Below are positions 1-64,000 of a DNA stretch of 64,000 nucleotides, piece after piece. The notes beneath the pieces were generated by a model. That model was given only the letters and a program-made list of their open reading frames with translations, was not told the origin of the DNA and ran no database searches. Source of the DNA: Oleomonas cavernae (GTDB taxonomy: Bacteria > Pseudomonadota > Alphaproteobacteria > Zavarziniales > Zavarziniaceae); NCBI RefSeq assembly GCF_003590945.1, contig NZ_QYUK01000008.1, forward strand, positions 434,001 to 498,000, read 5' to 3'. How positions within the stretch are numbered: the first letter of the stretch is position 1; every line of letters begins with the position of its first letter. The position numbers were made by a program, and so were the translations under genes.

Positions 1-745
1 GCAGATCGCCCGCAAACGCGAGCAGATCCTGGCTTTCGTCGAATTGCACATCGAGCAGGGCCCGGTGCTGGAGGACGAGGGCCTGGCGGTCGGCGCGGTC
101 ACCGCGATCAACGGCGCCAGCCGCCTGTCGGTGGAGGTCAAGGGGGTCGCCAACCATGCCGGCACGGTGCCCATGCACCTGCGGCGCGACGCGCTGGCGG
201 CCGCCGCCGAAATGATGCTGGCGGTCGAGGCCCGCGGCCGGGCCGAGGCGGAACTGGTGGCGACGGTCGGCCGGGTCGACGTCATGCCCGGCGCGATCAA
301 CGTCATTCCCGGCCTGGTGCGCTTCACCATGGATGTCCGCTCCCCGTCCGATGCCGCGCGGCGCCGGGCGGTGGCCGACATCGACCGGCGCATCGCCGAA
401 ATCGCCCAGGCGCGCGGGGTCGAGAGCGCCATCACCCTGACCCACGAGGCTGCCGCCTGCCGCTGCGCGCCCGAACTGGTCGAGGCGATCGGCGGTGCCA
501 TTGCCCGGGCCGGGCTGGCCGTCAAGCGCCTGCCCTCGGGCGCCGGGCACGACGCCATGGCCTTCAGCCGCCTGTGCCCGGTGGGCATGATCTTCGTGCG
601 CTGCGAGAAGGGCATCAGCCATAATCCGGCCGAGGCGATCACGATCGAGGACGCAGACATCTCGATGCGGGTCCTGATGGACTTTATAAAGAATTTCGAT
701 GCCGAAAAGCCCTCTCCGCCCTTCAGGGGGGAGAGGGTTGGGTGA
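1..745 (+). CDS. M20-family zinc amidohydrolase, probable allantoate amidohydrolase (5' end outside window)
   Basis: Open from the window edge (codons start at base 2). It reads through an ELHIEQGPVLE segment and an HAGTVPM...RRDAL segment, and near the end GHDAMAF and GISHNPAE. These are the metal-ligand and dimerisation-lid motifs of the allantoate amidohydrolase / N-carbamoyl-amino-acid hydrolase branch of peptidase family M20. That family cleaves allantoate or N-carbamoyl compounds, releasing ammonia and CO2. PuuE and a ureide-type racemase downstream favour allantoate, but N-carbamoyl-amino acids cannot be excluded. The last residues (PSPPFRGERVG) are encoded by a copy of the 140-bp dispersed repeat, which also provides the stop codon, so the native C-terminus was probably replaced by repeat insertion. 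Confidence 0.8.
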   Translation, partial: QIARKREQILAFVELHIEQGPVLEDEGLAVGAVTAINGASRLSVEVKGVANHAGTVPMHLRRDALAAAAEMMLAVEARGRAEAELVATVGRVDVMPGAINVIPGLVRFTMDVRSPSDAARRRAVADIDRRIAEIAQARGVESAITLTHEAAACRCAPELVEAIGGAIARAGLAVKRLPSGAGHDAMAFSRLCPVGMIFVRCEKGISHNPAEAITIEDADISMRVLMDFIKNFDAEKPSPPFRGERVG

Positions 746-849
746 GGTGGGTCGACGGCGTAGAGCGTGCTCTGCCCCGCGACCACCTCACCCTCCCCAC
801 CGCTTCGCGGCGGGTCCCCTCCCTCTCCGACGCCACGCGGCGGAGAGGG
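710..849 (-). repeat. Dispersed palindromic repeat family A, copy 1 (inverted orientation)
   Basis: About 140 bp bounded by CCCTCTCCGCC and GGCGGAGAGGG, with internal TGAGGTGG and CCACCTCACC arms. Its reverse complement matches the copies at 8285-8417, 29178-29317 and 40832-40970 nearly base for base in the outer thirds; the middle is variable. The long nested self-complementarity suggests a cruciform or long hairpin. It overlaps the last codons of the upstream amidohydrolase. Confidence 0.85.
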
Positions 850-893
850 AAATTCGGGCTTCGTGAGGCGGCACAGTTTTGAGAGGACAAGTC

Positions 894-2525
894 ATGACGG
901 TGAAGATCGACGGCCGGCGCCTGAGCATCGGCCAGGTGGCGGCGGTCGCCCGGCCGAACGGCAACGGGCGCTTCGACAAGGCGGCCCTGCACCTGCAGTC
1001 GCGCGGCAAGCTGGAACAGGCGCGCGCCTTCATCGACGCCAACTGGATGAACGACGACGCGCCGCTGATGTATTCCTTCAACACCGGGGTCGGCCTGTTC
1101 AAGGAAATCCGCGTGCCCATGGCCGACATGGCGGCCTATCAGGAGAAGTCGATCCTGGCCCATGCCACCGGTGTGGGCGAACCCTTTGCGCAGGATGTCA
1201 CCCGCGCCACCATGCTGCTGCGCGCCAATGCCTTCGCCTCGAACTATTCCGGGCCCAGGGTCGAGGTGGTCGACCGCCTGCTGGCCTTTCTCAACGCCGG
1301 CATTCACCCGGTGATCCCGCAGAAAGGCTCGGTCGGGGCCTCGGGCGACCTGGCCCCGCTGGCCTATCTTGCCGCCACCATCTGCGGCATGGACAAGGCC
1401 GAGGTGATCTACAAGGGCAAGCGCATGCCCGCGCGAAGCGCGATCGCCAAGGCCGGCTTCGAGGTCGATTTCCCGCTGGGGGCCAAGGATGCCTCGGCCC
1501 TGATCAACGGCTCCACCGTGTCGCTCGCACTCGCCGTGCTCGCGACCCACGATGCCCGGCGGATCGCCAAGCTGGCGGATATTACCTTGGCCCTGAGCCT
1601 GGAGGCCCTGCGCGGCGAGAAGGCGGCCTTCGATCCGCGTGTGCACCGCGCCCGGCCCCATCCCGGCCAGGCCAAGGTGGCGCGCAATGTGCTGCGCCTG
1701 GTCGGCGATTCCAAACGCTGCGACCAGGCCGCCCGCGACCTGATTTTCCCCGACGAAGCCCGCCAGCCCGGGAGCAAGGCGCCGCCCCGGGTGCAGGACG
1801 TCTATTCCCTGCGCTGCGCGCCCCAGGTCCACGGCCCGGTGGCCCAGGCGCTGGACTATATCGAGGGCATCGTCACCACCGAGATCAATTCGGCGACCGA
1901 CAACCCTCTGATGTTCGAGCTGGACGAGGGTGGTTACACGGTGATCTCCGGCGGGCATTTCCACGGCGCCTATGTCGCCCAGGCGATGGACCTGCTGGGC
2001 ATTTCGATGGCGGACCTGAGTTCGATATCAGAACGCCGGCTGGCCCGCCTGATCGATCCCACCATGTCCTACGGCCTGCCGCGCAACCTGCTGGCGGGGC
2101 AGCGAGGCCTCAATACGGGGTTTGCCACCGTGCAGTGCTCGATGTCCGCTTTGGTGATGGAGAACCGCCACCTGGCGACCCCGGGCAGCGTCGATTCGAT
2201 CCCGGGCAAGAGCAATGCCGAAGACCATGTCTCGAACTCCACCTGGTGCGCCCGCAAGGCCCGCACCATCGTCGAGAACACCGAGCAGGTGGTCGCGGTC
2301 GAAGCCCTGATGGCCGCCCAGGCCCTGTCCCTGGTCGAGCCGATCGCCAAGGACTACCCCTTGGGGACCGGCACCAGCGCCGCCCTGAAAGCCATCCGCG
2401 GGGTGATCCCGGCCGCGCTGGACGGCGACCGCTGGTACCACGACGAAATCGCCACGGCCCTGGACCTGGCCCGCTCCAATGCCATCGTCGACGCGGTGGA
2501 GGCGGCCGTTGGGCCGCTGGAATAA
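894..2525 (+). CDS. Aromatic amino acid/histidine ammonia-lyase family protein (MIO enzyme)
   Basis: A 543-residue member of the HutH/PAL/TAL family. These enzymes remove ammonia from His, Phe or Tyr using a methylidene-imidazolone cofactor formed from an Ala-Ser-Gly triad. The triad is A149-S150-G151 in GASGDLAPLAYL. An NTGVG segment near residue 65 and HATGVGEPF near 97 match the family's active-site loops. ATG 894 is chosen because GAGAGGA lies 7-8 bases upstream; a TTG at 879 would add five residues. No hutU, hutI or hutG is nearby, so a normal histidine-utilisation role is not supported. The neighbours are a ureide amidohydrolase and an ABC importer. The substrate is unresolved; the length is slightly above typical HutH (about 510). 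Confidence 0.85.
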   Translation: MTVKIDGRRLSIGQVAAVARPNGNGRFDKAALHLQSRGKLEQARAFIDANWMNDDAPLMYSFNTGVGLFKEIRVPMADMAAYQEKSILAHATGVGEPFAQDVTRATMLLRANAFASNYSGPRVEVVDRLLAFLNAGIHPVIPQKGSVGASGDLAPLAYLAATICGMDKAEVIYKGKRMPARSAIAKAGFEVDFPLGAKDASALINGSTVSLALAVLATHDARRIAKLADITLALSLEALRGEKAAFDPRVHRARPHPGQAKVARNVLRLVGDSKRCDQAARDLIFPDEARQPGSKAPPRVQDVYSLRCAPQVHGPVAQALDYIEGIVTTEINSATDNPLMFELDEGGYTVISGGHFHGAYVAQAMDLLGISMADLSSISERRLARLIDPTMSYGLPRNLLAGQRGLNTGFATVQCSMSALVMENRHLATPGSVDSIPGKSNAEDHVSNSTWCARKARTIVENTEQVVAVEALMAAQALSLVEPIAKDYPLGTGTSAALKAIRGVIPAALDGDRWYHDEIATALDLARSNAIVDAVEAAVGPLE

Positions 2526-2533
2526 TTGGATCT

Positions 2534-2548
2534 GCCTAAAAATTAGCC
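2534..2548. promoter_or_regulatory. Palindromic operator-like site GCCTAA-N3-TTAGCC
   Basis: GCCTAAAAATTAGCC pairs at five of six arm positions. It lies 116 bp upstream of the ABC importer start. The same palindrome in perfect form occurs at 20592-20606, about 119 bp upstream of the flavoprotein gene at 20725. Both promoter regions also share the 11-mer ATCATTCCGGA (2586-2596 and 20552-20562). A shared regulator is inferred. Confidence 0.5.
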
Positions 2549-2627
2549 ACCTCCCAATCCCCTGATCATTTCATATTCTTTGAAAATCATTCCGGATTAC
2601 CGCACTGCCGCATAAGGCGGCGGCCCG

Positions 2628-2651
2628 GCACAATCGGCCCATCGATTGTGC
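2628..2651 (+). promoter_or_regulatory. Perfect 9-bp hairpin abutting the Shine-Dalgarno of the ABC importer operon
   Basis: GCACAATCG and CGATTGTGC (2628-2636 and 2643-2651) form an uninterrupted 9-bp stem with the loop GCCCAT. The GGAGG ribosome-binding site begins immediately after it. It could be an RNA hairpin controlling translation start or a dimeric protein operator; the sequence alone does not decide. Confidence 0.5.
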
Positions 2652-2663
2652 GGAGGCGGGGGC

Positions 2664-3674
2664 ATGGCGGTACGCGACGACAGCAGTGTGGAGTTGATCG
2701 GGGTTACCAAATCCTATGGCGGCACCATCGCCGTCGACCGAATCGACCTCAAGATCCCGCCGGGCACCTATTGCTGCCTGCTTGGGCCGTCCGGCTGCGG
2801 CAAGACCTCGACCCTGCGCATGATCGCCGGGCACGAAGAGATCAGCGACGGCTATTTGCGCATCGGCGACCGCCAGGTCGAGGACGAGCCGCCGGTGAAG
2901 CGCGGCACCGCCCTGATGTTCCAGAGCTATGCCCTCTTCCCCCATCTCGACTGCGTCGACAATGTCGCCTTTTCCTTGAAGATGCGCGGCGTGGCCAAGG
3001 AGGAGCGCCGGGCCAAGGCGCGCGAGATGCTGGCCGTGGTCCACATGGACCGCTATGCCGATCGTCTCCCGGCGCAACTTTCGGGTGGCCAGCAGCAGCG
3101 TGTGGCCCTGGCCCGCGCCCTGATCACCAGGCCTTCCGTCCTGCTCCTCGACGAACCCTTGTCGGCGCTGGACCCGTTCCTGCGCGACCGGATGCGCGAG
3201 GAATTGAAGCGCCTGCAGCTCGAACTGGGCATCACCTTCATCCATGTTACCCACAGCCAGGGCGAGGCCATGGCCCTGGCCGACCTGGTGGTGATCATGA
3301 AGGACGGCCGCATCGAACAGGCCGCCCCGCCCCGCGCCGTGTTCAACGCCCCGGCCACCGCCTTCGTCGCCCAGTTCATCGGCGGCCACAATGTGATCAA
3401 GGTCGAGGACGGCAGCCAGGTCGCGGTGCGCAGCGACCGCATCAGCCTGATCCCCGCGGCCGAGGGCATGGTGGTAGACGGCACCTGCGTCAGCGCCATC
3501 GTGCGATCCATGGAGTATCACGGCGCCGCCGTGCACCTGCGCCTGGATACCGCGCTGACCGACGAATTCTCGGTGGTGGTGGACGAAGCCGCCTTCTTCG
3601 CCAGCCCGCTGGAAATCGGCGACCGGGTCACCGCCCGGTGGAGCGCCGATCACGCCCATCCGTTGACCGCCTGA
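2664..3674 (+). CDS. ABC transporter ATP-binding protein, PotA/opine-polyamine type
   Basis: A 336-residue ATPase driving import through the permeases at 5134-6870. Walker A GPSGCGKT is at residues 41-48, the Q-loop in FQSYALFPHL near 87, the ABC signature LSGGQQQR at 139-146, and Walker B VLLLDEP at about 159-165 followed by a D-loop SALD. The C-terminal ~90 residues fit the TOBE-like regulatory domain of the PotA subfamily. ATG 2664 follows GGAGG at 2652-2656; an upstream in-frame start at 2646 would fall inside the hairpin. The gene is first in an ATPase, binding protein, permease, permease, racemase order. That order suggests uptake of a small nitrogen compound such as a ureide or hydantoin, but polyamine-type solutes are equally allowed by family. 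Confidence 0.9.
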   Translation: MAVRDDSSVELIGVTKSYGGTIAVDRIDLKIPPGTYCCLLGPSGCGKTSTLRMIAGHEEISDGYLRIGDRQVEDEPPVKRGTALMFQSYALFPHLDCVDNVAFSLKMRGVAKEERRAKAREMLAVVHMDRYADRLPAQLSGGQQQRVALARALITRPSVLLLDEPLSALDPFLRDRMREELKRLQLELGITFIHVTHSQGEAMALADLVVIMKDGRIEQAAPPRAVFNAPATAFVAQFIGGHNVIKVEDGSQVAVRSDRISLIPAAEGMVVDGTCVSAIVRSMEYHGAAVHLRLDTALTDEFSVVVDEAAFFASPLEIGDRVTARWSADHAHPLTA

Positions 3675-3696
3675 TTTGACCCAAGGAGAACCGACC

Positions 3697-4989
3697 ATGA
3701 GCACCAAGTCACGTCGCAAGGGGCCTTCCCGCCGCAGCTTCCTCAAAGGCGGCGCCGCCCTTGCCGGCACTGCGATCGGCAGCGGCGCCATCACCGGCTT
3801 CCCCACCCTGTGGGCGCAGAACATCAAGGACGTCACCCTGCGCCAGTTCGGCACCGGCGTGTCCAACCTCAATGCCATCGCCGACAAGGTGAAGTCCGAC
3901 CTGGGCTTCACCCTGGCCATGACCGCACTCGATTCCGACGCGATCACCCAGCGCGCGGTGACCCAGCCCAAATCCTTCGACATCGCCGACATCGAATACT
4001 GGATCTGTAAGAAGGTCTTCCCGACCGGCGGCCTGCAGCCGATGGACGTGAAGAAGATCAAGTATTTCGACAAGATCGTGCCTATCTTCGTCACCGGCAA
4101 GCTGACGCCTGAATCGGTGATCGCCCAGGGCACCGCCCCGCACACCGTCAGCTTTGTCGAGTCGCCGGAGGCCAAGGCCTTCGCCAAGCAACCCACCCAG
4201 TGGATGACCCTGATCCCGACCATCTACAACGCCGACACGCTGGGCATCCGCCCCGACCTGGTGGGCCGCCCGATCAGCAACTGGAAGGACCTGCTCGACC
4301 CTGCCTTCAAGGGCAAGGCCTCGATCCTGAACATCCCCTCGATCGGCATCATGGATGCGGCCATGGTCTGCGAATCCGCGGGCCTGTGGAAATATGCTGA
4401 CAAGGGCAACATGTCGAAGGAAGAGATCGACAAGACCATGGGTGTGCTGACCGAGGCCAAGAAGGCCGGCCAGTTCCGCGCCTTCTGGAAGAGCTTCGAC
4501 GAGAGCGTGAACCTGATGGCCTCGGGCGAGGTCATCATCCAGTCCATGTGGTCGCCGGCGGTGGCTGCCGTCCGCTCCAAGGGCATTCCCTGCGTCTACC
4601 AGCCGCTCAAGGAAGGTTACCGCGCCTGGGGCGGCGGCCTTGGCATCGCCAAGCACCTGAGCGGCCTCGAGCTCGACTGTGCCTATGAATACATCAACTG
4701 GTACCTGTCGGGCTGGTGCGGCGCCTACCTGAACCGCCAGGGTTACTACTCGGCCGTGCTCGACACCGCCAAGGAATTCATGTCGCCGGAAGAATGGGCC
4801 TTCTGGATGGAAGGCAAGCCCGCCGCCGCCGACATCCTCAGCCCCGAAGGCAAGGTGATGGAAAAGGCCGGTGCCGTGCGCGACGGCGGCGCCTTCGTCG
4901 AGCGTATGGGGGCGGTCGCCTGCTGGAACTCGGTCATGGACGAGGATCGTTACATGATCAAGAAGTGGAACGAGTTCATCGCCGCCTGA
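3697..4989 (+). CDS. Periplasmic solute-binding protein of PotD-like ABC importer (TAT-exported)
   Basis: A 430-residue extracellular solute-binding protein. The N-terminus carries a twin-arginine signal (SRRSFLKGG, then a short Ala/Gly-rich hydrophobic stretch), so it is exported folded to the periplasm. The remainder resembles the spermidine/putrescine-type binding protein family that partners PotA-type ATPases. ATG 3697 is preceded by AAGGAGAA; an upstream in-frame TTG at 3676 would bury the signal peptide. It lies 22 bp after the ATPase stop, in the same operon. The ligand cannot be read from the sequence; the ureide-catabolic surroundings suggest a purine-derived amide or hydantoin. Confidence 0.88.
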   Translation: MSTKSRRKGPSRRSFLKGGAALAGTAIGSGAITGFPTLWAQNIKDVTLRQFGTGVSNLNAIADKVKSDLGFTLAMTALDSDAITQRAVTQPKSFDIADIEYWICKKVFPTGGLQPMDVKKIKYFDKIVPIFVTGKLTPESVIAQGTAPHTVSFVESPEAKAFAKQPTQWMTLIPTIYNADTLGIRPDLVGRPISNWKDLLDPAFKGKASILNIPSIGIMDAAMVCESAGLWKYADKGNMSKEEIDKTMGVLTEAKKAGQFRAFWKSFDESVNLMASGEVIIQSMWSPAVAAVRSKGIPCVYQPLKEGYRAWGGGLGIAKHLSGLELDCAYEYINWYLSGWCGAYLNRQGYYSAVLDTAKEFMSPEEWAFWMEGKPAAADILSPEGKVMEKAGAVRDGGAFVERMGAVACWNSVMDEDRYMIKKWNEFIAA

Positions 4990-5006
4990 ACGAGCACCTA
5001 CACCGC

Positions 5007-5102
5007 CGTCATTCCGGCGAAAGCCGGAATCCATCGAAGGGGCAGGCTCGACCCGATCCCGCCCCTTCACGGCAATGGATCCCAGCTTTCGCTGGGATGA
5101 CG
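5007..5102. repeat. Dispersed palindromic repeat family B, copy 1
   Basis: About 96 bp. It starts CGTCATTCCGGCGAAAGCCG and ends GCTGGGATGACG, so the ends are inverted repeats, each containing its own smaller hairpin. Related copies are at 35267-35361 and 49686-49772. It fills the gap between the binding protein and the first permease and may form an mRNA hairpin that sets relative expression, as REP-like elements often do. Confidence 0.8.
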
Positions 5103-5133
5103 ATCACCATTCGGGATGCATTGGGGGTAGACC

Positions 5134-6024
5134 ATGAGTACCGCAGTCATCGCCGTGCCGAAACGCAGGCGCTTTCGCCTCGGCGCCATCGCGCCTTATC
5201 TTCAGGCGATGCCGCTGGGCCTGGTGCTGGCGGTGTTCCTGGTCATCCCCATCCTGACCATCGTCATCGTCAGCTTTTGGGACTATGACAGTGTCCAGAT
5301 CTACCCCGATTTCCTGTTCACCAACTATATCGATCTGCTGACCTCGCAGGTCACCTGGAAGACCTATCTCAACACCATCAAATATGCCGTGCTGGTCTGG
5401 CTGTTCACCTTGGTCATCGGCTTCACCGTCGCCTATTTCGTGGCCTTCCACGTGAAATCGGCGACGGCGCAGATGGCGCTGTTCCTGATCTGCACTATCC
5501 CGTTCCTGACCTCGAACATCATCCGCATGATTTCGTGGATCCCGTTCCTGGGGCGCAACGGCATCCTGAACCAGGCCCTGCAGGGCATCGGCGTCACCGA
5601 CCAGCCGCTGGAATTCCTGCTGTTCTCGGACTTCAGCGTGATCCTCACCTTCGTTTATCTCTATGCCCAGTTCATGGTGGTGCCGATCTTCAATTCGATG
5701 ATGCGCATCGACCGCAACCTGATCGAGGCGGCGCGCGACGGCGGCGCCAGCGGCTTCCAGACCCTGGTCAACGTCATCATCCCCCTGACCAAGTCGGGCA
5801 TCCTGATCGGCACGATCTTCGTGGTCACCCTGGTGATGGGCGATTTCATCACGGTGCGCCTGATGTCGGGCGGGCAGAGCGCCTCGGTCGGGCTGATGAT
5901 CGCCAACGAGATTTCCCTGCTGCAATACCCCGCCGCCGCCGCCAATGCCGTGGTGCTGCTGATCATCGTGCTGCTGATGGTCGCCGCCATGCTGCGCGTC
6001 GTCGACATTCGCAAGGAGCTGTGA
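5134..6024 (+). CDS. ABC transporter permease (PotB-like)
   Basis: A 296-residue integral membrane protein with about six hydrophobic segments. The first begins near residue 28 (LGLVLAVFLVIPILTIVIV). The cytoplasmic EAA loop reads EAARDGGASGFQTLVNVIIP, the ATPase-docking motif of binding-protein-dependent permeases. It is the first of two permease subunits of the importer and follows the family B repeat. The next permease starts 3 bp after its stop codon, suggesting coupled translation. Confidence 0.9.
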   Translation: MSTAVIAVPKRRRFRLGAIAPYLQAMPLGLVLAVFLVIPILTIVIVSFWDYDSVQIYPDFLFTNYIDLLTSQVTWKTYLNTIKYAVLVWLFTLVIGFTVAYFVAFHVKSATAQMALFLICTIPFLTSNIIRMISWIPFLGRNGILNQALQGIGVTDQPLEFLLFSDFSVILTFVYLYAQFMVVPIFNSMMRIDRNLIEAARDGGASGFQTLVNVIIPLTKSGILIGTIFVVTLVMGDFITVRLMSGGQSASVGLMIANEISLLQYPAAAANAVVLLIIVLLMVAAMLRVVDIRKEL

Positions 6025-6027
6025 GCG

Positions 6028-6870
6028 ATGCGTGAGACCCGCCGCGGCCTGGCCTTCTGGGCGCTCGCCAGTTTCTTCGGCCTGTTCGTGCTGTTCCTTT
6101 ACGGGCCCACGATCACCATCATGATCCTGTCGTTCCAGGGCGAGGACGGCGGCCTGACCTTCCCCATGAACGGCTTCTCGCTGCACTGGTTCGGGCGGCT
6201 GTTCCAGCAGCAGGCGGTGGGCGATTTCGGCGGCTCGCTGTCCCGCTCGCTGCTGCTGGGCCTGATCGTCACCATCCTCACCGTGACCATCTCGCTCTCG
6301 GCCGGGCTTGCCTTCCGGCGGCGCTTCTTCGGCTCGACGCCGCTGTTCTATCTCGCCATCGCCAGCCTGATCGTGCCCTCGATCCTGGTCAGCTTGGGGA
6401 TCGGCCTGATGTTCAACGTGCTGGGGATCGAGCCGGCCTGGAACACCTCGGCGCTGGGCGCGCACCTGACGTGGACCCTGCCCTTCGGCCTGCTGATCAT
6501 GTTCGCCGTCTTCAACCGCTTCAACAAAGCCTTCGAGGAGGCGGCACGGGACCAGGGCGCCAGCCCATGGCAGACCCTGCGCCATGTCACCGTGCCGATC
6601 CTGCTGCCCTCGCTGATCGGGGTGGGCCTGTTCGGCTTCACCCTGTCCTATGACGAATTCGCCCGCAGCCTGATGACCACCGGCAGCTACAACACCCTGC
6701 CCCTGGAGATCTACGGCATGACCACCAGCGTCACCACCCCCGTGCTCTATGCCCTGGGCACGGTCACCACCCTGCTGTCGATCGTGGTGATCACCGCCGC
6801 GCTCTACGGCGTGGTCTATGTCCAGCGCCGGCGGGCGGGCAAGGGCTCCGACGCCGGGCGCGGGGTGTGA
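6028..6870 (+). CDS. ABC transporter permease (PotC-like)
   Basis: A 280-residue second permease. The EAA-type loop reads EEAARDQGASPWQTLRHVTVP, and about six membrane spans are visible, starting with ASFFGLFVLFLYGPTITIMI. It should form a heterodimer with the preceding permease. The next gene (racemase family) begins 12 bp downstream, so transport and metabolism of the solute are probably co-transcribed. Confidence 0.9.
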   Translation: MRETRRGLAFWALASFFGLFVLFLYGPTITIMILSFQGEDGGLTFPMNGFSLHWFGRLFQQQAVGDFGGSLSRSLLLGLIVTILTVTISLSAGLAFRRRFFGSTPLFYLAIASLIVPSILVSLGIGLMFNVLGIEPAWNTSALGAHLTWTLPFGLLIMFAVFNRFNKAFEEAARDQGASPWQTLRHVTVPILLPSLIGVGLFGFTLSYDEFARSLMTTGSYNTLPLEIYGMTTSVTTPVLYALGTVTTLLSIVVITAALYGVVYVQRRRAGKGSDAGRGV

Positions 6871-6882
6871 TAGCGTGGCGCC

Positions 6883-7614
6883 ATGCGCATCAAGCTGATC
6901 AACCCCAACACCACCTGGTCGATGACCGACAAGATGGCCGCCGCCGCCCGTGCGGTGGCCATGCCGGGCACCGAAATCGTGGCGGTGTCGCCGCAAGGCG
7001 GGCCGGCCTCGATCGAGGGCCATTATGACGAGGCGGTCGCCACCATCGGCCTGCTCGAGGAAATTCGTTCGGGCGAGGCCCAAGGTTTCGACGGCTACAT
7101 CATCGCCTGCTTCGGCGATCCCGGCCTGATGGCCGCGCGCGAGCTGGCCAACGGCCCGGTGGTGGGCATCGCCGAGGCGGCCATGCACATGGCCAGCCTG
7201 ATCGCGCCCGGCTTTTCCGTCGTCACCACCCTGGCCCGGACCAAGGGCATCGCCGAACACCTGGCCGAGCGTTACGGCATGGCCCGTTTCTGCCGCAAGG
7301 TGCGCGCAACCGACATCGCGGTGCTGGAACTGGAAGACCCCGCCTCCAACGCCGGCACCCGCATCATCGAGGAATGCCGCGCCGCCCTGCGGGAAGACGA
7401 ATCGGGCGCCATCGTCCTTGGTTGCGCCGGCATGGCCGATCTGGCGGCCGAGATTTCGCGGGCCATCGGCGCGCCGGTGGTCGAAGGCGTCACCGCCGCG
7501 GTGACCCTGGTCGAATCCCTGGTCCGCCTGAATCTCAAAACCTCGAAACGGGGCGAACTCGCCCCACCGCTGCCCAAGTCCTATAGTGGGGGTCTCGCGT
7601 ATCTTTCCCCCTGA
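6883..7614 (+). CDS. Asp/Glu racemase superfamily protein, allantoin/hydantoin racemase type
   Basis: A 243-residue cofactor-independent racemase of the hydantoin racemase branch. The start INPNTTWSMTDKM is typical. The two catalytic cysteines are C76 (IIACFGDPG) and C181 (VLGCAGMAD), the pair that abstracts and returns the alpha proton. Homologues include HyuE hydantoin racemase and HpxA allantoin racemase. With PuuE, UraD and an allantoate-type hydrolase nearby, racemisation of allantoin is the most economical role. It also suggests that the upstream ABC importer carries the racemase substrate. The specificity is inference; the fold and catalytic residues are seen. Confidence 0.85.
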   Translation: MRIKLINPNTTWSMTDKMAAAARAVAMPGTEIVAVSPQGGPASIEGHYDEAVATIGLLEEIRSGEAQGFDGYIIACFGDPGLMAARELANGPVVGIAEAAMHMASLIAPGFSVVTTLARTKGIAEHLAERYGMARFCRKVRATDIAVLELEDPASNAGTRIIEECRAALREDESGAIVLGCAGMADLAAEISRAIGAPVVEGVTAAVTLVESLVRLNLKTSKRGELAPPLPKSYSGGLAYLSP

Positions 7615-7622
7615 GGCGCATT

Positions 7623-8279
7623 GTGGCGACAGCGACCTTCGATTTCGACGACCTCTCCCCCCAGGACCAGTACAAGCTGCTGATCGGCACGGTGGTGCCC
7701 CGGCCCATCGCCTGGGTGACCACGGTGGACGCGCAGGGCCGGGTCAATGCCGCGCCGTTCAGCTTCTTCAACGCCCTGTGTTCAGCACCGCCGATCGTGG
7801 CCCTGGGCCTAGGCAGCCGGCCCGGCGGCGAGGCCAAGGACACGCCGGCCAATATCGCCGCGACCAACGCCTTCACGGTGAACATCGTCTCGAACGACCT
7901 GGCCGAGAAGATGAACGTGACCGCCACCACCTTCGCCCCCGGCATCGACGAACTGCGCGAGGCCGGCCTGACCACGGTGCCCGGCACCAAGGTGCCTTGC
8001 CCGCGCATTGCTGAGGCCCCCGCCGCCCTGGAATGCCGCCTCTACATGACCATTCCGGTGGGCGAGGATGTCATCGTCCTGGGCCAGGTGGTCGCCGCCC
8101 ATTACGACGAGCGGGTGATCAATGTGGCGCGCAAGCACATCGACCCCAAGGCCCTGGATGCCATCGCCCGTCTGGGCGGCAACGGTTACGCCACCACCCG
8201 CGACATCTTCGACCTCGCCAGGTTGAGCGTCGAGGAATGGGAGACGAACCACACGCCGAACGCCAGACGGCCGCGGTGA
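7623..8279 (+). CDS. Flavin reductase-like domain protein (DIM6/NTAB family)
   Basis: A 218-residue FMN-binding split-barrel protein. The motif PRPIAWVTTVDAQGRVNAAPF, continuing into SFFNALCSAPPIV, is the FMN phosphate and ring-binding region of this family. It starts with GTG (7623), eight bases after the racemase stop, and is the last gene of the operon before a family A repeat. Members either reduce flavin for a partner monooxygenase or act as stand-alone FMN proteins. No partner monooxygenase is adjacent, so the role is unknown. The C-terminus is short and basic. Confidence 0.8.
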   Translation: MATATFDFDDLSPQDQYKLLIGTVVPRPIAWVTTVDAQGRVNAAPFSFFNALCSAPPIVALGLGSRPGGEAKDTPANIAATNAFTVNIVSNDLAEKMNVTATTFAPGIDELREAGLTTVPGTKVPCPRIAEAPAALECRLYMTIPVGEDVIVLGQVVAAHYDERVINVARKHIDPKALDAIARLGGNGYATTRDIFDLARLSVEEWETNHTPNARRPR

Positions 8280-8284
8280 AAGTC

Positions 8285-8417
8285 CCCTCTCCGCCGTTTG
8301 CGGGGGAGAGGGAGGGGCCCATTGCGCAGCAATGGGAGGGTGAGGTGGTCGATGGGACAGATCTCGCTCATGTCAGCCACCCTCCTCACCCAACCCTCTC
8401 CTCCGGGGAGGAGAGGG
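8285..8417 (+). repeat. Dispersed palindromic repeat family A, copy 2
   Basis: About 133 bp starting CCCTCTCCGCCGTTTGCGGG and ending GGAGAGGG, with inner TGAGGTGG and CCTCACCCAACCCTCTCC arms. It has the same orientation as the copies at 29178 and 40832, opposite to the copy at 710. It separates the plus-strand ABC/racemase operon from the convergent uraD-puuE pair, where it could act as a bidirectional terminator. Confidence 0.85.
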
Positions 8418-8429
8418 CTCTGCTGGTGA

Positions 8430-8912
8430 TTAGGGGAGCATCTGGCGTAACCGCAACAGCGCGATGCGCTTTACCTGTTCCAGGGCGGTGGCGAATTCGA
8501 CTTCCGGTGCATTCGTCACGCGCACCTCGAACGCGGCCAGGATGGCGTGCTTGTCGAGGCCTTTGACCGCGATGATGAAGGGGAAGCCGAAGCGCGCCTT
8601 GTAGGCCTCGTTCAAGGCGGTGAAGCGCGCCAGTTCCGCCGGAGTCAGCCGGTCCAGGCCGGCGCCGGCCTGTTCCGCCGTCGATTCGGCGGTCAGGCCC
8701 TTGGCCAGGGCCAGTTTGCCCGCGAGATCCGGGTGGGCGTTCAGCAAGGCCAGCTTCGCCTCATGCAATGCCGGTTCCAGCGCCCGGCACAGCGCCGCGT
8801 GGATTCCCTCAGCCGAATAATCGCCGATCCCGGCATCGAAGGCGGCCGCGGCAATCCAGGGCGAATGTTCGAACACGCCGCCGAACCTGGCGATGAAGGC
8901 ATCACGGTCCAT
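8430..8912 (-). CDS. uraD: OHCU decarboxylase
   Basis: A 160-residue protein of the 2-oxo-4-hydroxy-4-carboxy-5-ureidoimidazoline decarboxylase family, which converts OHCU stereospecifically to S-allantoin in the last step of uricolysis. Family motifs are clear: LLNAHPDLAGKLA, containing the catalytic His region, and ALNEAYKARFGFPFIIAVKG. It is transcribed away from the xdh genes, just after puuE (stop to start gap 3 bp). Together with UraH it replaces slow spontaneous decay of 5-hydroxyisourate. Confidence 0.93.
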   Translation of the reverse strand: MDRDAFIARFGGVFEHSPWIAAAAFDAGIGDYSAEGIHAALCRALEPALHEAKLALLNAHPDLAGKLALAKGLTAESTAEQAGAGLDRLTPAELARFTALNEAYKARFGFPFIIAVKGLDKHAILAAFEVRVTNAPEVEFATALEQVKRIALLRLRQMLP

Positions 8913-8915
8913 GGG

Positions 8916-9821
8916 TCACGCCGGGTGGTACTGGTGCCAATGGCGCGCGATATCCACCCGCCGGGCAAACCAGACCCCTTCATGGGACTGGGCATAGTCG
9001 ATGAACCTCTCCACCGCCGCGAAGCGCCCGGGCCGCCCGGCCAGCCGGCAATGCAGGCCGATGGAGAGCATGCGCGGCGTCTCCGCGCCTTCCTTGTAGA
9101 GCGTGTCGAAGCTGTCCTTCAGATAGCTATAGAACTGCTGCCCCTCGCCGAAACCCTGGGCGTTGATGAAGCGCATGTCGTTGGCATCGAGCGTATAGGG
9201 CACGATCAGCAGGGGCTTGCCCGCCACATCCTGCCAATAGGGCAGTTCGTCGTCATAGGCATCGGCGTCGTAGAGGAAGCCGCCGTGTTCGGCGACCAGG
9301 CGCCGGGTATTGGGGCCGGTGCGCCCGGTGTACCAGCCCAGCGGCCGGGTGCCGGCGACCTGGGTCAGGATTTCGACGGCCTGTTGAAGATGGGCGCGCT
9401 CCACCGCCTCTTCGACATACTGGTAGTTGATCCAGCGCAGGCCGTGGCTGGCGATCTCGTGGCCGGCGTCGACCATGGCGCGGATCAGCGCCGGGTATTT
9501 CTGCGCCGCCAGGGCCACGGCGAACACCGTCACCGGCACCTTCTTCGCCTCGAACAGCTTCAGCAGGCGCCACACGCCGACCCGCGCGCCATAGTCGAAG
9601 ATCGATTCGACCGACAGGTGGCGCACGCCGGTCAGGGGTTGGGCATTCACCACCTCGGACAGGAAAGCCTCCGACGCAGCGTCGCCGTTCTCGATCGAAT
9701 TCTCGCCGCCCTCCTCGTAGTTGAGGACGATCTGCACCGCGATCCGCGCACCACCCGGCCAATTGGCCTTGGGCGGCGTCGGGCCATAGCCGATCAGGTC
9801 GCGCGGGGGCTGCCAGGTCAT
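8916..9821 (-). CDS. puuE: Allantoinase PuuE (polysaccharide-deacetylase fold)
   Basis: A 301-residue metal-independent-type allantoinase built on the NodB/polysaccharide-deacetylase barrel. The N-terminus (RDLIGYGPTPPKANWPGGAR) and the barrel segments HEIASHGLRWINYQ and LGWYTGRTGPNTRRLV are characteristic of PuuE. It hydrolyses allantoin to allantoate. Start 9821 is chosen: it has an AGAGAG tract upstream and matches family N-termini, whereas the longer reading from 9917 adds 32 unconserved residues. It is divergent from uraH across a short promoter region. Confidence 0.93.
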   Translation of the reverse strand: MTWQPPRDLIGYGPTPPKANWPGGARIAVQIVLNYEEGGENSIENGDAASEAFLSEVVNAQPLTGVRHLSVESIFDYGARVGVWRLLKLFEAKKVPVTVFAVALAAQKYPALIRAMVDAGHEIASHGLRWINYQYVEEAVERAHLQQAVEILTQVAGTRPLGWYTGRTGPNTRRLVAEHGGFLYDADAYDDELPYWQDVAGKPLLIVPYTLDANDMRFINAQGFGEGQQFYSYLKDSFDTLYKEGAETPRMLSIGLHCRLAGRPGRFAAVERFIDYAQSHEGVWFARRVDIARHWHQYHPA

Positions 9822-9979
9822 GAAACGCTCTCTTGCCGTGTCTGCCCGCATCTTAATGCCTGTTGGGCCCAAGGCGATGGGGCGATCATTCGCGATTATT
9901 GTAAGATGTTTGAGCAAATCCAGCCTTCCCCCGGTGCGGCCCCCGCCGCCACCATGGGAAAGGCTTAGAGGGTGACGTG
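9822..9979. promoter_or_regulatory. Divergent promoter region between puuE and uraH
   Basis: A 158-bp gap between oppositely oriented uricolysis genes. It contains a perfect TTGGGCCCAA palindrome at 9863-9872 and a short AT-rich stretch (ATCATTCGCGATTATTG) near 9885-9901. The arrangement implies promoters in both directions; no -10/-35 pair is convincing. Confidence 0.4.
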
Positions 9980-10341
9980 ATGAGCGCTGGCAGATTGACC
10001 ACCCATGTGCTGGATGCCGCCCACGGCGTGCCCGCGGCCGGGGTGAAGATCACGCTCTATCGCCTCTCGGCCGCAGGTGCTGGCGAATTGCTGGTCAGCG
10101 CCATCACGAATCACGACGGCCGCTGCGACGGGCCGATCCTGGCGGGTGACGCCTTGGTCCCGGCACTTATGAGCTGGTCTTCGAGGCCGGCGCCTATTTC
10201 CGCGCGCGCGGCGTCGCCCTGCCCGAGCCGGCCTTCCTCGACGTGATCCCGATCCGCTTCGGCATCGCCGATGCCGGCCAGCACTATCATGTGCCGCTGC
10301 TGGTCTCGCCCTACAGCTTCTCGACCTATCGGGGAAGCTGA
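9980..10341 (+). CDS. uraH: 5-hydroxyisourate hydrolase, transthyretin-like (frameshift near 10160)
   Basis: Hydrolyses 5-hydroxyisourate to OHCU. The N-terminal [20 protein letters not shown] and the C-terminal tetrapeptide YRGS are the two signatures of the transthyretin-related HIUase family. The frame breaks at a CCC run (10159-10161): one extra C restores [19 protein letters not shown] and gives a normal 120-residue protein. ATG 9980 follows GAGGG. The gene sits 3 bp ahead of xdhA. All catalytic regions are intact once the frame is corrected, so a sequencing indel is more likely than gene death. Confidence 0.85.
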
Positions 10342-10344
10342 GCC

Positions 10345-11831
10345 ATGACCAGCCGCGATACCTTGCGCTTCCTGCTGGGCACCGAACTGCGCGAGATCAA
10401 GGTGATGGAGCCGACCACGACCGTGCTCGATCATCTGCGCCTGGTCGAACGGCGCACCGGCACCAAGGAAGGCTGTGCCGAGGGGGATTGCGGCGCCTGC
10501 AGCGTCGTCGTGGCGCGCCCCGGCGAGGGCAACCACCTGACCTACCGCGCGGTCAATGCCTGCATCCAGCCCCTGGGCACCCTGGACGGCTGCCAGTTGA
10601 TCACCGTCGAGGATCTGGCCGCCGCCGATGGCACCCTGCACCCCGTGCAGCAGGCCATGGTCGATGCCCATGGCTCGCAATGCGGTTTTTGCACGCCGGG
10701 CTTCGTCATGTCGCTGTTTGCCATGACCAAGGCGGATCTGGCCGCGCCGGACGACCAGGATATCGACGAGGCCCTGGCCGGCAACCTGTGCCGTTGCACC
10801 GGCTATGCCCCCATCGCGCGCGCCGCGCGGGACCTGGCCGACGCGCCGGCACCCGATCAGTTCGATCTGGCGCAAAGCCAGACCCTGACCCGGCTGCGCG
10901 CCCTGGACGATGGCGCCCACCTGGCCTTGAGCGATGGCAAGGGCCGGCGCTTCTTCGCCCCCGCCAACGGCGACGCGCTGGCGGATGTCCTGGTCGACCA
11001 TCCCCAGGCGACCATCGTCGCCGGTGCAACCGACGTCGGCCTGTGGTTCACGAAACACTTGAAGCGTCCCACGCCGCTGGTCTGGATCGGCCGCGCGGCC
11101 GACCTTGCCCGGATCGAGGAAACCCCCGCCGGCATCGAGATCGGGGCGGGCGTCACCTACAGCGACGCGCTGGAGACACTGGCCCGCCTGTGGCCGGATT
11201 TCGGCGCCGTGCTGCGCCGGCTGGGCTCGACCCAGATCCGCAATGCCGGCACCATCGGCGGCAATGTCGCCAACGGCTCGCCCATCGGCGATACCCCGCC
11301 CATGCTAATTGCGCTGGGGCCAGGTTGCATCTGCGGGCCGGGGCGATGCGCCGGGTGCTGCCGATCGAGCACTACTTCCTCGACTACGGCAAGCAGGACC
11401 GGGGCCTGAGCGAATTCGTCGAGAAGATCTCGATCCCCCGGCCGCACCCCGAAACCGTGTTCAAGGCCTACAAGATCTCCAAGCGCTTCGACCAGGATAT
11501 TTCCGCGGTGCTGGGCGCCTTCTGCCTGACCTTCGATCACGACCGTATCGTCGCCGCGCGCATCGCCTATGGCGGCATGGCCGGGACGCCCAAGCGCAGC
11601 CCCAGCGCCGAGGCGGCCCTGACCGGCAAACGTCTCGACCGCGCCGCGATCGAGACGGCGATGGATGCGCTGGCCGCCGATTTCACGCCGCTGACCGACA
11701 TGCGCGCCTCGGCCGACTATCGCATGGCGGTGGCGCGCAACCTGCTGCTGCGCCTGCTGGCCGAGGCGGACGACAGCGGTGTCGAGACACGGCTGTGGGA
11801 CAAGCGGGAGATCAGCCATGACCATGCCTGA
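10345..11831 (+). CDS. xdhA: Xanthine dehydrogenase small subunit, 2Fe-2S and FAD domains (frameshift near 11317)
   Basis: The N-terminal ferredoxin domain has C44, C49 and C52 (KEGCAEGDCGAC) plus a following NACIQP cysteine. The second iron-sulfur domain has CGFC near 113-116 and CRCTGY near 149. An FAD domain follows (TIVAGATDVGLWFTK; STQIRNAGTIGGNVANGSP). The frame breaks in the GGGG run at 11316-11319; adding one G continues as LGARLHLRAGAMRRVLPIEHY to the end of the FAD/C-terminal domain. The corrected protein is about 495 residues, normal for XdhA. Its 3' end overlaps the xdhB start by 14 bp. It passes electrons from the molybdenum subunit to NAD+. Confidence 0.88.
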
Positions 11832-14124
11832 CCTTGCCGTCCATCGCCCGACGCCGCACGAGAGTGCCGCGCGTCATGTCACCGGCACCGCCCATTACGT
11901 CGATGATATTCCCGACCCCGCCGGAACCTTGCACCTGGCCCTGGGCCTGTCGGAACGGGCCCATGCCAAGGTGACCCATCTGGACCTGTCGGCGGTGCGC
12001 GCCGCCCCTGGGGTGGTGCTGGTGCTGGCCGGCACCGATATGCCCGCCGAGGTCGACATCAGCCCCATCCACGCCCATGACGAGCCGATCCTGGCCCGCG
12101 ACGAGGTATTGTTCTATGGCCATCCCCTGTTCGTCGTCGCCGCGACCACGCGCGATGCCGCCCGCCTCGCCGCCCGCCTGGCCAGGGTAACCTACAAAGA
12201 CCTGCCGGCCGTAACCGATATCGCCGCGGCGCGACCGGGCGGCACCCTGGTGACCCCGCCGATGACCCTGGCACGGGGCGAGGCATCCGCCGCCATCGCC
12301 GCATCGCCCCATGTCATCGAGGGCCGCCTGACCGTGGGCGGGCAGGAGCATTTCTACCTGGAAAGCCAGATCGCGCTGGCCATTCCCGGCGAGGGTGACG
12401 AGATGCGGGTGCTGTGCTCGACCCAGCACCCCAGCGAGATCCAGCACATGGTCGCCCACACCCTGGGCGTCGCCTCCCATGCCGTCAGCGTCGAGATGCG
12501 GCGCATGGGCGGGGCCTTCGGCGGCAAGGAAACCCAGGGCAATATCTTCGCCTGCCTGGCGGCCCTGGTCGCCCGCAAGACCGGCCGCGCCGCCAAGCTG
12601 CGCCCCGACCGCGACGACGACATGATCGTGACCGGCAAGCGCCATGATTTCGAGATCGACTACAAAGTCGGCTTCGACGACGACGGCAGGGTGCAGGGCA
12701 TCGAAGGCCTGTTCGCCGCCCGCTGCGGCTATTCGGCCGACCTGTCAGGCCCGATCACCGATCGCGCCCTGTTCCATGCCGACAATACCTATTACTACCC
12801 AGCCGTAAGGCTCACCTCCCTGCCCTTGAAGACCAACACGGTTTCCAACACCGCCTTCCGCGGTTTCGGCGGGCCGCAGGGCATGGTCCTGGCCGAACGG
12901 GTGATGGACGAGATCGCCTTCCACCTGGGGCTCGACCCGCTGGAGGTGCGCAAGCGCAACCTCTATGGCCAGGATACACGCAACGTCACACCCTACCACC
13001 AGACCGTCGAGGACAATGTCGCGCCCCGCCTGATCGCGGAACTGGAGGCCAAGTGCCGCTATGCCGAGCGGCGTGCCGCGCTCCATGCCGCGAATGCCAC
13101 GAGTCCGGTGATCAAGCGCGGGCTGGCGTTGACCCCGGTCAAGTTCGGCATCTCCTTCACCGCGACCCATTACAACCAGGCCGGCGCCCTGGTGCATGTC
13201 TATACCGATGGCAGCATCATGCTGAACCATGGCGGCACCGAGATGGGCCAGGGCCTGCATGTGAAGGTGGCCCAGGTGGTGGCCAGCGAATTCGGTTTGG
13301 GGGTAGAGTCGGTGCGCATCACAGCGACCGATACCTCGAAGGTGCCCAACACCTCCGCCACCGCCGCCTCGTCGGGCTCGGACCTCAATGGCATGGCCGC
13401 CCAGGCGGCGGCACGCACGATCCGCGAACGCCTGACCGCCTTCGCGGCCGAACGCTGGCAGGGGCAGGCAGCGCAGGTCGCCTTCGCCGACGGCATGGTG
13501 CAGATCGGCGGCGAGACCTTGAGCTTTGCCGATTTCGTCCGCCGGGCCTACGCCGCCCGCATCCAGCTATCGGCCAGCGGCTTCTACAAGACGCCCAAGA
13601 TCCACTGGGACCGGGCATCGGGCCGCGGCCGGCCGTTCTATTATTTCGCCTATGGCGCCGCCTGCTCGCAGGTCGCGGTCGACACCCTGACCGGCGAATA
13701 CCGGATGGAACGGGTGGATATCCTCCACGATGTCGGCAAATCCCTGAACCCGGCCATCGACATCGGCCAGATCGAGGGCGGCTTCGTCCAGGGCATGGGC
13801 TGGCTCACCACCGAGGAATTGTGGTGGGACGACAAGGGTCGCCTGCGCACCCACGCCCCCTCGACCTACAAGATCCCGGCCTGCGGCGACCGGCCGATGC
13901 ACTTCGAGGTCACCTTGCTCGACGCGCACGAGAATGCCGAGGAGACCATCTTCCGCTCCAAGGCCGTGGGCGAGCCGCCGTTCATGCTGGCCATGTCGGT
14001 GCTGCACGCCCTGTCCGACGCCATCGCCAGCGTCGCCGATCACAAGGTCTGCCCGCGCCTGGACGCGCCGGCGACACCCGAGCGGGTACTGGCGACCATC
14101 GAGGCGCTGAAAAATCCCTCTTAA
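11818..14124 (+). CDS. xdhB: Xanthine dehydrogenase large (molybdopterin-binding) subunit
   Basis: A 768-residue molybdenum hydroxylase subunit that oxidises hypoxanthine and xanthine to urate. Seen: the N-terminal a/b hammerhead (HVTGTAHYVDDIPDP), GQEHFYLE, RMGGAFGGKETQ, FRGFGGPQG with the substrate-stabilising Arg, the molybdopterin contact GGTEMGQGLH, and the C-terminal KAVGEPP with the catalytic Glu. ATG 11818 follows a GGGAG tract inside the end of xdhA. Normally xdhC follows directly; here a patatin/small-protein insert separates them. Confidence 0.95.
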   Translation: MTMPDLAVHRPTPHESAARHVTGTAHYVDDIPDPAGTLHLALGLSERAHAKVTHLDLSAVRAAPGVVLVLAGTDMPAEVDISPIHAHDEPILARDEVLFYGHPLFVVAATTRDAARLAARLARVTYKDLPAVTDIAAARPGGTLVTPPMTLARGEASAAIAASPHVIEGRLTVGGQEHFYLESQIALAIPGEGDEMRVLCSTQHPSEIQHMVAHTLGVASHAVSVEMRRMGGAFGGKETQGNIFACLAALVARKTGRAAKLRPDRDDDMIVTGKRHDFEIDYKVGFDDDGRVQGIEGLFAARCGYSADLSGPITDRALFHADNTYYYPAVRLTSLPLKTNTVSNTAFRGFGGPQGMVLAERVMDEIAFHLGLDPLEVRKRNLYGQDTRNVTPYHQTVEDNVAPRLIAELEAKCRYAERRAALHAANATSPVIKRGLALTPVKFGISFTATHYNQAGALVHVYTDGSIMLNHGGTEMGQGLHVKVAQVVASEFGLGVESVRITATDTSKVPNTSATAASSGSDLNGMAAQAAARTIRERLTAFAAERWQGQAAQVAFADGMVQIGGETLSFADFVRRAYAARIQLSASGFYKTPKIHWDRASGRGRPFYYFAYGAACSQVAVDTLTGEYRMERVDILHDVGKSLNPAIDIGQIEGGFVQGMGWLTTEELWWDDKGRLRTHAPSTYKIPACGDRPMHFEVTLLDAHENAEETIFRSKAVGEPPFMLAMSVLHALSDAIASVADHKVCPRLDAPATPERVLATIEALKNPS

Positions 14125-14152
14125 ATGGTTTTTCCTATTAACATTCTCCTTT

Positions 14153-14172
14153 TACGATAGAATACTTTCGTA
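14153..14172. promoter_or_regulatory. 20-bp near-palindrome upstream of the patatin gene
   Basis: TACGATAG-AATA-CTTTCGTA pairs at seven of eight arm positions and lies in an AT-rich stretch right after xdhB. It ends 7 bp before the first ATG of the patatin frame. If it is an operator, translation probably begins at 14204 or 14255 rather than 14180. Confidence 0.4.
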
Positions 14173-14179
14173 GACCTCT

Positions 14180-15862
14180 ATGGGTTCGGACTCGCCCCCT
14201 AAAATGACACAGGACACCATCTCACCCTTGGTCGACAAAGGAAGCCGTCCGCCCATGACTCAGTTGCGTGCATATGTCGCTTTTGAAGGCGGCGGAGCCA
14301 AAGGCTTGGTGCATATCGGCGCACTCAAATTTCTTGAAACCAAGAATGTTCTGTTTAAGGGATTTGCCGGAACCTCTGCGGGCGCGATCATCGCGGCGCT
14401 GAAAGCGGCGGGGTACGCAGCCGATGACTTGGTCGATCCAATCGCCAAGACGACGTTGCTCGACGATCAGCCAGTGCAGATGCGCGATGCCCTTGATCTA
14501 CTTGGCCGCTGGAACTGGCGAAAGATTCAGGCAATAGTTTTTGCAGCATCCAAGATTCCGTATTTCCCGCGGCTTTACCTCGTTGCAACTCTGTTGTCGT
14601 TTGGTGCGCTGTTTAACGCCATGTTCGAAGACAACCGGATTGGCATGGTGCTATTTGCCGCAATTTTTGCGTTGCTTCTGTTTGTTCTCAGCCGAGTAAT
14701 TCTTGGCGTTGCAACACTGGATCACTTCCGCGACCATTTTGCAGAACTGTTGCGTCTTCGGATAGCGCCGGCTTCGCCTGATCACATCGTCTGCTTTCGA
14801 GATTTCGGGCCGAAAACAGGCCGGCCAGATTTGATGATCGTCGCAACGAACATTACTGGGGGGCGGATGACGCTTTTTTCCGCAGACACTACCCCGAACG
14901 TACCCGTCGCTGATGCAGTTGCGGCATCAATCTGTATACCTGCCATCTTCCGGCCTTGGAAGATCGAGGGTCAGCACTACTATGATGGAGGGCTCGTCTC
15001 TAACCTGCCGGCGTGGCCGTTTGACGAAATGCGAGCGATCGACCCCGACGCCTACACCTTTGCGATAGAGATTGAAGGGAATGACAGGTCGCTGGACGCC
15101 GACGCCGACGGATTCCAGTGGATTCGTCAAATCCTCCGGACAGCGGTATTCGGGTCGTCTTTTCTGAGCAAACGTGCAATCGGTCGGCTCGAAGTTGTTA
15201 AGATGAGGACAGAAACCGGCCTTCTCGAGTTCGATCTTCGCCGTGATGCCGTTATGAAATTGGTCGCAGATGCTACGGCTTTCGCCGCCGCGGACATCGG
15301 CACAAACCTGTTTGCCAACCCTGCAATCCTGCATGAGGCTTGTGGAAGATTACGGGACGCTGCCATACAGGTATTTCGGGATACAGTTGAGGTTTTCGCT
15401 GCCGGCGCTTTCGTCGGGCGCGTTCGCGTCGCTGTCGCTATGCTTGAAGACGGCTATACTAGGTCACTACGCCTGCGACATGGCGTCGGTTTCGAAACCG
15501 ATACGGACGAAGCCCTGCTTCTACCGATCGACGGATCTTTTGTCGGCGAGGCCTGGAATAAGAAGGAGCGCTATTTTACCGTCATGCCGGATGGTTGGGC
15601 CGAGGCACCGGAGTGGCCGATTGGCTCACTTGAAGGGCCCGAGAATAGGCAACTGCGAAAGCTGATTTGGCCAAACTTAATGTGGTCACTTTCGGTGCCG
15701 ATATTGGGCGGTGACGGCAAGGTCCAATTTGTTGCTGTGCTGGACGGCAATGATAGAATCGGACCGACCTCGGCAAAACTCGAAGCAGTCATCGACTTGA
15801 TTTCCGACCATGCGAAGACAATATTCAAAACGGCGGTGGAGAAATTGATCGTTTTGGCCTGA
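14180..15862 (+). CDS. Patatin-like phospholipase with membrane hairpin and GAF-like C-terminal region
   Basis: Up to 560 residues. The patatin core has the oxyanion loop GGGAKG (37-42), nucleophile motif GTSAG with S66, and the dyad Asp in DGG (D269): a complete Ser-Asp lipase dyad. Between Ser and Asp are two hydrophobic segments (about 132-147 and 155-176), a likely membrane hairpin. Residues ~400-555 read like a GAF-type sensory domain (LRHGVGFETDTDEALLLPID ... WSLSVPILGGDGKVQFVAVL). Base composition is clearly less GC-rich than the flanking xdh genes. Starts at 14180, 14204 and 14255 are all possible; 14255 has GGAAG upstream and directly precedes the fold. It probably forms a unit with the next small gene. 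The function (lipid signalling, or a defence effector as in CapV-type patatins) is inference. Confidence 0.8.
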   Translation: MGSDSPPKMTQDTISPLVDKGSRPPMTQLRAYVAFEGGGAKGLVHIGALKFLETKNVLFKGFAGTSAGAIIAALKAAGYAADDLVDPIAKTTLLDDQPVQMRDALDLLGRWNWRKIQAIVFAASKIPYFPRLYLVATLLSFGALFNAMFEDNRIGMVLFAAIFALLLFVLSRVILGVATLDHFRDHFAELLRLRIAPASPDHIVCFRDFGPKTGRPDLMIVATNITGGRMTLFSADTTPNVPVADAVAASICIPAIFRPWKIEGQHYYDGGLVSNLPAWPFDEMRAIDPDAYTFAIEIEGNDRSLDADADGFQWIRQILRTAVFGSSFLSKRAIGRLEVVKMRTETGLLEFDLRRDAVMKLVADATAFAAADIGTNLFANPAILHEACGRLRDAAIQVFRDTVEVFAAGAFVGRVRVAVAMLEDGYTRSLRLRHGVGFETDTDEALLLPIDGSFVGEAWNKKERYFTVMPDGWAEAPEWPIGSLEGPENRQLRKLIWPNLMWSLSVPILGGDGKVQFVAVLDGNDRIGPTSAKLEAVIDLISDHAKTIFKTAVEKLIVLA

Positions 15863-15888
15863 CCTGGATAGCGTTTTGTACACCATTT

Positions 15889-15904
15889 GACCGCGATTGC
15901 GGTC
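15889..15904 (+). terminator. Short GC hairpin after the patatin gene
   Basis: GACCGC-GATT-GCGGTC, a 6-bp perfect stem with a four-base loop, 27 bp after the patatin stop. No T tract follows, so it may be a weak terminator or processing site rather than an efficient intrinsic terminator. Confidence 0.3.
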
Positions 15905-15966
15905 CCAGGGTGGCGTGGTCGATGATTGCGTGGTTTGGCGCCGTTCAGCCCCTTGGAGGGAGTAAC

Positions 15967-16188
15967 ATGAAGCTAAACATTGTCCGTATCGGTCAACCGG
16001 AAACCTCGCTTTTGCGGGTTGAGCCGGTAGCGCTTGATCCGGTCGTCGTTTCGCGAAGCAACACTCTCGTTAATGCATCGGCGGCGGCACTCGATCTAAA
16101 AATCGAAGAAATTATTCGCGACAGAGATCTGCGCATCTCGACGATAAGTGATACCGCGATGCTGCAGGCACTAAAGCACCCCGGCTAG
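15967..16188 (+). CDS. Small hypothetical protein of 73 residues, companion of the patatin gene
   Basis: ATG 15967 follows a strong GGAGGG (15955-15960). The protein starts MKLNIVRIGQPETSLLRVEP and has an acidic/basic central stretch (DLKIEEIIRDRDLRISTIS). It has no signal peptide, membrane segment or cysteine. I do not recognise the family. It shares the lower GC content of the patatin gene, lies 104 bp after it, and is sandwiched before xdhC. It could be a regulator or inhibitor of the lipase, but nothing in the sequence proves a partnership. Confidence 0.6.
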   Translation: MKLNIVRIGQPETSLLRVEPVALDPVVVSRSNTLVNASAAALDLKIEEIIRDRDLRISTISDTAMLQALKHPG

Positions 16189-16210
16189 TCTGCTCAGCCG
16201 AACTCAGCCT

Positions 16211-16996
16211 TTGGATACGGCGCTGGCACAGCTCGTCCGCGCGCTGGCGGCGACAGGTGCCGCGGCGATCCTGGTGAGCGTGCGCGAGGCGCAAGGCTCG
16301 ACCCCGCGCGATGCCGGCACGATGATGCTGGTCACCACGGAGGCGATTCACGGCACCATCGGCGGCGGGCGCCTGGAATGGACAGCCATCGCCAGGGCCC
16401 GGGAGATGATTGCGGCCGGCGAGCTTCATGCCTTGATGAGCCTGCCGCTGGGTCCGGCGCTCGACCAGTGCTGCGGCGGCCATGTCCTGCTCAGCCTGGA
16501 CCGGGTCGATGCCGCCCTGGCCGACAAGGTCGAGGCGGCGGAACGCGAGGAGGCCGCGGGCTGGCCCACCGTCCTGCTGTTCGGGGCCGGCCATGTCGGC
16601 GCCGCCCTGGCCCAGGCGCTCAGGCCCCTGCCGCTGGTCCTGCACTGGTTCGACGAGCGCGCGGAGGCGGCCGAGGGCGCCGTTGCGGGCGATCTCGAGG
16701 GTGCCATCGCCGCCGCCCCGCCAGGTTCCGCCGTGCTGGTGATGACCCATGACCACCCGCTGGATTTCCGCCTGACCGCGCTTGCCCTGGCGCGCGGCGA
16801 CCTCGCCTATGTCGGCATGATCGGCTCCGCCACCAAGCGCGCCCGCCTCATCCGCCACCTCGGCCACGAGGGCTACAATCCGGCATTGGCCGATCGGCTG
16901 ACCTGCCCGATCGGCGGCCGCAACGTCCGCGACAAGCGCCCCGCGGTCATCGCCGCGCTGGTCGCCGCGGAACTACTGGCGGTGCTGTCGCCATAA
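16211..16996 (+). CDS. xdhC: Xanthine dehydrogenase accessory protein XdhC
   Basis: A 261-residue XdhC/CoxI family protein. It binds and sulfurates the molybdenum cofactor and inserts it into XdhB. N-terminal motifs GSTPRDAGTMMLV and GTIGGGRLEW, the conserved Cys pair in DQCCGGHV, and a C-terminal Rossmann segment (VLLFGAGHVGAALAQAL, YVGMIGSATKRARL) are all present. The start is TTG 16211, only 22 bp after the small hypothetical gene. It returns to the high GC of the xdh genes. Confidence 0.92.
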   Translation: MDTALAQLVRALAATGAAAILVSVREAQGSTPRDAGTMMLVTTEAIHGTIGGGRLEWTAIARAREMIAAGELHALMSLPLGPALDQCCGGHVLLSLDRVDAALADKVEAAEREEAAGWPTVLLFGAGHVGAALAQALRPLPLVLHWFDERAEAAEGAVAGDLEGAIAAAPPGSAVLVMTHDHPLDFRLTALALARGDLAYVGMIGSATKRARLIRHLGHEGYNPALADRLTCPIGGRNVRDKRPAVIAALVAAELLAVLSP

Positions 16997-17003
16997 GCCC
17001 CGC

Positions 17004-17026
17004 GCCGCCGCTTGCGGGGGAGAGGG
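17004..17026 (+). repeat. Fragment of family A repeat
   Basis: GCCGCCGCTTGCGGGGGAGA followed by GGG matches the first ~25 bp of the family A copy at 40832. The rest of the element is absent. It sits between the convergent ends of xdhC and the LysR gene. Confidence 0.6.
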
Positions 17027-17034
17027 CTTTAGGT

Positions 17035-17973
17035 TCAGGCAGCCGAGACTTTCTGCTCGGCCACCTCGCCGATCGCCTCGAGGATGGCGGCACTGCCGCG
17101 GTCGAGGATGAAATCGGCAAAGGCACGGGTCTTGGCGGCGACCAGGCGGCGATGGGGGTAGACCACCGAGATCGAAATCGGCGGCGGCGGGAAGTCCGGC
17201 AATACCGGCACCAGGCGGCCGTCGCGCAGATAATCCGCCACTTCCCACAGGGGCTTCATCACCACGCCGTGGCCGCGCAGGGCGAATTCGGTCAGGATCT
17301 CGCCGAAATCGGCATCGACCGGGCCGGAGACGGCCAAGGTTACCGGACCGTCGGGACTGGAGAGGACCCAGCGCACCGGCCGGGCGCCGGGCAGGCGCAG
17401 GATCAGGCAGGCATGTTTCAGCAGGTCCGCCGGCTCGGCCGGGGTGCCGTGGCGCTTCAAATACGCCGGGGCGGCGCACAGCACCTGGGGGCAGTCGGCG
17501 ATCTTGCGGGCGATCAGGCTCGAATCCGCCAGGGTGCCCATGCGCAGGGCGACATCCATGCCCTCTGCCAGCAGGTCCAGCACATGGTCCGACAGGCGAA
17601 GCTGGACCGAGACTTCCGGATGGGCCTCGCGGAAATCGGGCAGGATGGGCGCCAGGATCTGGCGGCCGAAGCCCAAGGGCGCTGTGATGCGCAAGGTGCC
17701 GCGCGGCAGGCGCCCGGCATCGGCCACCGTCGCCTCGGCCCGTTCCAGGGTCGCCAGGACATCCTGGCACGCCTCGTAGAAGGCGGAGCCGTGCTCGGTC
17801 GGCTTCACCCGCCTGGTGGTGCGGTTGAGCAGGCGCACGCCCAGATGGGCTTCCAACTGCTGCAGGCGATGGCTGACCACGGCGGGCGACAGGCGCATGT
17901 GGCGGCCGGCGGCCGACAGGCTGCCCAGTTCCAGCACACGGACGAAGACCCGGATATTTTCGATCAGCGCCAA
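17035..17973 (-). CDS. LysR-family transcriptional regulator, divergent from puuD
   Basis: A 312-residue regulator with an N-terminal winged helix-turn-helix (IENIRVFVRVLELGSLSAAG through RLLNRTTRRVKPTEHG) and a C-terminal substrate-sensing domain. I favour a TTG start at 17973: AGAGG lies upstream and the family N-terminus begins there; ATG 18069 would add 32 unconserved residues and cover the promoter. Divergence from puuD and a T-N11-A palindrome between them imply control of urate oxidation. The inducer is unknown; a purine intermediate is likely. Confidence 0.9.
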   Translation of the reverse strand: MALIENIRVFVRVLELGSLSAAGRHMRLSPAVVSHRLQQLEAHLGVRLLNRTTRRVKPTEHGSAFYEACQDVLATLERAEATVADAGRLPRGTLRITAPLGFGRQILAPILPDFREAHPEVSVQLRLSDHVLDLLAEGMDVALRMGTLADSSLIARKIADCPQVLCAAPAYLKRHGTPAEPADLLKHACLILRLPGARPVRWVLSSPDGPVTLAVSGPVDADFGEILTEFALRGHGVVMKPLWEVADYLRDGRLVPVLPDFPPPPISISVVYPHRRLVAAKTRAFADFILDRGSAAILEAIGEVAEQKVSAA

Positions 17974-18034
17974 GAGCCCAGCCTCTATTCTTCTGATATT
18001 TTTGAAGATGATATGGTCAGTGAAAAGGTTTTCT

Positions 18035-18047
18035 TTGCGTAACGCAA
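18035..18047. promoter_or_regulatory. LysR-type operator TTGCGT-A-ACGCAA
   Basis: A perfect 13-bp palindrome with the T-N11-A layout of LysR binding sites. It lies 61 bp upstream of the LysR start (17973) and 48 bp upstream of puuD (18096), the usual place for a shared autoregulatory/activator box. Confidence 0.6.
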
Positions 18048-18095
18048 CTGCAACGATGCTGCGGTGCAAAATGCGTGACGGCGCGCGGAGGGGTG

Positions 18096-19328
18096 ATGGA
18101 CCCGATTGTCTGGGATTGGATCGGCGCCGGCCTGCGCTGGCTCCACGTCATCGCCGGCATCGCCTGGATCGGCAGCTCGTTCTATTTCGTTCACCTGGAT
18201 TCAAGCCTGAAGCCGCGCGAGGGCCTGCCGCCCGGCGCCTATGGCGAGGCCTGGCAGGTCCACGGCGGCGGCTTCTACCACATGGTCAAGTACCTGGTGA
18301 CGCCGCCCAACATGCCCGACGAGCTGACCTGGTTCAAATGGGAGGCCTATGCCACCTGGATCTCGGGCTTCGCCCTGCTGGTCTTCGTCTATTATTTCGG
18401 CGCCGAGCTTTACCTGATCGACAAGGCGGTGATGGACCTGTCGCCCTGGGCCGCGATCGGCATCAGTGTCGGCTCCCTGGTCCTGGGCTGGGCGGTCTAT
18501 GACCTCTTGTGCCGCTCGCCCATCGGCCGTTCCGAGGCCTGGCTGGGCCTGGTAGGCTTCGGCTTCATCGTCGCCGTCACCTGGGGCTTTACCGAGTTCT
18601 TCTCGGCCCGCGGCGCCTTCATGCAGGCCGGCGCCCTGATGGGCACGATCATGGCGGCCAATGTCCTGATGATCATCATCCCCAACCAGCGCAAGGTGGT
18701 GAAGGTGCTGCTGGCGGGCGGCACGGCGGACCCGCGGCTGGGCCGCATCGGCAAGCAGCGCTCGATGCACAACAACTACATCACCTTGCCGGTGGTCTTC
18801 GTGATGATCGCCAATCATTACCCGCTGGCCTATGGCGCGGCGCAGAGCTGGCTGATCCTGGCCTTCCTGATCGTGATGGGCACCGCCATCCGCCATTTCT
18901 TCAACACCATGCACAAGGGCCTGCCCGCCCCCTGGTGGACCTGGTGGATCGCCGGCGGTTGCGCCCTGATCATCGTGGCGCTGAGCCGCGGCACGCCGGC
19001 CGACCCGACCACGACCACGGGTTTCCTGCCACAACCCGCTGTCTCGGCGCAGGCCGTCACCCTGGCCCAGGCCAGCGAAATCGTCTCGACCCGCTGCAGC
19101 ATGTGCCATGCCCGCGAACCGGTGTGGGACGGCATTATCACGCCGCCCAAGGGTGTGCTGCTGGATACGCCCGAGCATGTGGCCGCCCATGCCGAGGAGA
19201 TCTATGTGATCAGCGTGTGGACCCACGCCATGCCGCCGAGCAACATCACTGAGATGACGATCGAGGAGCGCCGCCGCCTCGCCCGCTGGATCGCGGACGG
19301 GCAGGCGGCGCGACTGGCACAACAGTAA
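18096..19328 (+). CDS. puuD: Membrane urate hydroxylase PuuD with C-terminal cytochrome c domain
   Basis: A 410-residue protein. The N-terminal ~310 residues contain about eight membrane spans starting at LRWLHVIAGIAWIGSSFYF. They carry the histidine-rich signature of the PuuD urate oxidase domain (HMVKYL, MHNNYITLPVVF, RHFFNTMHKG). The C-terminus is a cytochrome c domain with haem motif C334-x2-C337-H338 and a likely Met ligand in HAMPPSN. It oxidises urate to 5-hydroxyisourate and passes electrons to the respiratory chain instead of making H2O2. ATG 18096 is preceded by GGAGG; GTG 18075 is a less likely start. No soluble urate oxidase (UOX) is present, so PuuD is the uricase of the cluster. 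Confidence 0.93.
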   Translation: MDPIVWDWIGAGLRWLHVIAGIAWIGSSFYFVHLDSSLKPREGLPPGAYGEAWQVHGGGFYHMVKYLVTPPNMPDELTWFKWEAYATWISGFALLVFVYYFGAELYLIDKAVMDLSPWAAIGISVGSLVLGWAVYDLLCRSPIGRSEAWLGLVGFGFIVAVTWGFTEFFSARGAFMQAGALMGTIMAANVLMIIIPNQRKVVKVLLAGGTADPRLGRIGKQRSMHNNYITLPVVFVMIANHYPLAYGAAQSWLILAFLIVMGTAIRHFFNTMHKGLPAPWWTWWIAGGCALIIVALSRGTPADPTTTTGFLPQPAVSAQAVTLAQASEIVSTRCSMCHAREPVWDGIITPPKGVLLDTPEHVAAHAEEIYVISVWTHAMPPSNITEMTIEERRRLARWIADGQAARLAQQ

Positions 19329-19335
19329 GCCAGGC

Positions 19336-20469
19336 TCAGCCCACGGCGCTGCGCTTCTTCTTGCCCGGATCGTCGAAGGGCAGGCTATGCGCGGTCGCGC
19401 TGGCGCTCAGCTTGGCGCCTTTGACCTCCAGCGGCGTGCCGTGGACGGCGGCGGCGACGTCGAGGCGGGCGATGGCCATCGATTTGCCGGTCAGCTTCGA
19501 GGTCATCGCGCAGGTGACGACGCCGACCTTGGCGCCGCCGCTCCACAGTTCGTCGCCGGCGTCCGCCGCCACGTCCGCCTCGATCAGCACGCCGAAGATC
19601 TTGAAGCGTTCCTGGCCTTTCAGCTTGTAGTGCTGTTCGGCCCCGCGGAAGCCGACCTTGCCGGGGCTGACGGTGAAATCGAGGCCCAGTTCCCACAGCG
19701 TGTCGCCCGGCGGCTGGTCCGCGAAGGGATACATCTGCGAATTGTCGTAAGGGTAGAACAGCAGATAGCTTTCGACCCGCAGCATGTCGAGCACGGTGAA
19801 GCAGCAGGGCACGATGCCCATCCCCGCGCCTTGCGTCAGGATCGTGTCCCAGATCACCGGTGCGTCGGCGCCCTTGCAGAAGATCTCGTAGCCGCGCTCG
19901 CCGGTATAGCCGGTGCGGGAAATCATCACCGGCTTGCCGAACAGCCGGGTCTGGGTGTGATGGAAATAGGGCAGGTCGCGGATACCCGGCACATGCCCGG
20001 CCAGGAAATCCACCGCCACCGGCCCTTGCAGCGACAGGTCGTGGAGATCGTCGTCGAACAGCACGGCGACATTGCGCGCCTGGGCCGCCTTGGTCAGTTC
20101 CTCGTGCCCGGTGCCGGTGCCGTGCACCACCATCCAGGCATTGGGCCCGGTGCGGTAGAGGATGCAGTCGTCGGTGAAATGGCCGGCATCGTTCAGCATG
20201 CAGGCATAGGCCGACTTGCCGGGATAGATCTTCGACGTATCGCGCGTGGTTACGTATTCGATCACCGCCTGGGCATGGGGGCCGACCAGGTGCATCTTCT
20301 TCAGGCCCGAGACATCCATCAGCCCGGCCTTGGTGCGGATGGCGACGTGCTCGTCGCCCATGTCCTTGGCATAGGTCCAGGCGGTGCCCATGCCGCTCCA
20401 GTCCTCGAGCTTCGAGCCCAGCGCCAGATGGCGATCAGCGAGGACGGATGTTCTCCAACTCAACGGCAT
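19336..20469 (-). CDS. GcvT-like folate-dependent aminomethyltransferase/demethylase
   Basis: A 377-residue protein of the glycine-cleavage T-protein / DmdA fold. Seen: DVSGLKKMHLVGPHA in the folate domain, LSLQGP, ISRTGYTGERGYEIF, and the Asp-containing FTVLDMLRVESYLL of the tetrahydrofolate site. Start 20469 has AAGGGGG upstream; the longer reading from 20508 covers that site. It is divergent from the flavoprotein gene at 20725 and convergent with puuD. No gcvP or gcvH is near, so a glycine-cleavage role is unlikely. Transfer of a methyl or methylene group from a methylated amine to tetrahydrofolate fits the neighbourhood. The substrate is unknown. Confidence 0.85.
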   Translation of the reverse strand: MPLSWRTSVLADRHLALGSKLEDWSGMGTAWTYAKDMGDEHVAIRTKAGLMDVSGLKKMHLVGPHAQAVIEYVTTRDTSKIYPGKSAYACMLNDAGHFTDDCILYRTGPNAWMVVHGTGTGHEELTKAAQARNVAVLFDDDLHDLSLQGPVAVDFLAGHVPGIRDLPYFHHTQTRLFGKPVMISRTGYTGERGYEIFCKGADAPVIWDTILTQGAGMGIVPCCFTVLDMLRVESYLLFYPYDNSQMYPFADQPPGDTLWELGLDFTVSPGKVGFRGAEQHYKLKGQERFKIFGVLIEADVAADAGDELWSGGAKVGVVTCAMTSKLTGKSMAIARLDVAAAVHGTPLEVKGAKLSASATAHSLPFDDPGKKKRSAVG

Positions 20470-20591
20470 GAAGCCCCCTTGAGACGCGGCACGAGATACT
20501 TTCTTCACGGTAACGTATTTTTCTCTCTACGCAATATCCCGCGCGTAATTCATCATTCCGGACGATTGCTCGACGACCTTGGATTCGGATT

Positions 20592-20606
20592 GCCTAATTT
20601 TTAGGC
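20592..20606. promoter_or_regulatory. Perfect palindromic operator-like site GCCTAA-N3-TTAGGC
   Basis: GCCTAATTTTTAGGC has perfect 6-bp arms and sits nearly midway between the divergent GcvT-like gene (123 bp) and the flavoprotein gene (119 bp). The five-of-six version at 2534-2548 lies at nearly the same distance from the ABC importer. The surrounding 255-bp gap also has AT-rich stretches (TTGATCAAGGATAAATATTT at 20668-20687) suitable for promoters. Confidence 0.6.
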
Positions 20607-20724
20607 GACGCGCACCGGCCCCTCACCGAGCCCGCTGCGCGGACAGGCACTTCTGCCTTGCGCCAAAAGTTGATCAAGGATAAATATTTTTTCCAACGAA
20701 TATCGCTACGGCAAGGAGCCGGCC

Positions 20725-22125
20725 ATGAGCAGCACGAAGACCTGGGGTGGGGAAGAGTTCTGGGGTCTTGGCTTCGAATGGGACCCGCAATGGGTGCTGA
20801 ACGATGCGCAAAAGGCGCTGCAGGCCAGGCTGATCGAGCTTTGCGCGGCCACGATGCGCGACAATGCGATCGAAAGCGACAAGACCTATACCTACCCGCG
20901 CAAGAACTTCGAGGCGATGGCTGAACTCGGCCTGCTGGGCCTGCTGGTGCCTAAGGAACTGGGCGGCCTGGGCGAGTCGCACACCTGCGCCGCCATGGTG
21001 GTCGAGACCATTGCCCGCTATGGCTGCCCGTCGACCGCCATGTGTTACACCATGCACCTGGGCGCCACCGCCGCCGCCCTGCTGCGCCACCACGACAATG
21101 CCCGCCTGACCGATATCCTCAAGCGCCTGGACAAGGATGTGCTGATCGGCACCCTGTCCTATTCCGACCCGGAAACCGGCTCCCACTTCTGGTACCCGAT
21201 CTCGTCCAAGGCGGAACGCCATGGCGACGGCTGGAAGGTGTTCAAGAAGGCGTCGTGGACCACCTCGGGCGGCTTTGCCGACTGGTACATCGTCCAGACC
21301 ACCAGCCCGGATTTCGCCGGCGACTATTCCGACCTGTCGTGCTTCCTGATCCCCGCCGATGCGGTTAAGTCCGATCCCTCGTCCTGGGACGGCCTGGGCC
21401 TGCGCGGCAACCAGTCGGGCCCGATCGAGGTCAACGGCGTGGTCCTGCCCAAGGATGCCCTGGTCGGGCCGACCGGCGACGGCGCCCGCTCGAACGACGA
21501 GGCGGTCGACCCGTTCTTCCTGCTGTGCTCGTCATCGTGCTGGAACGGCATCGCGCTCGGCGTGATCGACATCGCCAAGCGCCACACCACCCGCAAGACC
21601 CACAACGACGTGGGCATGCGCGTCGCCGACTACCCGACCATCCAGGACTATGTCGGCGAGGCGATCATGGACACCAACGCCTCGCGCGCCTTCGTCTTCC
21701 AGATGGCCAAGGCCCTGGACGACGTCACCAATGGCTGCGACTGGTCGGTGCATACCGACCTCGACGCCCTGCCCCGCGCCACTTTGCTGCACTGGATGTG
21801 GCAGGTGAAGTTCATGGCGGCCAAGAATGTCGCCCATGTCACCGACAAGATGCTGCATGCCTGCGGCGGCACCGGCTTCCGCCCCGCCCTGCAGATCGAA
21901 CGCTATCTGCGCGACGGCAAGGCCGGCTGGGTCATGGGCCCGACCAACGAGGTGCTGCGCCAGTTCGTGGGCAAGGCCTCGCTACTGGGCTTTGGCTCGC
22001 TCGACTATTGGAACAAGTCGGTGAACCACCGCGTCCTCGACAACGAGATCAAGAAGCTCGATGCCGAGGGCCGCCGCCAGCTTGCCGAAAAACTCCTGGC
22101 CGACGACAAGCAGAAGGTTGCCTGA
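20725..22125 (+). CDS. Acyl-CoA dehydrogenase superfamily flavoprotein of the methylated-amine cluster
   Basis: A 466-residue protein with the three-domain ACAD layout: helical N-terminus (LGLLGLLVPKELGGLGES), FAD-binding beta domain (GTLSYSDPETGSHFWYP, KKASWTTSGGFADWYIV), and helical C-terminus with ATLLHWMWQVKFMAAKNVAH and CGGTGFR. The segment that carries the catalytic Glu in medium-chain ACADs (YEGT-N-E) reads VMGPTNE here, with Gly405 at the Glu position. The base is therefore elsewhere, as in isovaleryl-CoA dehydrogenase, or the chemistry differs. AAGGAG precedes ATG 20725. The dmm genes follow 2 bp downstream, so it may oxidise a methylated amine or its acyl derivative rather than a fatty acyl-CoA; this is inference. 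Confidence 0.8.
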   Translation: MSSTKTWGGEEFWGLGFEWDPQWVLNDAQKALQARLIELCAATMRDNAIESDKTYTYPRKNFEAMAELGLLGLLVPKELGGLGESHTCAAMVVETIARYGCPSTAMCYTMHLGATAAALLRHHDNARLTDILKRLDKDVLIGTLSYSDPETGSHFWYPISSKAERHGDGWKVFKKASWTTSGGFADWYIVQTTSPDFAGDYSDLSCFLIPADAVKSDPSSWDGLGLRGNQSGPIEVNGVVLPKDALVGPTGDGARSNDEAVDPFFLLCSSSCWNGIALGVIDIAKRHTTRKTHNDVGMRVADYPTIQDYVGEAIMDTNASRAFVFQMAKALDDVTNGCDWSVHTDLDALPRATLLHWMWQVKFMAAKNVAHVTDKMLHACGGTGFRPALQIERYLRDGKAGWVMGPTNEVLRQFVGKASLLGFGSLDYWNKSVNHRVLDNEIKKLDAEGRRQLAEKLLADDKQKVA

Positions 22126-22127
22126 CC

Positions 22128-24269
22128 ATGGCAATGGTCGAGCGGTTCGGCGTCGCCGGGGGGACCAGCATGGCAGTCACCCTGGGGGCCGGCGACCGCC
22201 TGACCATCCGCGACGCGGAGGGCTTGCAGCCGGCCGGGCTGGTCGTCCTCGAGGGCGATCTCGGCCCGCTGCCCGAGCGCCTGCTGACGGGCGCAACCGC
22301 CCCCGGCAGCAGCGTCACCCTCGAGGCCCCCACCGCCTCCACCGTCGTGATCTCGGCCCCCGGCGCCGACATGGCGCCGGACGAACAGGCCCCGCCCACC
22401 GACCTGGTGGTGGAGATCGCCCGGCACGGCGCCAATGCCCGGCCCCTGCCGCCGCCGCTGGGCAGGGTCAAGGCGGAATTGCACATCGATGCCGCCACCG
22501 CCAGCGCCTATAAGGTTTCGGCCGGCGACTATATCCAGGTGATCGACGTCGACGGCAAGCAATGCTCGGACTTCCTGGCCTTCGATGCCGCACGGCTTGA
22601 CGATGGCGAGGAGATCGGCATCGACGCCACCACCACCACCACCCTGCTGGGCGCCGCCTATCCCGGCCCCGGCCTCCTGTCCAAATTCTTCGACGGCCGG
22701 ATGCGGCCGCTGGTCGAGGTGGTGCGCGACACGGTGGGCCGGCACGACACCTTCGCCCTGGCCTGCACCGCCAAGTATTACGAGGACATGGGCTATCCCG
22801 GCCATCCCAGTTGCTCCGACAACTTCAACGGCGCGCTGGCCCCCTACGGCATCGCCCCGCGCAAGGGCTGGCCGGCGATCAACCTGTTCTTCAATACCGC
22901 CATGGGGTCCGACAACCGCCTGTCGTCGGACGAACCCTGGTCGCGGCCCGGCGACTATGTGCTGTTCCGCGCCATGACCGACCTGGTCTGCGCCTCCTCG
23001 GCCTGTCCCGACGATATCGATCCGTCGAATGCCTGGATGCCCACCGACATTCATGTGCGCATCTACGACAAGGCGCAGGAATTCTCCAAGGGAAATGCCC
23101 ACCGCATGACGCCCGACGCCATTCCCCGCCTGACCCGGACCAGCGGCTTCCATGACCGCACCAGCGTCCTGACCCGCAACCTGGTCGATTACCGCGGTTT
23201 CTGGACGCCGGACTGCTATGCCGGCAACGGCCCGATCGACGAATACTGGGCGGCCCGCGAGCGTTGCGTGGTCATGGACCTGTCGGCCCTGCGCAAGTTC
23301 GAAGTCATCGGTCCCGATGCCGAAGCCCTGCTGCAGAAGGCCCAGACCCGCAACCTGGCCAAGCTGGCGGTGGGCCAGGTGGTCTATACCGCCTTCTGCT
23401 ACGAACACGGCGGCATGATCGACGACGGCACCATCTTCCGCCTTGGGCTGCAAAACTTCCGCGTCGTCTGCGGCGACGATTACCTGGGCGTCTGGCTGCG
23501 CCAACTGGCCGAACAGCACGAACTGAAAGCCTGGGTCAAATCCTCGACCGATCAACTGGGCAACCTGGCCGTCCAGGGCCCCTTGAGCCGCACCGTCCTG
23601 GAACAGGTGATCTGGACCCCGCCTGTCCAGGCCAGCATCACGGAACTGAAATGGTTCCGCTTCACCATCGGCCGCATCGGCGGGCCGCAGGGCCCGGCCG
23701 TGGTGGTTTCGCGCACCGGCTACACCGGTGAACTGGGCTTCGAGATCTGGTGCCATCCCAAGGATGGCGTCGCGGTATGGGATGCGATCTGGGCAGCGGG
23801 CAAGCCCCACGGCCTGGCCCCGCTGGGCCTCTCGGCCCTGGACATGCTGCGGGTCGAAGCGGGCCTAGTCTTCGCCGGTTACGATTTCGACGACCAGACC
23901 GACCCGTTCGAGGCCGGCATCGGCTTCACCGTCGCCGACAAGGCGGAGGACTATGTCGGCAAGACGGCGCTGGCCCGCCGGCGCGCCAACCCCTTGCGCA
24001 AGCTGGTGGGGCTGGAGATCACCGGCAACGAGGCTATCGGCCATGGCGACTGCCTCCACATCGGCCGGGCGCAGATCGGCGTGGTGACCAGCGCCGCCCG
24101 TTCACCCCTCCTGGGCCGGACCATCGCGCTGGCCCGCGTCGATGCGCTCTATGCCGATCTGGGCCGGACGGTGGAGATCGGCAAGCTGGACGGCCAGCAG
24201 AAGCGCATTGCCGCCCGCGTCGTCCGCTTCCCGCACTACGATCCCGAGAAGACGCGGGTCCGCGCATGA
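22128..24269 (+). CDS. dmmD: DUF1989-GcvT fusion protein, DmmD-like
   Basis: 713 residues. The N-terminal ~125 residues are of unclear family. About 125-330 is a DUF1989 / urea-carboxylase-associated domain (DVDGKQCSDFLAFDA, SCSDNFNGALAPYG, SSACPDD). About 355-713 is a GcvT-type aminomethyltransferase (VMDLSALRKFEVIGPDA, LAVQGPLSRTVLEQ, VSRTGYTGELGFEIW, LSALDMLRVEAGLVF). Genes of this kind accompany the dimethylamine monooxygenase genes as dmmD; folate-dependent capture of the C1 unit is the likely role. ATG 22128 overlaps the end of the preceding frame's spacing by design of the operon (2-bp gap), and the stop overlaps dmmA as ATGA. Confidence 0.78.
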   Translation: MAMVERFGVAGGTSMAVTLGAGDRLTIRDAEGLQPAGLVVLEGDLGPLPERLLTGATAPGSSVTLEAPTASTVVISAPGADMAPDEQAPPTDLVVEIARHGANARPLPPPLGRVKAELHIDAATASAYKVSAGDYIQVIDVDGKQCSDFLAFDAARLDDGEEIGIDATTTTTLLGAAYPGPGLLSKFFDGRMRPLVEVVRDTVGRHDTFALACTAKYYEDMGYPGHPSCSDNFNGALAPYGIAPRKGWPAINLFFNTAMGSDNRLSSDEPWSRPGDYVLFRAMTDLVCASSACPDDIDPSNAWMPTDIHVRIYDKAQEFSKGNAHRMTPDAIPRLTRTSGFHDRTSVLTRNLVDYRGFWTPDCYAGNGPIDEYWAARERCVVMDLSALRKFEVIGPDAEALLQKAQTRNLAKLAVGQVVYTAFCYEHGGMIDDGTIFRLGLQNFRVVCGDDYLGVWLRQLAEQHELKAWVKSSTDQLGNLAVQGPLSRTVLEQVIWTPPVQASITELKWFRFTIGRIGGPQGPAVVVSRTGYTGELGFEIWCHPKDGVAVWDAIWAAGKPHGLAPLGLSALDMLRVEAGLVFAGYDFDDQTDPFEAGIGFTVADKAEDYVGKTALARRRANPLRKLVGLEITGNEAIGHGDCLHIGRAQIGVVTSAARSPLLGRTIALARVDALYADLGRTVEIGKLDGQQKRIAARVVRFPHYDPEKTRVRA

Positions 24270-24855
24270 TGGCCGACACCATCCCCAGCCGGCCCCGCTA
24301 TGAACGGCTGCGCCGCGACGAGAGCGGCCGGCGGCACCTGCTGGTGACCGACGGCGAAACGGTGCCGGCGCAAAGCCTGGCCGAGGATGGCGGCGGGCTC
24401 GACGCGGTCGAGACCTGGACCATCACGCGCAGCAGCCGCGCCCTGTCCAGCCCATTGGCGCCTGAGAACCTGCCGCGCCGGCACGTCTTCCGCTCCAATG
24501 CCCATCTGATGGCCAGCCTGGAACGCCGCCTGAAGGATGAGAGCATCGGCTTCCGCCTCTATGCCGTGGGCACCGAGCCATTCCTGTGGGATGTCGCGGC
24601 ACTTGCCCGCGGCTTTGGGCTGAGCACCGGGGAATGTTTTGTCGCCCATGCCGGCTCGCTGAAGCGGCGGGTGATCTGCGTGCACTGCAAGGCCGTCACG
24701 GACGAGGTTGTGACCAACATCGTCGCCTGCAGCGGCTGCGGTGCCCAGCTTCTGGTGCGCGATCATTTCTCCAAGCGGCTGGCGGCCTTCATGGGGGTGC
24801 AGATCGATTCTGAAGTGCCGGGTGACCTTCCCCCGTCGAGGAGGTCTTCCCGTGA
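24266..24855 (+). CDS. dmmA: Dimethylamine monooxygenase subunit DmmA (frameshift near 24832)
   Basis: About 196 residues after correction. The C-terminal third contains CVHCK ... CSGCGAQLLVRDHFSKRL, a four-cysteine zinc-ribbon or iron-site motif characteristic of DmmA-type subunits. The frame breaks at the C5 run 24830-24834. One extra C gives the ending PPVEEVFP and a TGA that overlaps the next GTG start, the usual DmmA C-terminus. ATG 24266 overlaps the dmmD stop (ATGA), indicating coupled translation. It works with DmmB and DmmC to oxidise dimethylamine to methylamine and formaldehyde. Confidence 0.8.
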
Positions 24856-25805
24856 TCGCCCACGGCCCCCTGACCTTGAAGGTGCGCAGCGCCGAACCCT
24901 TGGGGCACAGCCTGAAACGCCTGGTGCTGGAGGCGGCCGACGGCGGCCCCCTGCCATCGGCCGGGGCCGGCGGCCATATCCAGTTGCGGCTGAAAGGTCC
25001 CACCCGCGGTTGGCGGAATGCCTATTCGCTGACCTCGCCGCCCGATGCCCGCGACCACTACGCCATCATCGTCCGCCGGGTCAGCCAGTCGCGCGGCGGC
25101 TCCGCCTTCGTCCACGAGGCAGTGGGGGCCGGCACCATCGTCGAAGCCGGCATGCCCAATAATTTCTTTGCCGTCTCCAACGTCGCGCGCAAGCACCTGC
25201 TGGTCAGCGGCGGCATCGGCCTCACCCCTTTCCTGTCCTACCTGGAACAGTTCCGCCAGCGCGGCAGCCCTTTCGAGCTGCACCACCTGTGCCGCGCGGA
25301 AGACATGCCGGTGTTTGCCCGCCTGCTGGAACCCTTCGGGGCCCGCTCGATCCACCTGCACCCCACCCGCCGCGGCTTCGATTTGGCGGCGCTGCTGGCC
25401 CGGCAACCGCTAGGCACCCACCTCTATACCTGCGGGCCGCACAGCCTGATGGACCAGGTACTTTCCACGGCCTCGGATCTGGGCTGGCCGGCGTCCAAGC
25501 GCCATGCCGAATCCTTCGGCGAAACGGCGGTGGGCGGCGCCCCGTTCCATGTGCTGCTGGCCAGGAGCGGCATCGAAATCGCCGTGGGGCCGGAGCAAAG
25601 CCTGCTCGAAGCCCTCGAGGCCGCCGGCATCGATGCCCCCTGCCTGTGCCGTGGGGGCGCCTGCGGCGAATGCCGCCTGCCCCTGCTGGAGGGAGTCGCC
25701 GATCACCGCGACGATTTCCTGTCGGCCGAGGAACACGCAGCGGGCAAGTTGATCCTGACCTGCGTGTCGCGTGCCAAGGGGCCGCGCCTCGTCATCGACC
25801 TGTGA
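24852..25805 (+). CDS. dmmB: Dimethylamine monooxygenase reductase subunit DmmB
   Basis: A 317-residue class IA-type reductase. An N-terminal FAD domain (RNAYSLTSPP) and NAD(P) domain (HLLVSGGIGLTPFLSYLEQF, HLYTCGP) are followed by a C-terminal plant-type 2Fe-2S domain (APCLCRGGACGECRLPL ... LTCVSRA). It transfers electrons from NAD(P)H to the DmmC oxygenase. The GTG start at 24852 overlaps the corrected dmmA stop; longer readings upstream only translate dmmA in another frame. The vanillate demethylase reductase family is the nearest general group, but the flanking dmmA and dmmC fix the context. Confidence 0.88.
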   Translation: MIAHGPLTLKVRSAEPLGHSLKRLVLEAADGGPLPSAGAGGHIQLRLKGPTRGWRNAYSLTSPPDARDHYAIIVRRVSQSRGGSAFVHEAVGAGTIVEAGMPNNFFAVSNVARKHLLVSGGIGLTPFLSYLEQFRQRGSPFELHHLCRAEDMPVFARLLEPFGARSIHLHPTRRGFDLAALLARQPLGTHLYTCGPHSLMDQVLSTASDLGWPASKRHAESFGETAVGGAPFHVLLARSGIEIAVGPEQSLLEALEAAGIDAPCLCRGGACGECRLPLLEGVADHRDDFLSAEEHAAGKLILTCVSRAKGPRLVIDL

Positions 25806-25812
25806 GGCTTGC

Positions 25813-26868
25813 ATGGGCCTGATCTTCAAGCCGACCGAAACCTTCCGGGGCGACTTTTCCTATCGCAACAGCGATGCCGCCCTCCTGCGCTTCCCCTTCC
25901 CGTTCCCGGAAGACGCCTACATGTATGCGGTGAACATCGAGCCCCATGTCCGCGGCGGGCCGACCGCCGCCTACGACCATGTCTTCGATGTCGACGAGCA
26001 TTACATCGCCGAATGCCACGAGCGCGCCCTGGTGCTGGAACAGGATCCACTACGCTGCCAGGTGCTGCCGCACATGATTACGGCGGAATGGGACACGCTG
26101 GAACTGATCATGGAGAGCCTGGCGACGGATTACCCCGCGCAGTTTTCGCTGGCCCGTGAGGGCGACCGCTGGACCTGGGTGAACCGGCCGCTGGGCATCA
26201 CCCAGGCCTTCACCTTCGGCGATGCCGCGACCCTGCCCTGCGGCCCGTTCGAATACATCACCCGCCAGGCCCAGGGCGATTTCACCATCCAGGACCAGCG
26301 CGACGACAACCTGTTCATGGACGGCGGCATGGTCACCACCCAGGCCGACTGGTCGCTGCACGTCGACCTGGGCATGGCGTTCCACGAATGGCATGGGCCG
26401 GTGCCCCTGGCCCACCCGATCGGGGTGTTCGACCGGGCGCTGAAATACCTGCTGCGCCTGCAATACGGCCGGCCGGTGCGGCGCCTGAACTGGACCATGA
26501 CCATCAACCCGCGCCTGGACACCTCGCCCGAGAATTACCCCGTGTGGGGGCCTGACCGCACCACGATCACGCCCGACAACGTGGCCGACAAAGTGCACCT
26601 TAGGGTCGAATTGCAGACCCTGTTCCGCCTGCCACGCTCCAACGGCGTGCTGTTCGGCATCCGCTGCTACCTCGCCTCGGTGCGGGAACTGGCCCGGGTG
26701 CCGAAATATGCCAGGCGGCTGCACCGGGTGCTGCGCGACCTGCCGCCGGAGATCATCGACTACAAGGGCCTGACCCGGTTCCGGCCGATGGTGATCGACT
26801 GGCTGGCCCCGTTCGACGACGGCGCCCCGCTCGCCAGCGGCACCGCGCCGGAGATCGATGCGCTCTAA
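25813..26868 (+). CDS. dmmC: Dimethylamine monooxygenase DUF3445/haem N-demethylase-type subunit DmmC
   Basis: A 351-residue DUF3445 protein, the family of haem-dependent oxidative N-demethylase alpha subunits. The series NEWx-like segments ITAEWDTLELIMESL, MVTTQADWSLHVDLGM, HGPVPLAHP and LRVELQTLFRLPRSNGVLFG are the family's conserved core. It is taken to be the oxygen-activating subunit of dimethylamine monooxygenase. ATG 25813 follows GAGG and lies 7 bp after dmmB. Together dmmDABC matches the order reported for methylotrophic proteobacteria. Confidence 0.87.
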   Translation: MGLIFKPTETFRGDFSYRNSDAALLRFPFPFPEDAYMYAVNIEPHVRGGPTAAYDHVFDVDEHYIAECHERALVLEQDPLRCQVLPHMITAEWDTLELIMESLATDYPAQFSLAREGDRWTWVNRPLGITQAFTFGDAATLPCGPFEYITRQAQGDFTIQDQRDDNLFMDGGMVTTQADWSLHVDLGMAFHEWHGPVPLAHPIGVFDRALKYLLRLQYGRPVRRLNWTMTINPRLDTSPENYPVWGPDRTTITPDNVADKVHLRVELQTLFRLPRSNGVLFGIRCYLASVRELARVPKYARRLHRVLRDLPPEIIDYKGLTRFRPMVIDWLAPFDDGAPLASGTAPEIDAL

Positions 26869-26907
26869 CGCCAACGCTTGGCTGCCTTGACGATCCTGGG
26901 CTTGTTG

Positions 26908-26933
26908 CGCACCGTGCCAGCCCGCACGGTGCG
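26908..26933 (+). terminator. Strong 10-bp hairpin between dmmC and the dehydrogenase gene
   Basis: CGCACCGTGC and GCACGGTGCG form a perfect 10-bp stem with the loop CAGCCC. No T run follows. It may stabilise the upstream dmm mRNA 3' end or partly terminate transcription before the glycerate genes. Confidence 0.5.
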
Positions 26934-26962
26934 GACAAAGTCCATCTCAAGGGCCACTGCCG

Positions 26963-27934
26963 ATGACGTCCCTGCCCCGCATCGTTTTCCTCGACAGCGA
27001 CACGCTTTCGCCCCAGACCCGGCTGCGGGCGCCGGATTTCGCCCATGAGCTGACCCTCCATCCGCGGACCAAAGCGGCGGAAGTCGCGGAAAAAATCGCC
27101 CAGGCGGACGTGGTCATCACCAACAAGGTACCGGTCCGGGCCGAGGCGATCGCCGGTGCCGCAAAGCTGAAACTGATCGCTGTGGCCGCCACCGGTACCG
27201 ACAATGTCGACCTCAAGGCCTGTGCCGAGCGCGGCATCACGGTCAGCAATATCCGCGGCTATGCCGTCAACACCGTGCCGGAACACACCTTCGCCCTGAT
27301 CCTGGCCCTGCGCCGCAGCATCGTCGCCTATCGCCAGTCGGTGCTGGACGGCCGCTGGCAGGATGCCGGGCAGTTCTGCTATTTCGACTATCCCATGAAA
27401 GATCTCGCCGGCTCGACCTTGGGCGTCATCGGCGGCGGCACCTTAGGAAAGGCCGTGGCCAGGCTGGGCCAGGCCTTCGGCATGACGGTGATCTTCGCCG
27501 GCCGCAAGGGGGCAAGCGAGGTGCCGCCCGACCGCACCCCGTTCGAGACGGTCCTGCGCACCAGCGATGTGCTCACCCTGCACCTGCCCCTGACGCCGGC
27601 GACCCGCAACCTGATCGCAGGCCCCGAATTCGCCCTGATGGCGCGCCAACCGCTGATCGTCAACACCGCGCGCGGCGGCCTGATCGACGAGGCGGCACTG
27701 GGCGAGGCCCTGGCCCGGGGCCAGGTCGCCGGCGCTGGCATCGATGTGGCAACGCCCGAACCGCCGCCGCCCGATCATCCCCTGATGGCCCTGGCCAAGC
27801 TGCCCAATGTGATCGTCACCCCGCATGTCGGCTGGGCGGCGCAGGAGGCGATCCAGGCCCTGGCCGACCAGTTGATCGACAATGTCGATGCCTTCTGGCG
27901 CGGTGCCCCGCGCAATTGCGTCACCCCGGCATGA
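26963..27934 (+). CDS. D-2-hydroxyacid dehydrogenase, probable hydroxypyruvate reductase/glycerate dehydrogenase
   Basis: A 323-residue NAD(P)-dependent dehydrogenase. The Rossmann motif is GVIGGGTLGKAVARLGQAFG, the Arg of the active site lies in NTARGGLIDE, and the Glu/His pair in GIDVATPEPPPPDHPL and VTPHVGWAA. Family members reduce hydroxypyruvate or glyoxylate. The overlapping glycerate kinase gene makes hydroxypyruvate to D-glycerate the best guess, a serine-cycle/photorespiratory-type step that fits C1 or glyoxylate assimilation. A GGG-containing weak ribosome site precedes ATG 26963. Confidence 0.85.
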   Translation: MTSLPRIVFLDSDTLSPQTRLRAPDFAHELTLHPRTKAAEVAEKIAQADVVITNKVPVRAEAIAGAAKLKLIAVAATGTDNVDLKACAERGITVSNIRGYAVNTVPEHTFALILALRRSIVAYRQSVLDGRWQDAGQFCYFDYPMKDLAGSTLGVIGGGTLGKAVARLGQAFGMTVIFAGRKGASEVPPDRTPFETVLRTSDVLTLHLPLTPATRNLIAGPEFALMARQPLIVNTARGGLIDEAALGEALARGQVAGAGIDVATPEPPPPDHPLMALAKLPNVIVTPHVGWAAQEAIQALADQLIDNVDAFWRGAPRNCVTPA

Positions 27935-29169
27935 CCGGCGACAAAGAGATCCTGCGCGGCCTGTTCGACGCCGCCCTGGCCGCCGCCCTGCCCGACGGCC
28001 GCTTTGCCGGCCGCCTGCCACCGCCGCCTAGGGGCCGCACCATCGTGCTTGGTGCCGGCAAGGGGGCCGCCCGCATGGCCCAGGCCTTCGAGGCCGCCTG
28101 GGAATACCCTTGCGAGGGCCTGGTCGTCACCCGTTACGGCCATGGCGCGGCAACACGATCGATCGAGGTGGTCGAGGCCTCGCATCCCGTGCCCGACGCG
28201 GCGGGCGAGCGCGCAGCCGCGCGCATCCTGGCGCTTGCAGCCGGGGCCGGGGCCGACGACCTGGTGATCTGCCTGATCTCGGGCGGGGCCTCGGCCCTGC
28301 TGGCCCTGCCCGCCCACGGCATCACGCTGGAGACCAAGCGGCGCATCAACAAGGCCCTGCTCAAATCCGGTGCCGCGATCGACGAGATGAACGCGGTGCG
28401 CAAGGCCATGTCGGCGATCAAGGGCGGCCGGCTGCTCGCCGCCGCCCAGCCGGCGCGCTGCATCACCTACCTGATCTCGGACGTGCCGGGCGACGAGCCG
28501 GCCATCATCGGCTCCGGCCCCACCATCCCGGATGCGACGCCGGTCGAGGCGGCGCTGAGCATCCTGGCCCGCCATCGGATCGAGGTGGAACCGGCACTTG
28601 CCACGGCGATCAGGGCGAACACTTTACCCCAGGTGTTGCCCGGCGAGATCCATATGCTGGCAACGCCGAAGATGGCACTGGATGCCGCGGCGGCCCATGC
28701 CCGTTCGCTGGGGTTCACCCCCCTGATCCTGGGCGATGCCATCGAGGGTATTGCGACCGAGGTGGCGACGGTCATGGCCGGCATCGCCCAAAGTGCCGCC
28801 CGCCACGGTGCGCCGGTGGCCCGGCCGGCGGTGCTGCTGTCGGGCGGGGAAACCACGGTGATGGTCAAGGGCCATGGCCGCGGCGGGCGCAATGCCGAAT
28901 TCCTGCTGGCACTGGCCCTGCGCCTGGACGGCCTGGCCGGCGTGTCGGCCATCGCCTGCGACACTGATGGTATCGACGGCTCGCAAGACAATGCCGGCGC
29001 CTGGATCGGCCAGGATATCCTGGCCCAGGCAAGATCACGCGGGCTCGATGCCCGCGCCTTCCTCGACAACAACGACGCCTACAGCTTCTTCGCGGCGCTG
29101 GACCGCCTGGTGGTGACCGGCCCGACCCTGACCAATGTCAACGATTTCAGGGCGATTTTGATCCGGTAG
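27931..29169 (+). CDS. Glycerate 2-kinase (MOFRL family)
   Basis: A 412-residue GckA/TtuD-type kinase that phosphorylates D-glycerate to 2-phosphoglycerate. Typical motifs: VLGAGKGAARMAQAFE, the GGASALLALPA loop, KAMSAIKGGRLLAAA, YLISDVPGD, and the C-terminal MOFRL segment SGGETTVMVKGHGRGGRNAEF. ATG 27931 overlaps the preceding stop (ATGA). It links glycerate, from C1 or glyoxylate metabolism, to central carbon metabolism. Confidence 0.92.
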   Translation: MTGDKEILRGLFDAALAAALPDGRFAGRLPPPPRGRTIVLGAGKGAARMAQAFEAAWEYPCEGLVVTRYGHGAATRSIEVVEASHPVPDAAGERAAARILALAAGAGADDLVICLISGGASALLALPAHGITLETKRRINKALLKSGAAIDEMNAVRKAMSAIKGGRLLAAAQPARCITYLISDVPGDEPAIIGSGPTIPDATPVEAALSILARHRIEVEPALATAIRANTLPQVLPGEIHMLATPKMALDAAAAHARSLGFTPLILGDAIEGIATEVATVMAGIAQSAARHGAPVARPAVLLSGGETTVMVKGHGRGGRNAEFLLALALRLDGLAGVSAIACDTDGIDGSQDNAGAWIGQDILAQARSRGLDARAFLDNNDAYSFFAALDRLVVTGPTLTNVNDFRAILIR

Positions 29170-29177
29170 GTCGAGTC

Positions 29178-29317
29178 CCCTCTCCGCCGTTTGCGGGGGA
29201 GAGGGAGGGGCCCATTGCGTCAGCAATGGGAGGGTGAGGTGGTGGGCCGGGACAGATCTCACTCTATGCCATCGACCCACCTCACCCAACCCTCTCCCCC
29301 CTGAAGGGCGGAGAGGG
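29178..29317 (+). repeat. Dispersed palindromic repeat family A, copy 3
   Basis: 140 bp starting CCCTCTCCGCCGTTTGCGGG and ending GGGCGGAGAGGG. It lies between the convergent glycerate kinase and purU genes and ends three bases before the purU stop. It is almost identical to copy 2 in the first 70 bp. Confidence 0.85.
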
Positions 29318-29320
29318 CTA

Positions 29321-30183
29321 CTACCCCCGGAACACCACCGTCTTGTGACCGTTCAGCAGGACGCGGTCATCCAGGTGGTAGGCCAGCGCGCGGGCCAGCA
29401 CGCGACGCTCGATATCGCGGCCCTTGGCCACCAGTTCCTCGGCCGAATCGTGGTGGGTGATGCGTTCCACGTCCTGTTCGATGATCGGGCCTTCGTCGAG
29501 GTCGGAGGTGACGTAATGCGCCGTCGCCCCGATCAGCTTGACGCCCCTGGCATGGGCCTGGTGATAGGGCTTGGCCCCTTGAAGCCGGGCAGGAAGGAAT
29601 GGTGGATATTGATGCAACGCCCGGTCAGCTTGGCCGCCAGCCCGTCCGAGAGGACCTGCATGTAACGGGCCAGGACCACGACGTCCGTGCCCGTCTCCTT
29701 GACCAGGGCCCAGATCGCCGATTCCTGTTCCAGCTTGGTTCCCTTGCTGACCGGCATGTGGTGGAAGGGAATGCCGTCGAAATCGAGGTGGGGATAGGTC
29801 TCGCGCGGGTGGTTGGAGACGACCGCCGCGATCTCCATCGGGATCTCGCCGATGCGCCAGCGATAGAGCAGGTCGGCCAGGCAATGATCGAACTTGGAGG
29901 CGAGCAGCATCACCTTGCGCTTCTCGCCCCGCTGGCGAAGGCCCCAGTTCATGCCGAATTCCTCGGCGATGGCGGCAAAGCCCGCACGCACCTCGGCGAA
30001 GCTGGCCTTGGGGGTCACCTGGTTGAACACCACGCGCATGAAGAAGCGCCCGGTTTCGGTATCGTCGAACTGGTGCGCCTCCAGGATATTGCCGCCGACC
30101 TCGAACAGATAGGTCGATACCCGGGCGACGATGCCCGGGCGGTTGGGGCAGGACAGGGTCAGAATCGCGTCATGGGCGGACAT
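29321..30183 (-). CDS. purU: Formyltetrahydrofolate deformylase PurU (frameshift near 29577)
   Basis: Hydrolyses 10-formyl-tetrahydrofolate to formate and tetrahydrofolate. It has an N-terminal ACT domain ([20 protein letters not shown]) and a formyltransferase-like catalytic domain ([42 protein letters not shown], then [12 protein letters not shown]). The frame breaks at a four-base run (29575-29578, GGGG on the coding strand); one more G restores [20 protein letters not shown] and a normal 287-residue protein. As the last gene of the N-methylglutamate operon it would dispose of methylamine-derived C1 units as formate. Confidence 0.88.
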
Positions 30184-30246
30184 GGTTTGCTCGTCGGCTA
30201 GATTGAGAATCCGGGGTGGTGGGAAGAGCGCGCGCCGCGCCGCCCC

Positions 30247-30819
30247 TCAACCTCGTCCCTTGGCGGGAACAACCTCGATCCCGAATTCGGCACCGCTGGC
30301 AATCAGCCAAGCCATGAAACTCACCCAATAGCTGCGCGCGATCAAAAGCGCGAAACGGGGCGTCGCGTCAAGGCACCAAAGGGTGACGCCGATATGGGCG
30401 ACGATGGTGGTCGCGGCACTCCCGGGCGGGAAGGCAGCCGCATGCAGGTCCAGCGGCACGCCCTTGGCCAGGCATTTCAAGACCGACGGACCCGACAGGG
30501 TCACCGGGACGAAGCCGTCGCTCTGCTCGGTGACTGAGGCAACGCCATGCAGGCTGCGGCCGAGATCGGGCGGCGCGCCCAGGACCAGCCAGCGCCCGGG
30601 GCCAACCGCCACTGCCCCCAGTGCCCCCGCACCGACATGGGCCGGGCGCCTGGGCAGGGTCAGGCCGTAATTGATCGCCATCAGTTCGGCCAGGCCGGCC
30701 GCGCCGTGGCGGCGCTCGGCCACGCTGGCGATCGACAGGCCTTCGATCACCTCCGCGGTGACACCGGCCAGGCCCTCGGCCACACCATGACGGCCATAGA
30801 TCTGCGCGGTCTCAAGCAC
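30247..30819 (-). CDS. mgdD: N-methylglutamate dehydrogenase subunit D (sarcosine oxidase gamma-like)
   Basis: A 190-residue protein of the SoxG family (small GcvT-like fold), ending with VTLWCLDATPRFALLIARSYW, a family signature. The GTG start at 30819 overlaps the mgdC stop codon and has GGGGGAG upstream; the longer reading from 30933 runs antiparallel through mgdC coding sequence in another frame. It is the fourth subunit of the sarcosine-oxidase-like complex. The context with gmaS and mgsABC favours N-methylglutamate over sarcosine as substrate. Confidence 0.83.
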   Translation of the reverse strand: MLETAQIYGRHGVAEGLAGVTAEVIEGLSIASVAERRHGAAGLAELMAINYGLTLPRRPAHVGAGALGAVAVGPGRWLVLGAPPDLGRSLHGVASVTEQSDGFVPVTLSGPSVLKCLAKGVPLDLHAAAFPPGSAATTIVAHIGVTLWCLDATPRFALLIARSYWVSFMAWLIASGAEFGIEVVPAKGRG

Positions 30820-33754
30820 GGAGCCGCTCCCCCGCCGGATCGACGAACACCGGGTTGCAAACCTCGACCAGGATATCGCCCAGCCCACGCACCGGATCGA
30901 CCGCGCGCACCTGTTGGCCCAGGCGCGTGGCACCTTCCGCCATCAGCCCCAGGCCGATCCAGGTGTCGGTGTGCGGCGAATAGGCGACCGAGGTCACGTA
31001 ACCCAGGTCGTTGGCCGCATCCGCCGGCGCGCCCGTGGCAATGAAGTGGGCACCGGCCCGCAGGCGCGCCTTGGGATCGACCGGGCGCAGGCCCACCAGG
31101 CTGGGCCGCCGGGGATCGGTCAGGCCCGGGCGATCGGCCATCACCTTGCCGATGAAGTCCTTCTTGGCCGACATCATCCGCCCCAGCCCCAGGTCCATGG
31201 CCGTGGTCTGGCCCGAGAGTTCGTTGCCGGCCGGATGGCCCTTCTCGATGCGCATCACGCCCATCGCCTCGGTCCCGTAAGGCGTGGCACCGGCCGCCAG
31301 CAGGGCATCGGCCACGGCCGGGGCCTGGGCCGCCGGCACCGCCAGCTCGTAGGCCAATTCGCCGGAGAAGGAGAGGCGGAAGAGCCGTGCCTTGATGCCG
31401 CCCAGCACCGTCAGTTCCAGCACGCCCATATAGGGCAGCGCGATATTGGAAATATCGAACCGGGCATCGACCAGCCTGGCCAAGGTCTCGCGCGATTTCG
31501 GTCCTGCCACGGCGATCTGCGCCCATTGATCGGAGATCGAGGTCAGTTGCACGTCCAGTTGCGGCCACAGCACCTGCAGGCAGAATTCCAGGTGCTGGAA
31601 CACTTTCACCGCATTGGCCGTCGTCGTGGTCATGACGAAGTGATCGGAGGCGAGGCGTGCCGTGGTGCCGTCGTCCATGACCATGCCGTCCTCGCGCAGC
31701 ATGACGCCGTAGCGCGCCTTGCCCAGGCCAAGGCTCGAGAACATGTTGATATAGACCCGGTCGAGCAGGGCTGCGGCGTCCGGCCCCTGGATATCGATTT
31801 TTCCTAAGGTGGAGACATCGCAAAAGCCGACGCTGCCGCGCACGGTTTGCACTTCCCGGGTTACGGTGGCCAGCCAGTCGCGCTCGCCGGCTTTCGGGAA
31901 ATACTGTGCCCGTAGCCACGGGCCGGCCTCGACGAAGACCGCGCCCTGCGCCTTGGCCCATTCATGGGTGGGGGTGAGCCGCGTGGGACGGAAATCCTTG
32001 CCGCGATGGTGCCCGGCCAGCGCGCCGATGGCGACCGGCGTCCAGGGCGGGCGGAACATGGTGGTGCCGGTCTGCGCAATGCCCTGCCCGGTCAGCGCCG
32101 CCATCACGGCCAGGCCGTTCACATTGGCGGTCTTGCCCTGGTCGGTCGCCATGCCCAGCGTGGTGTAACGTTTCAGATGCTCGACCGAACGGAAACCCTC
32201 GGCATGCGCCAGCGTGATGTCCTTCACGGTGACATCGTTCTGGAAATCGATGAAGGCCGGCCCTTTGCCATCCTCGACCAGCCAGAAGGCGCGGATCGAC
32301 GCCGGCTCATCAGATGCCTTGGGCACGGCGCCCGCCTCGATGCCAAGGGCCGATGCCGCCGCCCATGCACCGTCAGCCAGGCAGGCGGCAAGGGTCAGCT
32401 TGCCGGCGGCAGCACCCGCGGCGATCAGGCCAGGGGGTGCCTTGCCGGGGACGAAAGCGGCCAGCGCCGCGTCCCACACCGGCCGGCCGCCGTGATGGCT
32501 GGTCAGGTGCAGGTTGGGCGACCAGCCGCCGGAGACGGCAAGGCCGTCGACCGCGATCTTGCGCCGGGCACCGCCCGCGACGAGCTCGATTGTTTTCAGA
32601 CGCTTGCCGGCCGTACCGATCACCCGGCCGCCCAGAACGACCTCGACACCCAGTTTCGCCAGCGGCGCGGCCAAGGCCGGATCCACCGTCTCGCGCACAT
32701 CGATCACCGCCGCGATATTCACCCCGGCGGCGGCCATGTCCGCGGCGGCACTCCAGGCGGAATCATTATTGGCGAAGACCGCCAACCGCTCGGCCACGAC
32801 AACGCCGAAGCGCCGGGCATAGGCCCGCGCCGCACCGGCGGTCATGATCCCCGGCCGGTCGTTGTTGCCGAAAGGGATCGGCCGTTCGGTGGCGCCCGCC
32901 GCCAGCACCGCCGCCTTGGCCGAGATCTGCCACAGGCGCTGGCGCGGGCAGAACGGCGGCGGCAGGGCCATGTGATCCGCCACCCGTTCCAGGGCGCCAT
33001 AGGTGCCGTGGTCGAACACGCCGAAGACACTGGTGCGCGGCATCACCGTAACCGTGGACGCGGCGGCCAGTTCGGCCGCCGCCTGTGCGGCCCAATCCAA
33101 CCCCGCCATACCATTGATCTCGGCTGTCTCGGCCAGCAGGCGCCCGCCCAGGCGGTGATCTTCCTCGGCCAGGATCACCCGCTTGCCGGCCCGCGCGGCA
33201 GCCAGCGCGGCCATCAGGCCGGCCGGACCGCTGCCGATGACCAGCAGATCGCAGAAGGCGAAAGCCTTTTCGTAAGTGTCGGGATCTGCCTGCGTCGCCG
33301 CCCGGCCCAGGCCGGCGGCACGGCGGATCGCGGGTTCGTAGAGCTTCTCCCAGAAGGCGGCCGGCCACATGAAGGTCTTGTAATAGAAGCCCGCGCCAAA
33401 GAACGGCGCCGCCAGGCGGTTCACCGACAGGACATCAAAATTCAGGCTTGGCCAGCGGTTCTGGCTGGCGGCCTCGAGGCCGTCGTAAAGCTCGACCATG
33501 GTGGCACGGCTGTTGGGCTCGCGCCGCGCGCCGCCGCGCAGTTCGACCAGCGCATTGGGCTCCTCCGGCCCGGCGGAGGCGATACCGCGCGGCCGGTGAT
33601 ACTTGAACGAGCGGCCGACCAGGGTCACGCCATTGGCGAGCAGGGCCGAGGCCAGGGTATCGCCGCCATGCCCGGTGAAGGCCTTGCCGTCGAAGCTGAA
33701 ACCCAGCGCGGTGCCACGATCGATCAGGCCGCCGCTGGCAAGACGCCGGCTCAT
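30812..33754 (-). CDS. mgdC: N-methylglutamate dehydrogenase subunit C (sarcosine oxidase alpha-like)
   Basis: 980 residues. The N-terminal ~110 form the SoxA-type domain with SFKYHRPRGIASAGPEEPNA. A dinucleotide-binding domain starts near residue 171 (LLVIGSGPAGLMAALAAARA, EEDHRLGGRL), with a second nucleotide segment NNDSAWSAAADMAAAG. The C-terminal ~390 residues are a GcvT-like tetrahydrofolate domain (VGFCDVSTLGKIDIQGPDA, LSFSGELAYELAV, MGVMRIEKGH). It oxidises the N-methyl group and hands the C1 unit to folate. ATG 33754 overlaps the mgdB stop (ATGA). The length is as expected for SoxA (about 970-1000). Confidence 0.9.
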   Translation of the reverse strand: MSRRLASGGLIDRGTALGFSFDGKAFTGHGGDTLASALLANGVTLVGRSFKYHRPRGIASAGPEEPNALVELRGGARREPNSRATMVELYDGLEAASQNRWPSLNFDVLSVNRLAAPFFGAGFYYKTFMWPAAFWEKLYEPAIRRAAGLGRAATQADPDTYEKAFAFCDLLVIGSGPAGLMAALAAARAGKRVILAEEDHRLGGRLLAETAEINGMAGLDWAAQAAAELAAASTVTVMPRTSVFGVFDHGTYGALERVADHMALPPPFCPRQRLWQISAKAAVLAAGATERPIPFGNNDRPGIMTAGAARAYARRFGVVVAERLAVFANNDSAWSAAADMAAAGVNIAAVIDVRETVDPALAAPLAKLGVEVVLGGRVIGTAGKRLKTIELVAGGARRKIAVDGLAVSGGWSPNLHLTSHHGGRPVWDAALAAFVPGKAPPGLIAAGAAAGKLTLAACLADGAWAAASALGIEAGAVPKASDEPASIRAFWLVEDGKGPAFIDFQNDVTVKDITLAHAEGFRSVEHLKRYTTLGMATDQGKTANVNGLAVMAALTGQGIAQTGTTMFRPPWTPVAIGALAGHHRGKDFRPTRLTPTHEWAKAQGAVFVEAGPWLRAQYFPKAGERDWLATVTREVQTVRGSVGFCDVSTLGKIDIQGPDAAALLDRVYINMFSSLGLGKARYGVMLREDGMVMDDGTTARLASDHFVMTTTTANAVKVFQHLEFCLQVLWPQLDVQLTSISDQWAQIAVAGPKSRETLARLVDARFDISNIALPYMGVLELTVLGGIKARLFRLSFSGELAYELAVPAAQAPAVADALLAAGATPYGTEAMGVMRIEKGHPAGNELSGQTTAMDLGLGRMMSAKKDFIGKVMADRPGLTDPRRPSLVGLRPVDPKARLRAGAHFIATGAPADAANDLGYVTSVAYSPHTDTWIGLGLMAEGATRLGQQVRAVDPVRGLGDILVEVCNPVFVDPAGERLRA

Positions 33755-34002
33755 GATCGGCCGCCCCGGGCCAGCCGGGCGCCGGTCACGCTGTGATCCA
33801 GGGTGTCGCGCTCCACCACCAGCCAGCTACGACAGCCCTGGCCGTGGTACCACAGTTCCTGCAGCAGGCCCGCCGGATTGTCGCGCAGATAGACATAGTC
33901 GTGGAAACCCTCGGCCGTTTCCGGCCGGTGCGGGCCGGCATCGCCCAGGTAGCTGAATTCATGGGCGTCGCGCAGGCCGCAGAAGGGACAGGGCAGTTTC
34001 AT
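33751..34002 (-). CDS. mgdB: N-methylglutamate dehydrogenase subunit B (sarcosine oxidase delta-like)
   Basis: An 83-residue SoxD protein. CPFCGLRDAHEFSYLGDAG at the N-terminus gives two zinc-ligand cysteines and a His, and HGQGCRSWLVVERDTLDH is the family's C-terminal signature. It is a small structural zinc subunit of heterotetrameric sarcosine-oxidase-like enzymes. It overlaps mgdC and is one base from mgdA. Confidence 0.9.
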   Translation of the reverse strand: MKLPCPFCGLRDAHEFSYLGDAGPHRPETAEGFHDYVYLRDNPAGLLQELWYHGQGCRSWLVVERDTLDHSVTGARLARGGRS

Positions 34003-34003
34003 C

Positions 34004-35256
34004 TCAATGCAGGTTCGGCTGCGCGCCGACCCCTTTCTCGTCGATCAGATGGCCGGTCGCGAAGCGGTCCAGGCGATAGGCGGCACTCGTCCCATGGGGC
34101 TCGTCCTTGGCCAGGGTCCAGGCGAAGCAGAAGCCGGACGCCGGCGTCGCCTTGAAGCCGCCATAGCACCAGCCGGCATTGAGGTAGAGGCCGGGCCTGG
34201 GCGTCTTGTCGATGATCGGGCTGCCGTCCATCGACATGTCCATGATCCCGCCCCACATCCGCAGCAGGCGCAGCCGGCCGATCACCGGCATCAGGGCCAT
34301 GCCCCCTCCGCCACATCCTCCACCACCGGCATATTGCCGCGCTGGGCATAGGAATTGTAACCGTCGATATCGCCGCCGAAGACCAGCCCGCCCTTGTCGG
34401 ACTGGCTGACATAGAAATGCCCGGCGCCATAGGTCACCACGCCGTCGATCAGCGGCTTGATGCCCTCGGAGACGAAGGCCTGCAAGGCATGGGATTCGAT
34501 GGGCAGGCGCAGCCCGGCCAGTTTTGCCACGCGCGAGGTGTTGCCGGCCACCGCCAGGCCCACCTTGCCCGCCCGGATCGGCCCGCGGCTGGTCTCGACG
34601 CCGGTGATGGTTTCACCCTCCGTCAAAAAGCCTGTCACCTCGCAGTTCTGGATGATGTCGACGCCCAGCCTGTCGGCCGCCCGGGCATAGCCCCAGACCA
34701 CCGCATCGTGCCGCGCCGTGCCGCCGCGCCGGTGCAGCAGGCCGCCCTGGATGGGAAAGCGGGCATTGTCGAAATCGGCGAAGGGAACGAAGGGCCGCAC
34801 CTGGTCGCGGTCGAGCAGTTCGGCATCTACGCCGTGCAGGCGCAGGGCATTGCCGCGCCTGGCATAGGCATCGCGCTGGGCATCGGAATGGTAGAGGTTC
34901 AACACACCGCGCTGGCTGACCATGGTGTTGTAGTTGAGGTCCTGTTCCAGGCGTTCCCACAGCTTCATCGAGAATTCGTAGAACGGGATGTTGCCGGGCA
35001 GGAGGTAGTTGGAGCGGATGATGGTGGTGTTGCGCCCGGCATTGCCGCCGCCGATCCAGCCCTTCTCGATCACCGCCACATTGCGGATGCCGTGTTCCCT
35101 GGCCAGGTAATAGGCCGTCGCCAGCCCATGCCCGCCGCCGCCGATGATGACCACGTCATAGGCAGGCTTGGGCGAGGCATCACGCCACGCCGGCCGCCAC
35201 CGCTTGTTGCCGGTCAGCGCGTTGGCAAGGATGGCGAAGGCGGAGTAACGCATCAT
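34004..35256 (-). CDS. mgdA: N-methylglutamate dehydrogenase subunit A (sarcosine oxidase beta-like; frameshift near 34304)
   Basis: A 417-residue FAD/FMN subunit after correction. The FAD motif is VVIIGGGGHGLATAYYLARE, followed by GNAGRNTTIIRSNYLL, the SoxB-type flavin-attachment neighbourhood. Further on are GGLLHRRGGTARHDAVVWGY and, after the break, RMWGGIMDMSMDGSPIID and LNAGWCYGGFK. The frame breaks at a C5 run (34302-34306; G5 on the coding strand); one added G joins the two parts. It forms the catalytic core with mgdC. A family B repeat separates it from gmaS. Confidence 0.88.
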
Positions 35257-35266
35257 GCTCTGCTTG

Positions 35267-35361
35267 CGTCATCCCGGCGAAGGCCGGGATCCACGGTGGT
35301 GGCAATACGGGTGCGCCCCAGTGTTCCACGACAGTGGATCCCGGCCTTCGCCGGGATGACG
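35267..35361. repeat. Dispersed palindromic repeat family B, copy 2 (inside the mgs-gma-mgd operon)
   Basis: Starts CGTCATCCCGGCGAAGGCCG and ends with its reverse complement GGCCTTCGCCGGGATGACG. It fills the gmaS-mgdA gap (35257-35377). In RNA it can form either two small hairpins or one long stem of about 25 bp, so it could act as a transcript-stability or partial-termination element between the synthase half and the dehydrogenase half of the operon. Confidence 0.85.
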
Positions 35362-35377
35362 AGGTTGGAAAACATCC

Positions 35378-36679
35378 TCAGCAATCCAGCGTCGTGTCGC
35401 GTTCCCACTGGGTCAGGTGGCGGGAATAGGCGTTCCAGTCGTCGTGCTTCAGCTTCAGGTAAGACGAGATGAAGCCCTCGCCCAGGCCGTCGGCCAGCAC
35501 CTTGGATTTCTCCAGCGCGCGCAGGGCGTCGAGCAGGTTCAGGGGCAGCTTCTTGGCGCCCTTCACCTTGTGGCCCTCGGTGTACATGTTGATGTCCAGC
35601 CGCTTGCCGGGATCGCGGGCATGCTCGATCCCGTCGAGGCCCGCGACCAGCACCGCGGCGGGCAGCAGGTAGGGGTTGGCGGCACCGTCGGCCAGGCGGA
35701 ACTCGAAGCGGCCCACATCGGGGATGCGGATCATGTGGGTGCGGTTGTTGCCGGTATAGGTCACGGTATTGGGCGACCAGGTGGCGCCCGACAGGGTGAC
35801 CGGCGCATTGATGCGCTTGTAGGAATTCACCGCCGGGTTGGTCAGGGCGCACATCGCCTGGGCTTCCGCCATCACCCCGCCGATGAAATGATAGCCGGTC
35901 TGCGACAGGCCCAGCTCGTCGGCCTTGTCGACGAACACGTTCTTCGCCCCCTTCCACAGCGAGACATGCATGTGGCAGCCGGAACCGGTCAGGTTCATGA
36001 AGGGCTTGGGCATGAAGGTGGCGCGCAGGCCATGCTTCTCGGCGATCGAGCGGACCATGTATTTGAAGAAGGCATGGCGGTCGGCGGTCAACAGGGCGTT
36101 GTCATATTCCCAGTTCATCTCGAACTGGCCGTTGGCGTCCTCGTGATCGTTCTGATAGGGCTTCCAGCCCAGCGCCAGCATGGCATCGCAGATCTCGGTG
36201 ATGATGTCGTAGCGACGCATCAGGATGAGCTGGTCGTAGCACGGCTTGGCCGCGCTATCGGCCGCGTCCGAAATGCCGGCGGCATCGGGGGTCAGCAGGA
36301 AATATTCGCACTCGACCCCGGTCTTCATCTCGAAGCCCCGGGCCTTGGCCGCCGCCATCGCCTTTTTCAGCACCGTGCGCGGCGCCTGTTCCACCAGCTT
36401 GCCGTCCATCCACAGGTCGGCCGCGACCCAGCCCACCTCGGGCTTCCAGGGCAACTGTATCAGGCTGTCGGGATCGGGCACGGCGAACAGGTCGGAATCG
36501 GCCGGCGACATGTCCAGCCAGGTGGCAAAGCCGGCAAAGCCCGCCCCCGCCTTGGACATCTCGCCGATCGCCGCCGCCGGCACCAGCTTGGCGCGCTGCA
36601 CGCCGAACAGGTCGGTATAGGAGATCAGGAAATACTTGATGCCCTTGTCCTTGGCCGCCTTCACCAGATCGATCGCCAT
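35378..36679 (-). CDS. gmaS: Gamma-glutamylmethylamide synthetase
   Basis: A 433-residue glutamine-synthetase-fold enzyme of the GlnT/GmaS group. It ligates methylamine to glutamate with ATP. Conserved GS parts: GVECEYFLLTPD (metal Glu), NGQFEMNWEYDNAL, FMNLTGSGCHMHVSLW (ATP/ammonia site), and FEFRLADGAANPYLLPAAVL. The length (433) and lack of the adenylylation Tyr loop differ from GlnA. The adjacent mgsC and mgdA identify it as GmaS rather than a nitrogen-assimilation GS. Confidence 0.92.
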   Translation of the reverse strand: MAIDLVKAAKDKGIKYFLISYTDLFGVQRAKLVPAAAIGEMSKAGAGFAGFATWLDMSPADSDLFAVPDPDSLIQLPWKPEVGWVAADLWMDGKLVEQAPRTVLKKAMAAAKARGFEMKTGVECEYFLLTPDAAGISDAADSAAKPCYDQLILMRRYDIITEICDAMLALGWKPYQNDHEDANGQFEMNWEYDNALLTADRHAFFKYMVRSIAEKHGLRATFMPKPFMNLTGSGCHMHVSLWKGAKNVFVDKADELGLSQTGYHFIGGVMAEAQAMCALTNPAVNSYKRINAPVTLSGATWSPNTVTYTGNNRTHMIRIPDVGRFEFRLADGAANPYLLPAAVLVAGLDGIEHARDPGKRLDINMYTEGHKVKGAKKLPLNLLDALRALEKSKVLADGLGEGFISSYLKLKHDDWNAYSRHLTQWERDTTLDC

Positions 36680-36701
36680 ACGCCCACGCCCCCCGCTGTC
36701 A

Positions 36702-38015
36702 TCAATACTGCCCCGCGCCCGGAATCCAGTCGGTGCCGGCCAGCGGCACGCGCGCCATGGCCGCCGCCTCGACGGTCAGCGCCACCAGATCCTCGGGCTC
36801 CAGATTATGCACATGGCTCTTGCCGCAGGCGCGCGCGATGGTCTGCGCCTCGAGCGTCAGGACCGCCAGGTAGTTGGCCAGGCGCCGGCCGGCCTTCACC
36901 GGGTCGAGGCGCGCGGCCAGCAGTGGGTCCTGGGTGGTGATACCCGCCGGATCACGGCCCTCGTGCCAGTCGTCGTAGGAGCCGGCCGTGGTGCCCAGGG
37001 CGGCGTATTCAGCCTCGTGCACCGGGTCGTTGTCGCCCAGCGCCACCAGCGCCGCCGTGCCGATCGAGACCGCATCGGCCCCCAGCGCCAGGCATTTGGC
37101 GACATCGGCGCCATTGCGGATCCCGCCCGAGACGATCAACTGCACCTTGCGGTGCAGCCCCAAGTCCTGCAGCGCCTGCACCGCCGGCCGGATCGAGCCC
37201 AGCAGGGGAATGCCGACATGTTCGATGAACACTTCCTGGGTCGCCGCGGTGCCGCCCTGCATGCCGTCGAGCACGATCACGTCGGCACCCGACTTCACCG
37301 CCAGGGCCGTGTCGTAATAAGGCCGGGCGGAGCCGACCTTGACATAGATCGGCTTTTCCCAGTCGGTGATCTCGCGCAGTTCCTCGATCTTGATCTCCAG
37401 GTCGTCAGGCCCGGTCCAGTCGGGGTGGCGGCAGGCGGAACGCTGGTCGATGCCCTCGGGCAGGTTGCGCATCTGGGCGACGCGGGCCGAGATCTTCTGG
37501 CCCAGCAGCATGCCGCCGCCGCCCGGCTTCGCGCCCTGGCCCACCACCACCTCGATGGCGTCGGCCTTGCGCAGGTCGTCCGGGTTCATGCCATAGCGCG
37601 ACGGCAGGTATTGATAGACCAGGATCGAGGACTGGCCGCGTTCCTCCGGGGTCATGCCGCCGTCGCCCGTGGTGGTCGAGGTGCCCATGGCCGAGGCGCC
37701 GCGCCCCAGCGCCTCCTTGGCCTGGGCCGAGAGCGAGCCGAAGCTCATGCCCGCGACCGTGACCGGGATCTTCAGCTCGATCGGCTTCTTGGCGAAACGG
37801 CTGCCCAGGATCACATTGGTCCCGCACTTCTCGCGGTAGCCTTCCAGCGGATAGCGGCTGATCGAGGCGCCCAGGAACAGCAGGTCGTCGAGGTGGGGTA
37901 CCCGGCGCTTGGCGCCGCCACCGCGGATGTCATAGATGCCGGTGGCCGCCGCCCGGCGGATCTCCGACAGGGTGTAATCGTCGAAGGTCGCGGATTTGCG
38001 TGGGGTGGTGATCAT
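36702..38015 (-). CDS. mgsC: N-methylglutamate synthase subunit C (FMN/Fe-S glutamate synthase domain)
   Basis: A 437-residue protein homologous to the FMN-binding synthase domain of glutamate synthase. Seen: MSFGSLSAQAKEALGRGASA, GQGAKPGGGGMLLGQKIS, KVGSARPYYDTALAVKSGAD with the FMN barrel segment VIVLDGMQGGTAA, and IVSGGIRNGADVAKCLALGA. It makes N-methylglutamate from gamma-glutamylmethylamide-derived methylamine. Start 38015 matches the family (MITTPRKSATFDDYTL); the reading from 38102 would overlap mgsB. It follows mgsB closely. Confidence 0.92.
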   Translation of the reverse strand: MITTPRKSATFDDYTLSEIRRAAATGIYDIRGGGAKRRVPHLDDLLFLGASISRYPLEGYREKCGTNVILGSRFAKKPIELKIPVTVAGMSFGSLSAQAKEALGRGASAMGTSTTTGDGGMTPEERGQSSILVYQYLPSRYGMNPDDLRKADAIEVVVGQGAKPGGGGMLLGQKISARVAQMRNLPEGIDQRSACRHPDWTGPDDLEIKIEELREITDWEKPIYVKVGSARPYYDTALAVKSGADVIVLDGMQGGTAATQEVFIEHVGIPLLGSIRPAVQALQDLGLHRKVQLIVSGGIRNGADVAKCLALGADAVSIGTAALVALGDNDPVHEAEYAALGTTAGSYDDWHEGRDPAGITTQDPLLAARLDPVKAGRRLANYLAVLTLEAQTIARACGKSHVHNLEPEDLVALTVEAAAMARVPLAGTDWIPGAGQY

Positions 38016-38025
38016 CCGCTGAACC

Positions 38026-38733
38026 TCAGTAGGCGCCGGCATTGTCGACATGGAAATGATAGAGCTGCCGGGCCGAACCGTAGCGCTTGAAATCCGAGAC
38101 ATCGACGGCGCCGTTAAGGCCGGCCGCTTTCAGCCGCGCAAACAGCATGGCCTTGTGCTCGTCGCGCAGTTCCTTCTCGATGCAGTCGGCGCCGAGGCTG
38201 GCGACCGAACCGCGCACGAACAGCCGCGCCTCGTAGATTGAATCGCCCAGCGCCTCGCCGGCGTCGCCCAGCACGGTCAGGGAGCCGCTCTGCGCCATGA
38301 AGGCCGACATGTGACCGATGCCGCCCTTCACCACGATGTCGACGCCCTTCATGGAAATGCCGCAGCGGGCCGAGGCATTGCCGTCGACGATCAGCAGCCC
38401 ACCCTGGGCGGTAGCACCCGCCGCCTGGCTGGCGTCGCCCTTCACATGCACGATGCCCGACATCATGTTCTCGGCCACGCCCACCCCGGCATTGCCGTTG
38501 ACGATCACCTTGGCCAGCTTGTTCATGCCGGCACAGTAGTAGCCGACATGGCCGTCGATCTCGATCGTCAGCGCCGCATCGACGCCGGCCGCCACCGAAT
38601 GCCGGCCGCCGGGGTTGAGCACGCGCCACAGCCGCTGATTGACGTCGGGCCCGACCTTGTGAAGTGCTGCATTGAGCTCGCGTACGCTGGCGCTGCCCAG
38701 GTCGATCGTGTGCTCCATCAGCGGCAAGGTCAT
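38026..38733 (-). CDS. mgsB: N-methylglutamate synthase subunit B (GXGXG beta-helix domain)
   Basis: A 235-residue right-handed beta-helix of the GltB C-terminal GXGXG type. Repeats such as VIVNGNAGVGVAENMMSG, HVKGDASQAAGATAQGG and IVVKGGIGHMSAF show the turns. It bridges the amidotransferase and FMN subunits for ammonia/methylamine channelling. ATG 38733 overlaps the mgsA stop (ATGA). Confidence 0.9.
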   Translation of the reverse strand: MTLPLMEHTIDLGSASVRELNAALHKVGPDVNQRLWRVLNPGGRHSVAAGVDAALTIEIDGHVGYYCAGMNKLAKVIVNGNAGVGVAENMMSGIVHVKGDASQAAGATAQGGLLIVDGNASARCGISMKGVDIVVKGGIGHMSAFMAQSGSLTVLGDAGEALGDSIYEARLFVRGSVASLGADCIEKELRDEHKAMLFARLKAAGLNGAVDVSDFKRYGSARQLYHFHVDNAGAY

Positions 38734-39629
38734 GCTGCACGTTCCCAGAAGTAGACCGTCGCCGGCTCGGGCTCGAACACCCGGGCATTGGCGATGCCGG
38801 GCAGGTCGGCCAATGCCCGGTATTCGGAACCGAAGGCGACGTAGGATTCGGTTTCGGCCATCACGGCGGGCTTGCAGGCGATGGGATCGCGCAGCACGCC
38901 AAAACCCGATTCCGTGCCGACCACGAAGGTGAAGAAGCCGTCCAGCGTATCGAGCGTGGAGGTCAAGGCATCGCCCAGCGCCTCGCCCTTGGCCAGCCGG
39001 TGGGTGAGGAAACCGGCGGCGACCTCCGAATCGTTCTGGGTCTCGAAGCGCAGGCCCTCGCGGATCAGGACCCGGCGCACCGCATTGTGGTTGGACAGCG
39101 AGCCGTTATGGACCAGGCACTGGTCAGGCCCGGTCGAGAAGGGATGCGCGCCGTTGGTGGTAACAGCCGATTCAGTCGCCATGCGGGTATGACCGATGCC
39201 GTGGCTGCCGGTCATGGTGCTCAAGGCAAAGCGCCGCGCCACGTCACCGGGCAGGCCCACTTCCTTGAAAATCTCCATGCGCGTGCCCGCGCCGACCACG
39301 GCAATCCCGGGATGGCCGGCGGCCAGCGCCGCCCGCACCGCGGCTTCCGTACCCGCCGGAATGTCGATGATCACATGGGTATCGCGGACGACATGGCCGA
39401 TATCGTTGCCCACGGCCGCCCTGAGCGCCGCCGCCAGGGCGTCGAAGTCGGTGCCGGCGGGTGCGCGCAGCGACAGTTTCAGCCGGTCCGGCCGGCCCTC
39501 GCCATAGACGGCGAAGCCGGCACTGTCGGGCCCGCGGTCACTCATCACCTCGAGCATGGTCACCAGCATGGCGCCCAAATCAGGCTCGAGCTTCCGATCC
39601 TTGATGAACAGTCCGACGATGCCGCACAT
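38730..39629 (-). CDS. mgsA: N-methylglutamate synthase subunit A (class II glutamine amidotransferase)
   Basis: A 299-residue Ntn-type amidotransferase. The catalytic Cys is residue 2 (MCGIVGLFIKD); SDRGPDSAGF, HTRMATESAVT and CLVHNGSLSNHNAVR are the glutaminase loops. It opens gamma-glutamylmethylamide to release methylamine inside the complex. It is the first large gene of the minus-strand operon; a 29-codon ORF lies 92 bp upstream. Confidence 0.92.
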   Translation of the reverse strand: MCGIVGLFIKDRKLEPDLGAMLVTMLEVMSDRGPDSAGFAVYGEGRPDRLKLSLRAPAGTDFDALAAALRAAVGNDIGHVVRDTHVIIDIPAGTEAAVRAALAAGHPGIAVVGAGTRMEIFKEVGLPGDVARRFALSTMTGSHGIGHTRMATESAVTTNGAHPFSTGPDQCLVHNGSLSNHNAVRRVLIREGLRFETQNDSEVAAGFLTHRLAKGEALGDALTSTLDTLDGFFTFVVGTESGFGVLRDPIACKPAVMAETESYVAFGSEYRALADLPGIANARVFEPEPATVYFWERAA

Positions 39630-39721
39630 GAGCGCGCCCCAGGCTTGAAACCACTGGGTTCTTCATAGCCTGGGGCGCCCCGCTCGTCAACAGATAGGAA
39701 TATAAATTTCTTCTAGGGAAA

Positions 39722-39811
39722 CTATTTCCGCCACTGGCTGACCTGGGCCCGGGGCTGGAAGGTCAGTTGTGCGACGACATCGCCGAAGATCTGCAAAATG
39801 GCCCTGAACAT
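39722..39811 (-). CDS. Candidate 29-residue peptide ahead of mgsA
   Basis: A short ORF with a perfect AGGAGG six bases before its ATG (39811), starting MFRAILQIFGDVVAQL and ending in a basic QWRK-type tail before TAG. The start looks like an amphipathic or membrane-facing helix. It is too short for standard gene calling. It could be a leader peptide of the operon or a small functional protein. The ribosome site is better than that of most genes here, which is the main support. Confidence 0.45.
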   Translation of the reverse strand: MFRAILQIFGDVVAQLTFQPRAQVSQWRK

Positions 39812-39884
39812 GACGCACCTCCTGTGCTGATGGCCAGAAGATGAGCGCGTTCCCCAGGCCCCTCAAACGCCGATCGGTTGCGTC

Positions 39885-39907
39885 AAGCGTGACGAAAAGT
39901 TACGCTT
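39885..39907. promoter_or_regulatory. Palindromic LysR-type operator ahead of the mgs-divergent regulator
   Basis: AAGCGTGAC and GTTACGCTT flank GAAAA, pairing at eight of nine positions. It ends 5 bp before the chosen regulator start (39913) and faces the divergent mgs operon, consistent with autoregulation and control of methylamine genes. Confidence 0.55.
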
Positions 39908-39912
39908 CCCCC

Positions 39913-40815
39913 ATGTCGCGTCACCTGCCCCCGCTCAATGCCACCCGCGCCTTCGAGGCGGCGTTCCGGCACGAGTCCTTCGCCAAGGCGGCGGCGGAGC
40001 TGAACGTCAGCCATGCCGCGGTCAGCCGGCACATCCGCGACCTGGAACTGTGGCTGGGGGTGACCCTGTTCGAGCGCCGGGCCAAGGGCGTGGGCCTGAC
40101 CCTGGCCGGGCGGCGCTTCGGCGCCGCCCTGGTGCCGGCTTTCGACGCCCTGGAACAGGCGACGGCGGCCGAGCGCCCCGGACAGGCGGGCAAGCGCATC
40201 ACGGTGACCCTGGAGCCGGTCTTCGCCCAGCGCTGGCTGCTGCGGCGGCTGAGCGATTTCCAGGCCGCGCAGCCTCAAGTCGAGATCGTGCTCGACCCGT
40301 CGAACCGCCTGGTCGACGTGGCGGCGGAAGGCGTCGACCTGGGCGTGCGCTATGGCCAGGGAAGCTGGCCGGAGGTCGACAGCCAGCTTCTGGCCAGGGT
40401 GGAAGTCTACCCGGTGGCAGCGCCGGCGATCGCCGCGCAATTGCCGCCCGAGCCGACGTCGGACGACCTGCGGCGCTTCACCCTGGTCCACGAGGACGGC
40501 GAATTGTGGTCGCGCTGGTTTGCCCTGGTCGACGGCGAGGGTAGCGAACCGCCCTCGCCTCCCGGCCTGATGCTGCACGACACGCACCTGGCGATCGAGG
40601 CGGCCGCCCTGGGGGCGGGCATCGCCCTGGGGGATTCCGTGCTGGATATCGACGACCTCAGGTCCGGGCGGCTGATCCGCCTCACCCCGCGGGCCATGCC
40701 GTGCTACGCCTATTGGATCGTCACCCCGCCCCGGCGACGGCTGTCCGCGCCCGCCCGGCTGTTCCGCGACTGGCTGCTGGCGACGATGGCCGCCGCCTTG
40801 CCGGGGTCGACATGA
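39913..40815 (+). CDS. LysR-family regulator, GcvA-like, divergent from the N-methylglutamate operon
   Basis: 300 residues. The N-terminus RHLPPLNATRAFEAAFRHES with SHAAVSRHIRDLELWLG is the GcvA-type helix-turn-helix, and the rest is the effector-binding domain (KRITVTLEPVFAQRWLLRRL, DLGVRYGQGSW). Start 39913 is preferred by family alignment and because a 23-bp palindrome lies just upstream; ATG 39841 would add 24 residues and read through that site. No clear ribosome site is seen. It likely responds to a methylated-amine intermediate. Confidence 0.88.
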   Translation: MSRHLPPLNATRAFEAAFRHESFAKAAAELNVSHAAVSRHIRDLELWLGVTLFERRAKGVGLTLAGRRFGAALVPAFDALEQATAAERPGQAGKRITVTLEPVFAQRWLLRRLSDFQAAQPQVEIVLDPSNRLVDVAAEGVDLGVRYGQGSWPEVDSQLLARVEVYPVAAPAIAAQLPPEPTSDDLRRFTLVHEDGELWSRWFALVDGEGSEPPSPPGLMLHDTHLAIEAAALGAGIALGDSVLDIDDLRSGRLIRLTPRAMPCYAYWIVTPPRRRLSAPARLFRDWLLATMAAALPGST

Positions 40816-40831
40816 TTTCGCCAAGTCTTGC

Positions 40832-40970
40832 GCTCTCTCCGCCGCTTGCGGGGGAGAGGGAGGGGACCCGGCGCGAAGCGACGGGGAGGGTGAGGTGGTG
40901 GAACGGGCAGGAGCACGCCCTACGCCGACGCCCACCTCACCCAACCCTCTCCCCCTGAGGGCGGAGAGGG
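40832..40970 (+). repeat. Dispersed palindromic repeat family A, copy 4
   Basis: About 139 bp starting GCTCTCTCCGCCGCTTGCGG and ending GGGCGGAGAGGG, with TGAGGTGG and CCACCTCACCCAACCCTC inner arms. Same orientation as copies 2 and 3. It lies between the LysR gene and the VOC gene. Confidence 0.85.
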
Positions 40971-40990
40971 CTAACACAAGGAGAACAGCC

Positions 40991-41382
40991 ATGCTTGATC
41001 ATCTGGGTTTCGCCGTATCGGACCTTGCCCGCCTCAAGGCCTTCTACCTGGCCGCATTGGCCCCTTAGGGATCGATGTGATCATGGAAGTGACAGTCGAG
41101 CAGACCGGGGCGGAGGCCCACGTCGGCCTTGGCACCCAGGGCAAGCCGTTCTTCTGGATCTCCAGCGGCGGCCGGCCGGCCGGGCACATGCACATCGCCT
41201 TCGCCGCGCCCGACCGGGCGAGCGTCGATGCCTTCTACGAGGCGGCCCTCGCCGCCGGCGGCAAGGACAACGGCGCGCCGGGCCTGCGCCCGCACTATCA
41301 TGCCAACTATTATGGCGCCTTCGTTCTAGACCCGGACGGCCACAACGTCGAAGCCGTGTGCCATGGCCCCAATCCCGCCTAG
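40991..41382 (+). CDS. VOC/glyoxalase-family protein (frameshift near 41062)
   Basis: A 130-residue vicinal-oxygen-chelate protein. The start MLDHLGFAVSDLARLKAFYL and the later GHMHIAFAAPDRASVDAFYE and DPDGHNVEAVCH contain the usual His/Glu metal ligands. The frame breaks at the CCCC run 41061-41064, where TAG appears; one extra C restores ALAPLGIDVIMEV. The substrate is not evident. It is followed by the TauE gene but is probably independent. Confidence 0.8.
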
Positions 41383-41444
41383 CCACCCCCGAAACGGGCG
41401 CCCATAATCGCCCACCACGCGTCGCCGGCGCATTCGAGTCGCTC

Positions 41445-42368
41445 ATGCAGATCTACCTGCCCATCGCGGAATTGTCGGTCGACGTTTTCCTTCTTCTGGG
41501 GCTGGGCGGCGCGGTCGGCTTTCTGTCGGGCCTGTTCGGCGTGGGCGGCGGTTTCCTGATCACGCCGCTGCTGATCTTCATCGGCGTGCCGCCGGCGGTG
41601 GCGGTCGGCACCGGGGCGCAGCAGGTGGTGGCCACCTCGGTCTCGGGCGTGATCGCCCACTGGCGCCGCGGCTCGGTCGACATTCCCATGGGCCTGGTGC
41701 TCACCGCCGGCGGCCTGGTCGGCTCCGGCCTCGGCTCCTGGGCCTTCGCGGCCCTGCGCAAGGCCGGCACCGTCGATGTCGTCGTCGCCGTGTTCTATGT
41801 CGTGTTCCTGGGCACCATCGGCAGCCTGATGCTGATCGAGTCGGCGGGCACGATCTGGAAGCAGCGGCGCGGGACCGCCCGGCGGCGCAAGCTGCACCAG
41901 CATAGCTGGGTGCATGGCCTGCCCTTCAAGATGCGCTTCCGCAAGTCGCGCCTCTATATCAGCGCGCTGGTGCCGCTGGCGCTGGGCTTCGGCATCGGCA
42001 TCCTGTCGGCCATCATGGGCGTGGGCGGCGGCTTCATCCTGGTGCCGGCCATGATCTATCTGCTGGGCATGCCGACCCAGGCGGTCATCGGCACGTCGCT
42101 GTTCCAGGTGATTTTCGTCACCGCCTCTGTCACCTTCCTGCAGGCGGTGGCAAACCAGTCGGTCGATATCCTGCTCGCCATGATCATGCTGTTCGGCTCG
42201 GTCATCGGCGCGCAATTCGGCACCCGCGTGTCGCTGCGGCTGAAGGGCGAGCAATTGCGCATCCTGCTCAGCCTACTGGTGCTGTCGGTGGGGATCCGGC
42301 TGGCCTACGACCTGCTGGCCGAACCGGCCGAGCTGTTCTCGCTCAGCCTGATCGGGGCACGGCTATGA
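41445..42368 (+). CDS. TauE/SafE-family membrane exporter
   Basis: A 307-residue protein with about eight membrane spans and two internal repeats, each with a GVGGGF signature (GLFGVGGGFLITPLLIFIGV and GVGGGFILVPAMIYLLGMPT). TauE/SafE proteins export sulfite, sulfoacetate or related anions. ATG 41445 is chosen by family length; the upstream frame is unrelated. The next gene overlaps its stop by 4 bp; TauE-Alph_Pro_TM pairs are common in alphaproteobacteria. Confidence 0.9.
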   Translation: MQIYLPIAELSVDVFLLLGLGGAVGFLSGLFGVGGGFLITPLLIFIGVPPAVAVGTGAQQVVATSVSGVIAHWRRGSVDIPMGLVLTAGGLVGSGLGSWAFAALRKAGTVDVVVAVFYVVFLGTIGSLMLIESAGTIWKQRRGTARRRKLHQHSWVHGLPFKMRFRKSRLYISALVPLALGFGIGILSAIMGVGGGFILVPAMIYLLGMPTQAVIGTSLFQVIFVTASVTFLQAVANQSVDILLAMIMLFGSVIGAQFGTRVSLRLKGEQLRILLSLLVLSVGIRLAYDLLAEPAELFSLSLIGARL

Positions 42369-43120
42369 GGCGCCTCTGCCTTCTCCTGCTGTGCCTCCTG
42401 TCCCCCCTGACGGCGCGGGCCGACAGCCTGATGACCGACCTGTCGGAACGCCTGATCGCCATCACCTCCAGCTTCACCGGTTCGTCGATCCTGGTCTTCG
42501 GCGCGGTGGTGGCCGACGGCCCGGGCAAGCGCGACGTGGTGGTGGTGCTGCGCGGCCCGGACCAGGGCCTGCGCGTCCGCCGCAAGGAGCAGGTGGCGGG
42601 CATCTGGATGAACACCGATGCCCACCCCTTTGAAGCCGTGCCCGCGTTCTATGCCGTGGCGGCCACCCGCCCCTTGGCCGAGATCAATGCAGCCAGTGCC
42701 TTCGCCCGCCACCAGATCGGCTTGAGCGCCTTGAAGCTGAAGGTGCGCGGCCTGTCGGAGACGTCCGAGGAGGCGAGCGAGGCCGTGCCCTTCCGTACCG
42801 CCCTCCTGCGGCTGAAAGCCCGCCAGGGCCTCTACCCGCTGATGACCCAGCCGGTCACCTTCGTCGGCCCCAGCCTGTTCCGTGCCACCTTCCAGTTCCC
42901 GTCGAACGTCCCCGTCGGCAGCTACAAGGCTGAGATCTATCTGTTCAAGGACGGCGAGTTGATCGGCGCCAATTCCTCGGCCCTGTTCGTCGACAAGACG
43001 GGCATCGAACGCTGGATCTACAAGGCGGCGCTCAACTATCCCGTGCTCTATGGTCTCAGCGCCGTCTTCATCGCGGCCGGCATCGGCTGGCTCGCGGCAC
43101 TCGCCTTCAGAAGAACCTGA
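42365..43120 (+). CDS. Alph_Pro_TM (TIGR02186) family membrane-anchored protein
   Basis: 251 residues. It has an N-terminal signal peptide (RRLCLLLLCLLSPLTARA), a periplasmic beta-rich region (SSILVFGAVVADGPGKRDVV, PSNVPVGSYKAEIYLFKDGE) and one C-terminal membrane span (LYGLSAVFIAAGIGWLAALA). The family is restricted mostly to alphaproteobacteria and pairs with TauE-type exporters. The role is unknown. It overlaps the TauE stop. Confidence 0.88.
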   Translation: MRRLCLLLLCLLSPLTARADSLMTDLSERLIAITSSFTGSSILVFGAVVADGPGKRDVVVVLRGPDQGLRVRRKEQVAGIWMNTDAHPFEAVPAFYAVAATRPLAEINAASAFARHQIGLSALKLKVRGLSETSEEASEAVPFRTALLRLKARQGLYPLMTQPVTFVGPSLFRATFQFPSNVPVGSYKAEIYLFKDGELIGANSSALFVDKTGIERWIYKAALNYPVLYGLSAVFIAAGIGWLAALAFRRT

Positions 43121-43127
43121 GACCTCG

Positions 43128-43916
43128 ATGTTCTTTGTCGCGGCCAAGCTGTTCTGGATCGTCGCGGCACCGGCCAGCCTGGCCTGCTTGCTGGCGGTGC
43201 TGGCCCTGGCCGCGCGCCTTGCCGGCCGGCGGCGGTTGGCGATGGCGGCCCTGTGGGCTTCGGCCTCGATCCTGATCGTCGCCGGGGCCACCCCGCTCGG
43301 CCCCTGGGCGGGCAGCCTCCTCGAGACACGCTATCCGGCGCGGCCGCCACTGCCGGCCGAGATTGCCGGCATCGTCGTCCTGGGCGGGGCGCTGGACACC
43401 GATCGGTCGATCGCCTGGGACATGCCCGTCATCGCTGGCGAGGGCGAGCGGATTTTCGGCCTGGTCGAGTTGGGCCGCCGGTTTCCCGGCGCGCCGATCA
43501 TCTATGCCGGCGGCTATGGCGGGCTGGGCACGGTCGAGAAGGTCGAGGCGGCCTTCGCCCGCACCCTGCTGGAACAGATCGGTTTCGATGCCGACCGGGT
43601 GCGCTTCGACGACCAGCCGCGCAACACCATCGAGAACGAGGCGCGGGCACGCGAACTGGCGGGCGATATCGCCAGCAGGCCCTGGCTCCTGGTCACCGGC
43701 GCCATGCACATGCCCCGCGCCGTGGGCGTGTTCCGCGGTGCCGGCTGGTCGATCATCCCCTGGCCGGTCGGCCCCGCCACCCTGTCCCCCGATGGGCCAT
43801 GGCAACCGCTGGCCCCGGGCGAGACCTTGATGGTCTCGACCCAGGCCGCGCGCGAGTGGATCGGCCTGCTCGCCTACTACCTGGCCGGTAACACCGAGTC
43901 CCTGCTGCCAGACTGA
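43128..43916 (+). CDS. DUF218/YdcF-ElyC-like membrane protein
   Basis: 262 residues with two N-terminal membrane spans (about 6-30 and 38-58). A DUF218 domain follows: IAGIVVLGGALDTDR, YAGGYGGLG, DDQPRNTIENEARARELA, and LVTGAMHMPRAVGVFRGAGW. E. coli ElyC and SanA of this family affect envelope polymer synthesis. The start at 43128 lies 7 bp after the preceding gene; the longer reading from 43050 overlaps that gene. Confidence 0.88.
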   Translation: MFFVAAKLFWIVAAPASLACLLAVLALAARLAGRRRLAMAALWASASILIVAGATPLGPWAGSLLETRYPARPPLPAEIAGIVVLGGALDTDRSIAWDMPVIAGEGERIFGLVELGRRFPGAPIIYAGGYGGLGTVEKVEAAFARTLLEQIGFDADRVRFDDQPRNTIENEARARELAGDIASRPWLLVTGAMHMPRAVGVFRGAGWSIIPWPVGPATLSPDGPWQPLAPGETLMVSTQAAREWIGLLAYYLAGNTESLLPD

Positions 43917-44068
43917 TTACGGCCTTCATCGCGCTGTGGCGATCCGCACACGTATATTTAACAATATATTAAAGTTATATTTATTTAATTGACTAATAAT
44001 CACTGTTTGAAAATTTTAACCACATTCGCTAGCGCGCTTTTGCGTAAATGCCTTCAAGGATGTGCATC
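43917..44068 (+). promoter_or_regulatory. AT-rich promoter region of the FadL-type porin gene
   Basis: Unusually AT-rich for this genome (about 43955-44030). It includes TTGACT at 43989-43994, a plausible -35 box; a matching -10 at about 18 bp spacing is only weakly AT (ATTTTA). The region separates the DUF218 gene from the porin and is the clearest promoter-like composition in the window. Confidence 0.45.
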
Positions 44069-45358
44069 ATGGGACACCACCGCCTCACTCCCCGCCCAGG
44101 CCGGATCGTGCTGGCCGGCGCCAGCCTCGGCGCGCTGCTGGCCGCCGCCGTTCCGGCGCTGGCGACCGACGGCTATTTCTCGAACGGCATCGGCCCCCAG
44201 GCCAAGGGCATCGGCGGCGCCGCCATCGCCTACCCCAAGGATTCGCTGGCGATTGCCAGCAACCCGGCCTCGGCCACGGTGCTGGGCAACCGGGTCGATA
44301 TCGGCGTGGAATGGTTCCGGCCCGACCGTGAAGCCTCGATCAACGGCAACCTGGCCGGCCCGGACCAGACCTTCGACGGCAGCGGCAAGGAAGACTTCTT
44401 CATTCCCGAGATCGGCTATGTCCAGCAGATCGGCAACGGGCTGGCGGTCGGCATTGCCGTCTACGGCAACGGTGGCATGAACACCACCTACGAGCAGAAC
44501 CCCTATGCCCGGTTCGGTGCGACCGGCGAGGCCGGCGTCAACTTCGAACAGCTTTTCGTCTCGCCCGTCATCGCCTATGAGGTGGCGCCCGGGCACAGCA
44601 TCGGGGTCTCGTTCAACCTGGCCTATCAGCGCTTCAACGCCAAGGGCATCGGCCTGTTCGCCGGCTTCTCGCAGGATCCGGCCCATGTCTCGAACCAGGG
44701 CAACGACGATGCCTTCGGTTACGGCTTCCGGATCGGCTATCTGGGTCAGATCACACCCTGGCTGACCGTCGGCGCCACCTATCAATCCAAGACCTGGGCT
44801 GAGGAATTCGACAAGTATGCCGGCCTGTTCGCCGACCAGGGCGATTTCGACGCACCTGCCAACTATGGCGTGGGCGTCGCCTTCCACGCCCCCCATGGCG
44901 TCGACCTGGTGGGCGAGATCCAGCAGATCGAATATTCCGACGTCAGCGCGGTCGGCAACAGCGTCAACAGCCTGTTTGCCGGCAAGCCGCTGGGCTCCAG
45001 CGACGGGCCCGGCTTTGGCTGGGACGACGTGACCGTGTTCCGCCTGGGCGCCAACTACCAGATCACGCCGGAATGGCAGATCCGCGGCGGCTGGGCCTAT
45101 GCCACCCAGCCGGTGCAGGAAGGCGAGACCTTCTTCAACATCCTGGCCCCGGGTGTCGTCCAGCATCACTTCACCCTGGGCGCCACCTGGAGCGCACCCA
45201 GCGGCCTGGAGGTCAGCGCCTACGGCCTCTATGCCCCCAAGACCACGGTTGAAGGCGAGAACTCGATCCCGGCAAGCTTTGGCGGCGGCAATGCCGATGT
45301 CAGCCTCAGCGAGGTCGCCTTCGGTCTCCAGGTGGGCTGGAAATTCGGCGCGCGATGA
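44069..45358 (+). CDS. OMPP1/FadL/TodX-family outer membrane transport protein
   Basis: A 429-residue beta-barrel with a signal peptide (hydrophobic GASLGALLAAAVPALA, cleaved before TDGYF). FadL features: N-terminal GYFSNGIGPQAKGIGGAAIA plug, NPASATVLGNRVDIG, a long alternating-residue barrel, and a final aromatic strand ending VGWKFGAR. It takes up hydrophobic compounds such as long-chain fatty acids or aromatics. AAGGA precedes ATG 44069; ATG 44048 is out of range of it. It stands alone. Confidence 0.9.
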   Translation: MGHHRLTPRPGRIVLAGASLGALLAAAVPALATDGYFSNGIGPQAKGIGGAAIAYPKDSLAIASNPASATVLGNRVDIGVEWFRPDREASINGNLAGPDQTFDGSGKEDFFIPEIGYVQQIGNGLAVGIAVYGNGGMNTTYEQNPYARFGATGEAGVNFEQLFVSPVIAYEVAPGHSIGVSFNLAYQRFNAKGIGLFAGFSQDPAHVSNQGNDDAFGYGFRIGYLGQITPWLTVGATYQSKTWAEEFDKYAGLFADQGDFDAPANYGVGVAFHAPHGVDLVGEIQQIEYSDVSAVGNSVNSLFAGKPLGSSDGPGFGWDDVTVFRLGANYQITPEWQIRGGWAYATQPVQEGETFFNILAPGVVQHHFTLGATWSAPSGLEVSAYGLYAPKTTVEGENSIPASFGGGNADVSLSEVAFGLQVGWKFGAR

Positions 45359-45424
45359 CCTGACGGGTAATTGCCCCTGGCCGGATGTGCCGCGACGCTG
45401 TGGCCATCAGGTCAGGAGCAACCC

Positions 45425-45841
45425 ATGTCGCTTGAAACCCCCGCCCGCAGCTTCATCGAAGCCATCATCACCGGCGCGCCGCTGGCCCGCAAACTGGGCG
45501 TGACGCTCACCGCGGTGGGCAGCGACACGATCGAACTGGCCCTGCCCTTCTCGCCCGGGAACGTGACCGTGGGCGAGACGGTGCACGGTGGCACCATTGC
45601 CAGCCTGATCGACATTGCCGGCGCCGGCCTGTCGACGCTCGCCGCCGATCCGGCCCGCCACACCAGGGGTTCCACGTCGTCGCTGGTCATCAACTATCTG
45701 CGGCCCGCCAACGGCGTCGACCTGGCGGCCAAGGGCACCATCCTGCGTGCCGGCCGCGACACGGTGATCAGCGAAATCGAGGTGGCCGGCCCCGACGGCA
45801 AGCTGGTCGCCAAAGGCACCGTGACCAGCCGCCTCGCCTGA
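45425..45841 (+). CDS. PaaI-type hot-dog thioesterase
   Basis: A 138-residue single hot-dog domain. GETVHGGTIASLIDIAGAGLS is the HGG(x)-Asp acyl-CoA thioesterase signature, and SLVINYLRPANG is the dimer strand. ATG 45425 follows AGGAG. It is convergent with the LysR gene at 45861. The acyl substrate is unknown. Confidence 0.88.
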   Translation: MSLETPARSFIEAIITGAPLARKLGVTLTAVGSDTIELALPFSPGNVTVGETVHGGTIASLIDIAGAGLSTLAADPARHTRGSTSSLVINYLRPANGVDLAAKGTILRAGRDTVISEIEVAGPDGKLVAKGTVTSRLA

Positions 45842-45860
45842 CGGCCCGCCACGAGCCCTC

Positions 45861-46802
45861 TCAGATCGGGCCGCCGCGGGCGGCCAGGCGGCGGCGGATC
45901 TCGGCCAGGAAAAGCTGGGTCGGCAGGGTCTGCTGCGCCGCCGGCTTGGTGATCAGGTAGAGCAGGTAGTTGGGCAGCATGGCCGAGGGCAGGATCGGCC
46001 AGAACTCCTGGCGGCGCGCCGTATCCTCGATCACCGGCGTGGGCAGGAAGCCGATGCCGATGCCCAACCGGATCATGCGCTGGGCCTCGGTCAGGTTCTC
46101 GGCCTCGCCCACCGGAACCTCGCCTAAGCGATAGCGCTGGCGGAAGTGGCGCACATCGTCGGGCTCGTCGAGGCCGGCAACGATGAAGCGCTGGTCGAAC
46201 AGGCTTTCCGGGTTGGTGACATGGGCGCCGTAGAGCGGGTGCGACCGCCCGCAATAGAGTTGCTGGCGCTCGCGCATCAGGGGCTCGTACAGCAGGTCGG
46301 CCCGGGGCGCGCTGTCGAACGAGATGCAGGCCTCGGCCGCGCCCTTCTGCAGCGCTTCCAGCATCAGCCGGTGCGGGGCGATCTCGATATGCAGGCGGAT
46401 GCGCGGATGGCGCCGGTACATCGCCTCCAGCGTCGCATCGAGTTCGGGCGAGACCACGCCCGAGACGGCACGGATGGTCAGCAGGCCCTCGATTTCGCCG
46501 GCCGCCGCCGCGACGGAGGGCGGCAGGCTCTGCACCTGCTGGAAAATCCGCTCGGCAAAGGCGGCGACGACGCGCCCGGCCGGGGTCAGCACGATGCCCT
46601 TGGTGTTGCGGCTGCACAGCACCGCGTCGAGGTGCCCCTCCAGCCGCTTCAGCGCCAGGCTGACGCTGGGCTGCTGGACATTCAGCCGGCGCGCCGCGGC
46701 GCCGATCCCGCCCGCCCGCGAGATTTCCAGGAAAATACGAAACAGGTTGAGGTCGATCCGTTGGAACAGGTTGGTGTCGACCCGGGGAATTTTACTGCTC
46801 AA
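45861..46802 (-). CDS. LysR-family regulator divergent from the SDR-creatininase-Rieske genes
   Basis: 313 residues. The helix-turn-helix reads DLNLFRIFLEISRAGGIGAA and LNVQQPSVSLALKRLEGHL; the C-terminal effector domain follows. I choose TTG 46802: GGAGG lies eight bases upstream. ATG 46841 lacks a ribosome site and would overlap the operator. It likely controls the divergent operon at 46938. Confidence 0.88.
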   Translation of the reverse strand: MSSKIPRVDTNLFQRIDLNLFRIFLEISRAGGIGAAARRLNVQQPSVSLALKRLEGHLDAVLCSRNTKGIVLTPAGRVVAAFAERIFQQVQSLPPSVAAAAGEIEGLLTIRAVSGVVSPELDATLEAMYRRHPRIRLHIEIAPHRLMLEALQKGAAEACISFDSAPRADLLYEPLMRERQQLYCGRSHPLYGAHVTNPESLFDQRFIVAGLDEPDDVRHFRQRYRLGEVPVGEAENLTEAQRMIRLGIGIGFLPTPVIEDTARRQEFWPILPSAMLPNYLLYLITKPAAQQTLPTQLFLAEIRRRLAARGGPI

Positions 46803-46839
46803 CGTCGGTGCCTCCGGCGCTCGCAGTCTGCCCGCACTC

Positions 46840-46854
46840 ATTAATCTGATCAAT
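46840..46854. promoter_or_regulatory. LysR-type operator ATTAATC-T-GATCAAT
   Basis: A 15-bp near-palindrome (six of seven pairs) containing a T-N11-A motif. It lies in the 135-bp gap between the LysR gene and the divergent SDR operon. Confidence 0.5.
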
Positions 46855-46937
46855 GATCGGCATTGACCTTTTGCGGCTTCGCTGCGTCCGCCGCGGCCGA
46901 CATGCTGGCCGACGGTCGTGCTGTGGGAGTTTGCGTG

Positions 46938-47648
46938 ATGGGCGAGGGGTTGCAAGGCAAGCGCGCGGTGGTCACGGGTGCCGCCAGCGGCATCGGCCAG
47001 GCCATCGCCCAAGCCTTCGCCGCCGCCGGGGCCACGGTGATCGGCCTCGACCTCGAGAATGGCCGGGGGGCGGGTTTCGAGATCGTCGCCGCCGACCTGG
47101 CCGCGCCCGCGGCGATCACGGCGGGCGTTGCCAGTGCGGCCGCGCAACTGGGCGGGATCGACGTGCTGGTCAATTGCGCCGGGATCGAACTGCCGGCACC
47201 GCTGGCCAGCCTGACCCTCGAGGCCCTGGACCGCACCATCGCCGTCAACCTGCGCGGCCCCATCCTGGTCACCCAGGCGGCCCTGCCGCACATGGGCAAG
47301 GATGGCCGGATCATCAACATCGCCTCGGAACTGGCCTATCTGGGCCGTGCCGGCTCATCGGCCTATGCCGCGACCAAGGGCGCGATCCTGTCCCTGACCC
47401 GGTCCTGGGCGCGGGAACTGGCGCCCGACATCCTGGTCAATGCCGTGGCGCCCGGCCCGATCGACACCCCCCTGCTCGACTTCGCCAACCAGCCGGCGGC
47501 GGTGCGGGCCATGGACCTGTCCAACCCGCTGCAGCGCATCGGCCGGCCGGCCGAGGTGGCGGCCGCGGTCCTGTTCCTGGCCGGCCCGCAGGCAGGCTTC
47601 ATCACCGGCCAATGTCTGGGCGTCGACGGCGGCGCCGCGATGCACTGA
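46938..47648 (+). CDS. Short-chain dehydrogenase/reductase (SDR)
   Basis: A 236-residue classical SDR. Nucleotide motif TGAASGIGQAIAQAF, NCAGIE, INIASELAYLG with the catalytic Ser position, and YAATKGAIL with the Tyr-x3-Lys pair are intact. VAPGPIDTPLLDF and FITGQCLGVDGG complete the family. GGAG precedes ATG 46938; the longer reading from 46863 has no such site. It is the first gene of an operon with a creatininase-family hydrolase and a Rieske oxygenase; substrate unknown. Confidence 0.9.
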   Translation: MGEGLQGKRAVVTGAASGIGQAIAQAFAAAGATVIGLDLENGRGAGFEIVAADLAAPAAITAGVASAAAQLGGIDVLVNCAGIELPAPLASLTLEALDRTIAVNLRGPILVTQAALPHMGKDGRIINIASELAYLGRAGSSAYAATKGAILSLTRSWARELAPDILVNAVAPGPIDTPLLDFANQPAAVRAMDLSNPLQRIGRPAEVAAAVLFLAGPQAGFITGQCLGVDGGAAMH

Positions 47649-47660
47649 AGGAAGTACCCG

Positions 47661-48434
47661 ATGACCGACAGCGTCTTCATGGCGGAAATCACCTGGCCCG
47701 AATTCGACGCCAAGACCCGGGCCAAGGTCCCCTTCTTCCTGCCCGTCGGCGCCACCGAGCAGCACGGGCCCCATCTGCCGCTGGGGGTCGACGTCTACCT
47801 GCCCACCCATGTCGCGGCCAAGGTCGCGGCCGAGGTGGGCGGCCTGGTCGCGCCGACCATCCCCTATGGTTACAAGTCGCAGCCGCGTTCGGGCGGCGGC
47901 CAGGCGTTTCCCGGCACCACCAGCCTGGCCGCCCATACCCTGAGCCTGGTGGTCCGCGACGTGGTCCATGACCTGGGCCTGCACGGCGTGCGCCGCTTCG
48001 TCATCGTCAACGGCCATTTCGAGAATACCTGGCCGATCATCGAGGGGCTGGACCTTGCCATCCGCGAGTTGCGCCGCGACGGGATCGACGATGTCACGGC
48101 CATGCGCCTGGAATACTGGGACTTCGTCCACCGGCAAACCCTGGACCGCCTGTTCCCCGAGGGATTTCCCGGGACCGATCTCGAACATGCCAGCCTGCTG
48201 GAAACCTCGATGATGCTGGTGGTCCGGCCCGACCTGGTCGACATGGAAAAGGTCCCCAGCGACGGCCCGGCCCGCTTCCCCACCTATGACCGCACGCCGG
48301 TGCCGCCCGGCATGGTGCCGGCCTCCGGCGTGCTGGCCCGCGCCCAGGGCTCCACGGCGGAGAAGGGGCAGTGGCTGATCGACGATCACGTCTCCCTGAT
48401 CGCGGCGGCGGTGCGTCGTGAATTCGGCCTGTGA
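47661..48434 (+). CDS. Creatininase-family amidohydrolase
   Basis: A 257-residue protein with the creatininase metal site: GATEQHGPHLPLGVDV (Glu, His, Asp ligands), NGHFEN (His/Glu) and QAFPGTTSL. Family members hydrolyse cyclic amides such as creatinine or act in cofactor biosynthesis. With a Rieske oxygenase and an SDR, ring-opening of an N-methylated cyclic amide is plausible, but no creatinase or sarcosine gene is adjacent. It lies 12 bp after the SDR. Confidence 0.88.
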   Translation: MTDSVFMAEITWPEFDAKTRAKVPFFLPVGATEQHGPHLPLGVDVYLPTHVAAKVAAEVGGLVAPTIPYGYKSQPRSGGGQAFPGTTSLAAHTLSLVVRDVVHDLGLHGVRRFVIVNGHFENTWPIIEGLDLAIRELRRDGIDDVTAMRLEYWDFVHRQTLDRLFPEGFPGTDLEHASLLETSMMLVVRPDLVDMEKVPSDGPARFPTYDRTPVPPGMVPASGVLARAQGSTAEKGQWLIDDHVSLIAAAVRREFGL

Positions 48435-48441
48435 GGGTCCC

Positions 48442-49674
48442 ATGGCCGCGCTCGACGCCATCCGGCAGGACGTGATCGCCACCGCGGCCCGCCCGCTCGA
48501 TCAGGCGATCACCCTGCCGCCCGCGGCCTATACCGACGAGGCCCACTTCGCCCTGGAGCGGGAGGCGGTGCTGAAAAGCGGCTGGCTGTGCCTCGCCCAT
48601 GTCTCGCAGCTCAAGACCGCCGGCAGCTATCTGGCGCTCGACCTGTTCGACGAACCGCTGCTGGTCGTCCGCGACAAGGCCGGCGAGATCCGCGTGCTCT
48701 CCCGCGTCTGTGCCCACCGGGCGATGGACATCATGCCGGATGCGCCCGCGAGCGGCAAGGTCGGGCTGCTGGTCTGCCCCTATCATCGCTGGGTCTATAA
48801 CCTGGACGGTTCCCTGCGCGGCTGCTCCCAGATGCAGCATGCGGCGAGCTTCGACAAGCGGGACTGGCCGCTGGCCAGCTTCCGCAGCGAGGTCTGGCAC
48901 GGCTTCGTCTTCGTCAATTTCGACGGACAGGCCGAACCCCTGGAACAGCAATATGCCGACTTTGCCCGGGCGATCGCACCGTGGCAGGTGGCCGAGATGG
49001 AAATCGCCATCGACATGGCCTGGGACTGCCCGTTCAACTGGAAGGTGATGATCGAGAACTGGATGGAGTCCTATCATCACATCGGCGCCCACAGCAAAAC
49101 CCTGAACCTCTCCATGCCCGGCGAGGCGACCTGGAGCGAGCCGGAACATCCCCACTTCATCCAGGCCCACCTGCCCTATACCGACAAGCTGCGGGGCGAA
49201 CTGGCCGCGGCGGCGGCCGGCGGGGACAAGGTGCCGGGCTTTGCGCCCGTGCCAGGGTTGAGCGACGAGCAGGCCCACGAATGGGGGCTGTTCGTCGGCC
49301 ATCCGTGCTTCATGTTCCTGACCACCCATGACCGGGTGCTGTGGTACCGCCTGCTGCCCGTGGCCGCCGATCGCTGCACGCTGCTGACCACCACGCTGGT
49401 CTCGAAGGCGGCCATGGCGGCAGCGGATTTCGAGGCGTCGCTGACAAGCGAGACGGAAATGCTGCGCGCCTTCCACTGCGAGGACATGGTGGTGAACGCC
49501 GGGGTGCAGCGCGGCCTGAAATCGGCCAAGGCGGTGCGCGGCCGCCTGAGCCACCTGGAGGAGCCGGTGTGGCTGATCCAGCGCCACCTCGCCGCCCGGC
49601 TCCAGGGCCGCCACCCTGCCCGTGCCAGCCGCGCCCCCTATTTCGGGCCGCGGGCCGCAAAGGCGGCGGAGTAG
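48442..49674 (+). CDS. Rieske [2Fe-2S] terminal oxygenase alpha subunit
   Basis: 410 residues. The Rieske cluster ligands are C90-x-H92 and C112-x2-H115 (CAHRAMDIMP, CPYHRW). The mononuclear iron site is in ENWMESYHHIGAHS. This layout is shared by ring-hydroxylating dioxygenases and by amine/betaine demethylating oxygenases. GAGGG precedes ATG 48442. No reductase or ferredoxin is encoded beside it; DmmB or an unlinked reductase could serve. The substrate is inferred only from context, probably a methylated nitrogen compound. Confidence 0.9.
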   Translation: MAALDAIRQDVIATAARPLDQAITLPPAAYTDEAHFALEREAVLKSGWLCLAHVSQLKTAGSYLALDLFDEPLLVVRDKAGEIRVLSRVCAHRAMDIMPDAPASGKVGLLVCPYHRWVYNLDGSLRGCSQMQHAASFDKRDWPLASFRSEVWHGFVFVNFDGQAEPLEQQYADFARAIAPWQVAEMEIAIDMAWDCPFNWKVMIENWMESYHHIGAHSKTLNLSMPGEATWSEPEHPHFIQAHLPYTDKLRGELAAAAAGGDKVPGFAPVPGLSDEQAHEWGLFVGHPCFMFLTTHDRVLWYRLLPVAADRCTLLTTTLVSKAAMAAADFEASLTSETEMLRAFHCEDMVVNAGVQRGLKSAKAVRGRLSHLEEPVWLIQRHLAARLQGRHPARASRAPYFGPRAAKAAE

Positions 49675-49685
49675 CCCCCCACTTT

Positions 49686-49772
49686 CGTCATCCCGGCCTC
49701 GAGCCGGGATCTCGGGACCAGAGTTCTCAGCGCTCGAACGTCACAAGATCCCGGCTCAAGGCCGGGATGACG
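49686..49772. repeat. Dispersed palindromic repeat family B, copy 3
   Basis: Starts CGTCATCCCGGCCTCGAGCC and ends GGCCGGGATGACG. The middle differs from copies 1 and 2. It separates the Rieske gene from the convergent esterase gene and may act as a bidirectional terminator. Confidence 0.8.
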
Positions 49773-49828
49773 ACCTGGGTTACGATATGCGCCTGGTCTC
49801 AGCCGCGATCCTGCCGCCCGCCGGGACC

Positions 49829-50884
49829 TCAGGCGGCGAGGCCCAGCTTCAATTCCGCCGCGATCTCGCGCATGGCCTTGTCGGCCCTCTCGACGGTGCC
49901 GGGGAACGACACGAAACCGTGGATCAGCCGCTCGTACATCAGGGTCTTCACCGGGACCTGCGAGGCGGCCATGGCTTGCGCATAGGCTTGGCCCTGGTCC
50001 TGCAGCGGATCGAAGCCGGCCAGGACGACGGTCGCCGAGGGCAGGCCCGCCAGGCTCGGCGCGCGCAGGGGCGTTACCCGCGGATCATCGACATCGGCGC
50101 CGGCCGGCAGCACGCTGCCCATGAAATGCTCGAGCAGCGGCTTGGTCAGCATGAAGCCCTCGGCATAGAGGTCGAGGGAGGGCCAGGCTTGCGTCATGTC
50201 GGCCGACGGATAGATCAGCAATTGGTGCTTGGGCCGCGGCGCCCCCCGGCTTTCGGCAACCTGCGACAGGGCGGCGGCGATGTGGCCGCCGGCGCTGTCG
50301 CCGCCCACGGCGATCCGCTGCGGATCGGCCCCCAGGCTCGCCGCCTGCGCGTTGGCCCAGCGCCACACGGCTTCGGCATCGTCGCTCTGCGCCGGGAACT
50401 GGGCCTCGGGCGCCAGGCGATATTCGGCCGACAGCACCAGGCATTTCGCCTCGTCGGCCAACAGCCGGCACGGCACTTCGTAATCATCGAGATCGCCCAC
50501 GACGAAACCGCCGCCATGGAAGAACACCAGCATCGGCGCCGGCAGCGCCGCGCCATGGGGAACATAGAGCCGCGCCCGCAAGGCGCCGGCCGGCCCGGGG
50601 ATCGCCAGTTCCTCGACCCGCTCGACCGCGCGCGGCGTGCCGCCCATGGTGCTGGCCAGGCGGTTGTAGAGCAGCCGTGCCTTGACCGGCGAAACCCGCT
50701 CCATGCGCGGCTGATAGGAGATCAGCTTGAGCAGGAATTGCAGTTGCGGGTCGAGGGTCCGGCTGCCGATCCTGATCGGCCGCGCCCCCGACAGCAGCAG
50801 CAGGACGCGTTCCGGCAGTTTGACCAGAAGGCCGACGATGAACCGCTCGATCCTTCTGATCAGTCGCAAAAATGCCCGCATCAC
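49829..50884 (-). CDS. HSL-family alpha/beta hydrolase (esterase), copy A
   Basis: A 351-residue hormone-sensitive-lipase-type esterase: oxyanion motif FFHGGGFVVGDLDDYE, nucleophile GDSAGGH, and likely DDPRVTPL/HGF Asp-His partners near the C-terminus. An N-terminal helix with hydrophobic character (FIVGLLVKLPERVLLLLSG) may anchor it at a membrane. It is closely similar to the next upstream gene, indicating tandem duplication. Confidence 0.9.
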   Translation of the reverse strand: MMRAFLRLIRRIERFIVGLLVKLPERVLLLLSGARPIRIGSRTLDPQLQFLLKLISYQPRMERVSPVKARLLYNRLASTMGGTPRAVERVEELAIPGPAGALRARLYVPHGAALPAPMLVFFHGGGFVVGDLDDYEVPCRLLADEAKCLVLSAEYRLAPEAQFPAQSDDAEAVWRWANAQAASLGADPQRIAVGGDSAGGHIAAALSQVAESRGAPRPKHQLLIYPSADMTQAWPSLDLYAEGFMLTKPLLEHFMGSVLPAGADVDDPRVTPLRAPSLAGLPSATVVLAGFDPLQDQGQAYAQAMAASQVPVKTLMYERLIHGFVSFPGTVERADKAMREIAAELKLGLAA

Positions 50885-50913
50885 CCCGCCATCCCCTCTA
50901 TGTCGGGTGACAA

Positions 50914-50925
50914 AATATCGATATT
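50914..50925. promoter_or_regulatory. AATATCGATATT palindrome between the two esterase genes
   Basis: A perfect 12-bp AT-rich palindrome in the 61-bp gap upstream of esterase copy A. It may be an operator (for example of the nearby TetR protein) or a chance AT patch. Confidence 0.3.
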
Positions 50926-50945
50926 GCAGAACGATGACAATGGCC

Positions 50946-51989
50946 TCAGGCGCCGAGGCCGGCCCGCACCGCCGCCGAAATCTCGGCCATGGCCCCGTCG
51001 GCTGCCTTGACGACCCCGGCCAGGGAGATCAAGCCATGGGTCAAGGTGTTGTAATTCAACACTTTTACCGGGACGCCCGCCCGGGCCAGCGCATCGCCGT
51101 AGGCCCGTCCCTCGTCCTGCAGGGGATCGAAACCGGCGATCACCAGGGTTGCCGGCGGCAGACCCGAGAGATCGGCCGCCTGCAGGGGCGAGACCTTGAC
51201 ATCGGCGACGTCGGTCCCCTCGGGCAGGAACTTCGACATGAAATAATTCATCAGGTCGCGGGTCAGCAGATAGCCCTCGGCATAGGTCGTGTGCGAGGCC
51301 CATTCGCGGGTCAGGTCGGTGACCGGATAGATCAGCAACTGGTGACGGGGCAGCGGTTCGCCCGCCAGCCTGGCCTGCTGGCTGATCACCGCCGACAGGT
51401 GCGCGCCGGCGCTGTCGCCGCCCACGCCGATGCGGGCCGGGTCGGCGTTATAGTCGGCCGGATTGGCCGCGACATGGCGCCAGACCGCCAGGCACTCGTC
51501 GACCGGCCTGGGGAAGGGATGTTCCGGCGCCAGGCGGTATTCGACCGACAGCACCTGGCAACGCGCCTGGTCGGCAAGCTGCCGGCAGGGCAGGTCGTAA
51601 CTTTCCAGATCACCGATGACGAAGCCGCCGCCATGGAACCAGACCAGCGTCGGCGCCGGGCCCTGGGGCAGGCCGTTGGGCACGTAGAGACGCACCGGGA
51701 TATCGCCGTAGGGGCCGGCCACCCGCCGCTCTTCGGTCCGGGACATGGGCCGGGCCCGCCCGCCGAAGCTGTAGGCCATGTCGCGGTAGAGCTGGCGGGC
51801 GCCGTCGACCGGCAACTGGTCGATCCGCGGCCGCTTGGCGGCCAGGGCCAGCAGGAACTGCAACTGGGTGTCCAGGCGCTTGCCCTCCGCCGTCAGCGGC
51901 GCGCCGCCCGACATCTTGAGCAGCCAGCTTTCCGGCAGGCGCACCAGACCGGCGACCAGGTATTTCTCGAATGTCCGACGGATACCCAC
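50946..51989 (-). CDS. HSL-family alpha/beta hydrolase (esterase), copy B
   Basis: A 347-residue paralogue of the preceding esterase: WFHGGGFVIGDLESYD, GDSAGAH nucleophile elbow, and HGLISLAG near the C-terminus. GTG 51989 follows GGGAG; a TTG at 52007 is the other option. It is transcribed with copy A, downstream of the TetR gene. The second glycine of the nucleophile motif differs from copy A (GDSAGA versus GDSAGG), suggesting diverged substrate preference. Confidence 0.9.
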   Translation of the reverse strand: MGIRRTFEKYLVAGLVRLPESWLLKMSGGAPLTAEGKRLDTQLQFLLALAAKRPRIDQLPVDGARQLYRDMAYSFGGRARPMSRTEERRVAGPYGDIPVRLYVPNGLPQGPAPTLVWFHGGGFVIGDLESYDLPCRQLADQARCQVLSVEYRLAPEHPFPRPVDECLAVWRHVAANPADYNADPARIGVGGDSAGAHLSAVISQQARLAGEPLPRHQLLIYPVTDLTREWASHTTYAEGYLLTRDLMNYFMSKFLPEGTDVADVKVSPLQAADLSGLPPATLVIAGFDPLQDEGRAYGDALARAGVPVKVLNYNTLTHGLISLAGVVKAADGAMAEISAAVRAGLGA

Positions 51990-52028
51990 AACACTGCTCC
52001 CTATCAAGTCTGCTGGCCCTGGTACGCC

Positions 52029-52709
52029 CTAGATATCCTGCCGGCGGCGGCCGACGCCGGCGGCGCGGCCGACCCCGCCGGTCAGCAGGCCGGTGGCAAA
52101 GCGCGCGGCATATTCGGCATCGGTATCGCCCGCCTCGATCATGCGGCCGGCCAGGTTGACGGCGATCCCCTGGACCGCCAGCGTCAGGTAGTCGACATCG
52201 GTCGAGGCCGGCAACAGGCCGCGCTCGACCGCATCGGCGATATCCTCGCGCAACTCGTCGCGCCCTTCCGCCAGTTCCGGGCTGTCGAAAACGCTGGCGA
52301 TGGCGGCGGTATTGCGCCGGATCAGGTCATAGGTCGGGCGGTCGTCGATGACATAGCGGAAATAGGTGAAATAGGCGCGCAGACAGAATTCCTCGAAGGT
52401 GCGGGCGCCGCGGCGATCGACGCGCAGGCGCTGGCGCACGGTGCGGGCGCTGTCCTCGACCACGGCACGGAACACCGCCTCCTTGGTCGGGAAGTAGTTG
52501 TAGAAGGTGCCGGAGGCGAGCGAGGTGCGGCGGATGATGTCGCGCACCGTGGTGCCCTCATAGCCCAGCTCGGCGAAAACCTCCCGCGCGGCGGCCAGGA
52601 TCTGGGCCCGGTTCAGCGCCTTGGTGGCCGCGCGCTTGCCCGACATCGGCTCGTCCTCGGCACCGATGTCCTCCAGGTCGACCGCGGCTGCTGCAGTATC
52701 CGTCCTCAT
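52029..52709 (-). CDS. TetR/AcrR-family regulator
   Basis: Up to 226 residues. The DNA-binding domain reads RAQILAAAREVFAELGYEGT, TVRDIIRRTSLASGTFYNYF, then PTKEAVFRAVVED, the classic TetR helix-turn-helix. The C-terminus binds ligand. ATG 52646 (205 residues) is also possible. It lies 40 bp upstream of the two esterase genes in the same direction and presumably represses them and itself. Confidence 0.88.
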   Translation of the reverse strand: MRTDTAAAAVDLEDIGAEDEPMSGKRAATKALNRAQILAAAREVFAELGYEGTTVRDIIRRTSLASGTFYNYFPTKEAVFRAVVEDSARTVRQRLRVDRRGARTFEEFCLRAYFTYFRYVIDDRPTYDLIRRNTAAIASVFDSPELAEGRDELREDIADAVERGLLPASTDVDYLTLAVQGIAVNLAGRMIEAGDTDAEYAARFATGLLTGGVGRAAGVGRRRQDI

Positions 52710-52733
52710 GCGCCCTTCCGTCCCTCTACCCCG

Positions 52734-52755
52734 TCACGGCGGCGCGCCACCGTGA
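52734..52755. promoter_or_regulatory. Dyad TCACGG-N10-CCGTGA upstream of tetR
   Basis: Perfect 6-bp arms separated by 10 bp, 25 bp upstream of the TetR gene start, a spacing typical of TetR-family operators. Nothing else coding is recognised in 52710-52964. Confidence 0.4.
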
Positions 52756-52964
52756 ATCATGGCCAGCCCCGGCCGCGACAGCAGATGATAACCATTTGCA
52801 CGGGCACGGACACGCCCTTCGCACGGTCACAGCATGACGGCGAGTTTATCGGCACCGGCCTGGGCGAGCGACAAGCAAGGCCATGGCCTTGCTCCCCTTA
52901 TGGTCTATCTCCCCGGCCGCCATGATCACGAAAATGACGCTTGCGTCAAACCGATCGTTGTCCC

Positions 52965-53762
52965 TCAGGTCCCGCTGAAGACCGGCGGGCGCTTTTCGAT
53001 GAAGGACATGACACCCTCCCGGGCATCCTGCGACCGGGCCAGGGTTTGCTGGATCTCGCGGAACTGGGCAATTGCCGCCGCCTGGCCCTCGAGGGCGTAG
53101 GTCATGGCATTGCGCCGTGTCGCCCGCACCGCCAGCGGCGCCTTGTCGGTGATCTCGCCGGCGATTTCCAGGGCGCGGTCGAGGACGCCGGCGGGCTCGA
53201 CGATCTCCTGGACGAAACCGATGCGCTGCGCCTCCTGCGGGCCGAATTCGCTGCCGGTCAGGAGCCAGCGCATGGCATTGCCCCAGCCGGCCCGTTCGAC
53301 GAAGCGGAAGGTGGCGCCGCCGGTCGCCATGATGCCGCGCTTGGGCTCGATCTGGGCAAAGCGGCAATCGGACCCGGCAACGACGATGTCGGCAGCCAGC
53401 ATCAGCTCGATCCCGGCGGTGAAGCAGATGCCCTTGACCGCGGCGATCACCGGCTTGGTGCGGGGACGGCCGCGCAGGGCAAAGGCATCGACCTTGTCAG
53501 GGGCATGGGGCAAGTCGCCGCCGTCGGCCATCCGGGCGGCGAAGCGCGGCAGGTCGATGCCGCCGGTGAAATGGTCGCCGTGGGCATGGAGGATGCCAAC
53601 CCACAGTGCCGGGTCGTCTTCGAGGAGGGTGTAGGCGTCGTTCAAGGCCTCGAACATTTCCGGCGTCAGGCCGTTGCGCTTGGCCGGGCGGTCCAGCCCG
53701 ATCAACAGTACCTGGCCCCGCCGTTCGACGCTGATGCGCCCGGTTGCATCGTCCACGGACAT
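52965..53762 (-). CDS. Enoyl-CoA hydratase/isomerase (crotonase) family protein
   Basis: 265 residues. Oxyanion-hole segments HGDHFTGGIDL and KGICFTAGIELMLAADIVV and the later EPKRGIMATGGATFRFVERAG match crotonases. The usual catalytic Glu of hydratases at the second site is replaced by residues of the GIMATGGA loop, so it may be an isomerase or hydrolase rather than a hydratase. GGAGGGAG precedes ATG 53762. It is a lone gene, divergent from the MscS gene. Confidence 0.85.
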   Translation of the reverse strand: MSVDDATGRISVERRGQVLLIGLDRPAKRNGLTPEMFEALNDAYTLLEDDPALWVGILHAHGDHFTGGIDLPRFAARMADGGDLPHAPDKVDAFALRGRPRTKPVIAAVKGICFTAGIELMLAADIVVAGSDCRFAQIEPKRGIMATGGATFRFVERAGWGNAMRWLLTGSEFGPQEAQRIGFVQEIVEPAGVLDRALEIAGEITDKAPLAVRATRRNAMTYALEGQAAAIAQFREIQQTLARSQDAREGVMSFIEKRPPVFSGT

Positions 53763-53973
53763 GGCTTCTCCCTCCAATCGTTACCGTTCGTTGCTCAGGC
53801 CCCGGCACGCCGCGGCCAAGGGCTGCATCCTGGCATAGCGTTCGGTGCCCGCAAGCCTCGGGCGCTGTCGCCTGAATTCCCCTGCGGCAGGTTCGGCCCG
53901 CCGATGCGCCGCTTGTCGCCTGCCCGGCGCACCGTTAGTGTCCTCCCGGTTTGGTGCCTTGCGAAAGCTGTCG

Positions 53974-56480
53974 ATGCCGCGCCTGTTCTGTCATCCCTTC
54001 CTGGCCCGCCTGCTCGTCGCCTTTGCGCTCCTGTCCGTCCTCCCCGGCGCCGCGTTCGCCCAGGAATCCGCCGACAAGGCGCTGGCCGGGGCGCCGCCGC
54101 CGATGGATTCGCGGCAGTTCAACAGCCAGATCACCCTGTGGACCGACACGCTCGACAGGATCGCCGGCCGGATCGCCGATGCCGGCCTGAGCGATGCCGA
54201 CCTGGTCGCGATCAGGTCGCAGGTCGAGGACATCCGCAACGCCGCGACGGCGGCGGCAGACCTGGCCAATACGGCAGTCGAGGACAAGCGCCGCCTGCTC
54301 GAGGCCCTGGGTCCCGCCCCCACCGACGACACCACCAAGGAAGCGCCCGAGGTCGCCCGGCAACGGGCCGCCCTCAACGGCGAAATCGCCGATCTCGACG
54401 GCCGGGCCAAGCGGGCGGCGGTGATTGCCGCCCGCGCCGATGCCCAGATGCTGCAAGCGGCGGAGACGGTGCGCAAGCGCATCGCCGAGCAGATCATGGC
54501 CCGGGGCATGTCACCCTTCACTCTAGGCCTGTGGGAAGAGGGCATTCCCCAGATGATCGACGCGCTGACCAGCGCCGCCGTCTCGCCCGTCACCTGGTGG
54601 GAAACCGAGGGGACGCCCGCGAAAGTCCGCGACGCCTGGCCCACGGTGCTGATGGTGATCGTGGTCGCCAGCATCATGGGCTGGCCCATCCGGCGCTGGC
54701 TGCTGCGCAAGGGCGGGCCGCGGGCAGACATCGAGGCCCCGACCTATACCAGACGGGTCCTGGCCGCCACCGCCGGGGGCTCGCCTCCTGCGTCAATCCC
54801 GTGCTGGCCATCGGTTCGATCCTGCTCTCCTTCGAGGTCCACGGCCTGCTGCTGGGCGATTTCGAGGAGGTTGCCAGGGGCCTGGCGCTGGGCTTCTCGA
54901 TCTATCTGGTGATCGCGGGCTTTGCCCATGTCGCGCTGCAACCCCATCAGCCGCAATGGCGCGTGGCCCCCCTGTCGGAGGAGAGTGCCGACACCCTGGA
55001 CGATCGCCTGAAGCTGCTGGCGGTGATGCTGGGCATCAACAGCTTCATCTGGATCGCGCTGGACGTCGCGGATGCCGGCACGGCCTTTGCCGGCCTGCTC
55101 AGCCTGTTCGGCTTTTCCATCATCGCGCTCGGCCTGTGGCCGATCCTGGGCGACCGGGCCTGGTATCGCAGCGAGGCCAGCATGGCGGCCGAAAACGCCA
55201 GCGGCGAAGCGGTCGACCCGCGCCTCTACGTCACCGCCCGGCGGCTGCTGCGCCTGGTGGTGCTGACCATCCCGGTCACGGCCCTGGCCGGCTACTACAA
55301 CCTGTCGGAATTCCTCACCCGCAATGTCGTCCTGGCCTGCGCCCTGTTCGCGGCCTTCTCGGGCCTCACCACCCTGGTGAGCGAACTGACCTCGGCCATG
55401 CTGACCGCCGACTCAGGCCCCCTCAAGCAGGTGCGCCGGGCCCTGGGCGTGTCGGAGGATTCAGGCCGCATCGTTCACTTCTGGATCGCCGGCTTTCTCA
55501 ACATCCTGATCGCGATCGGCCTGTTCCTGGCCTTCCTGCCCAGTGCCGGCGTGCCCACGCAGGAAATCGCCGACTTCCTGGAAACCGGCCTGAGCGGGGT
55601 GAAGATCGGCAATTTCACCATCTCCTTCGCCGACATCCTGCTGGGCATCATCGTCTTCATCGTCGCCCTGCGCGTCACCCGCATGGCGCAGCGCCTGCTC
55701 GAGAAGCGCATCCTGCCGCAGACAAGGCTGGACACGGGGGTGAAGAACTCGATCCGCTCGGCAGCGGGCTATGCCGGGGCGACGCTGGGCCTGGTCATCG
55801 CCGTGTCGACCGCCGGCATCGACTTCTCCAACATCGCGATCATCGCGGGCGCGCTCTCGGTCGGTATCGGCTTTGGCCTGCAGAACATCGTCAATAACTT
55901 CATCTCAGGGCTCATCGTGCTGGTCGAACGGCCGGTGAAGGTGGGCGACTGGGTGATCGTCGGCGGTTACGAGGGGACGGTGAAGCGGATCAACGTCCGC
56001 GCCACCGAGATCGAGACCTTCAAGCGGGCCACGGTGATCGTGCCCAACGGCGAGCTGATCTCGCAATCGATCACCAATTTCACCCTGCGCAACAAGCTGG
56101 GTCGCATCGATATCCCGGTGGGCGTCGCCTACGGTTCCGACCCGGCAGCGGTCGAAAAGATCCTGATCGAGATCGTCGGCACCCACAAGGCGGTGCTGTC
56201 GTTCCCCAAGCCGCGGGTGATCTTCCAGAATTTCGGGGCCAGTTCGCTGGACTTCGAACTGCGCTTCTTCATCGCCAATATCGAGGACGGCATCTTCGTC
56301 CGCTCGGAAATCATGTACGCCATCGAGCGGACGTTCCGCGAACGCCACATCGAAATTCCCTTCGCCCAGTCCGAGGTCAACTTCAAGGACCGGGATCTCG
56401 ACCGTATCGAAGCCATGCTCGCACGCTTCACCCCGGCGCCGGCCGCCGCCCAGGAGAAAGAACCCGATGACCGCGCCTGA
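53974..56480 (+). CDS. MscS-family mechanosensitive channel with DUF3772 periplasmic domain (frameshift near 54777)
   Basis: About 835 residues after correction. Signal peptide (LLVAFALLSVLPGAAFA), a coiled-coil DUF3772-like periplasmic domain to ~200, then about ten membrane spans and the channel module: GIGFGLQNIVNNFISG pore helix, LVERPVKVGDWVIVGGYEGTV, and IVPNGELISQSITNFTL. The frame breaks in the GGGGG run 54775-54779; one extra G gives TAGGLASCVNPV. It releases solutes on hypo-osmotic shock. The 3' end overlaps the following thioesterase by 14 bp. Confidence 0.88.
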
Positions 56481-56967
56481 AGCCCGCCCCAAGGTCATCG
56501 GCGAGATGATCGGCGACAACAAGGACATGTTGCTGTCGACCATCCCCTTCTCGGTCGCCACCGGCATGGAGGTGGTCGAGGTCGGCCCGGCCCGCGCCCG
56601 CATCCGCCTGCCCTGGCGCGCCGACCTGGTGGGCAATCCCAATACCGGCGTCCTGCACGGCGGCATCATCACCGCCCTGATCGACAATGCCTGCGGCTGT
56701 GCCGTGATCTGTGCCCTGCCGGCGATGACCAGCATCGCGACCCTGGACCTGCGCATCGACTACCTGCGCCCGGCCACCCCCGGCGAGGCGGTCATCGTCG
56801 ATGCCGAATGCTACCGCCTGACCCGCAACATCGCCTTCATCCGGGCGCTCGCCCATCACGGCGACAGGGATGATGCCATCGCCCATTCGGTCTCGACCTT
56901 CATGCTGGGGGCCAATCGCGCGCCGGCGAAAGACCTGGACAGGAAGGACCACGGCCATGGCGCCTGA
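56467..56967 (+). CDS. PaaI-type hot-dog thioesterase, first of a tandem pair
   Basis: A 166-residue hot-dog protein: NPNTGVLHGGIITALIDNACG and ATLDLRIDYLRPATPGE are thioesterase signatures. It starts inside the end of the MscS gene and overlaps the next thioesterase by 11 bp, so translation is probably coupled across all three. Substrate unknown. Confidence 0.88.
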   Translation: MTAPEARPKVIGEMIGDNKDMLLSTIPFSVATGMEVVEVGPARARIRLPWRADLVGNPNTGVLHGGIITALIDNACGCAVICALPAMTSIATLDLRIDYLRPATPGEAVIVDAECYRLTRNIAFIRALAHHGDRDDAIAHSVSTFMLGANRAPAKDLDRKDHGHGA

Positions 56968-57454
56968 GGACGAACAAGCCATGACCGGGCTGCCGCTGAC
57001 CCAGCCGCTCGATGCCGGCGGGCTGCAGAACCTGCTTCAGGCGATCCCCTTTGCCAAGCTGCTGGGCGTCACCGCCACCACCGACGACGCGGGCCGGGTG
57101 ATCGCGCACATGGCCTTCGCCGAACATCTGATCGGCAACACCCGCCTGCCCGCCCTGCACGGCGGCACCATCGGCGCCTTTCTGGAAATGACCGCGATCA
57201 TCCAGTTGATCGCCGACATGGAGCGCCCGGGCCTGCCCAAGACGGTGGACATCACGGTGGACTACCTGCGCTCTGGCCGGCCGCGCGACACCTTCGCCCG
57301 TGCCATCGTCGCCAAGCACGGCCGCCGCGTCGCCAATGTCCGCGTCGAGGCCTGGCAGGACGACCCGACCCGGCCGATCGCCACCGCCCACGGCCATTTC
57401 CTGCTGCCCGACGGCGGCGGCGCCCGCCAGGTGGTGGAAAAGGACGAGATCTAG
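56957..57454 (+). CDS. PaaI-type hot-dog thioesterase, second of a tandem pair
   Basis: 165 residues: NTRLPALHGGTIGAFLEMTA and VDITVDYLRSGRPRDTF. AGGAAGGA precedes ATG 56957. It is a diverged paralogue of the previous gene; the two may form a heteromeric double hot-dog. Its TAG stop overlaps the convergent coq7 stop in a shared CTAG. Confidence 0.88.
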   Translation: MAPEDEQAMTGLPLTQPLDAGGLQNLLQAIPFAKLLGVTATTDDAGRVIAHMAFAEHLIGNTRLPALHGGTIGAFLEMTAIIQLIADMERPGLPKTVDITVDYLRSGRPRDTFARAIVAKHGRRVANVRVEAWQDDPTRPIATAHGHFLLPDGGGARQVVEKDEI

Positions 57455-58020
57455 ACCCGCTCGCTCAGCCAGATCGCGGCGCGGCTGCCGGCCTTGATCA
57501 GGCCGCTCAGCAGGGGATAGGCCGGGGCCTCCTCGGCACCGCGGGCGATGGCGGTGTCGTGGTGTTCGGCTTCCTCGGCCCGGAATTCCTCGATCACCGC
57601 CTTCAGCGGCGCCTCGTCCGGGCCGAGCACGTCGGCCTGTTTGGCATAGTGCTGGTCGATCACCGACTCGACGGCGGCGGTGCAGGCCATGGCCGCCTTC
57701 TCGCCCATCAGCGCGGTGACGGCGCCCAGGGCGAAGCCCGCGACGGTCCACAAGGGCTGCAAGGCGGTGGGGCGCACCCCGCGCTCGACCACCAGGGCCT
57801 CGAACTTCTCCAGGTGCCGGCGTTCCTGCTCGGCCATGTGCTGGATGGTCTGTGCCGACGCGGTCTTGCCCAGGACGGCGAGCTGGCCCTTGTAGATCTG
57901 CACCGCACCGAATTCGCCGGCATGATCGACCCGGATGATGCGGTCCATCATCTCAGCCTTGTCCAGGTCACCGGGCAGGCGCCGGCCGGCGGTTTCCAGT
58001 TCGGGCGCGCTCTGGCTCAT
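57451..58020 (-). CDS. coq7: COQ7-type demethoxyubiquinone hydroxylase
   Basis: A 189-residue ferritin-like diiron protein: RVDHAGEFGAVQIYKGQ, MAEQERRHLEKFEAL and EFRAEEAEHHDTAI supply the Glu/His iron ligands. It hydroxylates 2-polyprenyl-3-methyl-6-methoxy-benzoquinol in ubiquinone synthesis. GAGGA precedes ATG 58020. COQ7 instead of UbiF is typical of alphaproteobacteria. Confidence 0.95.
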   Translation of the reverse strand: MSQSAPELETAGRRLPGDLDKAEMMDRIIRVDHAGEFGAVQIYKGQLAVLGKTASAQTIQHMAEQERRHLEKFEALVVERGVRPTALQPLWTVAGFALGAVTALMGEKAAMACTAAVESVIDQHYAKQADVLGPDEAPLKAVIEEFRAEEAEHHDTAIARGAEEAPAYPLLSGLIKAGSRAAIWLSERV

Positions 58021-58038
58021 GACCACATTCCTCAACGC

Positions 58039-58521
58039 TCAGGCACGCCGGCGGGCAAGCACCGTCGCCACGATCGCCAGCACTAGGGAGGCGATGGCAT
58101 TCCATGCTGCCATCGACAGGCCGAACAGGGACCATGCGACGTCGCCGCAGCGCACCACCGGGGCGGCTTCCACCGCGGCCAGCAAGTCGTCGACCGAGGT
58201 CGCCGGGGTGCCGGTCGCGCCGCAACTGGCCAGGCCCTGCCACCATGCCTGCTCGACGCCGACATGGAAGATGGCGATGCCGACGCCGCAGAGCAGCCCG
58301 GCAATCCCGATCGCCAGCCCCAACGCGGCAATCGGTCGCGGTGCCAGCACTGCGGCGAGCGCGCCGGCGAGTACCGCGCCATGGGCCCAGCGCTGCCAGA
58401 TGCACAATTCGCAAGGGGGAAGGCCGCCCAGGTATTGGAATGCCAGCGCCCCGCCCAGCAGGGCGCCCGAGCCGAGCAGGATCACCAGGCCGGCGAGGCG
58501 GATATTGCGGGCGCGCCTCAT
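58039..58521 (-). CDS. dsbB: Disulfide bond formation protein DsbB
   Basis: A 160-residue four-helix membrane protein. The first periplasmic loop has CELC; the second has a Cys pair (SCGATG ... RCGD). It oxidises DsbA and passes electrons to quinone, consistent with its place next to coq7. ATG 58521 overlaps the DedA stop (ATGA). Confidence 0.9.
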   Translation of the reverse strand: MRRARNIRLAGLVILLGSGALLGGALAFQYLGGLPPCELCIWQRWAHGAVLAGALAAVLAPRPIAALGLAIGIAGLLCGVGIAIFHVGVEQAWWQGLASCGATGTPATSVDDLLAAVEAAPVVRCGDVAWSLFGLSMAAWNAIASLVLAIVATVLARRRA

Positions 58522-59138
58522 GGCTGCCGCCGCTCCCGGGCCTTGCGCCGGTGCCGCCAGACCAGCCAGCCCACCAGGCCCAGGGCCACGATACCGATGG
58601 CGATGCCGCCCGTACCGCTCAAGGACTGCTCCACCACGCCCCAATTCTGCTGGAGGGTGAAGCCCAGATAGGCCAGGACACCGATCCAGATCACCGAACC
58701 CAGGGCCGAATAGAGCAGGAAGGTGAGGAAGCCCATGCTCGACAGCCCGGCCGGGATCGAGATCAGGGTGCGCACGCCGGGCACCAGGCGCCCCAGGAAC
58801 ACCGCCCAGGGCCCATGGCGGTCGAACCAGGTGATGGCGGCGGTGACATCGTCCGGCCGCACGAAGAAAAAGCGCCCGAAGCGGGCGGTGATGGCCAGCA
58901 GCCGCTCGGCCCCGAACCAGCGGGCGGCGAAGAACCAGGGCAGGTTGCCGACCAGCGACCCGGCCAGCGCGACGACGACGACCGTGGCGAGGTCGAAGCT
59001 GCCCTGGCCGGCGGTGAAGCCGGCAAAGGGCACGATCGCCTCGGAGGGGATGGGCGGAAAGACATTCTCCGCCACCATCAGGAAGAACACGCCGAGATAG
59101 CCGAACCGGGCCATCACGTCGACGATCCACTGATCCAT
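58518..59138 (-). CDS. DedA-family membrane protein
   Basis: 206 residues, about five hydrophobic segments. ENVFPPIPSEAIVPFAGF and FLGRLVPGVRTLISIPAGLS are the DedA signature with conserved Glu and Arg. Members act as lipid scramblases/flippases, for example for undecaprenyl phosphate. It is first of the dedA-dsbB-coq7 run. Confidence 0.9.
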   Translation of the reverse strand: MDQWIVDVMARFGYLGVFFLMVAENVFPPIPSEAIVPFAGFTAGQGSFDLATVVVVALAGSLVGNLPWFFAARWFGAERLLAITARFGRFFFVRPDDVTAAITWFDRHGPWAVFLGRLVPGVRTLISIPAGLSSMGFLTFLLYSALGSVIWIGVLAYLGFTLQQNWGVVEQSLSGTGGIAIGIVALGLVGWLVWRHRRKARERRQP

Positions 59139-59198
59139 CTTGAAGCTTCTCCCAGGCGACCGACGCCCGCCACGCTCATAGCAGCGCAGATGCGCCGA

Positions 59199-60077
59199 CT
59201 AAAGCCTTTCCGCGTTGAGACCCAGCTTGCCCAGGGCCGCCTGGACACTGTCCGGGCCGACCAGGTGGCCGGCGCCGACGGCGATGAAACTGGTGCCGGC
59301 ACCGTCCATCATGGTCTTGATCCGATCGGCCCAGGCCAGGTTCCGCCGGCGGATCAGGACATCGTAGAGAACCCCGTCGGGCGAGAACTCCTCCTCCTTG
59401 AAGGCGTTCTCCACCCCGCTCTGGTCACCGGCGGCCCAGGCCTGCGCCATCTCGTCCAGCGCCTCGACCGGCATCGGCCCGCGCGCCAGCACGTCGGCCA
59501 GCATGGCCATTTCCACGTCCGGCGGCAGATCCGCGAAAAAGCGCAATTGCTGGGTGTCGGTCTCCAGGATGCGCAGGGGCTTGCCGGCTTCCTTGGCCAT
59601 CCGTTGCAGGGTGCTGTCGGCCCCCGCCTTGTCGTCGTAGCCGTCGGCGATGGCGGGCACGGTGGAGAGCACCATGGCGGCAAGCCAGGGCCGCATCGCC
59701 TCGAACGATCGCACCGTCATGCCGGCGGCCGCCGCGGCCTGCGCCAGTTGCTCCCGCTGCACCGGGGTCAGCTTGGACGACAGCGGTGCCGAGAAATCCA
59801 TGCCGTAACGCAGGAGCTTGAAGGCCGTCGCCACGCCCGAGCCGACATCGGTCTCCAGCCACAATTCCGACGAATCGCCGAGCGCCGCCTCCAGCCTGGG
59901 CGACAGCCATTCCATCTGTGGCCTGAGGACATGAATCGTGCCGAACAGGTAGATGGTCGAATCCGCGTCCCGCACCACCCACAGCGCCGGCTCCGCCGCC
60001 GCGGGGCGGGCGGCGGCGAGGGCCAGCAGGACAAGGCCGAGACCGGCGAGGCGGGACAAGAGGCGATGCCTCAACAT
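59199..60077 (-). CDS. TraB/GumN (PrgY-type) periplasmic protein
   Basis: 292 residues. Signal peptide (LAGLGLVLLALAAARPAAA), then STIYLFGTIHVL with the GTIH motif, and SFIAVGAGHLVGPDSVQAAL with the C-terminal GxxH. These are the metal-site motifs of the TraB/Tiki protease-like family. ATG 60077 follows GGAAG. The substrate is unknown. Confidence 0.88.
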   Translation of the reverse strand: MLRHRLLSRLAGLGLVLLALAAARPAAAEPALWVVRDADSTIYLFGTIHVLRPQMEWLSPRLEAALGDSSELWLETDVGSGVATAFKLLRYGMDFSAPLSSKLTPVQREQLAQAAAAAGMTVRSFEAMRPWLAAMVLSTVPAIADGYDDKAGADSTLQRMAKEAGKPLRILETDTQQLRFFADLPPDVEMAMLADVLARGPMPVEALDEMAQAWAAGDQSGVENAFKEEEFSPDGVLYDVLIRRRNLAWADRIKTMMDGAGTSFIAVGAGHLVGPDSVQAALGKLGLNAERL

Positions 60078-60112
60078 GCTTCCGTTGTCTCTCAACTGCC
60101 CGCCCGTTGGCA

Positions 60113-61725
60113 TCAGGCGAACAGAAAGTCGCCCCTGCCGATCTCGGCCAAATCAACACCCACGAGCCGCACATAATCCTGGCGCTGGGCATCCATGAAT
60201 ACAACGACGTCGGCGCCGCTGGCGACAATGCTGCCACCGCCGGCCAGGAAGCTTGCATAGGAATCGGGGCCGCCCACGATCTTCAACCGGTCGAGCCCAT
60301 CCTCGAAATCCATGATCCGGTCCTGGCCCGAGGGACCGTCGGATCGGCTGAAGGCGAAGTAATCCCGGCCATCCCCGCCGTAGAGCGTATCCCTGCCGCC
60401 GCCGCCTTCGATGGTGTCGCTGCCGCCAAGTCCCGACAGGGTGTTGGCGCCGGCATTGCCGTCGAGCAGGTTCGCTGCGCCGTTGCCGGTACCTTTGAGC
60501 GAGGCGGTGCCGACGAGGATCAGGTTCTCCACGTTGCTGCTCAAGGTGTGGCTCACGGTGGCGTGAACGGTATCCGTCCCGCCCCCGCGGCTTCGCTGAT
60601 CGTGTCCCTGGCGGCATCCACGACGAAAGTGTCGGTGCCGGCCCCGCCCGCCATCTTGTCGGCGCCGGTGCCGCCGTCGAGTTCGTCATTGCCGCCGCCG
60701 CCGCTCAGCGTGTCGTCGCCGGCATCGCCCCGCAGAACATTGGCAGCACCGTTGCCGACGATCCGGTTGGCCAGGGCATTGCCGGTTCCGTCGAGCGCAC
60801 CGCTGCCGCTCAAGGTCAGGTCGTCGACATCCGCACCGAGCACGAAGCTCACGCTCGATATAACGATATCGGTTCCCTCACCGGCCAGTTCCACGACCCT
60901 GTCGCTGGCGGAGTCGACCAGATAGCTGTCGTCGCCGACACCGCCCTTCATCGTGTCGCCGCCGGCACCGCCGTCGAGATCGTCGTTGCCGGCTTGACCT
61001 GCAAGCGTGTCGTTGCCGCCGTTGCCCTGCAGCTTGTCGTTGCCCTCGCCGCCGGCGATGACATTGGCCGCTGCGTTGCCCACGATCGTGTTTGCCAAGG
61101 TGTTGCCGGTGCCCTTGATGGCAGCGCTTCCGACGAGAACCAGTTGTTCCACATTGGCGCTCAAGGTGAACGAGACGGAAGATTCCACGGTGTCGAAGCC
61201 GGCATTGGGGTCCTCGCGCACCGAGTCCGATGCCGAGTCGACAATGAAGCGATCATTGCCGGTGCCGCCGTAGAGCGTGTCGTTGCCGGTGCCGCCATCC
61301 AGCGTGTCGTTGCCCGCATTGCCACGAATGACATCGTTCCCCTGGTAGCCGAAAATCTCGTCGGCGGATGACGCGGCCGTTAGCGTGTCGTTGCCCTTGA
61401 GGATCTCTTTCTCCAAGGCAGAGGGGTCGGCCGAGTCGAGCAGCGTCAGCAATTGCTCGCCGTCCAACGAAAAACCCGACATGTCAAAGGTCGGGCTTCC
61501 GTTGAACTGGTCCTTGATACCGGTGACGGTACCCGCCAGGGTACCGTCGTCGTTCGCGTGAAGCCCATATCCGGTAATGTCGAAAATATATTCGATGCCG
61601 GGCATCACCGCCCGAACCCGGATGAACGTCGAGGTGAAGGCGACGACTTCACCGTTGTCCAGCAATTGGTCGAGCATCTCGTCGGACAGATTGTCGGCGT
61701 TGTCGTAGGTCGTGATGTTGGTCAT
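60113..61725 (-). CDS. RTX-repeat (haemolysin-type calcium-binding) protein (frameshift near 60580)
   Basis: About 537 residues. After ~115 residues without recognised family come at least six nonapeptide blocks of GGxGxDxxx type ([54 protein letters not shown]). They alternate with [17 protein letters not shown]-type strands. The C-terminal [14 protein letters not shown] is typical of type I-secreted proteins. The frame breaks at G/C runs 60578-60586; one base restores [15 protein letters not shown]. It is probably secreted by an unlinked type I system. No enzymatic domain is visible. Confidence 0.88.
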
Positions 61726-61934
61726 GGCTGGTTTCTTTTCCCGACACTCTCAGGCCCGCATCACCTTATAGCGAACAGAACCCCAAAAATCATCCTTAAG
61801 GAGAATCGCGGCATTCAGATGGCCTGAATTGGGCGTTGAACGGCATGACTTACCCGGTTGACCGGCGGAAAACGCCCGCTATGATCGCGCCCTCGCCTCG
61901 CGCCGCCTCTACCGGGCGCGAAGGCCCGCCCGGT

Positions 61935-62020
61935 GCCCCAGTGGCGGAATGGTAGACGCGGCAGACTCAAAATCTGTTGCCGGCAACGGCGTGTTGGTTC
62001 GAGTCCGACCTGGGGCACCA
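61935..62020 (+). tRNA. tRNA-Leu (anticodon CAA), CCA encoded
   Basis: An 86-nt cloverleaf. The acceptor arm GCCCCAG pairs with CTGGGGC and is followed by A-CCA. The anticodon loop CTCAAAA gives CAA (reads UUG). The variable arm of about 13 nt (TTGCCGGCAACGG) is the class II feature of tRNA-Leu, and GGTTCGAGTCC is the T loop. No integrase or direct repeat at its 3' end was found. Confidence 0.95.
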
Positions 62021-62054
62021 ATCACTTAGAGGGAAATCTGGAATAATCCCGATC

Positions 62055-62117
62055 GGGCAAATCGCTCTCTTGCGCGATTTGTCCCCCACTCGCCCCCATT
62101 TTCAAATGGGGCGAGTG
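62055..62117. terminator. Two consecutive hairpins between tRNA-Leu and the aldolase gene
   Basis: First: CAAATCG/CGATTTG with flanking GGG/CCC (62055-62085). Second: CACTCGCCCC(C)ATTT/AAATGGGGCGAGTG, a 14-bp stem with one bulge (62087-62117). They lie between convergent units, tRNA-Leu on plus and the aldolase on minus, so a bidirectional terminator is likely. Confidence 0.6.
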
Positions 62118-62157
62118 AAGGCCTGCCGATCAATCACGCTCGGTGAGGGTGTTGCCT

Positions 62158-62928
62158 TCAGGCCCCGCGCCAGCCCGGATCGACCTGGTCGAGCAGGCGC
62201 AGCAGGGATGGCCACATGCGATGGCCGGCAGCCGGCGGGTTGAAGGCGCTGGTATATTGCCGGGCGGTGGATTTCACCACCTCCAGCGGCGGCTCGACGA
62301 TCTTGCGGCCGCTGGCCAGCACATCCATCTGCACCCGCGCCGCCTGTTCCAGGTAGTACATGAAATAGAAGGCGGCCGGGATATTGGCGCCCACGGTCAG
62401 CAGGCCGTGGTTGCGCAGCACCAGGGCGACGTTCTGTGCCAGGTCGCGGTGCAGGCGCGGCCCTTCGTCCAGGTTGAAGGCGATGCCCTCGTAATCGTGG
62501 TAACCGATCCGGTCGTAGAATTCGATGGCGAACTGGTTGATCGGCATCAGGCCGTCGGCCAGGCAGGAAAGCGCCACCCCCGCCCTGGTATGGGTGTGGA
62601 TCACGCAGTCGAGGTCCGGGCGGTCTTTCAGGATCGCGCTGTGGATCACGAAGCCCGCGGCATTGGCCGGGTTGGTGTCGCGGCCCAGGATGCGCCCCTC
62701 GTAATCGATCTTGACCAGGGTTTCCGGCGTGATCTCGCGGAACATGAGGCCGAAGGGATTGATCAGGAAGGCATCCTCGCCCGGGATCCGCGCCGAGGCA
62801 TGGGTGAAGATCAAGTCGTCCATGCCGAAATGGGACAGCAGCCGGTAGACCGCCGTCAGATTGAGGCGAACCTCCTGTTCGGTGTCGATCGCGATCTTTC
62901 GGGACACCACGTCCTTGACGACATTCAT
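62158..62928 (-). CDS. Class II aldolase/adducin-family protein
   Basis: 256 residues. The zinc-site histidines lie in CVIHTHTRAGVAL and the later VLRNHGLLTVG; THASARIP and INPFGLMF are family segments. Members are aldolases or epimerases for sugar or hydroxy-acid phosphates, or decarboxylases. The substrate is not evident. It is divergent from the DUF1028 gene across ~40 bp. Confidence 0.88.
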   Translation of the reverse strand: MNVVKDVVSRKIAIDTEQEVRLNLTAVYRLLSHFGMDDLIFTHASARIPGEDAFLINPFGLMFREITPETLVKIDYEGRILGRDTNPANAAGFVIHSAILKDRPDLDCVIHTHTRAGVALSCLADGLMPINQFAIEFYDRIGYHDYEGIAFNLDEGPRLHRDLAQNVALVLRNHGLLTVGANIPAAFYFMYYLEQAARVQMDVLASGRKIVEPPLEVVKSTARQYTSAFNPPAAGHRMWPSLLRLLDQVDPGWRGA

Positions 62929-62970
62929 CAGGTTACTCCATTACTAGACGATGCTGCTCGAGGTCCGGCG

Positions 62971-63615
62971 ATGACGTTTTCCCTGCTCGCGCGCTGCGCT
63001 TCGACCGGACGGATGGGCATCGCGACCGCGACGTCGAGCCTGGCCGTCGGCGGCCGCGTGCCCTTTGCCCTGGCGCGCGCCGGCGCAGTCGCCACCCAGA
63101 ACCGCACCGATCCCATGATCGGCCCGGCCGCGCTCGCGGCCCTGACACAAGGCGCCGGCGCCCAGGCGGCGCTCGACCGGGCGGTGGCGGGAACCGCCTT
63201 CCCCGAATGGCGCCAGGTCGCGGTGATCGACGCCCAGGGCCGCATCGCGACCTATCATGGCGAGCGGTGCAGCGGCATCCATGCCGAGGCGCGCGGCGAA
63301 GGCGCCGTGGCGCTGGGCAATATCCTTGCCACACCAGCGGTGCCACAGGCCGTCATCGACGCCTTCATGGTGGCCGGCGGCAGCCTGGAGGAGCGGCTGG
63401 TCGCCGGGCTGATGGGCGGGCTTGCCGCGGGCGGCGAATTCAAGCCCCTGCGCTCCGCCGCCCTGCTGGTCGTGGATGCCGATCCCTTCCCTTATGCCAA
63501 CCTGCGCATCGATATGGCGGAGGCGCCGCTGGAGCGGCTGCGCGAACTGGTCCCGGCCTGGGCCGGCGAGGCCGAGAAATGCCGCAAATGGGCGCTCGAT
63601 CCCGACAACGCGTAA
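62971..63615 (+). CDS. DUF1028 family protein (Ntn-hydrolase-like)
   Basis: 214 residues beginning MTFSLLARCASTGRMGIATA with VGGRVPFALARAGAVATQNR, the DUF1028 hallmark. HGERCSGIHAEARG and GNILATPAVPQAV continue the family. DUF1028 proteins often occur with peptidases or racemases of amino-acid catabolism. GAGG precedes ATG 62971. Confidence 0.88.
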   Translation: MTFSLLARCASTGRMGIATATSSLAVGGRVPFALARAGAVATQNRTDPMIGPAALAALTQGAGAQAALDRAVAGTAFPEWRQVAVIDAQGRIATYHGERCSGIHAEARGEGAVALGNILATPAVPQAVIDAFMVAGGSLEERLVAGLMGGLAAGGEFKPLRSAALLVVDADPFPYANLRIDMAEAPLERLRELVPAWAGEAEKCRKWALDPDNA

Positions 63616-63644
63616 GGACCGCCGCCGGTCTGCGCCGCGTCGCA

Positions 63645-64000
63645 TCACGGCTTGCGCTTGGTTCGCCGCCGGCCGGCGGCAGCTTCCGCCGCCGCGTCCT
63701 CGTCGCTGGCTTTCAGCAGCATGGCATAGGCCCCGCGCAGGTGGTCGCGCATCGCCTTCTCGGCCCCGTCGGGATCGCGCTGGGCGATCGCCTCGGCGAT
63801 ATGGGCGTGATCGTCCACTGCCTTGCGCGTCTCGCTGGGCGAATAGGCCTTGAGGATATGGGGGCTGGCGAAAAGCTCGCGGTAATCGCTGATCAGCCGG
63901 TCCAGGCGCGGGGCATTGGCCGCGGCCGAAATGGTCAGGTGAAATTCGGTATTGAGGGTGGCGCGGGCCTCGACATCCGCCGGGTCGGTGTCGCGGCTGG
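63645..64000 (-). CDS. GntR-family regulator, FCD effector domain (N-terminus beyond window)
   Basis: The last ~118 residues of a FadR/GntR regulator, reading leftwards from the window edge: TLNTEFHLTISAAANAPRLD, YRELFASPHILKAYSP and HAHIAEAIAQRDPDGAEKAM. The His/Asp pattern is the FCD metal/ligand site. The C-terminus is Arg/Lys rich (GRRRTKRKP). The helix-turn-helix is outside the window. It may regulate the adjacent aldolase/DUF1028 genes. Confidence 0.85.
   Translation of the reverse strand, partial: SRDTDPADVEARATLNTEFHLTISAAANAPRLDRLISDYRELFASPHILKAYSPSETRKAVDDHAHIAEAIAQRDPDGAEKAMRDHLRGAYAMLLKASDEDAAAEAAAGRRRTKRKP

Follow-up and report, generated by a model that had tools for sequence, protein, structure and literature searches.

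A candidate two-component trimethylamine monooxygenase with an acyl-CoA dehydrogenase fold, encoded beside trimethylamine N-oxide demethylase

The open reading frame at 20725..22125 (+) of the window, by which we mean the whole 64,000-nucleotide stretch of DNA that was analysed, probably encodes the oxygenase component of a two-component flavin monooxygenase with an acyl-CoA dehydrogenase (ACAD) fold, similar to the group D enzymes, which would convert trimethylamine (TMA) to trimethylamine N-oxide (TMAO) in place of the unrelated class B monooxygenase Tmm. With slightly less confidence, we also favour the broader view that a second, non-homologous TMA monooxygenase, made of an ACAD-fold protein and a separate flavin reductase, is the missing first step of aerobic TMA degradation in bacteria bearing TMAO demethylase (Tdm), from about five phyla by record labels and including cyanobacteria. 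We propose a TMA monooxygenase because relatives of the gene are linked to flavin reductases, are frequently accompanied by Tdm and avoid Tmm.

The methylated-amine locus of the window

The ACAD-fold gene starts with ATG and encodes 466 amino acids without interruption. Two nucleotides separate its stop codon from the start codon of Tdm (22128..24269, +; start picked by position), a protein with DUF1989, GCV_T and GCV_T_C domains which scores 1209.7 bits against the 1100-bit cut-off of NF053776. Probable genes of dimethylamine (DMA) oxidation follow on the same strand, namely a DmmA-like dimethylamine monooxygenase subunit (24266..25162, +; NF041259, PF22289, PF22290), whose domain matches span residues 5-183 and whose real end is probably earlier, a ferredoxin-reductase-type protein that is probably the reductase subunit of this monooxygenase (24741..25805, +; Fer2, DmmA-like_N), and an HODM alpha-like haem subunit, probably of the same enzyme (25771..26868, +; PF11927, 1.4e-67). 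Divergently upstream of the ACAD-fold gene lies a stand-alone, folate-binding GcvT protein (19336..20508, -), which we call DmmD-like from its domain match; DmmD is described with a GcvT domain in the accessible part of an earlier report (PMC5520151).

Further downstream, genes on the reverse strand would carry monomethylamine (MMA) to ammonium. They comprise a sarcosine-oxidase alpha-like protein (30812..33754, -; TIGR01372, 1356 bits) and a shortened sarcosine-oxidase beta-like ORF (34291..35256, -; TIGR01373, 547 bits, positions 1-318 of 407), both probably subunits of N-methylglutamate dehydrogenase (Mgd), a type III glutamine synthetase that its context suggests is the gamma-glutamylmethylamide synthetase GmaS (35378..36679, -; TIGR03105, 682 bits), and three ORFs with glutamate-synthase, GXGXG and glutamine-amidotransferase domains, for which we suggest the name MgsCBA, N-methylglutamate synthase (36702..39629, -). 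A shortened ORF for formyltetrahydrofolate deformylase, PurU, is found at 29533..30183 (-; profile positions 4-208 of 286). The methylated-amine setting put forward in the original prediction is borne out, as is its statement that CoA ligase, thioesterase and ETF genes are missing from the immediate surroundings: none was found among the neighbours scanned around the ACAD-fold gene.

Judged by these family matches, the locus looks like a path from TMAO through DMA and MMA to ammonium without its usual first enzyme, Tmm. No Tmm was detected in the genome that holds the window (96.28% complete) at E<=1e-60, and its best FMO match is a 443-aa FMO whose start, by eye, is not Tmm-like. The 466-aa protein itself has no match to PF00743 or NF058570 (Tmm, FMO-like), the families hit at E<=0.001 being of ACAD type throughout.

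Several ORFs of the window appear shortened or frame-broken, through either assembly indels or real breaks: those of PurU and the sarcosine-oxidase beta-like protein, and one at 10345-11831 which by eye is a xanthine-dehydrogenase small subunit. The last belongs to a stretch of purine-degradation genes (10345-19325) that adjoins the methylamine locus and includes xanthine-dehydrogenase-like ORFs (by eye) and a Urate_ox_N protein with a C-terminal CxxCH (by eye).

Genomic company of the gene in other bacteria

A scan of genome contigs gave 219 relatives of the ACAD-fold protein, the best 80 of which were analysed. These 80 stem from Alpha- and Betaproteobacteria, Cyanobacteria and metagenome bins, the latter bearing labels, which can be wrong, such as Latescibacterota, Gemmatimonadota, Armatimonadetes and Acidobacteria, among others; named isolates include Xanthobacter, Aquabacter, Azoarcus and Zoogloea. 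A search of plasmids gave no match to the protein at 1e-80. Tdm (at least 43% identity) is present in 61 of the best 80 loci and in 42 of the 45 among them with at least 5 kb of flank on both sides, the three well-flanked loci without it (L093, L094, L105) all being cyanobacterial. When eight of the neighbouring Tdm proteins were scanned, all matched the Tdm model, five of them above the 1100-bit cut-off (L041 by one bit) and three below it (L052 with 1069, L086 with 830 and L109 with 788).

The association also holds in samples of whole classes, in which we accepted the ACAD-fold gene at E<=1e-60 and Tdm at E<=1e-150. Among 385 Alphaproteobacteria, all seven genomes with the ACAD-fold gene are among the 34 with Tdm (hypergeometric probability 2.3e-8, or 2.6e-7 without the window's genome, uncorrected for relatedness), and the two genes lie within about 4 kb of each other in six of these seven carriers, four of which belong to one family. 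A sample of 369 Gammaproteobacteria, centred on a known carrier (G421), contains 15 genomes with Tdm and three with the ACAD-fold gene; one gammaproteobacterial carrier, G645, has no Tdm match at 1e-150. In G645 the contig with the copy is 8.6 kb long, and the genes around it are hypothetical ones whose N-termini resemble each other by eye.

In the two class samples, no genome with Tdm has both Tmm and the ACAD-fold gene. The 34 alphaproteobacterial Tdm genomes divide into 20 with Tmm, seven with the ACAD-fold gene and seven with neither, the 15 gammaproteobacterial ones into nine, two and four, so that 29, nine and 11 result for the pooled 49, and Tmm is absent from all nine ACAD-carrying Tdm genomes of the two class samples. 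The probability of such avoidance is 8.2e-5 by the hypergeometric distribution, or 5.1e-4 without the two genomes on which the samples were centred; without G292 the values become 2.8e-4 and 1.7e-3, respectively, all of them uncorrected for relatedness. G292 is the one genome of the nine with just a distant copy (60% identity), which falls outside the Tdm-linked clade (tree row PARA_7) and is on a different contig from Tdm. The 11 genomes with neither enzyme mean that the absence of Tmm alone does not call for the ACAD-fold gene. Three of these 11 (G626, G272 and G263) have all three genes of a TmoXWV-like TMAO importer beside Tdm, which fits the use of imported TMAO. All three importer genes occur in 2 of the 80 ACAD loci versus 9 of 26 Tdm loci without a local ACAD-fold gene, in a comparison of loci with differing flank lengths; such rarity is as expected if the carriers start from TMA.

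The strongest competitor to our proposal, to which we give a small but real chance, shares its chemistry: an ACAD-fold oxygenase feeds Tdm, but what it really oxygenates is a different tertiary amine, such as a dimethylalkylamine or dimethylaminoethanol, whose N-oxide is demethylated by a promiscuous Tdm. The same linkage to Tdm and flavin reductase would follow, and Tdm proteins below the cut-off, like the three named above, agree with it. It also gains from genomes with both enzymes, as expected if their substrates differ: of the 50 carrier genomes searched (from among those of the 80 loci), 45 have no Tmm and five keep one, these being three Labrys genomes, SYSU D60014 and FK1.bin31. On the other hand, the absence of any such pair from the 49 Tdm genomes of the class samples points to one and the same reaction, and the other genes of the window locus serve DMA and MMA.

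The TMA monooxygenase that we prefer would need a source of reduced flavin, and tblastn found a flavin reductase gene in 38 of the 80 ACAD-fold loci (the best 80 of 219), each within 1 kb of the ACAD-fold or Tdm gene, compared with 0 of 26 control Tdm loci without a local ACAD-fold gene. The controls omit two short loci (L137, L140) and include one (L172) whose genome, G292, has its distant copy elsewhere. The reductase gene may stand before the ACAD-fold gene, after Tdm or between the two, the last arrangement being that of Xanthobacter, Aquabacter sp. P-9, Labrys, Zoogloea, Azoarcus and Caballeronia loci, and the gammaproteobacterial genome G532 combines the ACAD-fold and reductase genes with Tdm and a transporter that by eye is of TmoXWV type. 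Four of the 38 reductases were checked and belong to PF01613; two, scanned against NCBIfam, best matched the reductases of ACAD-fold monooxygenases (p-hydroxyphenylacetate 3-hydroxylase, HsaB) and FerA, below the cut-offs. Four gammaproteobacterial Tdm regions with neither the ACAD-fold gene nor Tmm (L223-L226) contain no flavin reductase.

No reductase gene was found beside the window's own copy, nor in 42 of the best 80 loci, some on short contigs, including every cyanobacterial locus and that of Aquabacter spiritensis (L037). A search for a dedicated reductase elsewhere in the window's genome gave weak matches of 37% and 28% identity, the former adjoining a styrene-monooxygenase-like (styA-like) gene (by eye), and we did not retain them. 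Loci lacking a reductase would suit a flavin-dependent enzyme that works as an oxidase or dehydrogenase, rather than as a monooxygenase, on a methylated amine or an amine-derived compound, as would profile scores that lie closest to dehydrogenases. We nevertheless regard this reading as unlikely, somewhat more so than another tertiary amine, given the difference in reductase linkage between ACAD and control loci, and because direct oxidation of TMA by an oxidase would produce DMA, leaving no need for Tdm. The original prediction had pointed to nitroalkane oxidase as a superfamily member with a non-CoA substrate and considered a novel amine-related oxidation possible; its general direction, a flavoprotein of amine metabolism with a non-CoA substrate, agrees with the gene context in many lineages, whereas the analogy itself has given way to the reductase-fed TMA monooxygenase proposed here.

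Catalytic positions and fold of the protein

The 466-aa protein has the fold of an acyl-CoA dehydrogenase and its N- and C-terminal Pfam domains (Acyl-CoA_dh_N, 4.8e-16; Acyl-CoA_dh_1, 1.3e-8; the middle domain, Acyl-CoA_dh_M, reaches 29.5 bits, below its 33.3-bit cut-off), but it has a catalytic Glu at neither the MCAD-type nor the IVD-type position. Alignment with solved ACADs and with 29 ACAD-like ORFs of the same genome (two of which duplicate others because their loci overlap) places Gly405 at the MCAD-type position, the E of YEGT, within W402-V-M-G-P-T-N-E409 (nt 21928-21951), in accordance with the Gly that had been noted there. The alignment with the genome's own ORFs puts Phe264 at the IVD-type position, where two of them (L002 and L004) have E, and Phe265 in place of the Arg that follows. 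We take these two columns to be the catalytic Glu sites of MCAD and IVD, respectively. A base of the isovaleryl-CoA dehydrogenase type, for which the original prediction advised to look, is rejected at the level of sequence by Phe264.

What replaces the Glu is strongly conserved. Across the window protein and 40 relatives, AGW-x-MGPTNE is kept in all 41 sequences and the final V of the window's signature AGWVMGPTNEV (residues 400-410; 21922..21954, +; G405 at nt 21937-21939) in 39, and HFWYP (residues 154-158; 21184..21198, +), in the loop that holds GSD in ACADs, is likewise present in 41/41. Both motifs are found in 11/11 sequences of a smaller alignment of the window protein and 10 relatives, with identity down to 48%. 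Since MGPTNE and HFWYP are fixed in this manner, the loss of the Glu is not chance decay. An aromatic cage that accepts the methylammonium group could possibly be built by HFWYP together with W402.

Five distant copies (L027/L173, L028/L176, L029/L175, L030/L177, L031/L178; 48-64% identity) have no Tdm close by in the regions retrieved. One has a gene for an AMP-binding enzyme in its vicinity, a hint that the wider family could include CoA chemistry, and another is near genes for a GMC oxidoreductase and cytochrome c. Their contexts are too varied for a function to be called, and this wider family may act on other substrates. A conventional acyl-CoA dehydrogenase that uses some other base and works in a side pathway would agree with that AMP-binding gene and with the fold (Z about 40 with acyl-CoA dehydrogenases), yet is very improbable in view of the loss of both Glu positions and the adjoining Arg, the fixation of MGPTNE in their stead, and the company of Tdm across many lineages.

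The evidence on descent from group D enzymes disagrees in part. The AlphaFold model of the protein (pLDDT 81.2, pTM 0.84) has the ACAD fold, which is the type included in the definition of group D, and is weak at the loops with the conserved motifs (pLDDT < 50 at residues 148-158, 221-229 and 400-406), so that we use it for the overall fold and not to argue for or against a CoA pocket. Its top Foldseek match is 5z8t, titled 'Flavin-containing monooxygenase' (E 1.2e-16, 23% identity), a similarity of fold that shows no function, and dehydrogenases and DszC/TdsC follow closely. In VIA the highest ranks go to acyl-CoA dehydrogenases (best Z 43.6, with an rmsd of 2.3 over 370 residues); the 50 matches listed are acyl-CoA dehydrogenases and relatives, and the lack of a group D enzyme among these 50 excludes nothing. 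The best curated profile, Rv1679/FadE16 (NCBIfam NF049984), gives 219.8 bits, far below its 600-bit cut-off, and overall the profile scores are nearer to dehydrogenases and this model than to known group D enzymes.

In an unrooted tree of 38 rows, on the other hand, the family and the three monooxygenase-like ACAD homologues of the genome fall on one side with support of 95/98, under long-branch and composition warnings; these three score best with SfnB or HsaA models, below the cut-offs. The tree includes 12 of the 41 family rows and the genome's own ACADs, and none of its rows is a characterised group D enzyme. A preceding tree had 17 of the 41 family rows. Five of the genome's own rows were left out of both trees, two as duplicates and three as long proteins, and the 38-row tree also omits three further rows that the preceding one had flagged as long branches.

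Proposed reaction, related systems and implications

Under our proposal, an NAD(P)H:flavin reductase similar to HpaC or HsaB would make reduced FAD or FMN; in many relatives its gene would be the one beside the ACAD-fold gene, and here the reductase would come from elsewhere in the genome. The oxygenase would then bind reduced flavin and O2 to form a C4a-hydroperoxyflavin, whose distal oxygen would be taken by the lone pair of TMA to give TMAO. Hydroperoxyflavin chemistry works without a proton-abstracting Glu, and the loss of this residue fits such a mechanism because it is not needed there. Tdm, according to its family match, would split TMAO into dimethylamine and formaldehyde, and the proteins matched to Dmm, GmaS, Mgs and Mgd would lead on to ammonium.

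It is highly doubtful that the ACAD-fold protein acts on DMA or aids its oxidation instead: such a role would suit the cyanobacterial, Gemmatimonadota and Rhodospirillaceae ACAD loci, where no HODM gene was found at E<=1e-60, but the window and the majority of Xanthobacter, Aquabacter, Zoogloea, Labrys and Caballeronia loci have HODM together with the ACAD-fold gene, so that DMA is already served there.

A TMA monooxygenase of this kind would resemble Tmm (class B FMO, NF058570) in its reaction, its frequent Tdm neighbour and the pathway downstream, and differ from it in belonging to an unrelated family, that of Tmm being PF00743. Tmm, moreover, works without a separate reductase. Closer in design are the ACAD-fold group D enzymes Dms1-3 of Acinetobacter baylyi, which, in the part of the report available (PMC13352529), convert DMS to DMSO with the help of a separate flavin reductase. 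By that description, and not by sequence, they share the fold with our protein, and the proposed system would have the separate reductase and the oxygenation of a small methylated heteroatom in common with them, DMS to DMSO being the sulfur counterpart of TMA to TMAO; they differ in that an amine substrate is proposed here and in the linkage to Tdm. N-hydroxylation is described for group D, and an ACAD-type fold is named in the class definition, in the accessible text of PMC6165268, which cites VlmH among the members. VlmH/VlmR hydroxylate an amine nitrogen, converting isobutylamine to N-isobutylhydroxylamine, according to the portion of PMC11705231 at hand. This pair, also compared by description rather than sequence, resembles the proposed system in two-component flavin N-oxygenation of a small aliphatic amine, and differs in making a hydroxylamine for antibiotic biosynthesis, whereas a tertiary amine would here become an N-oxide in catabolism. 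No description of the ACAD-fold gene was found in the open-access literature searched, mainly by titles and the openings of abstracts, most subscription papers being outside that scope, and a literature search on growth of the carrier genera on TMA gave nothing usable.

If our proposal is true, TMA oxidation in soil, freshwater, sludge and cyanobacteria is undercounted. Genome surveys of TMA oxidation rely on tmm, as in the accessible part of PMC5520151, and would miss the carriers of the ACAD-fold gene. Tertiary-amine N-oxygenation would likewise be added to the known chemistry of the ACAD fold, and a protein that matches acyl-CoA dehydrogenase domains could turn out to be an amine oxygenase. 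Cyanobacteria with both the ACAD-fold gene and a Tdm-like protein, and no nearby flavin reductase, possibly have a TMA/TMAO nitrogen pathway. This combination was seen at L083-L089, L092, L096, L098, L099, L101 and L103, the Tdm-like proteins having about 48-52% identity, and that of L086 is 614 aa long.
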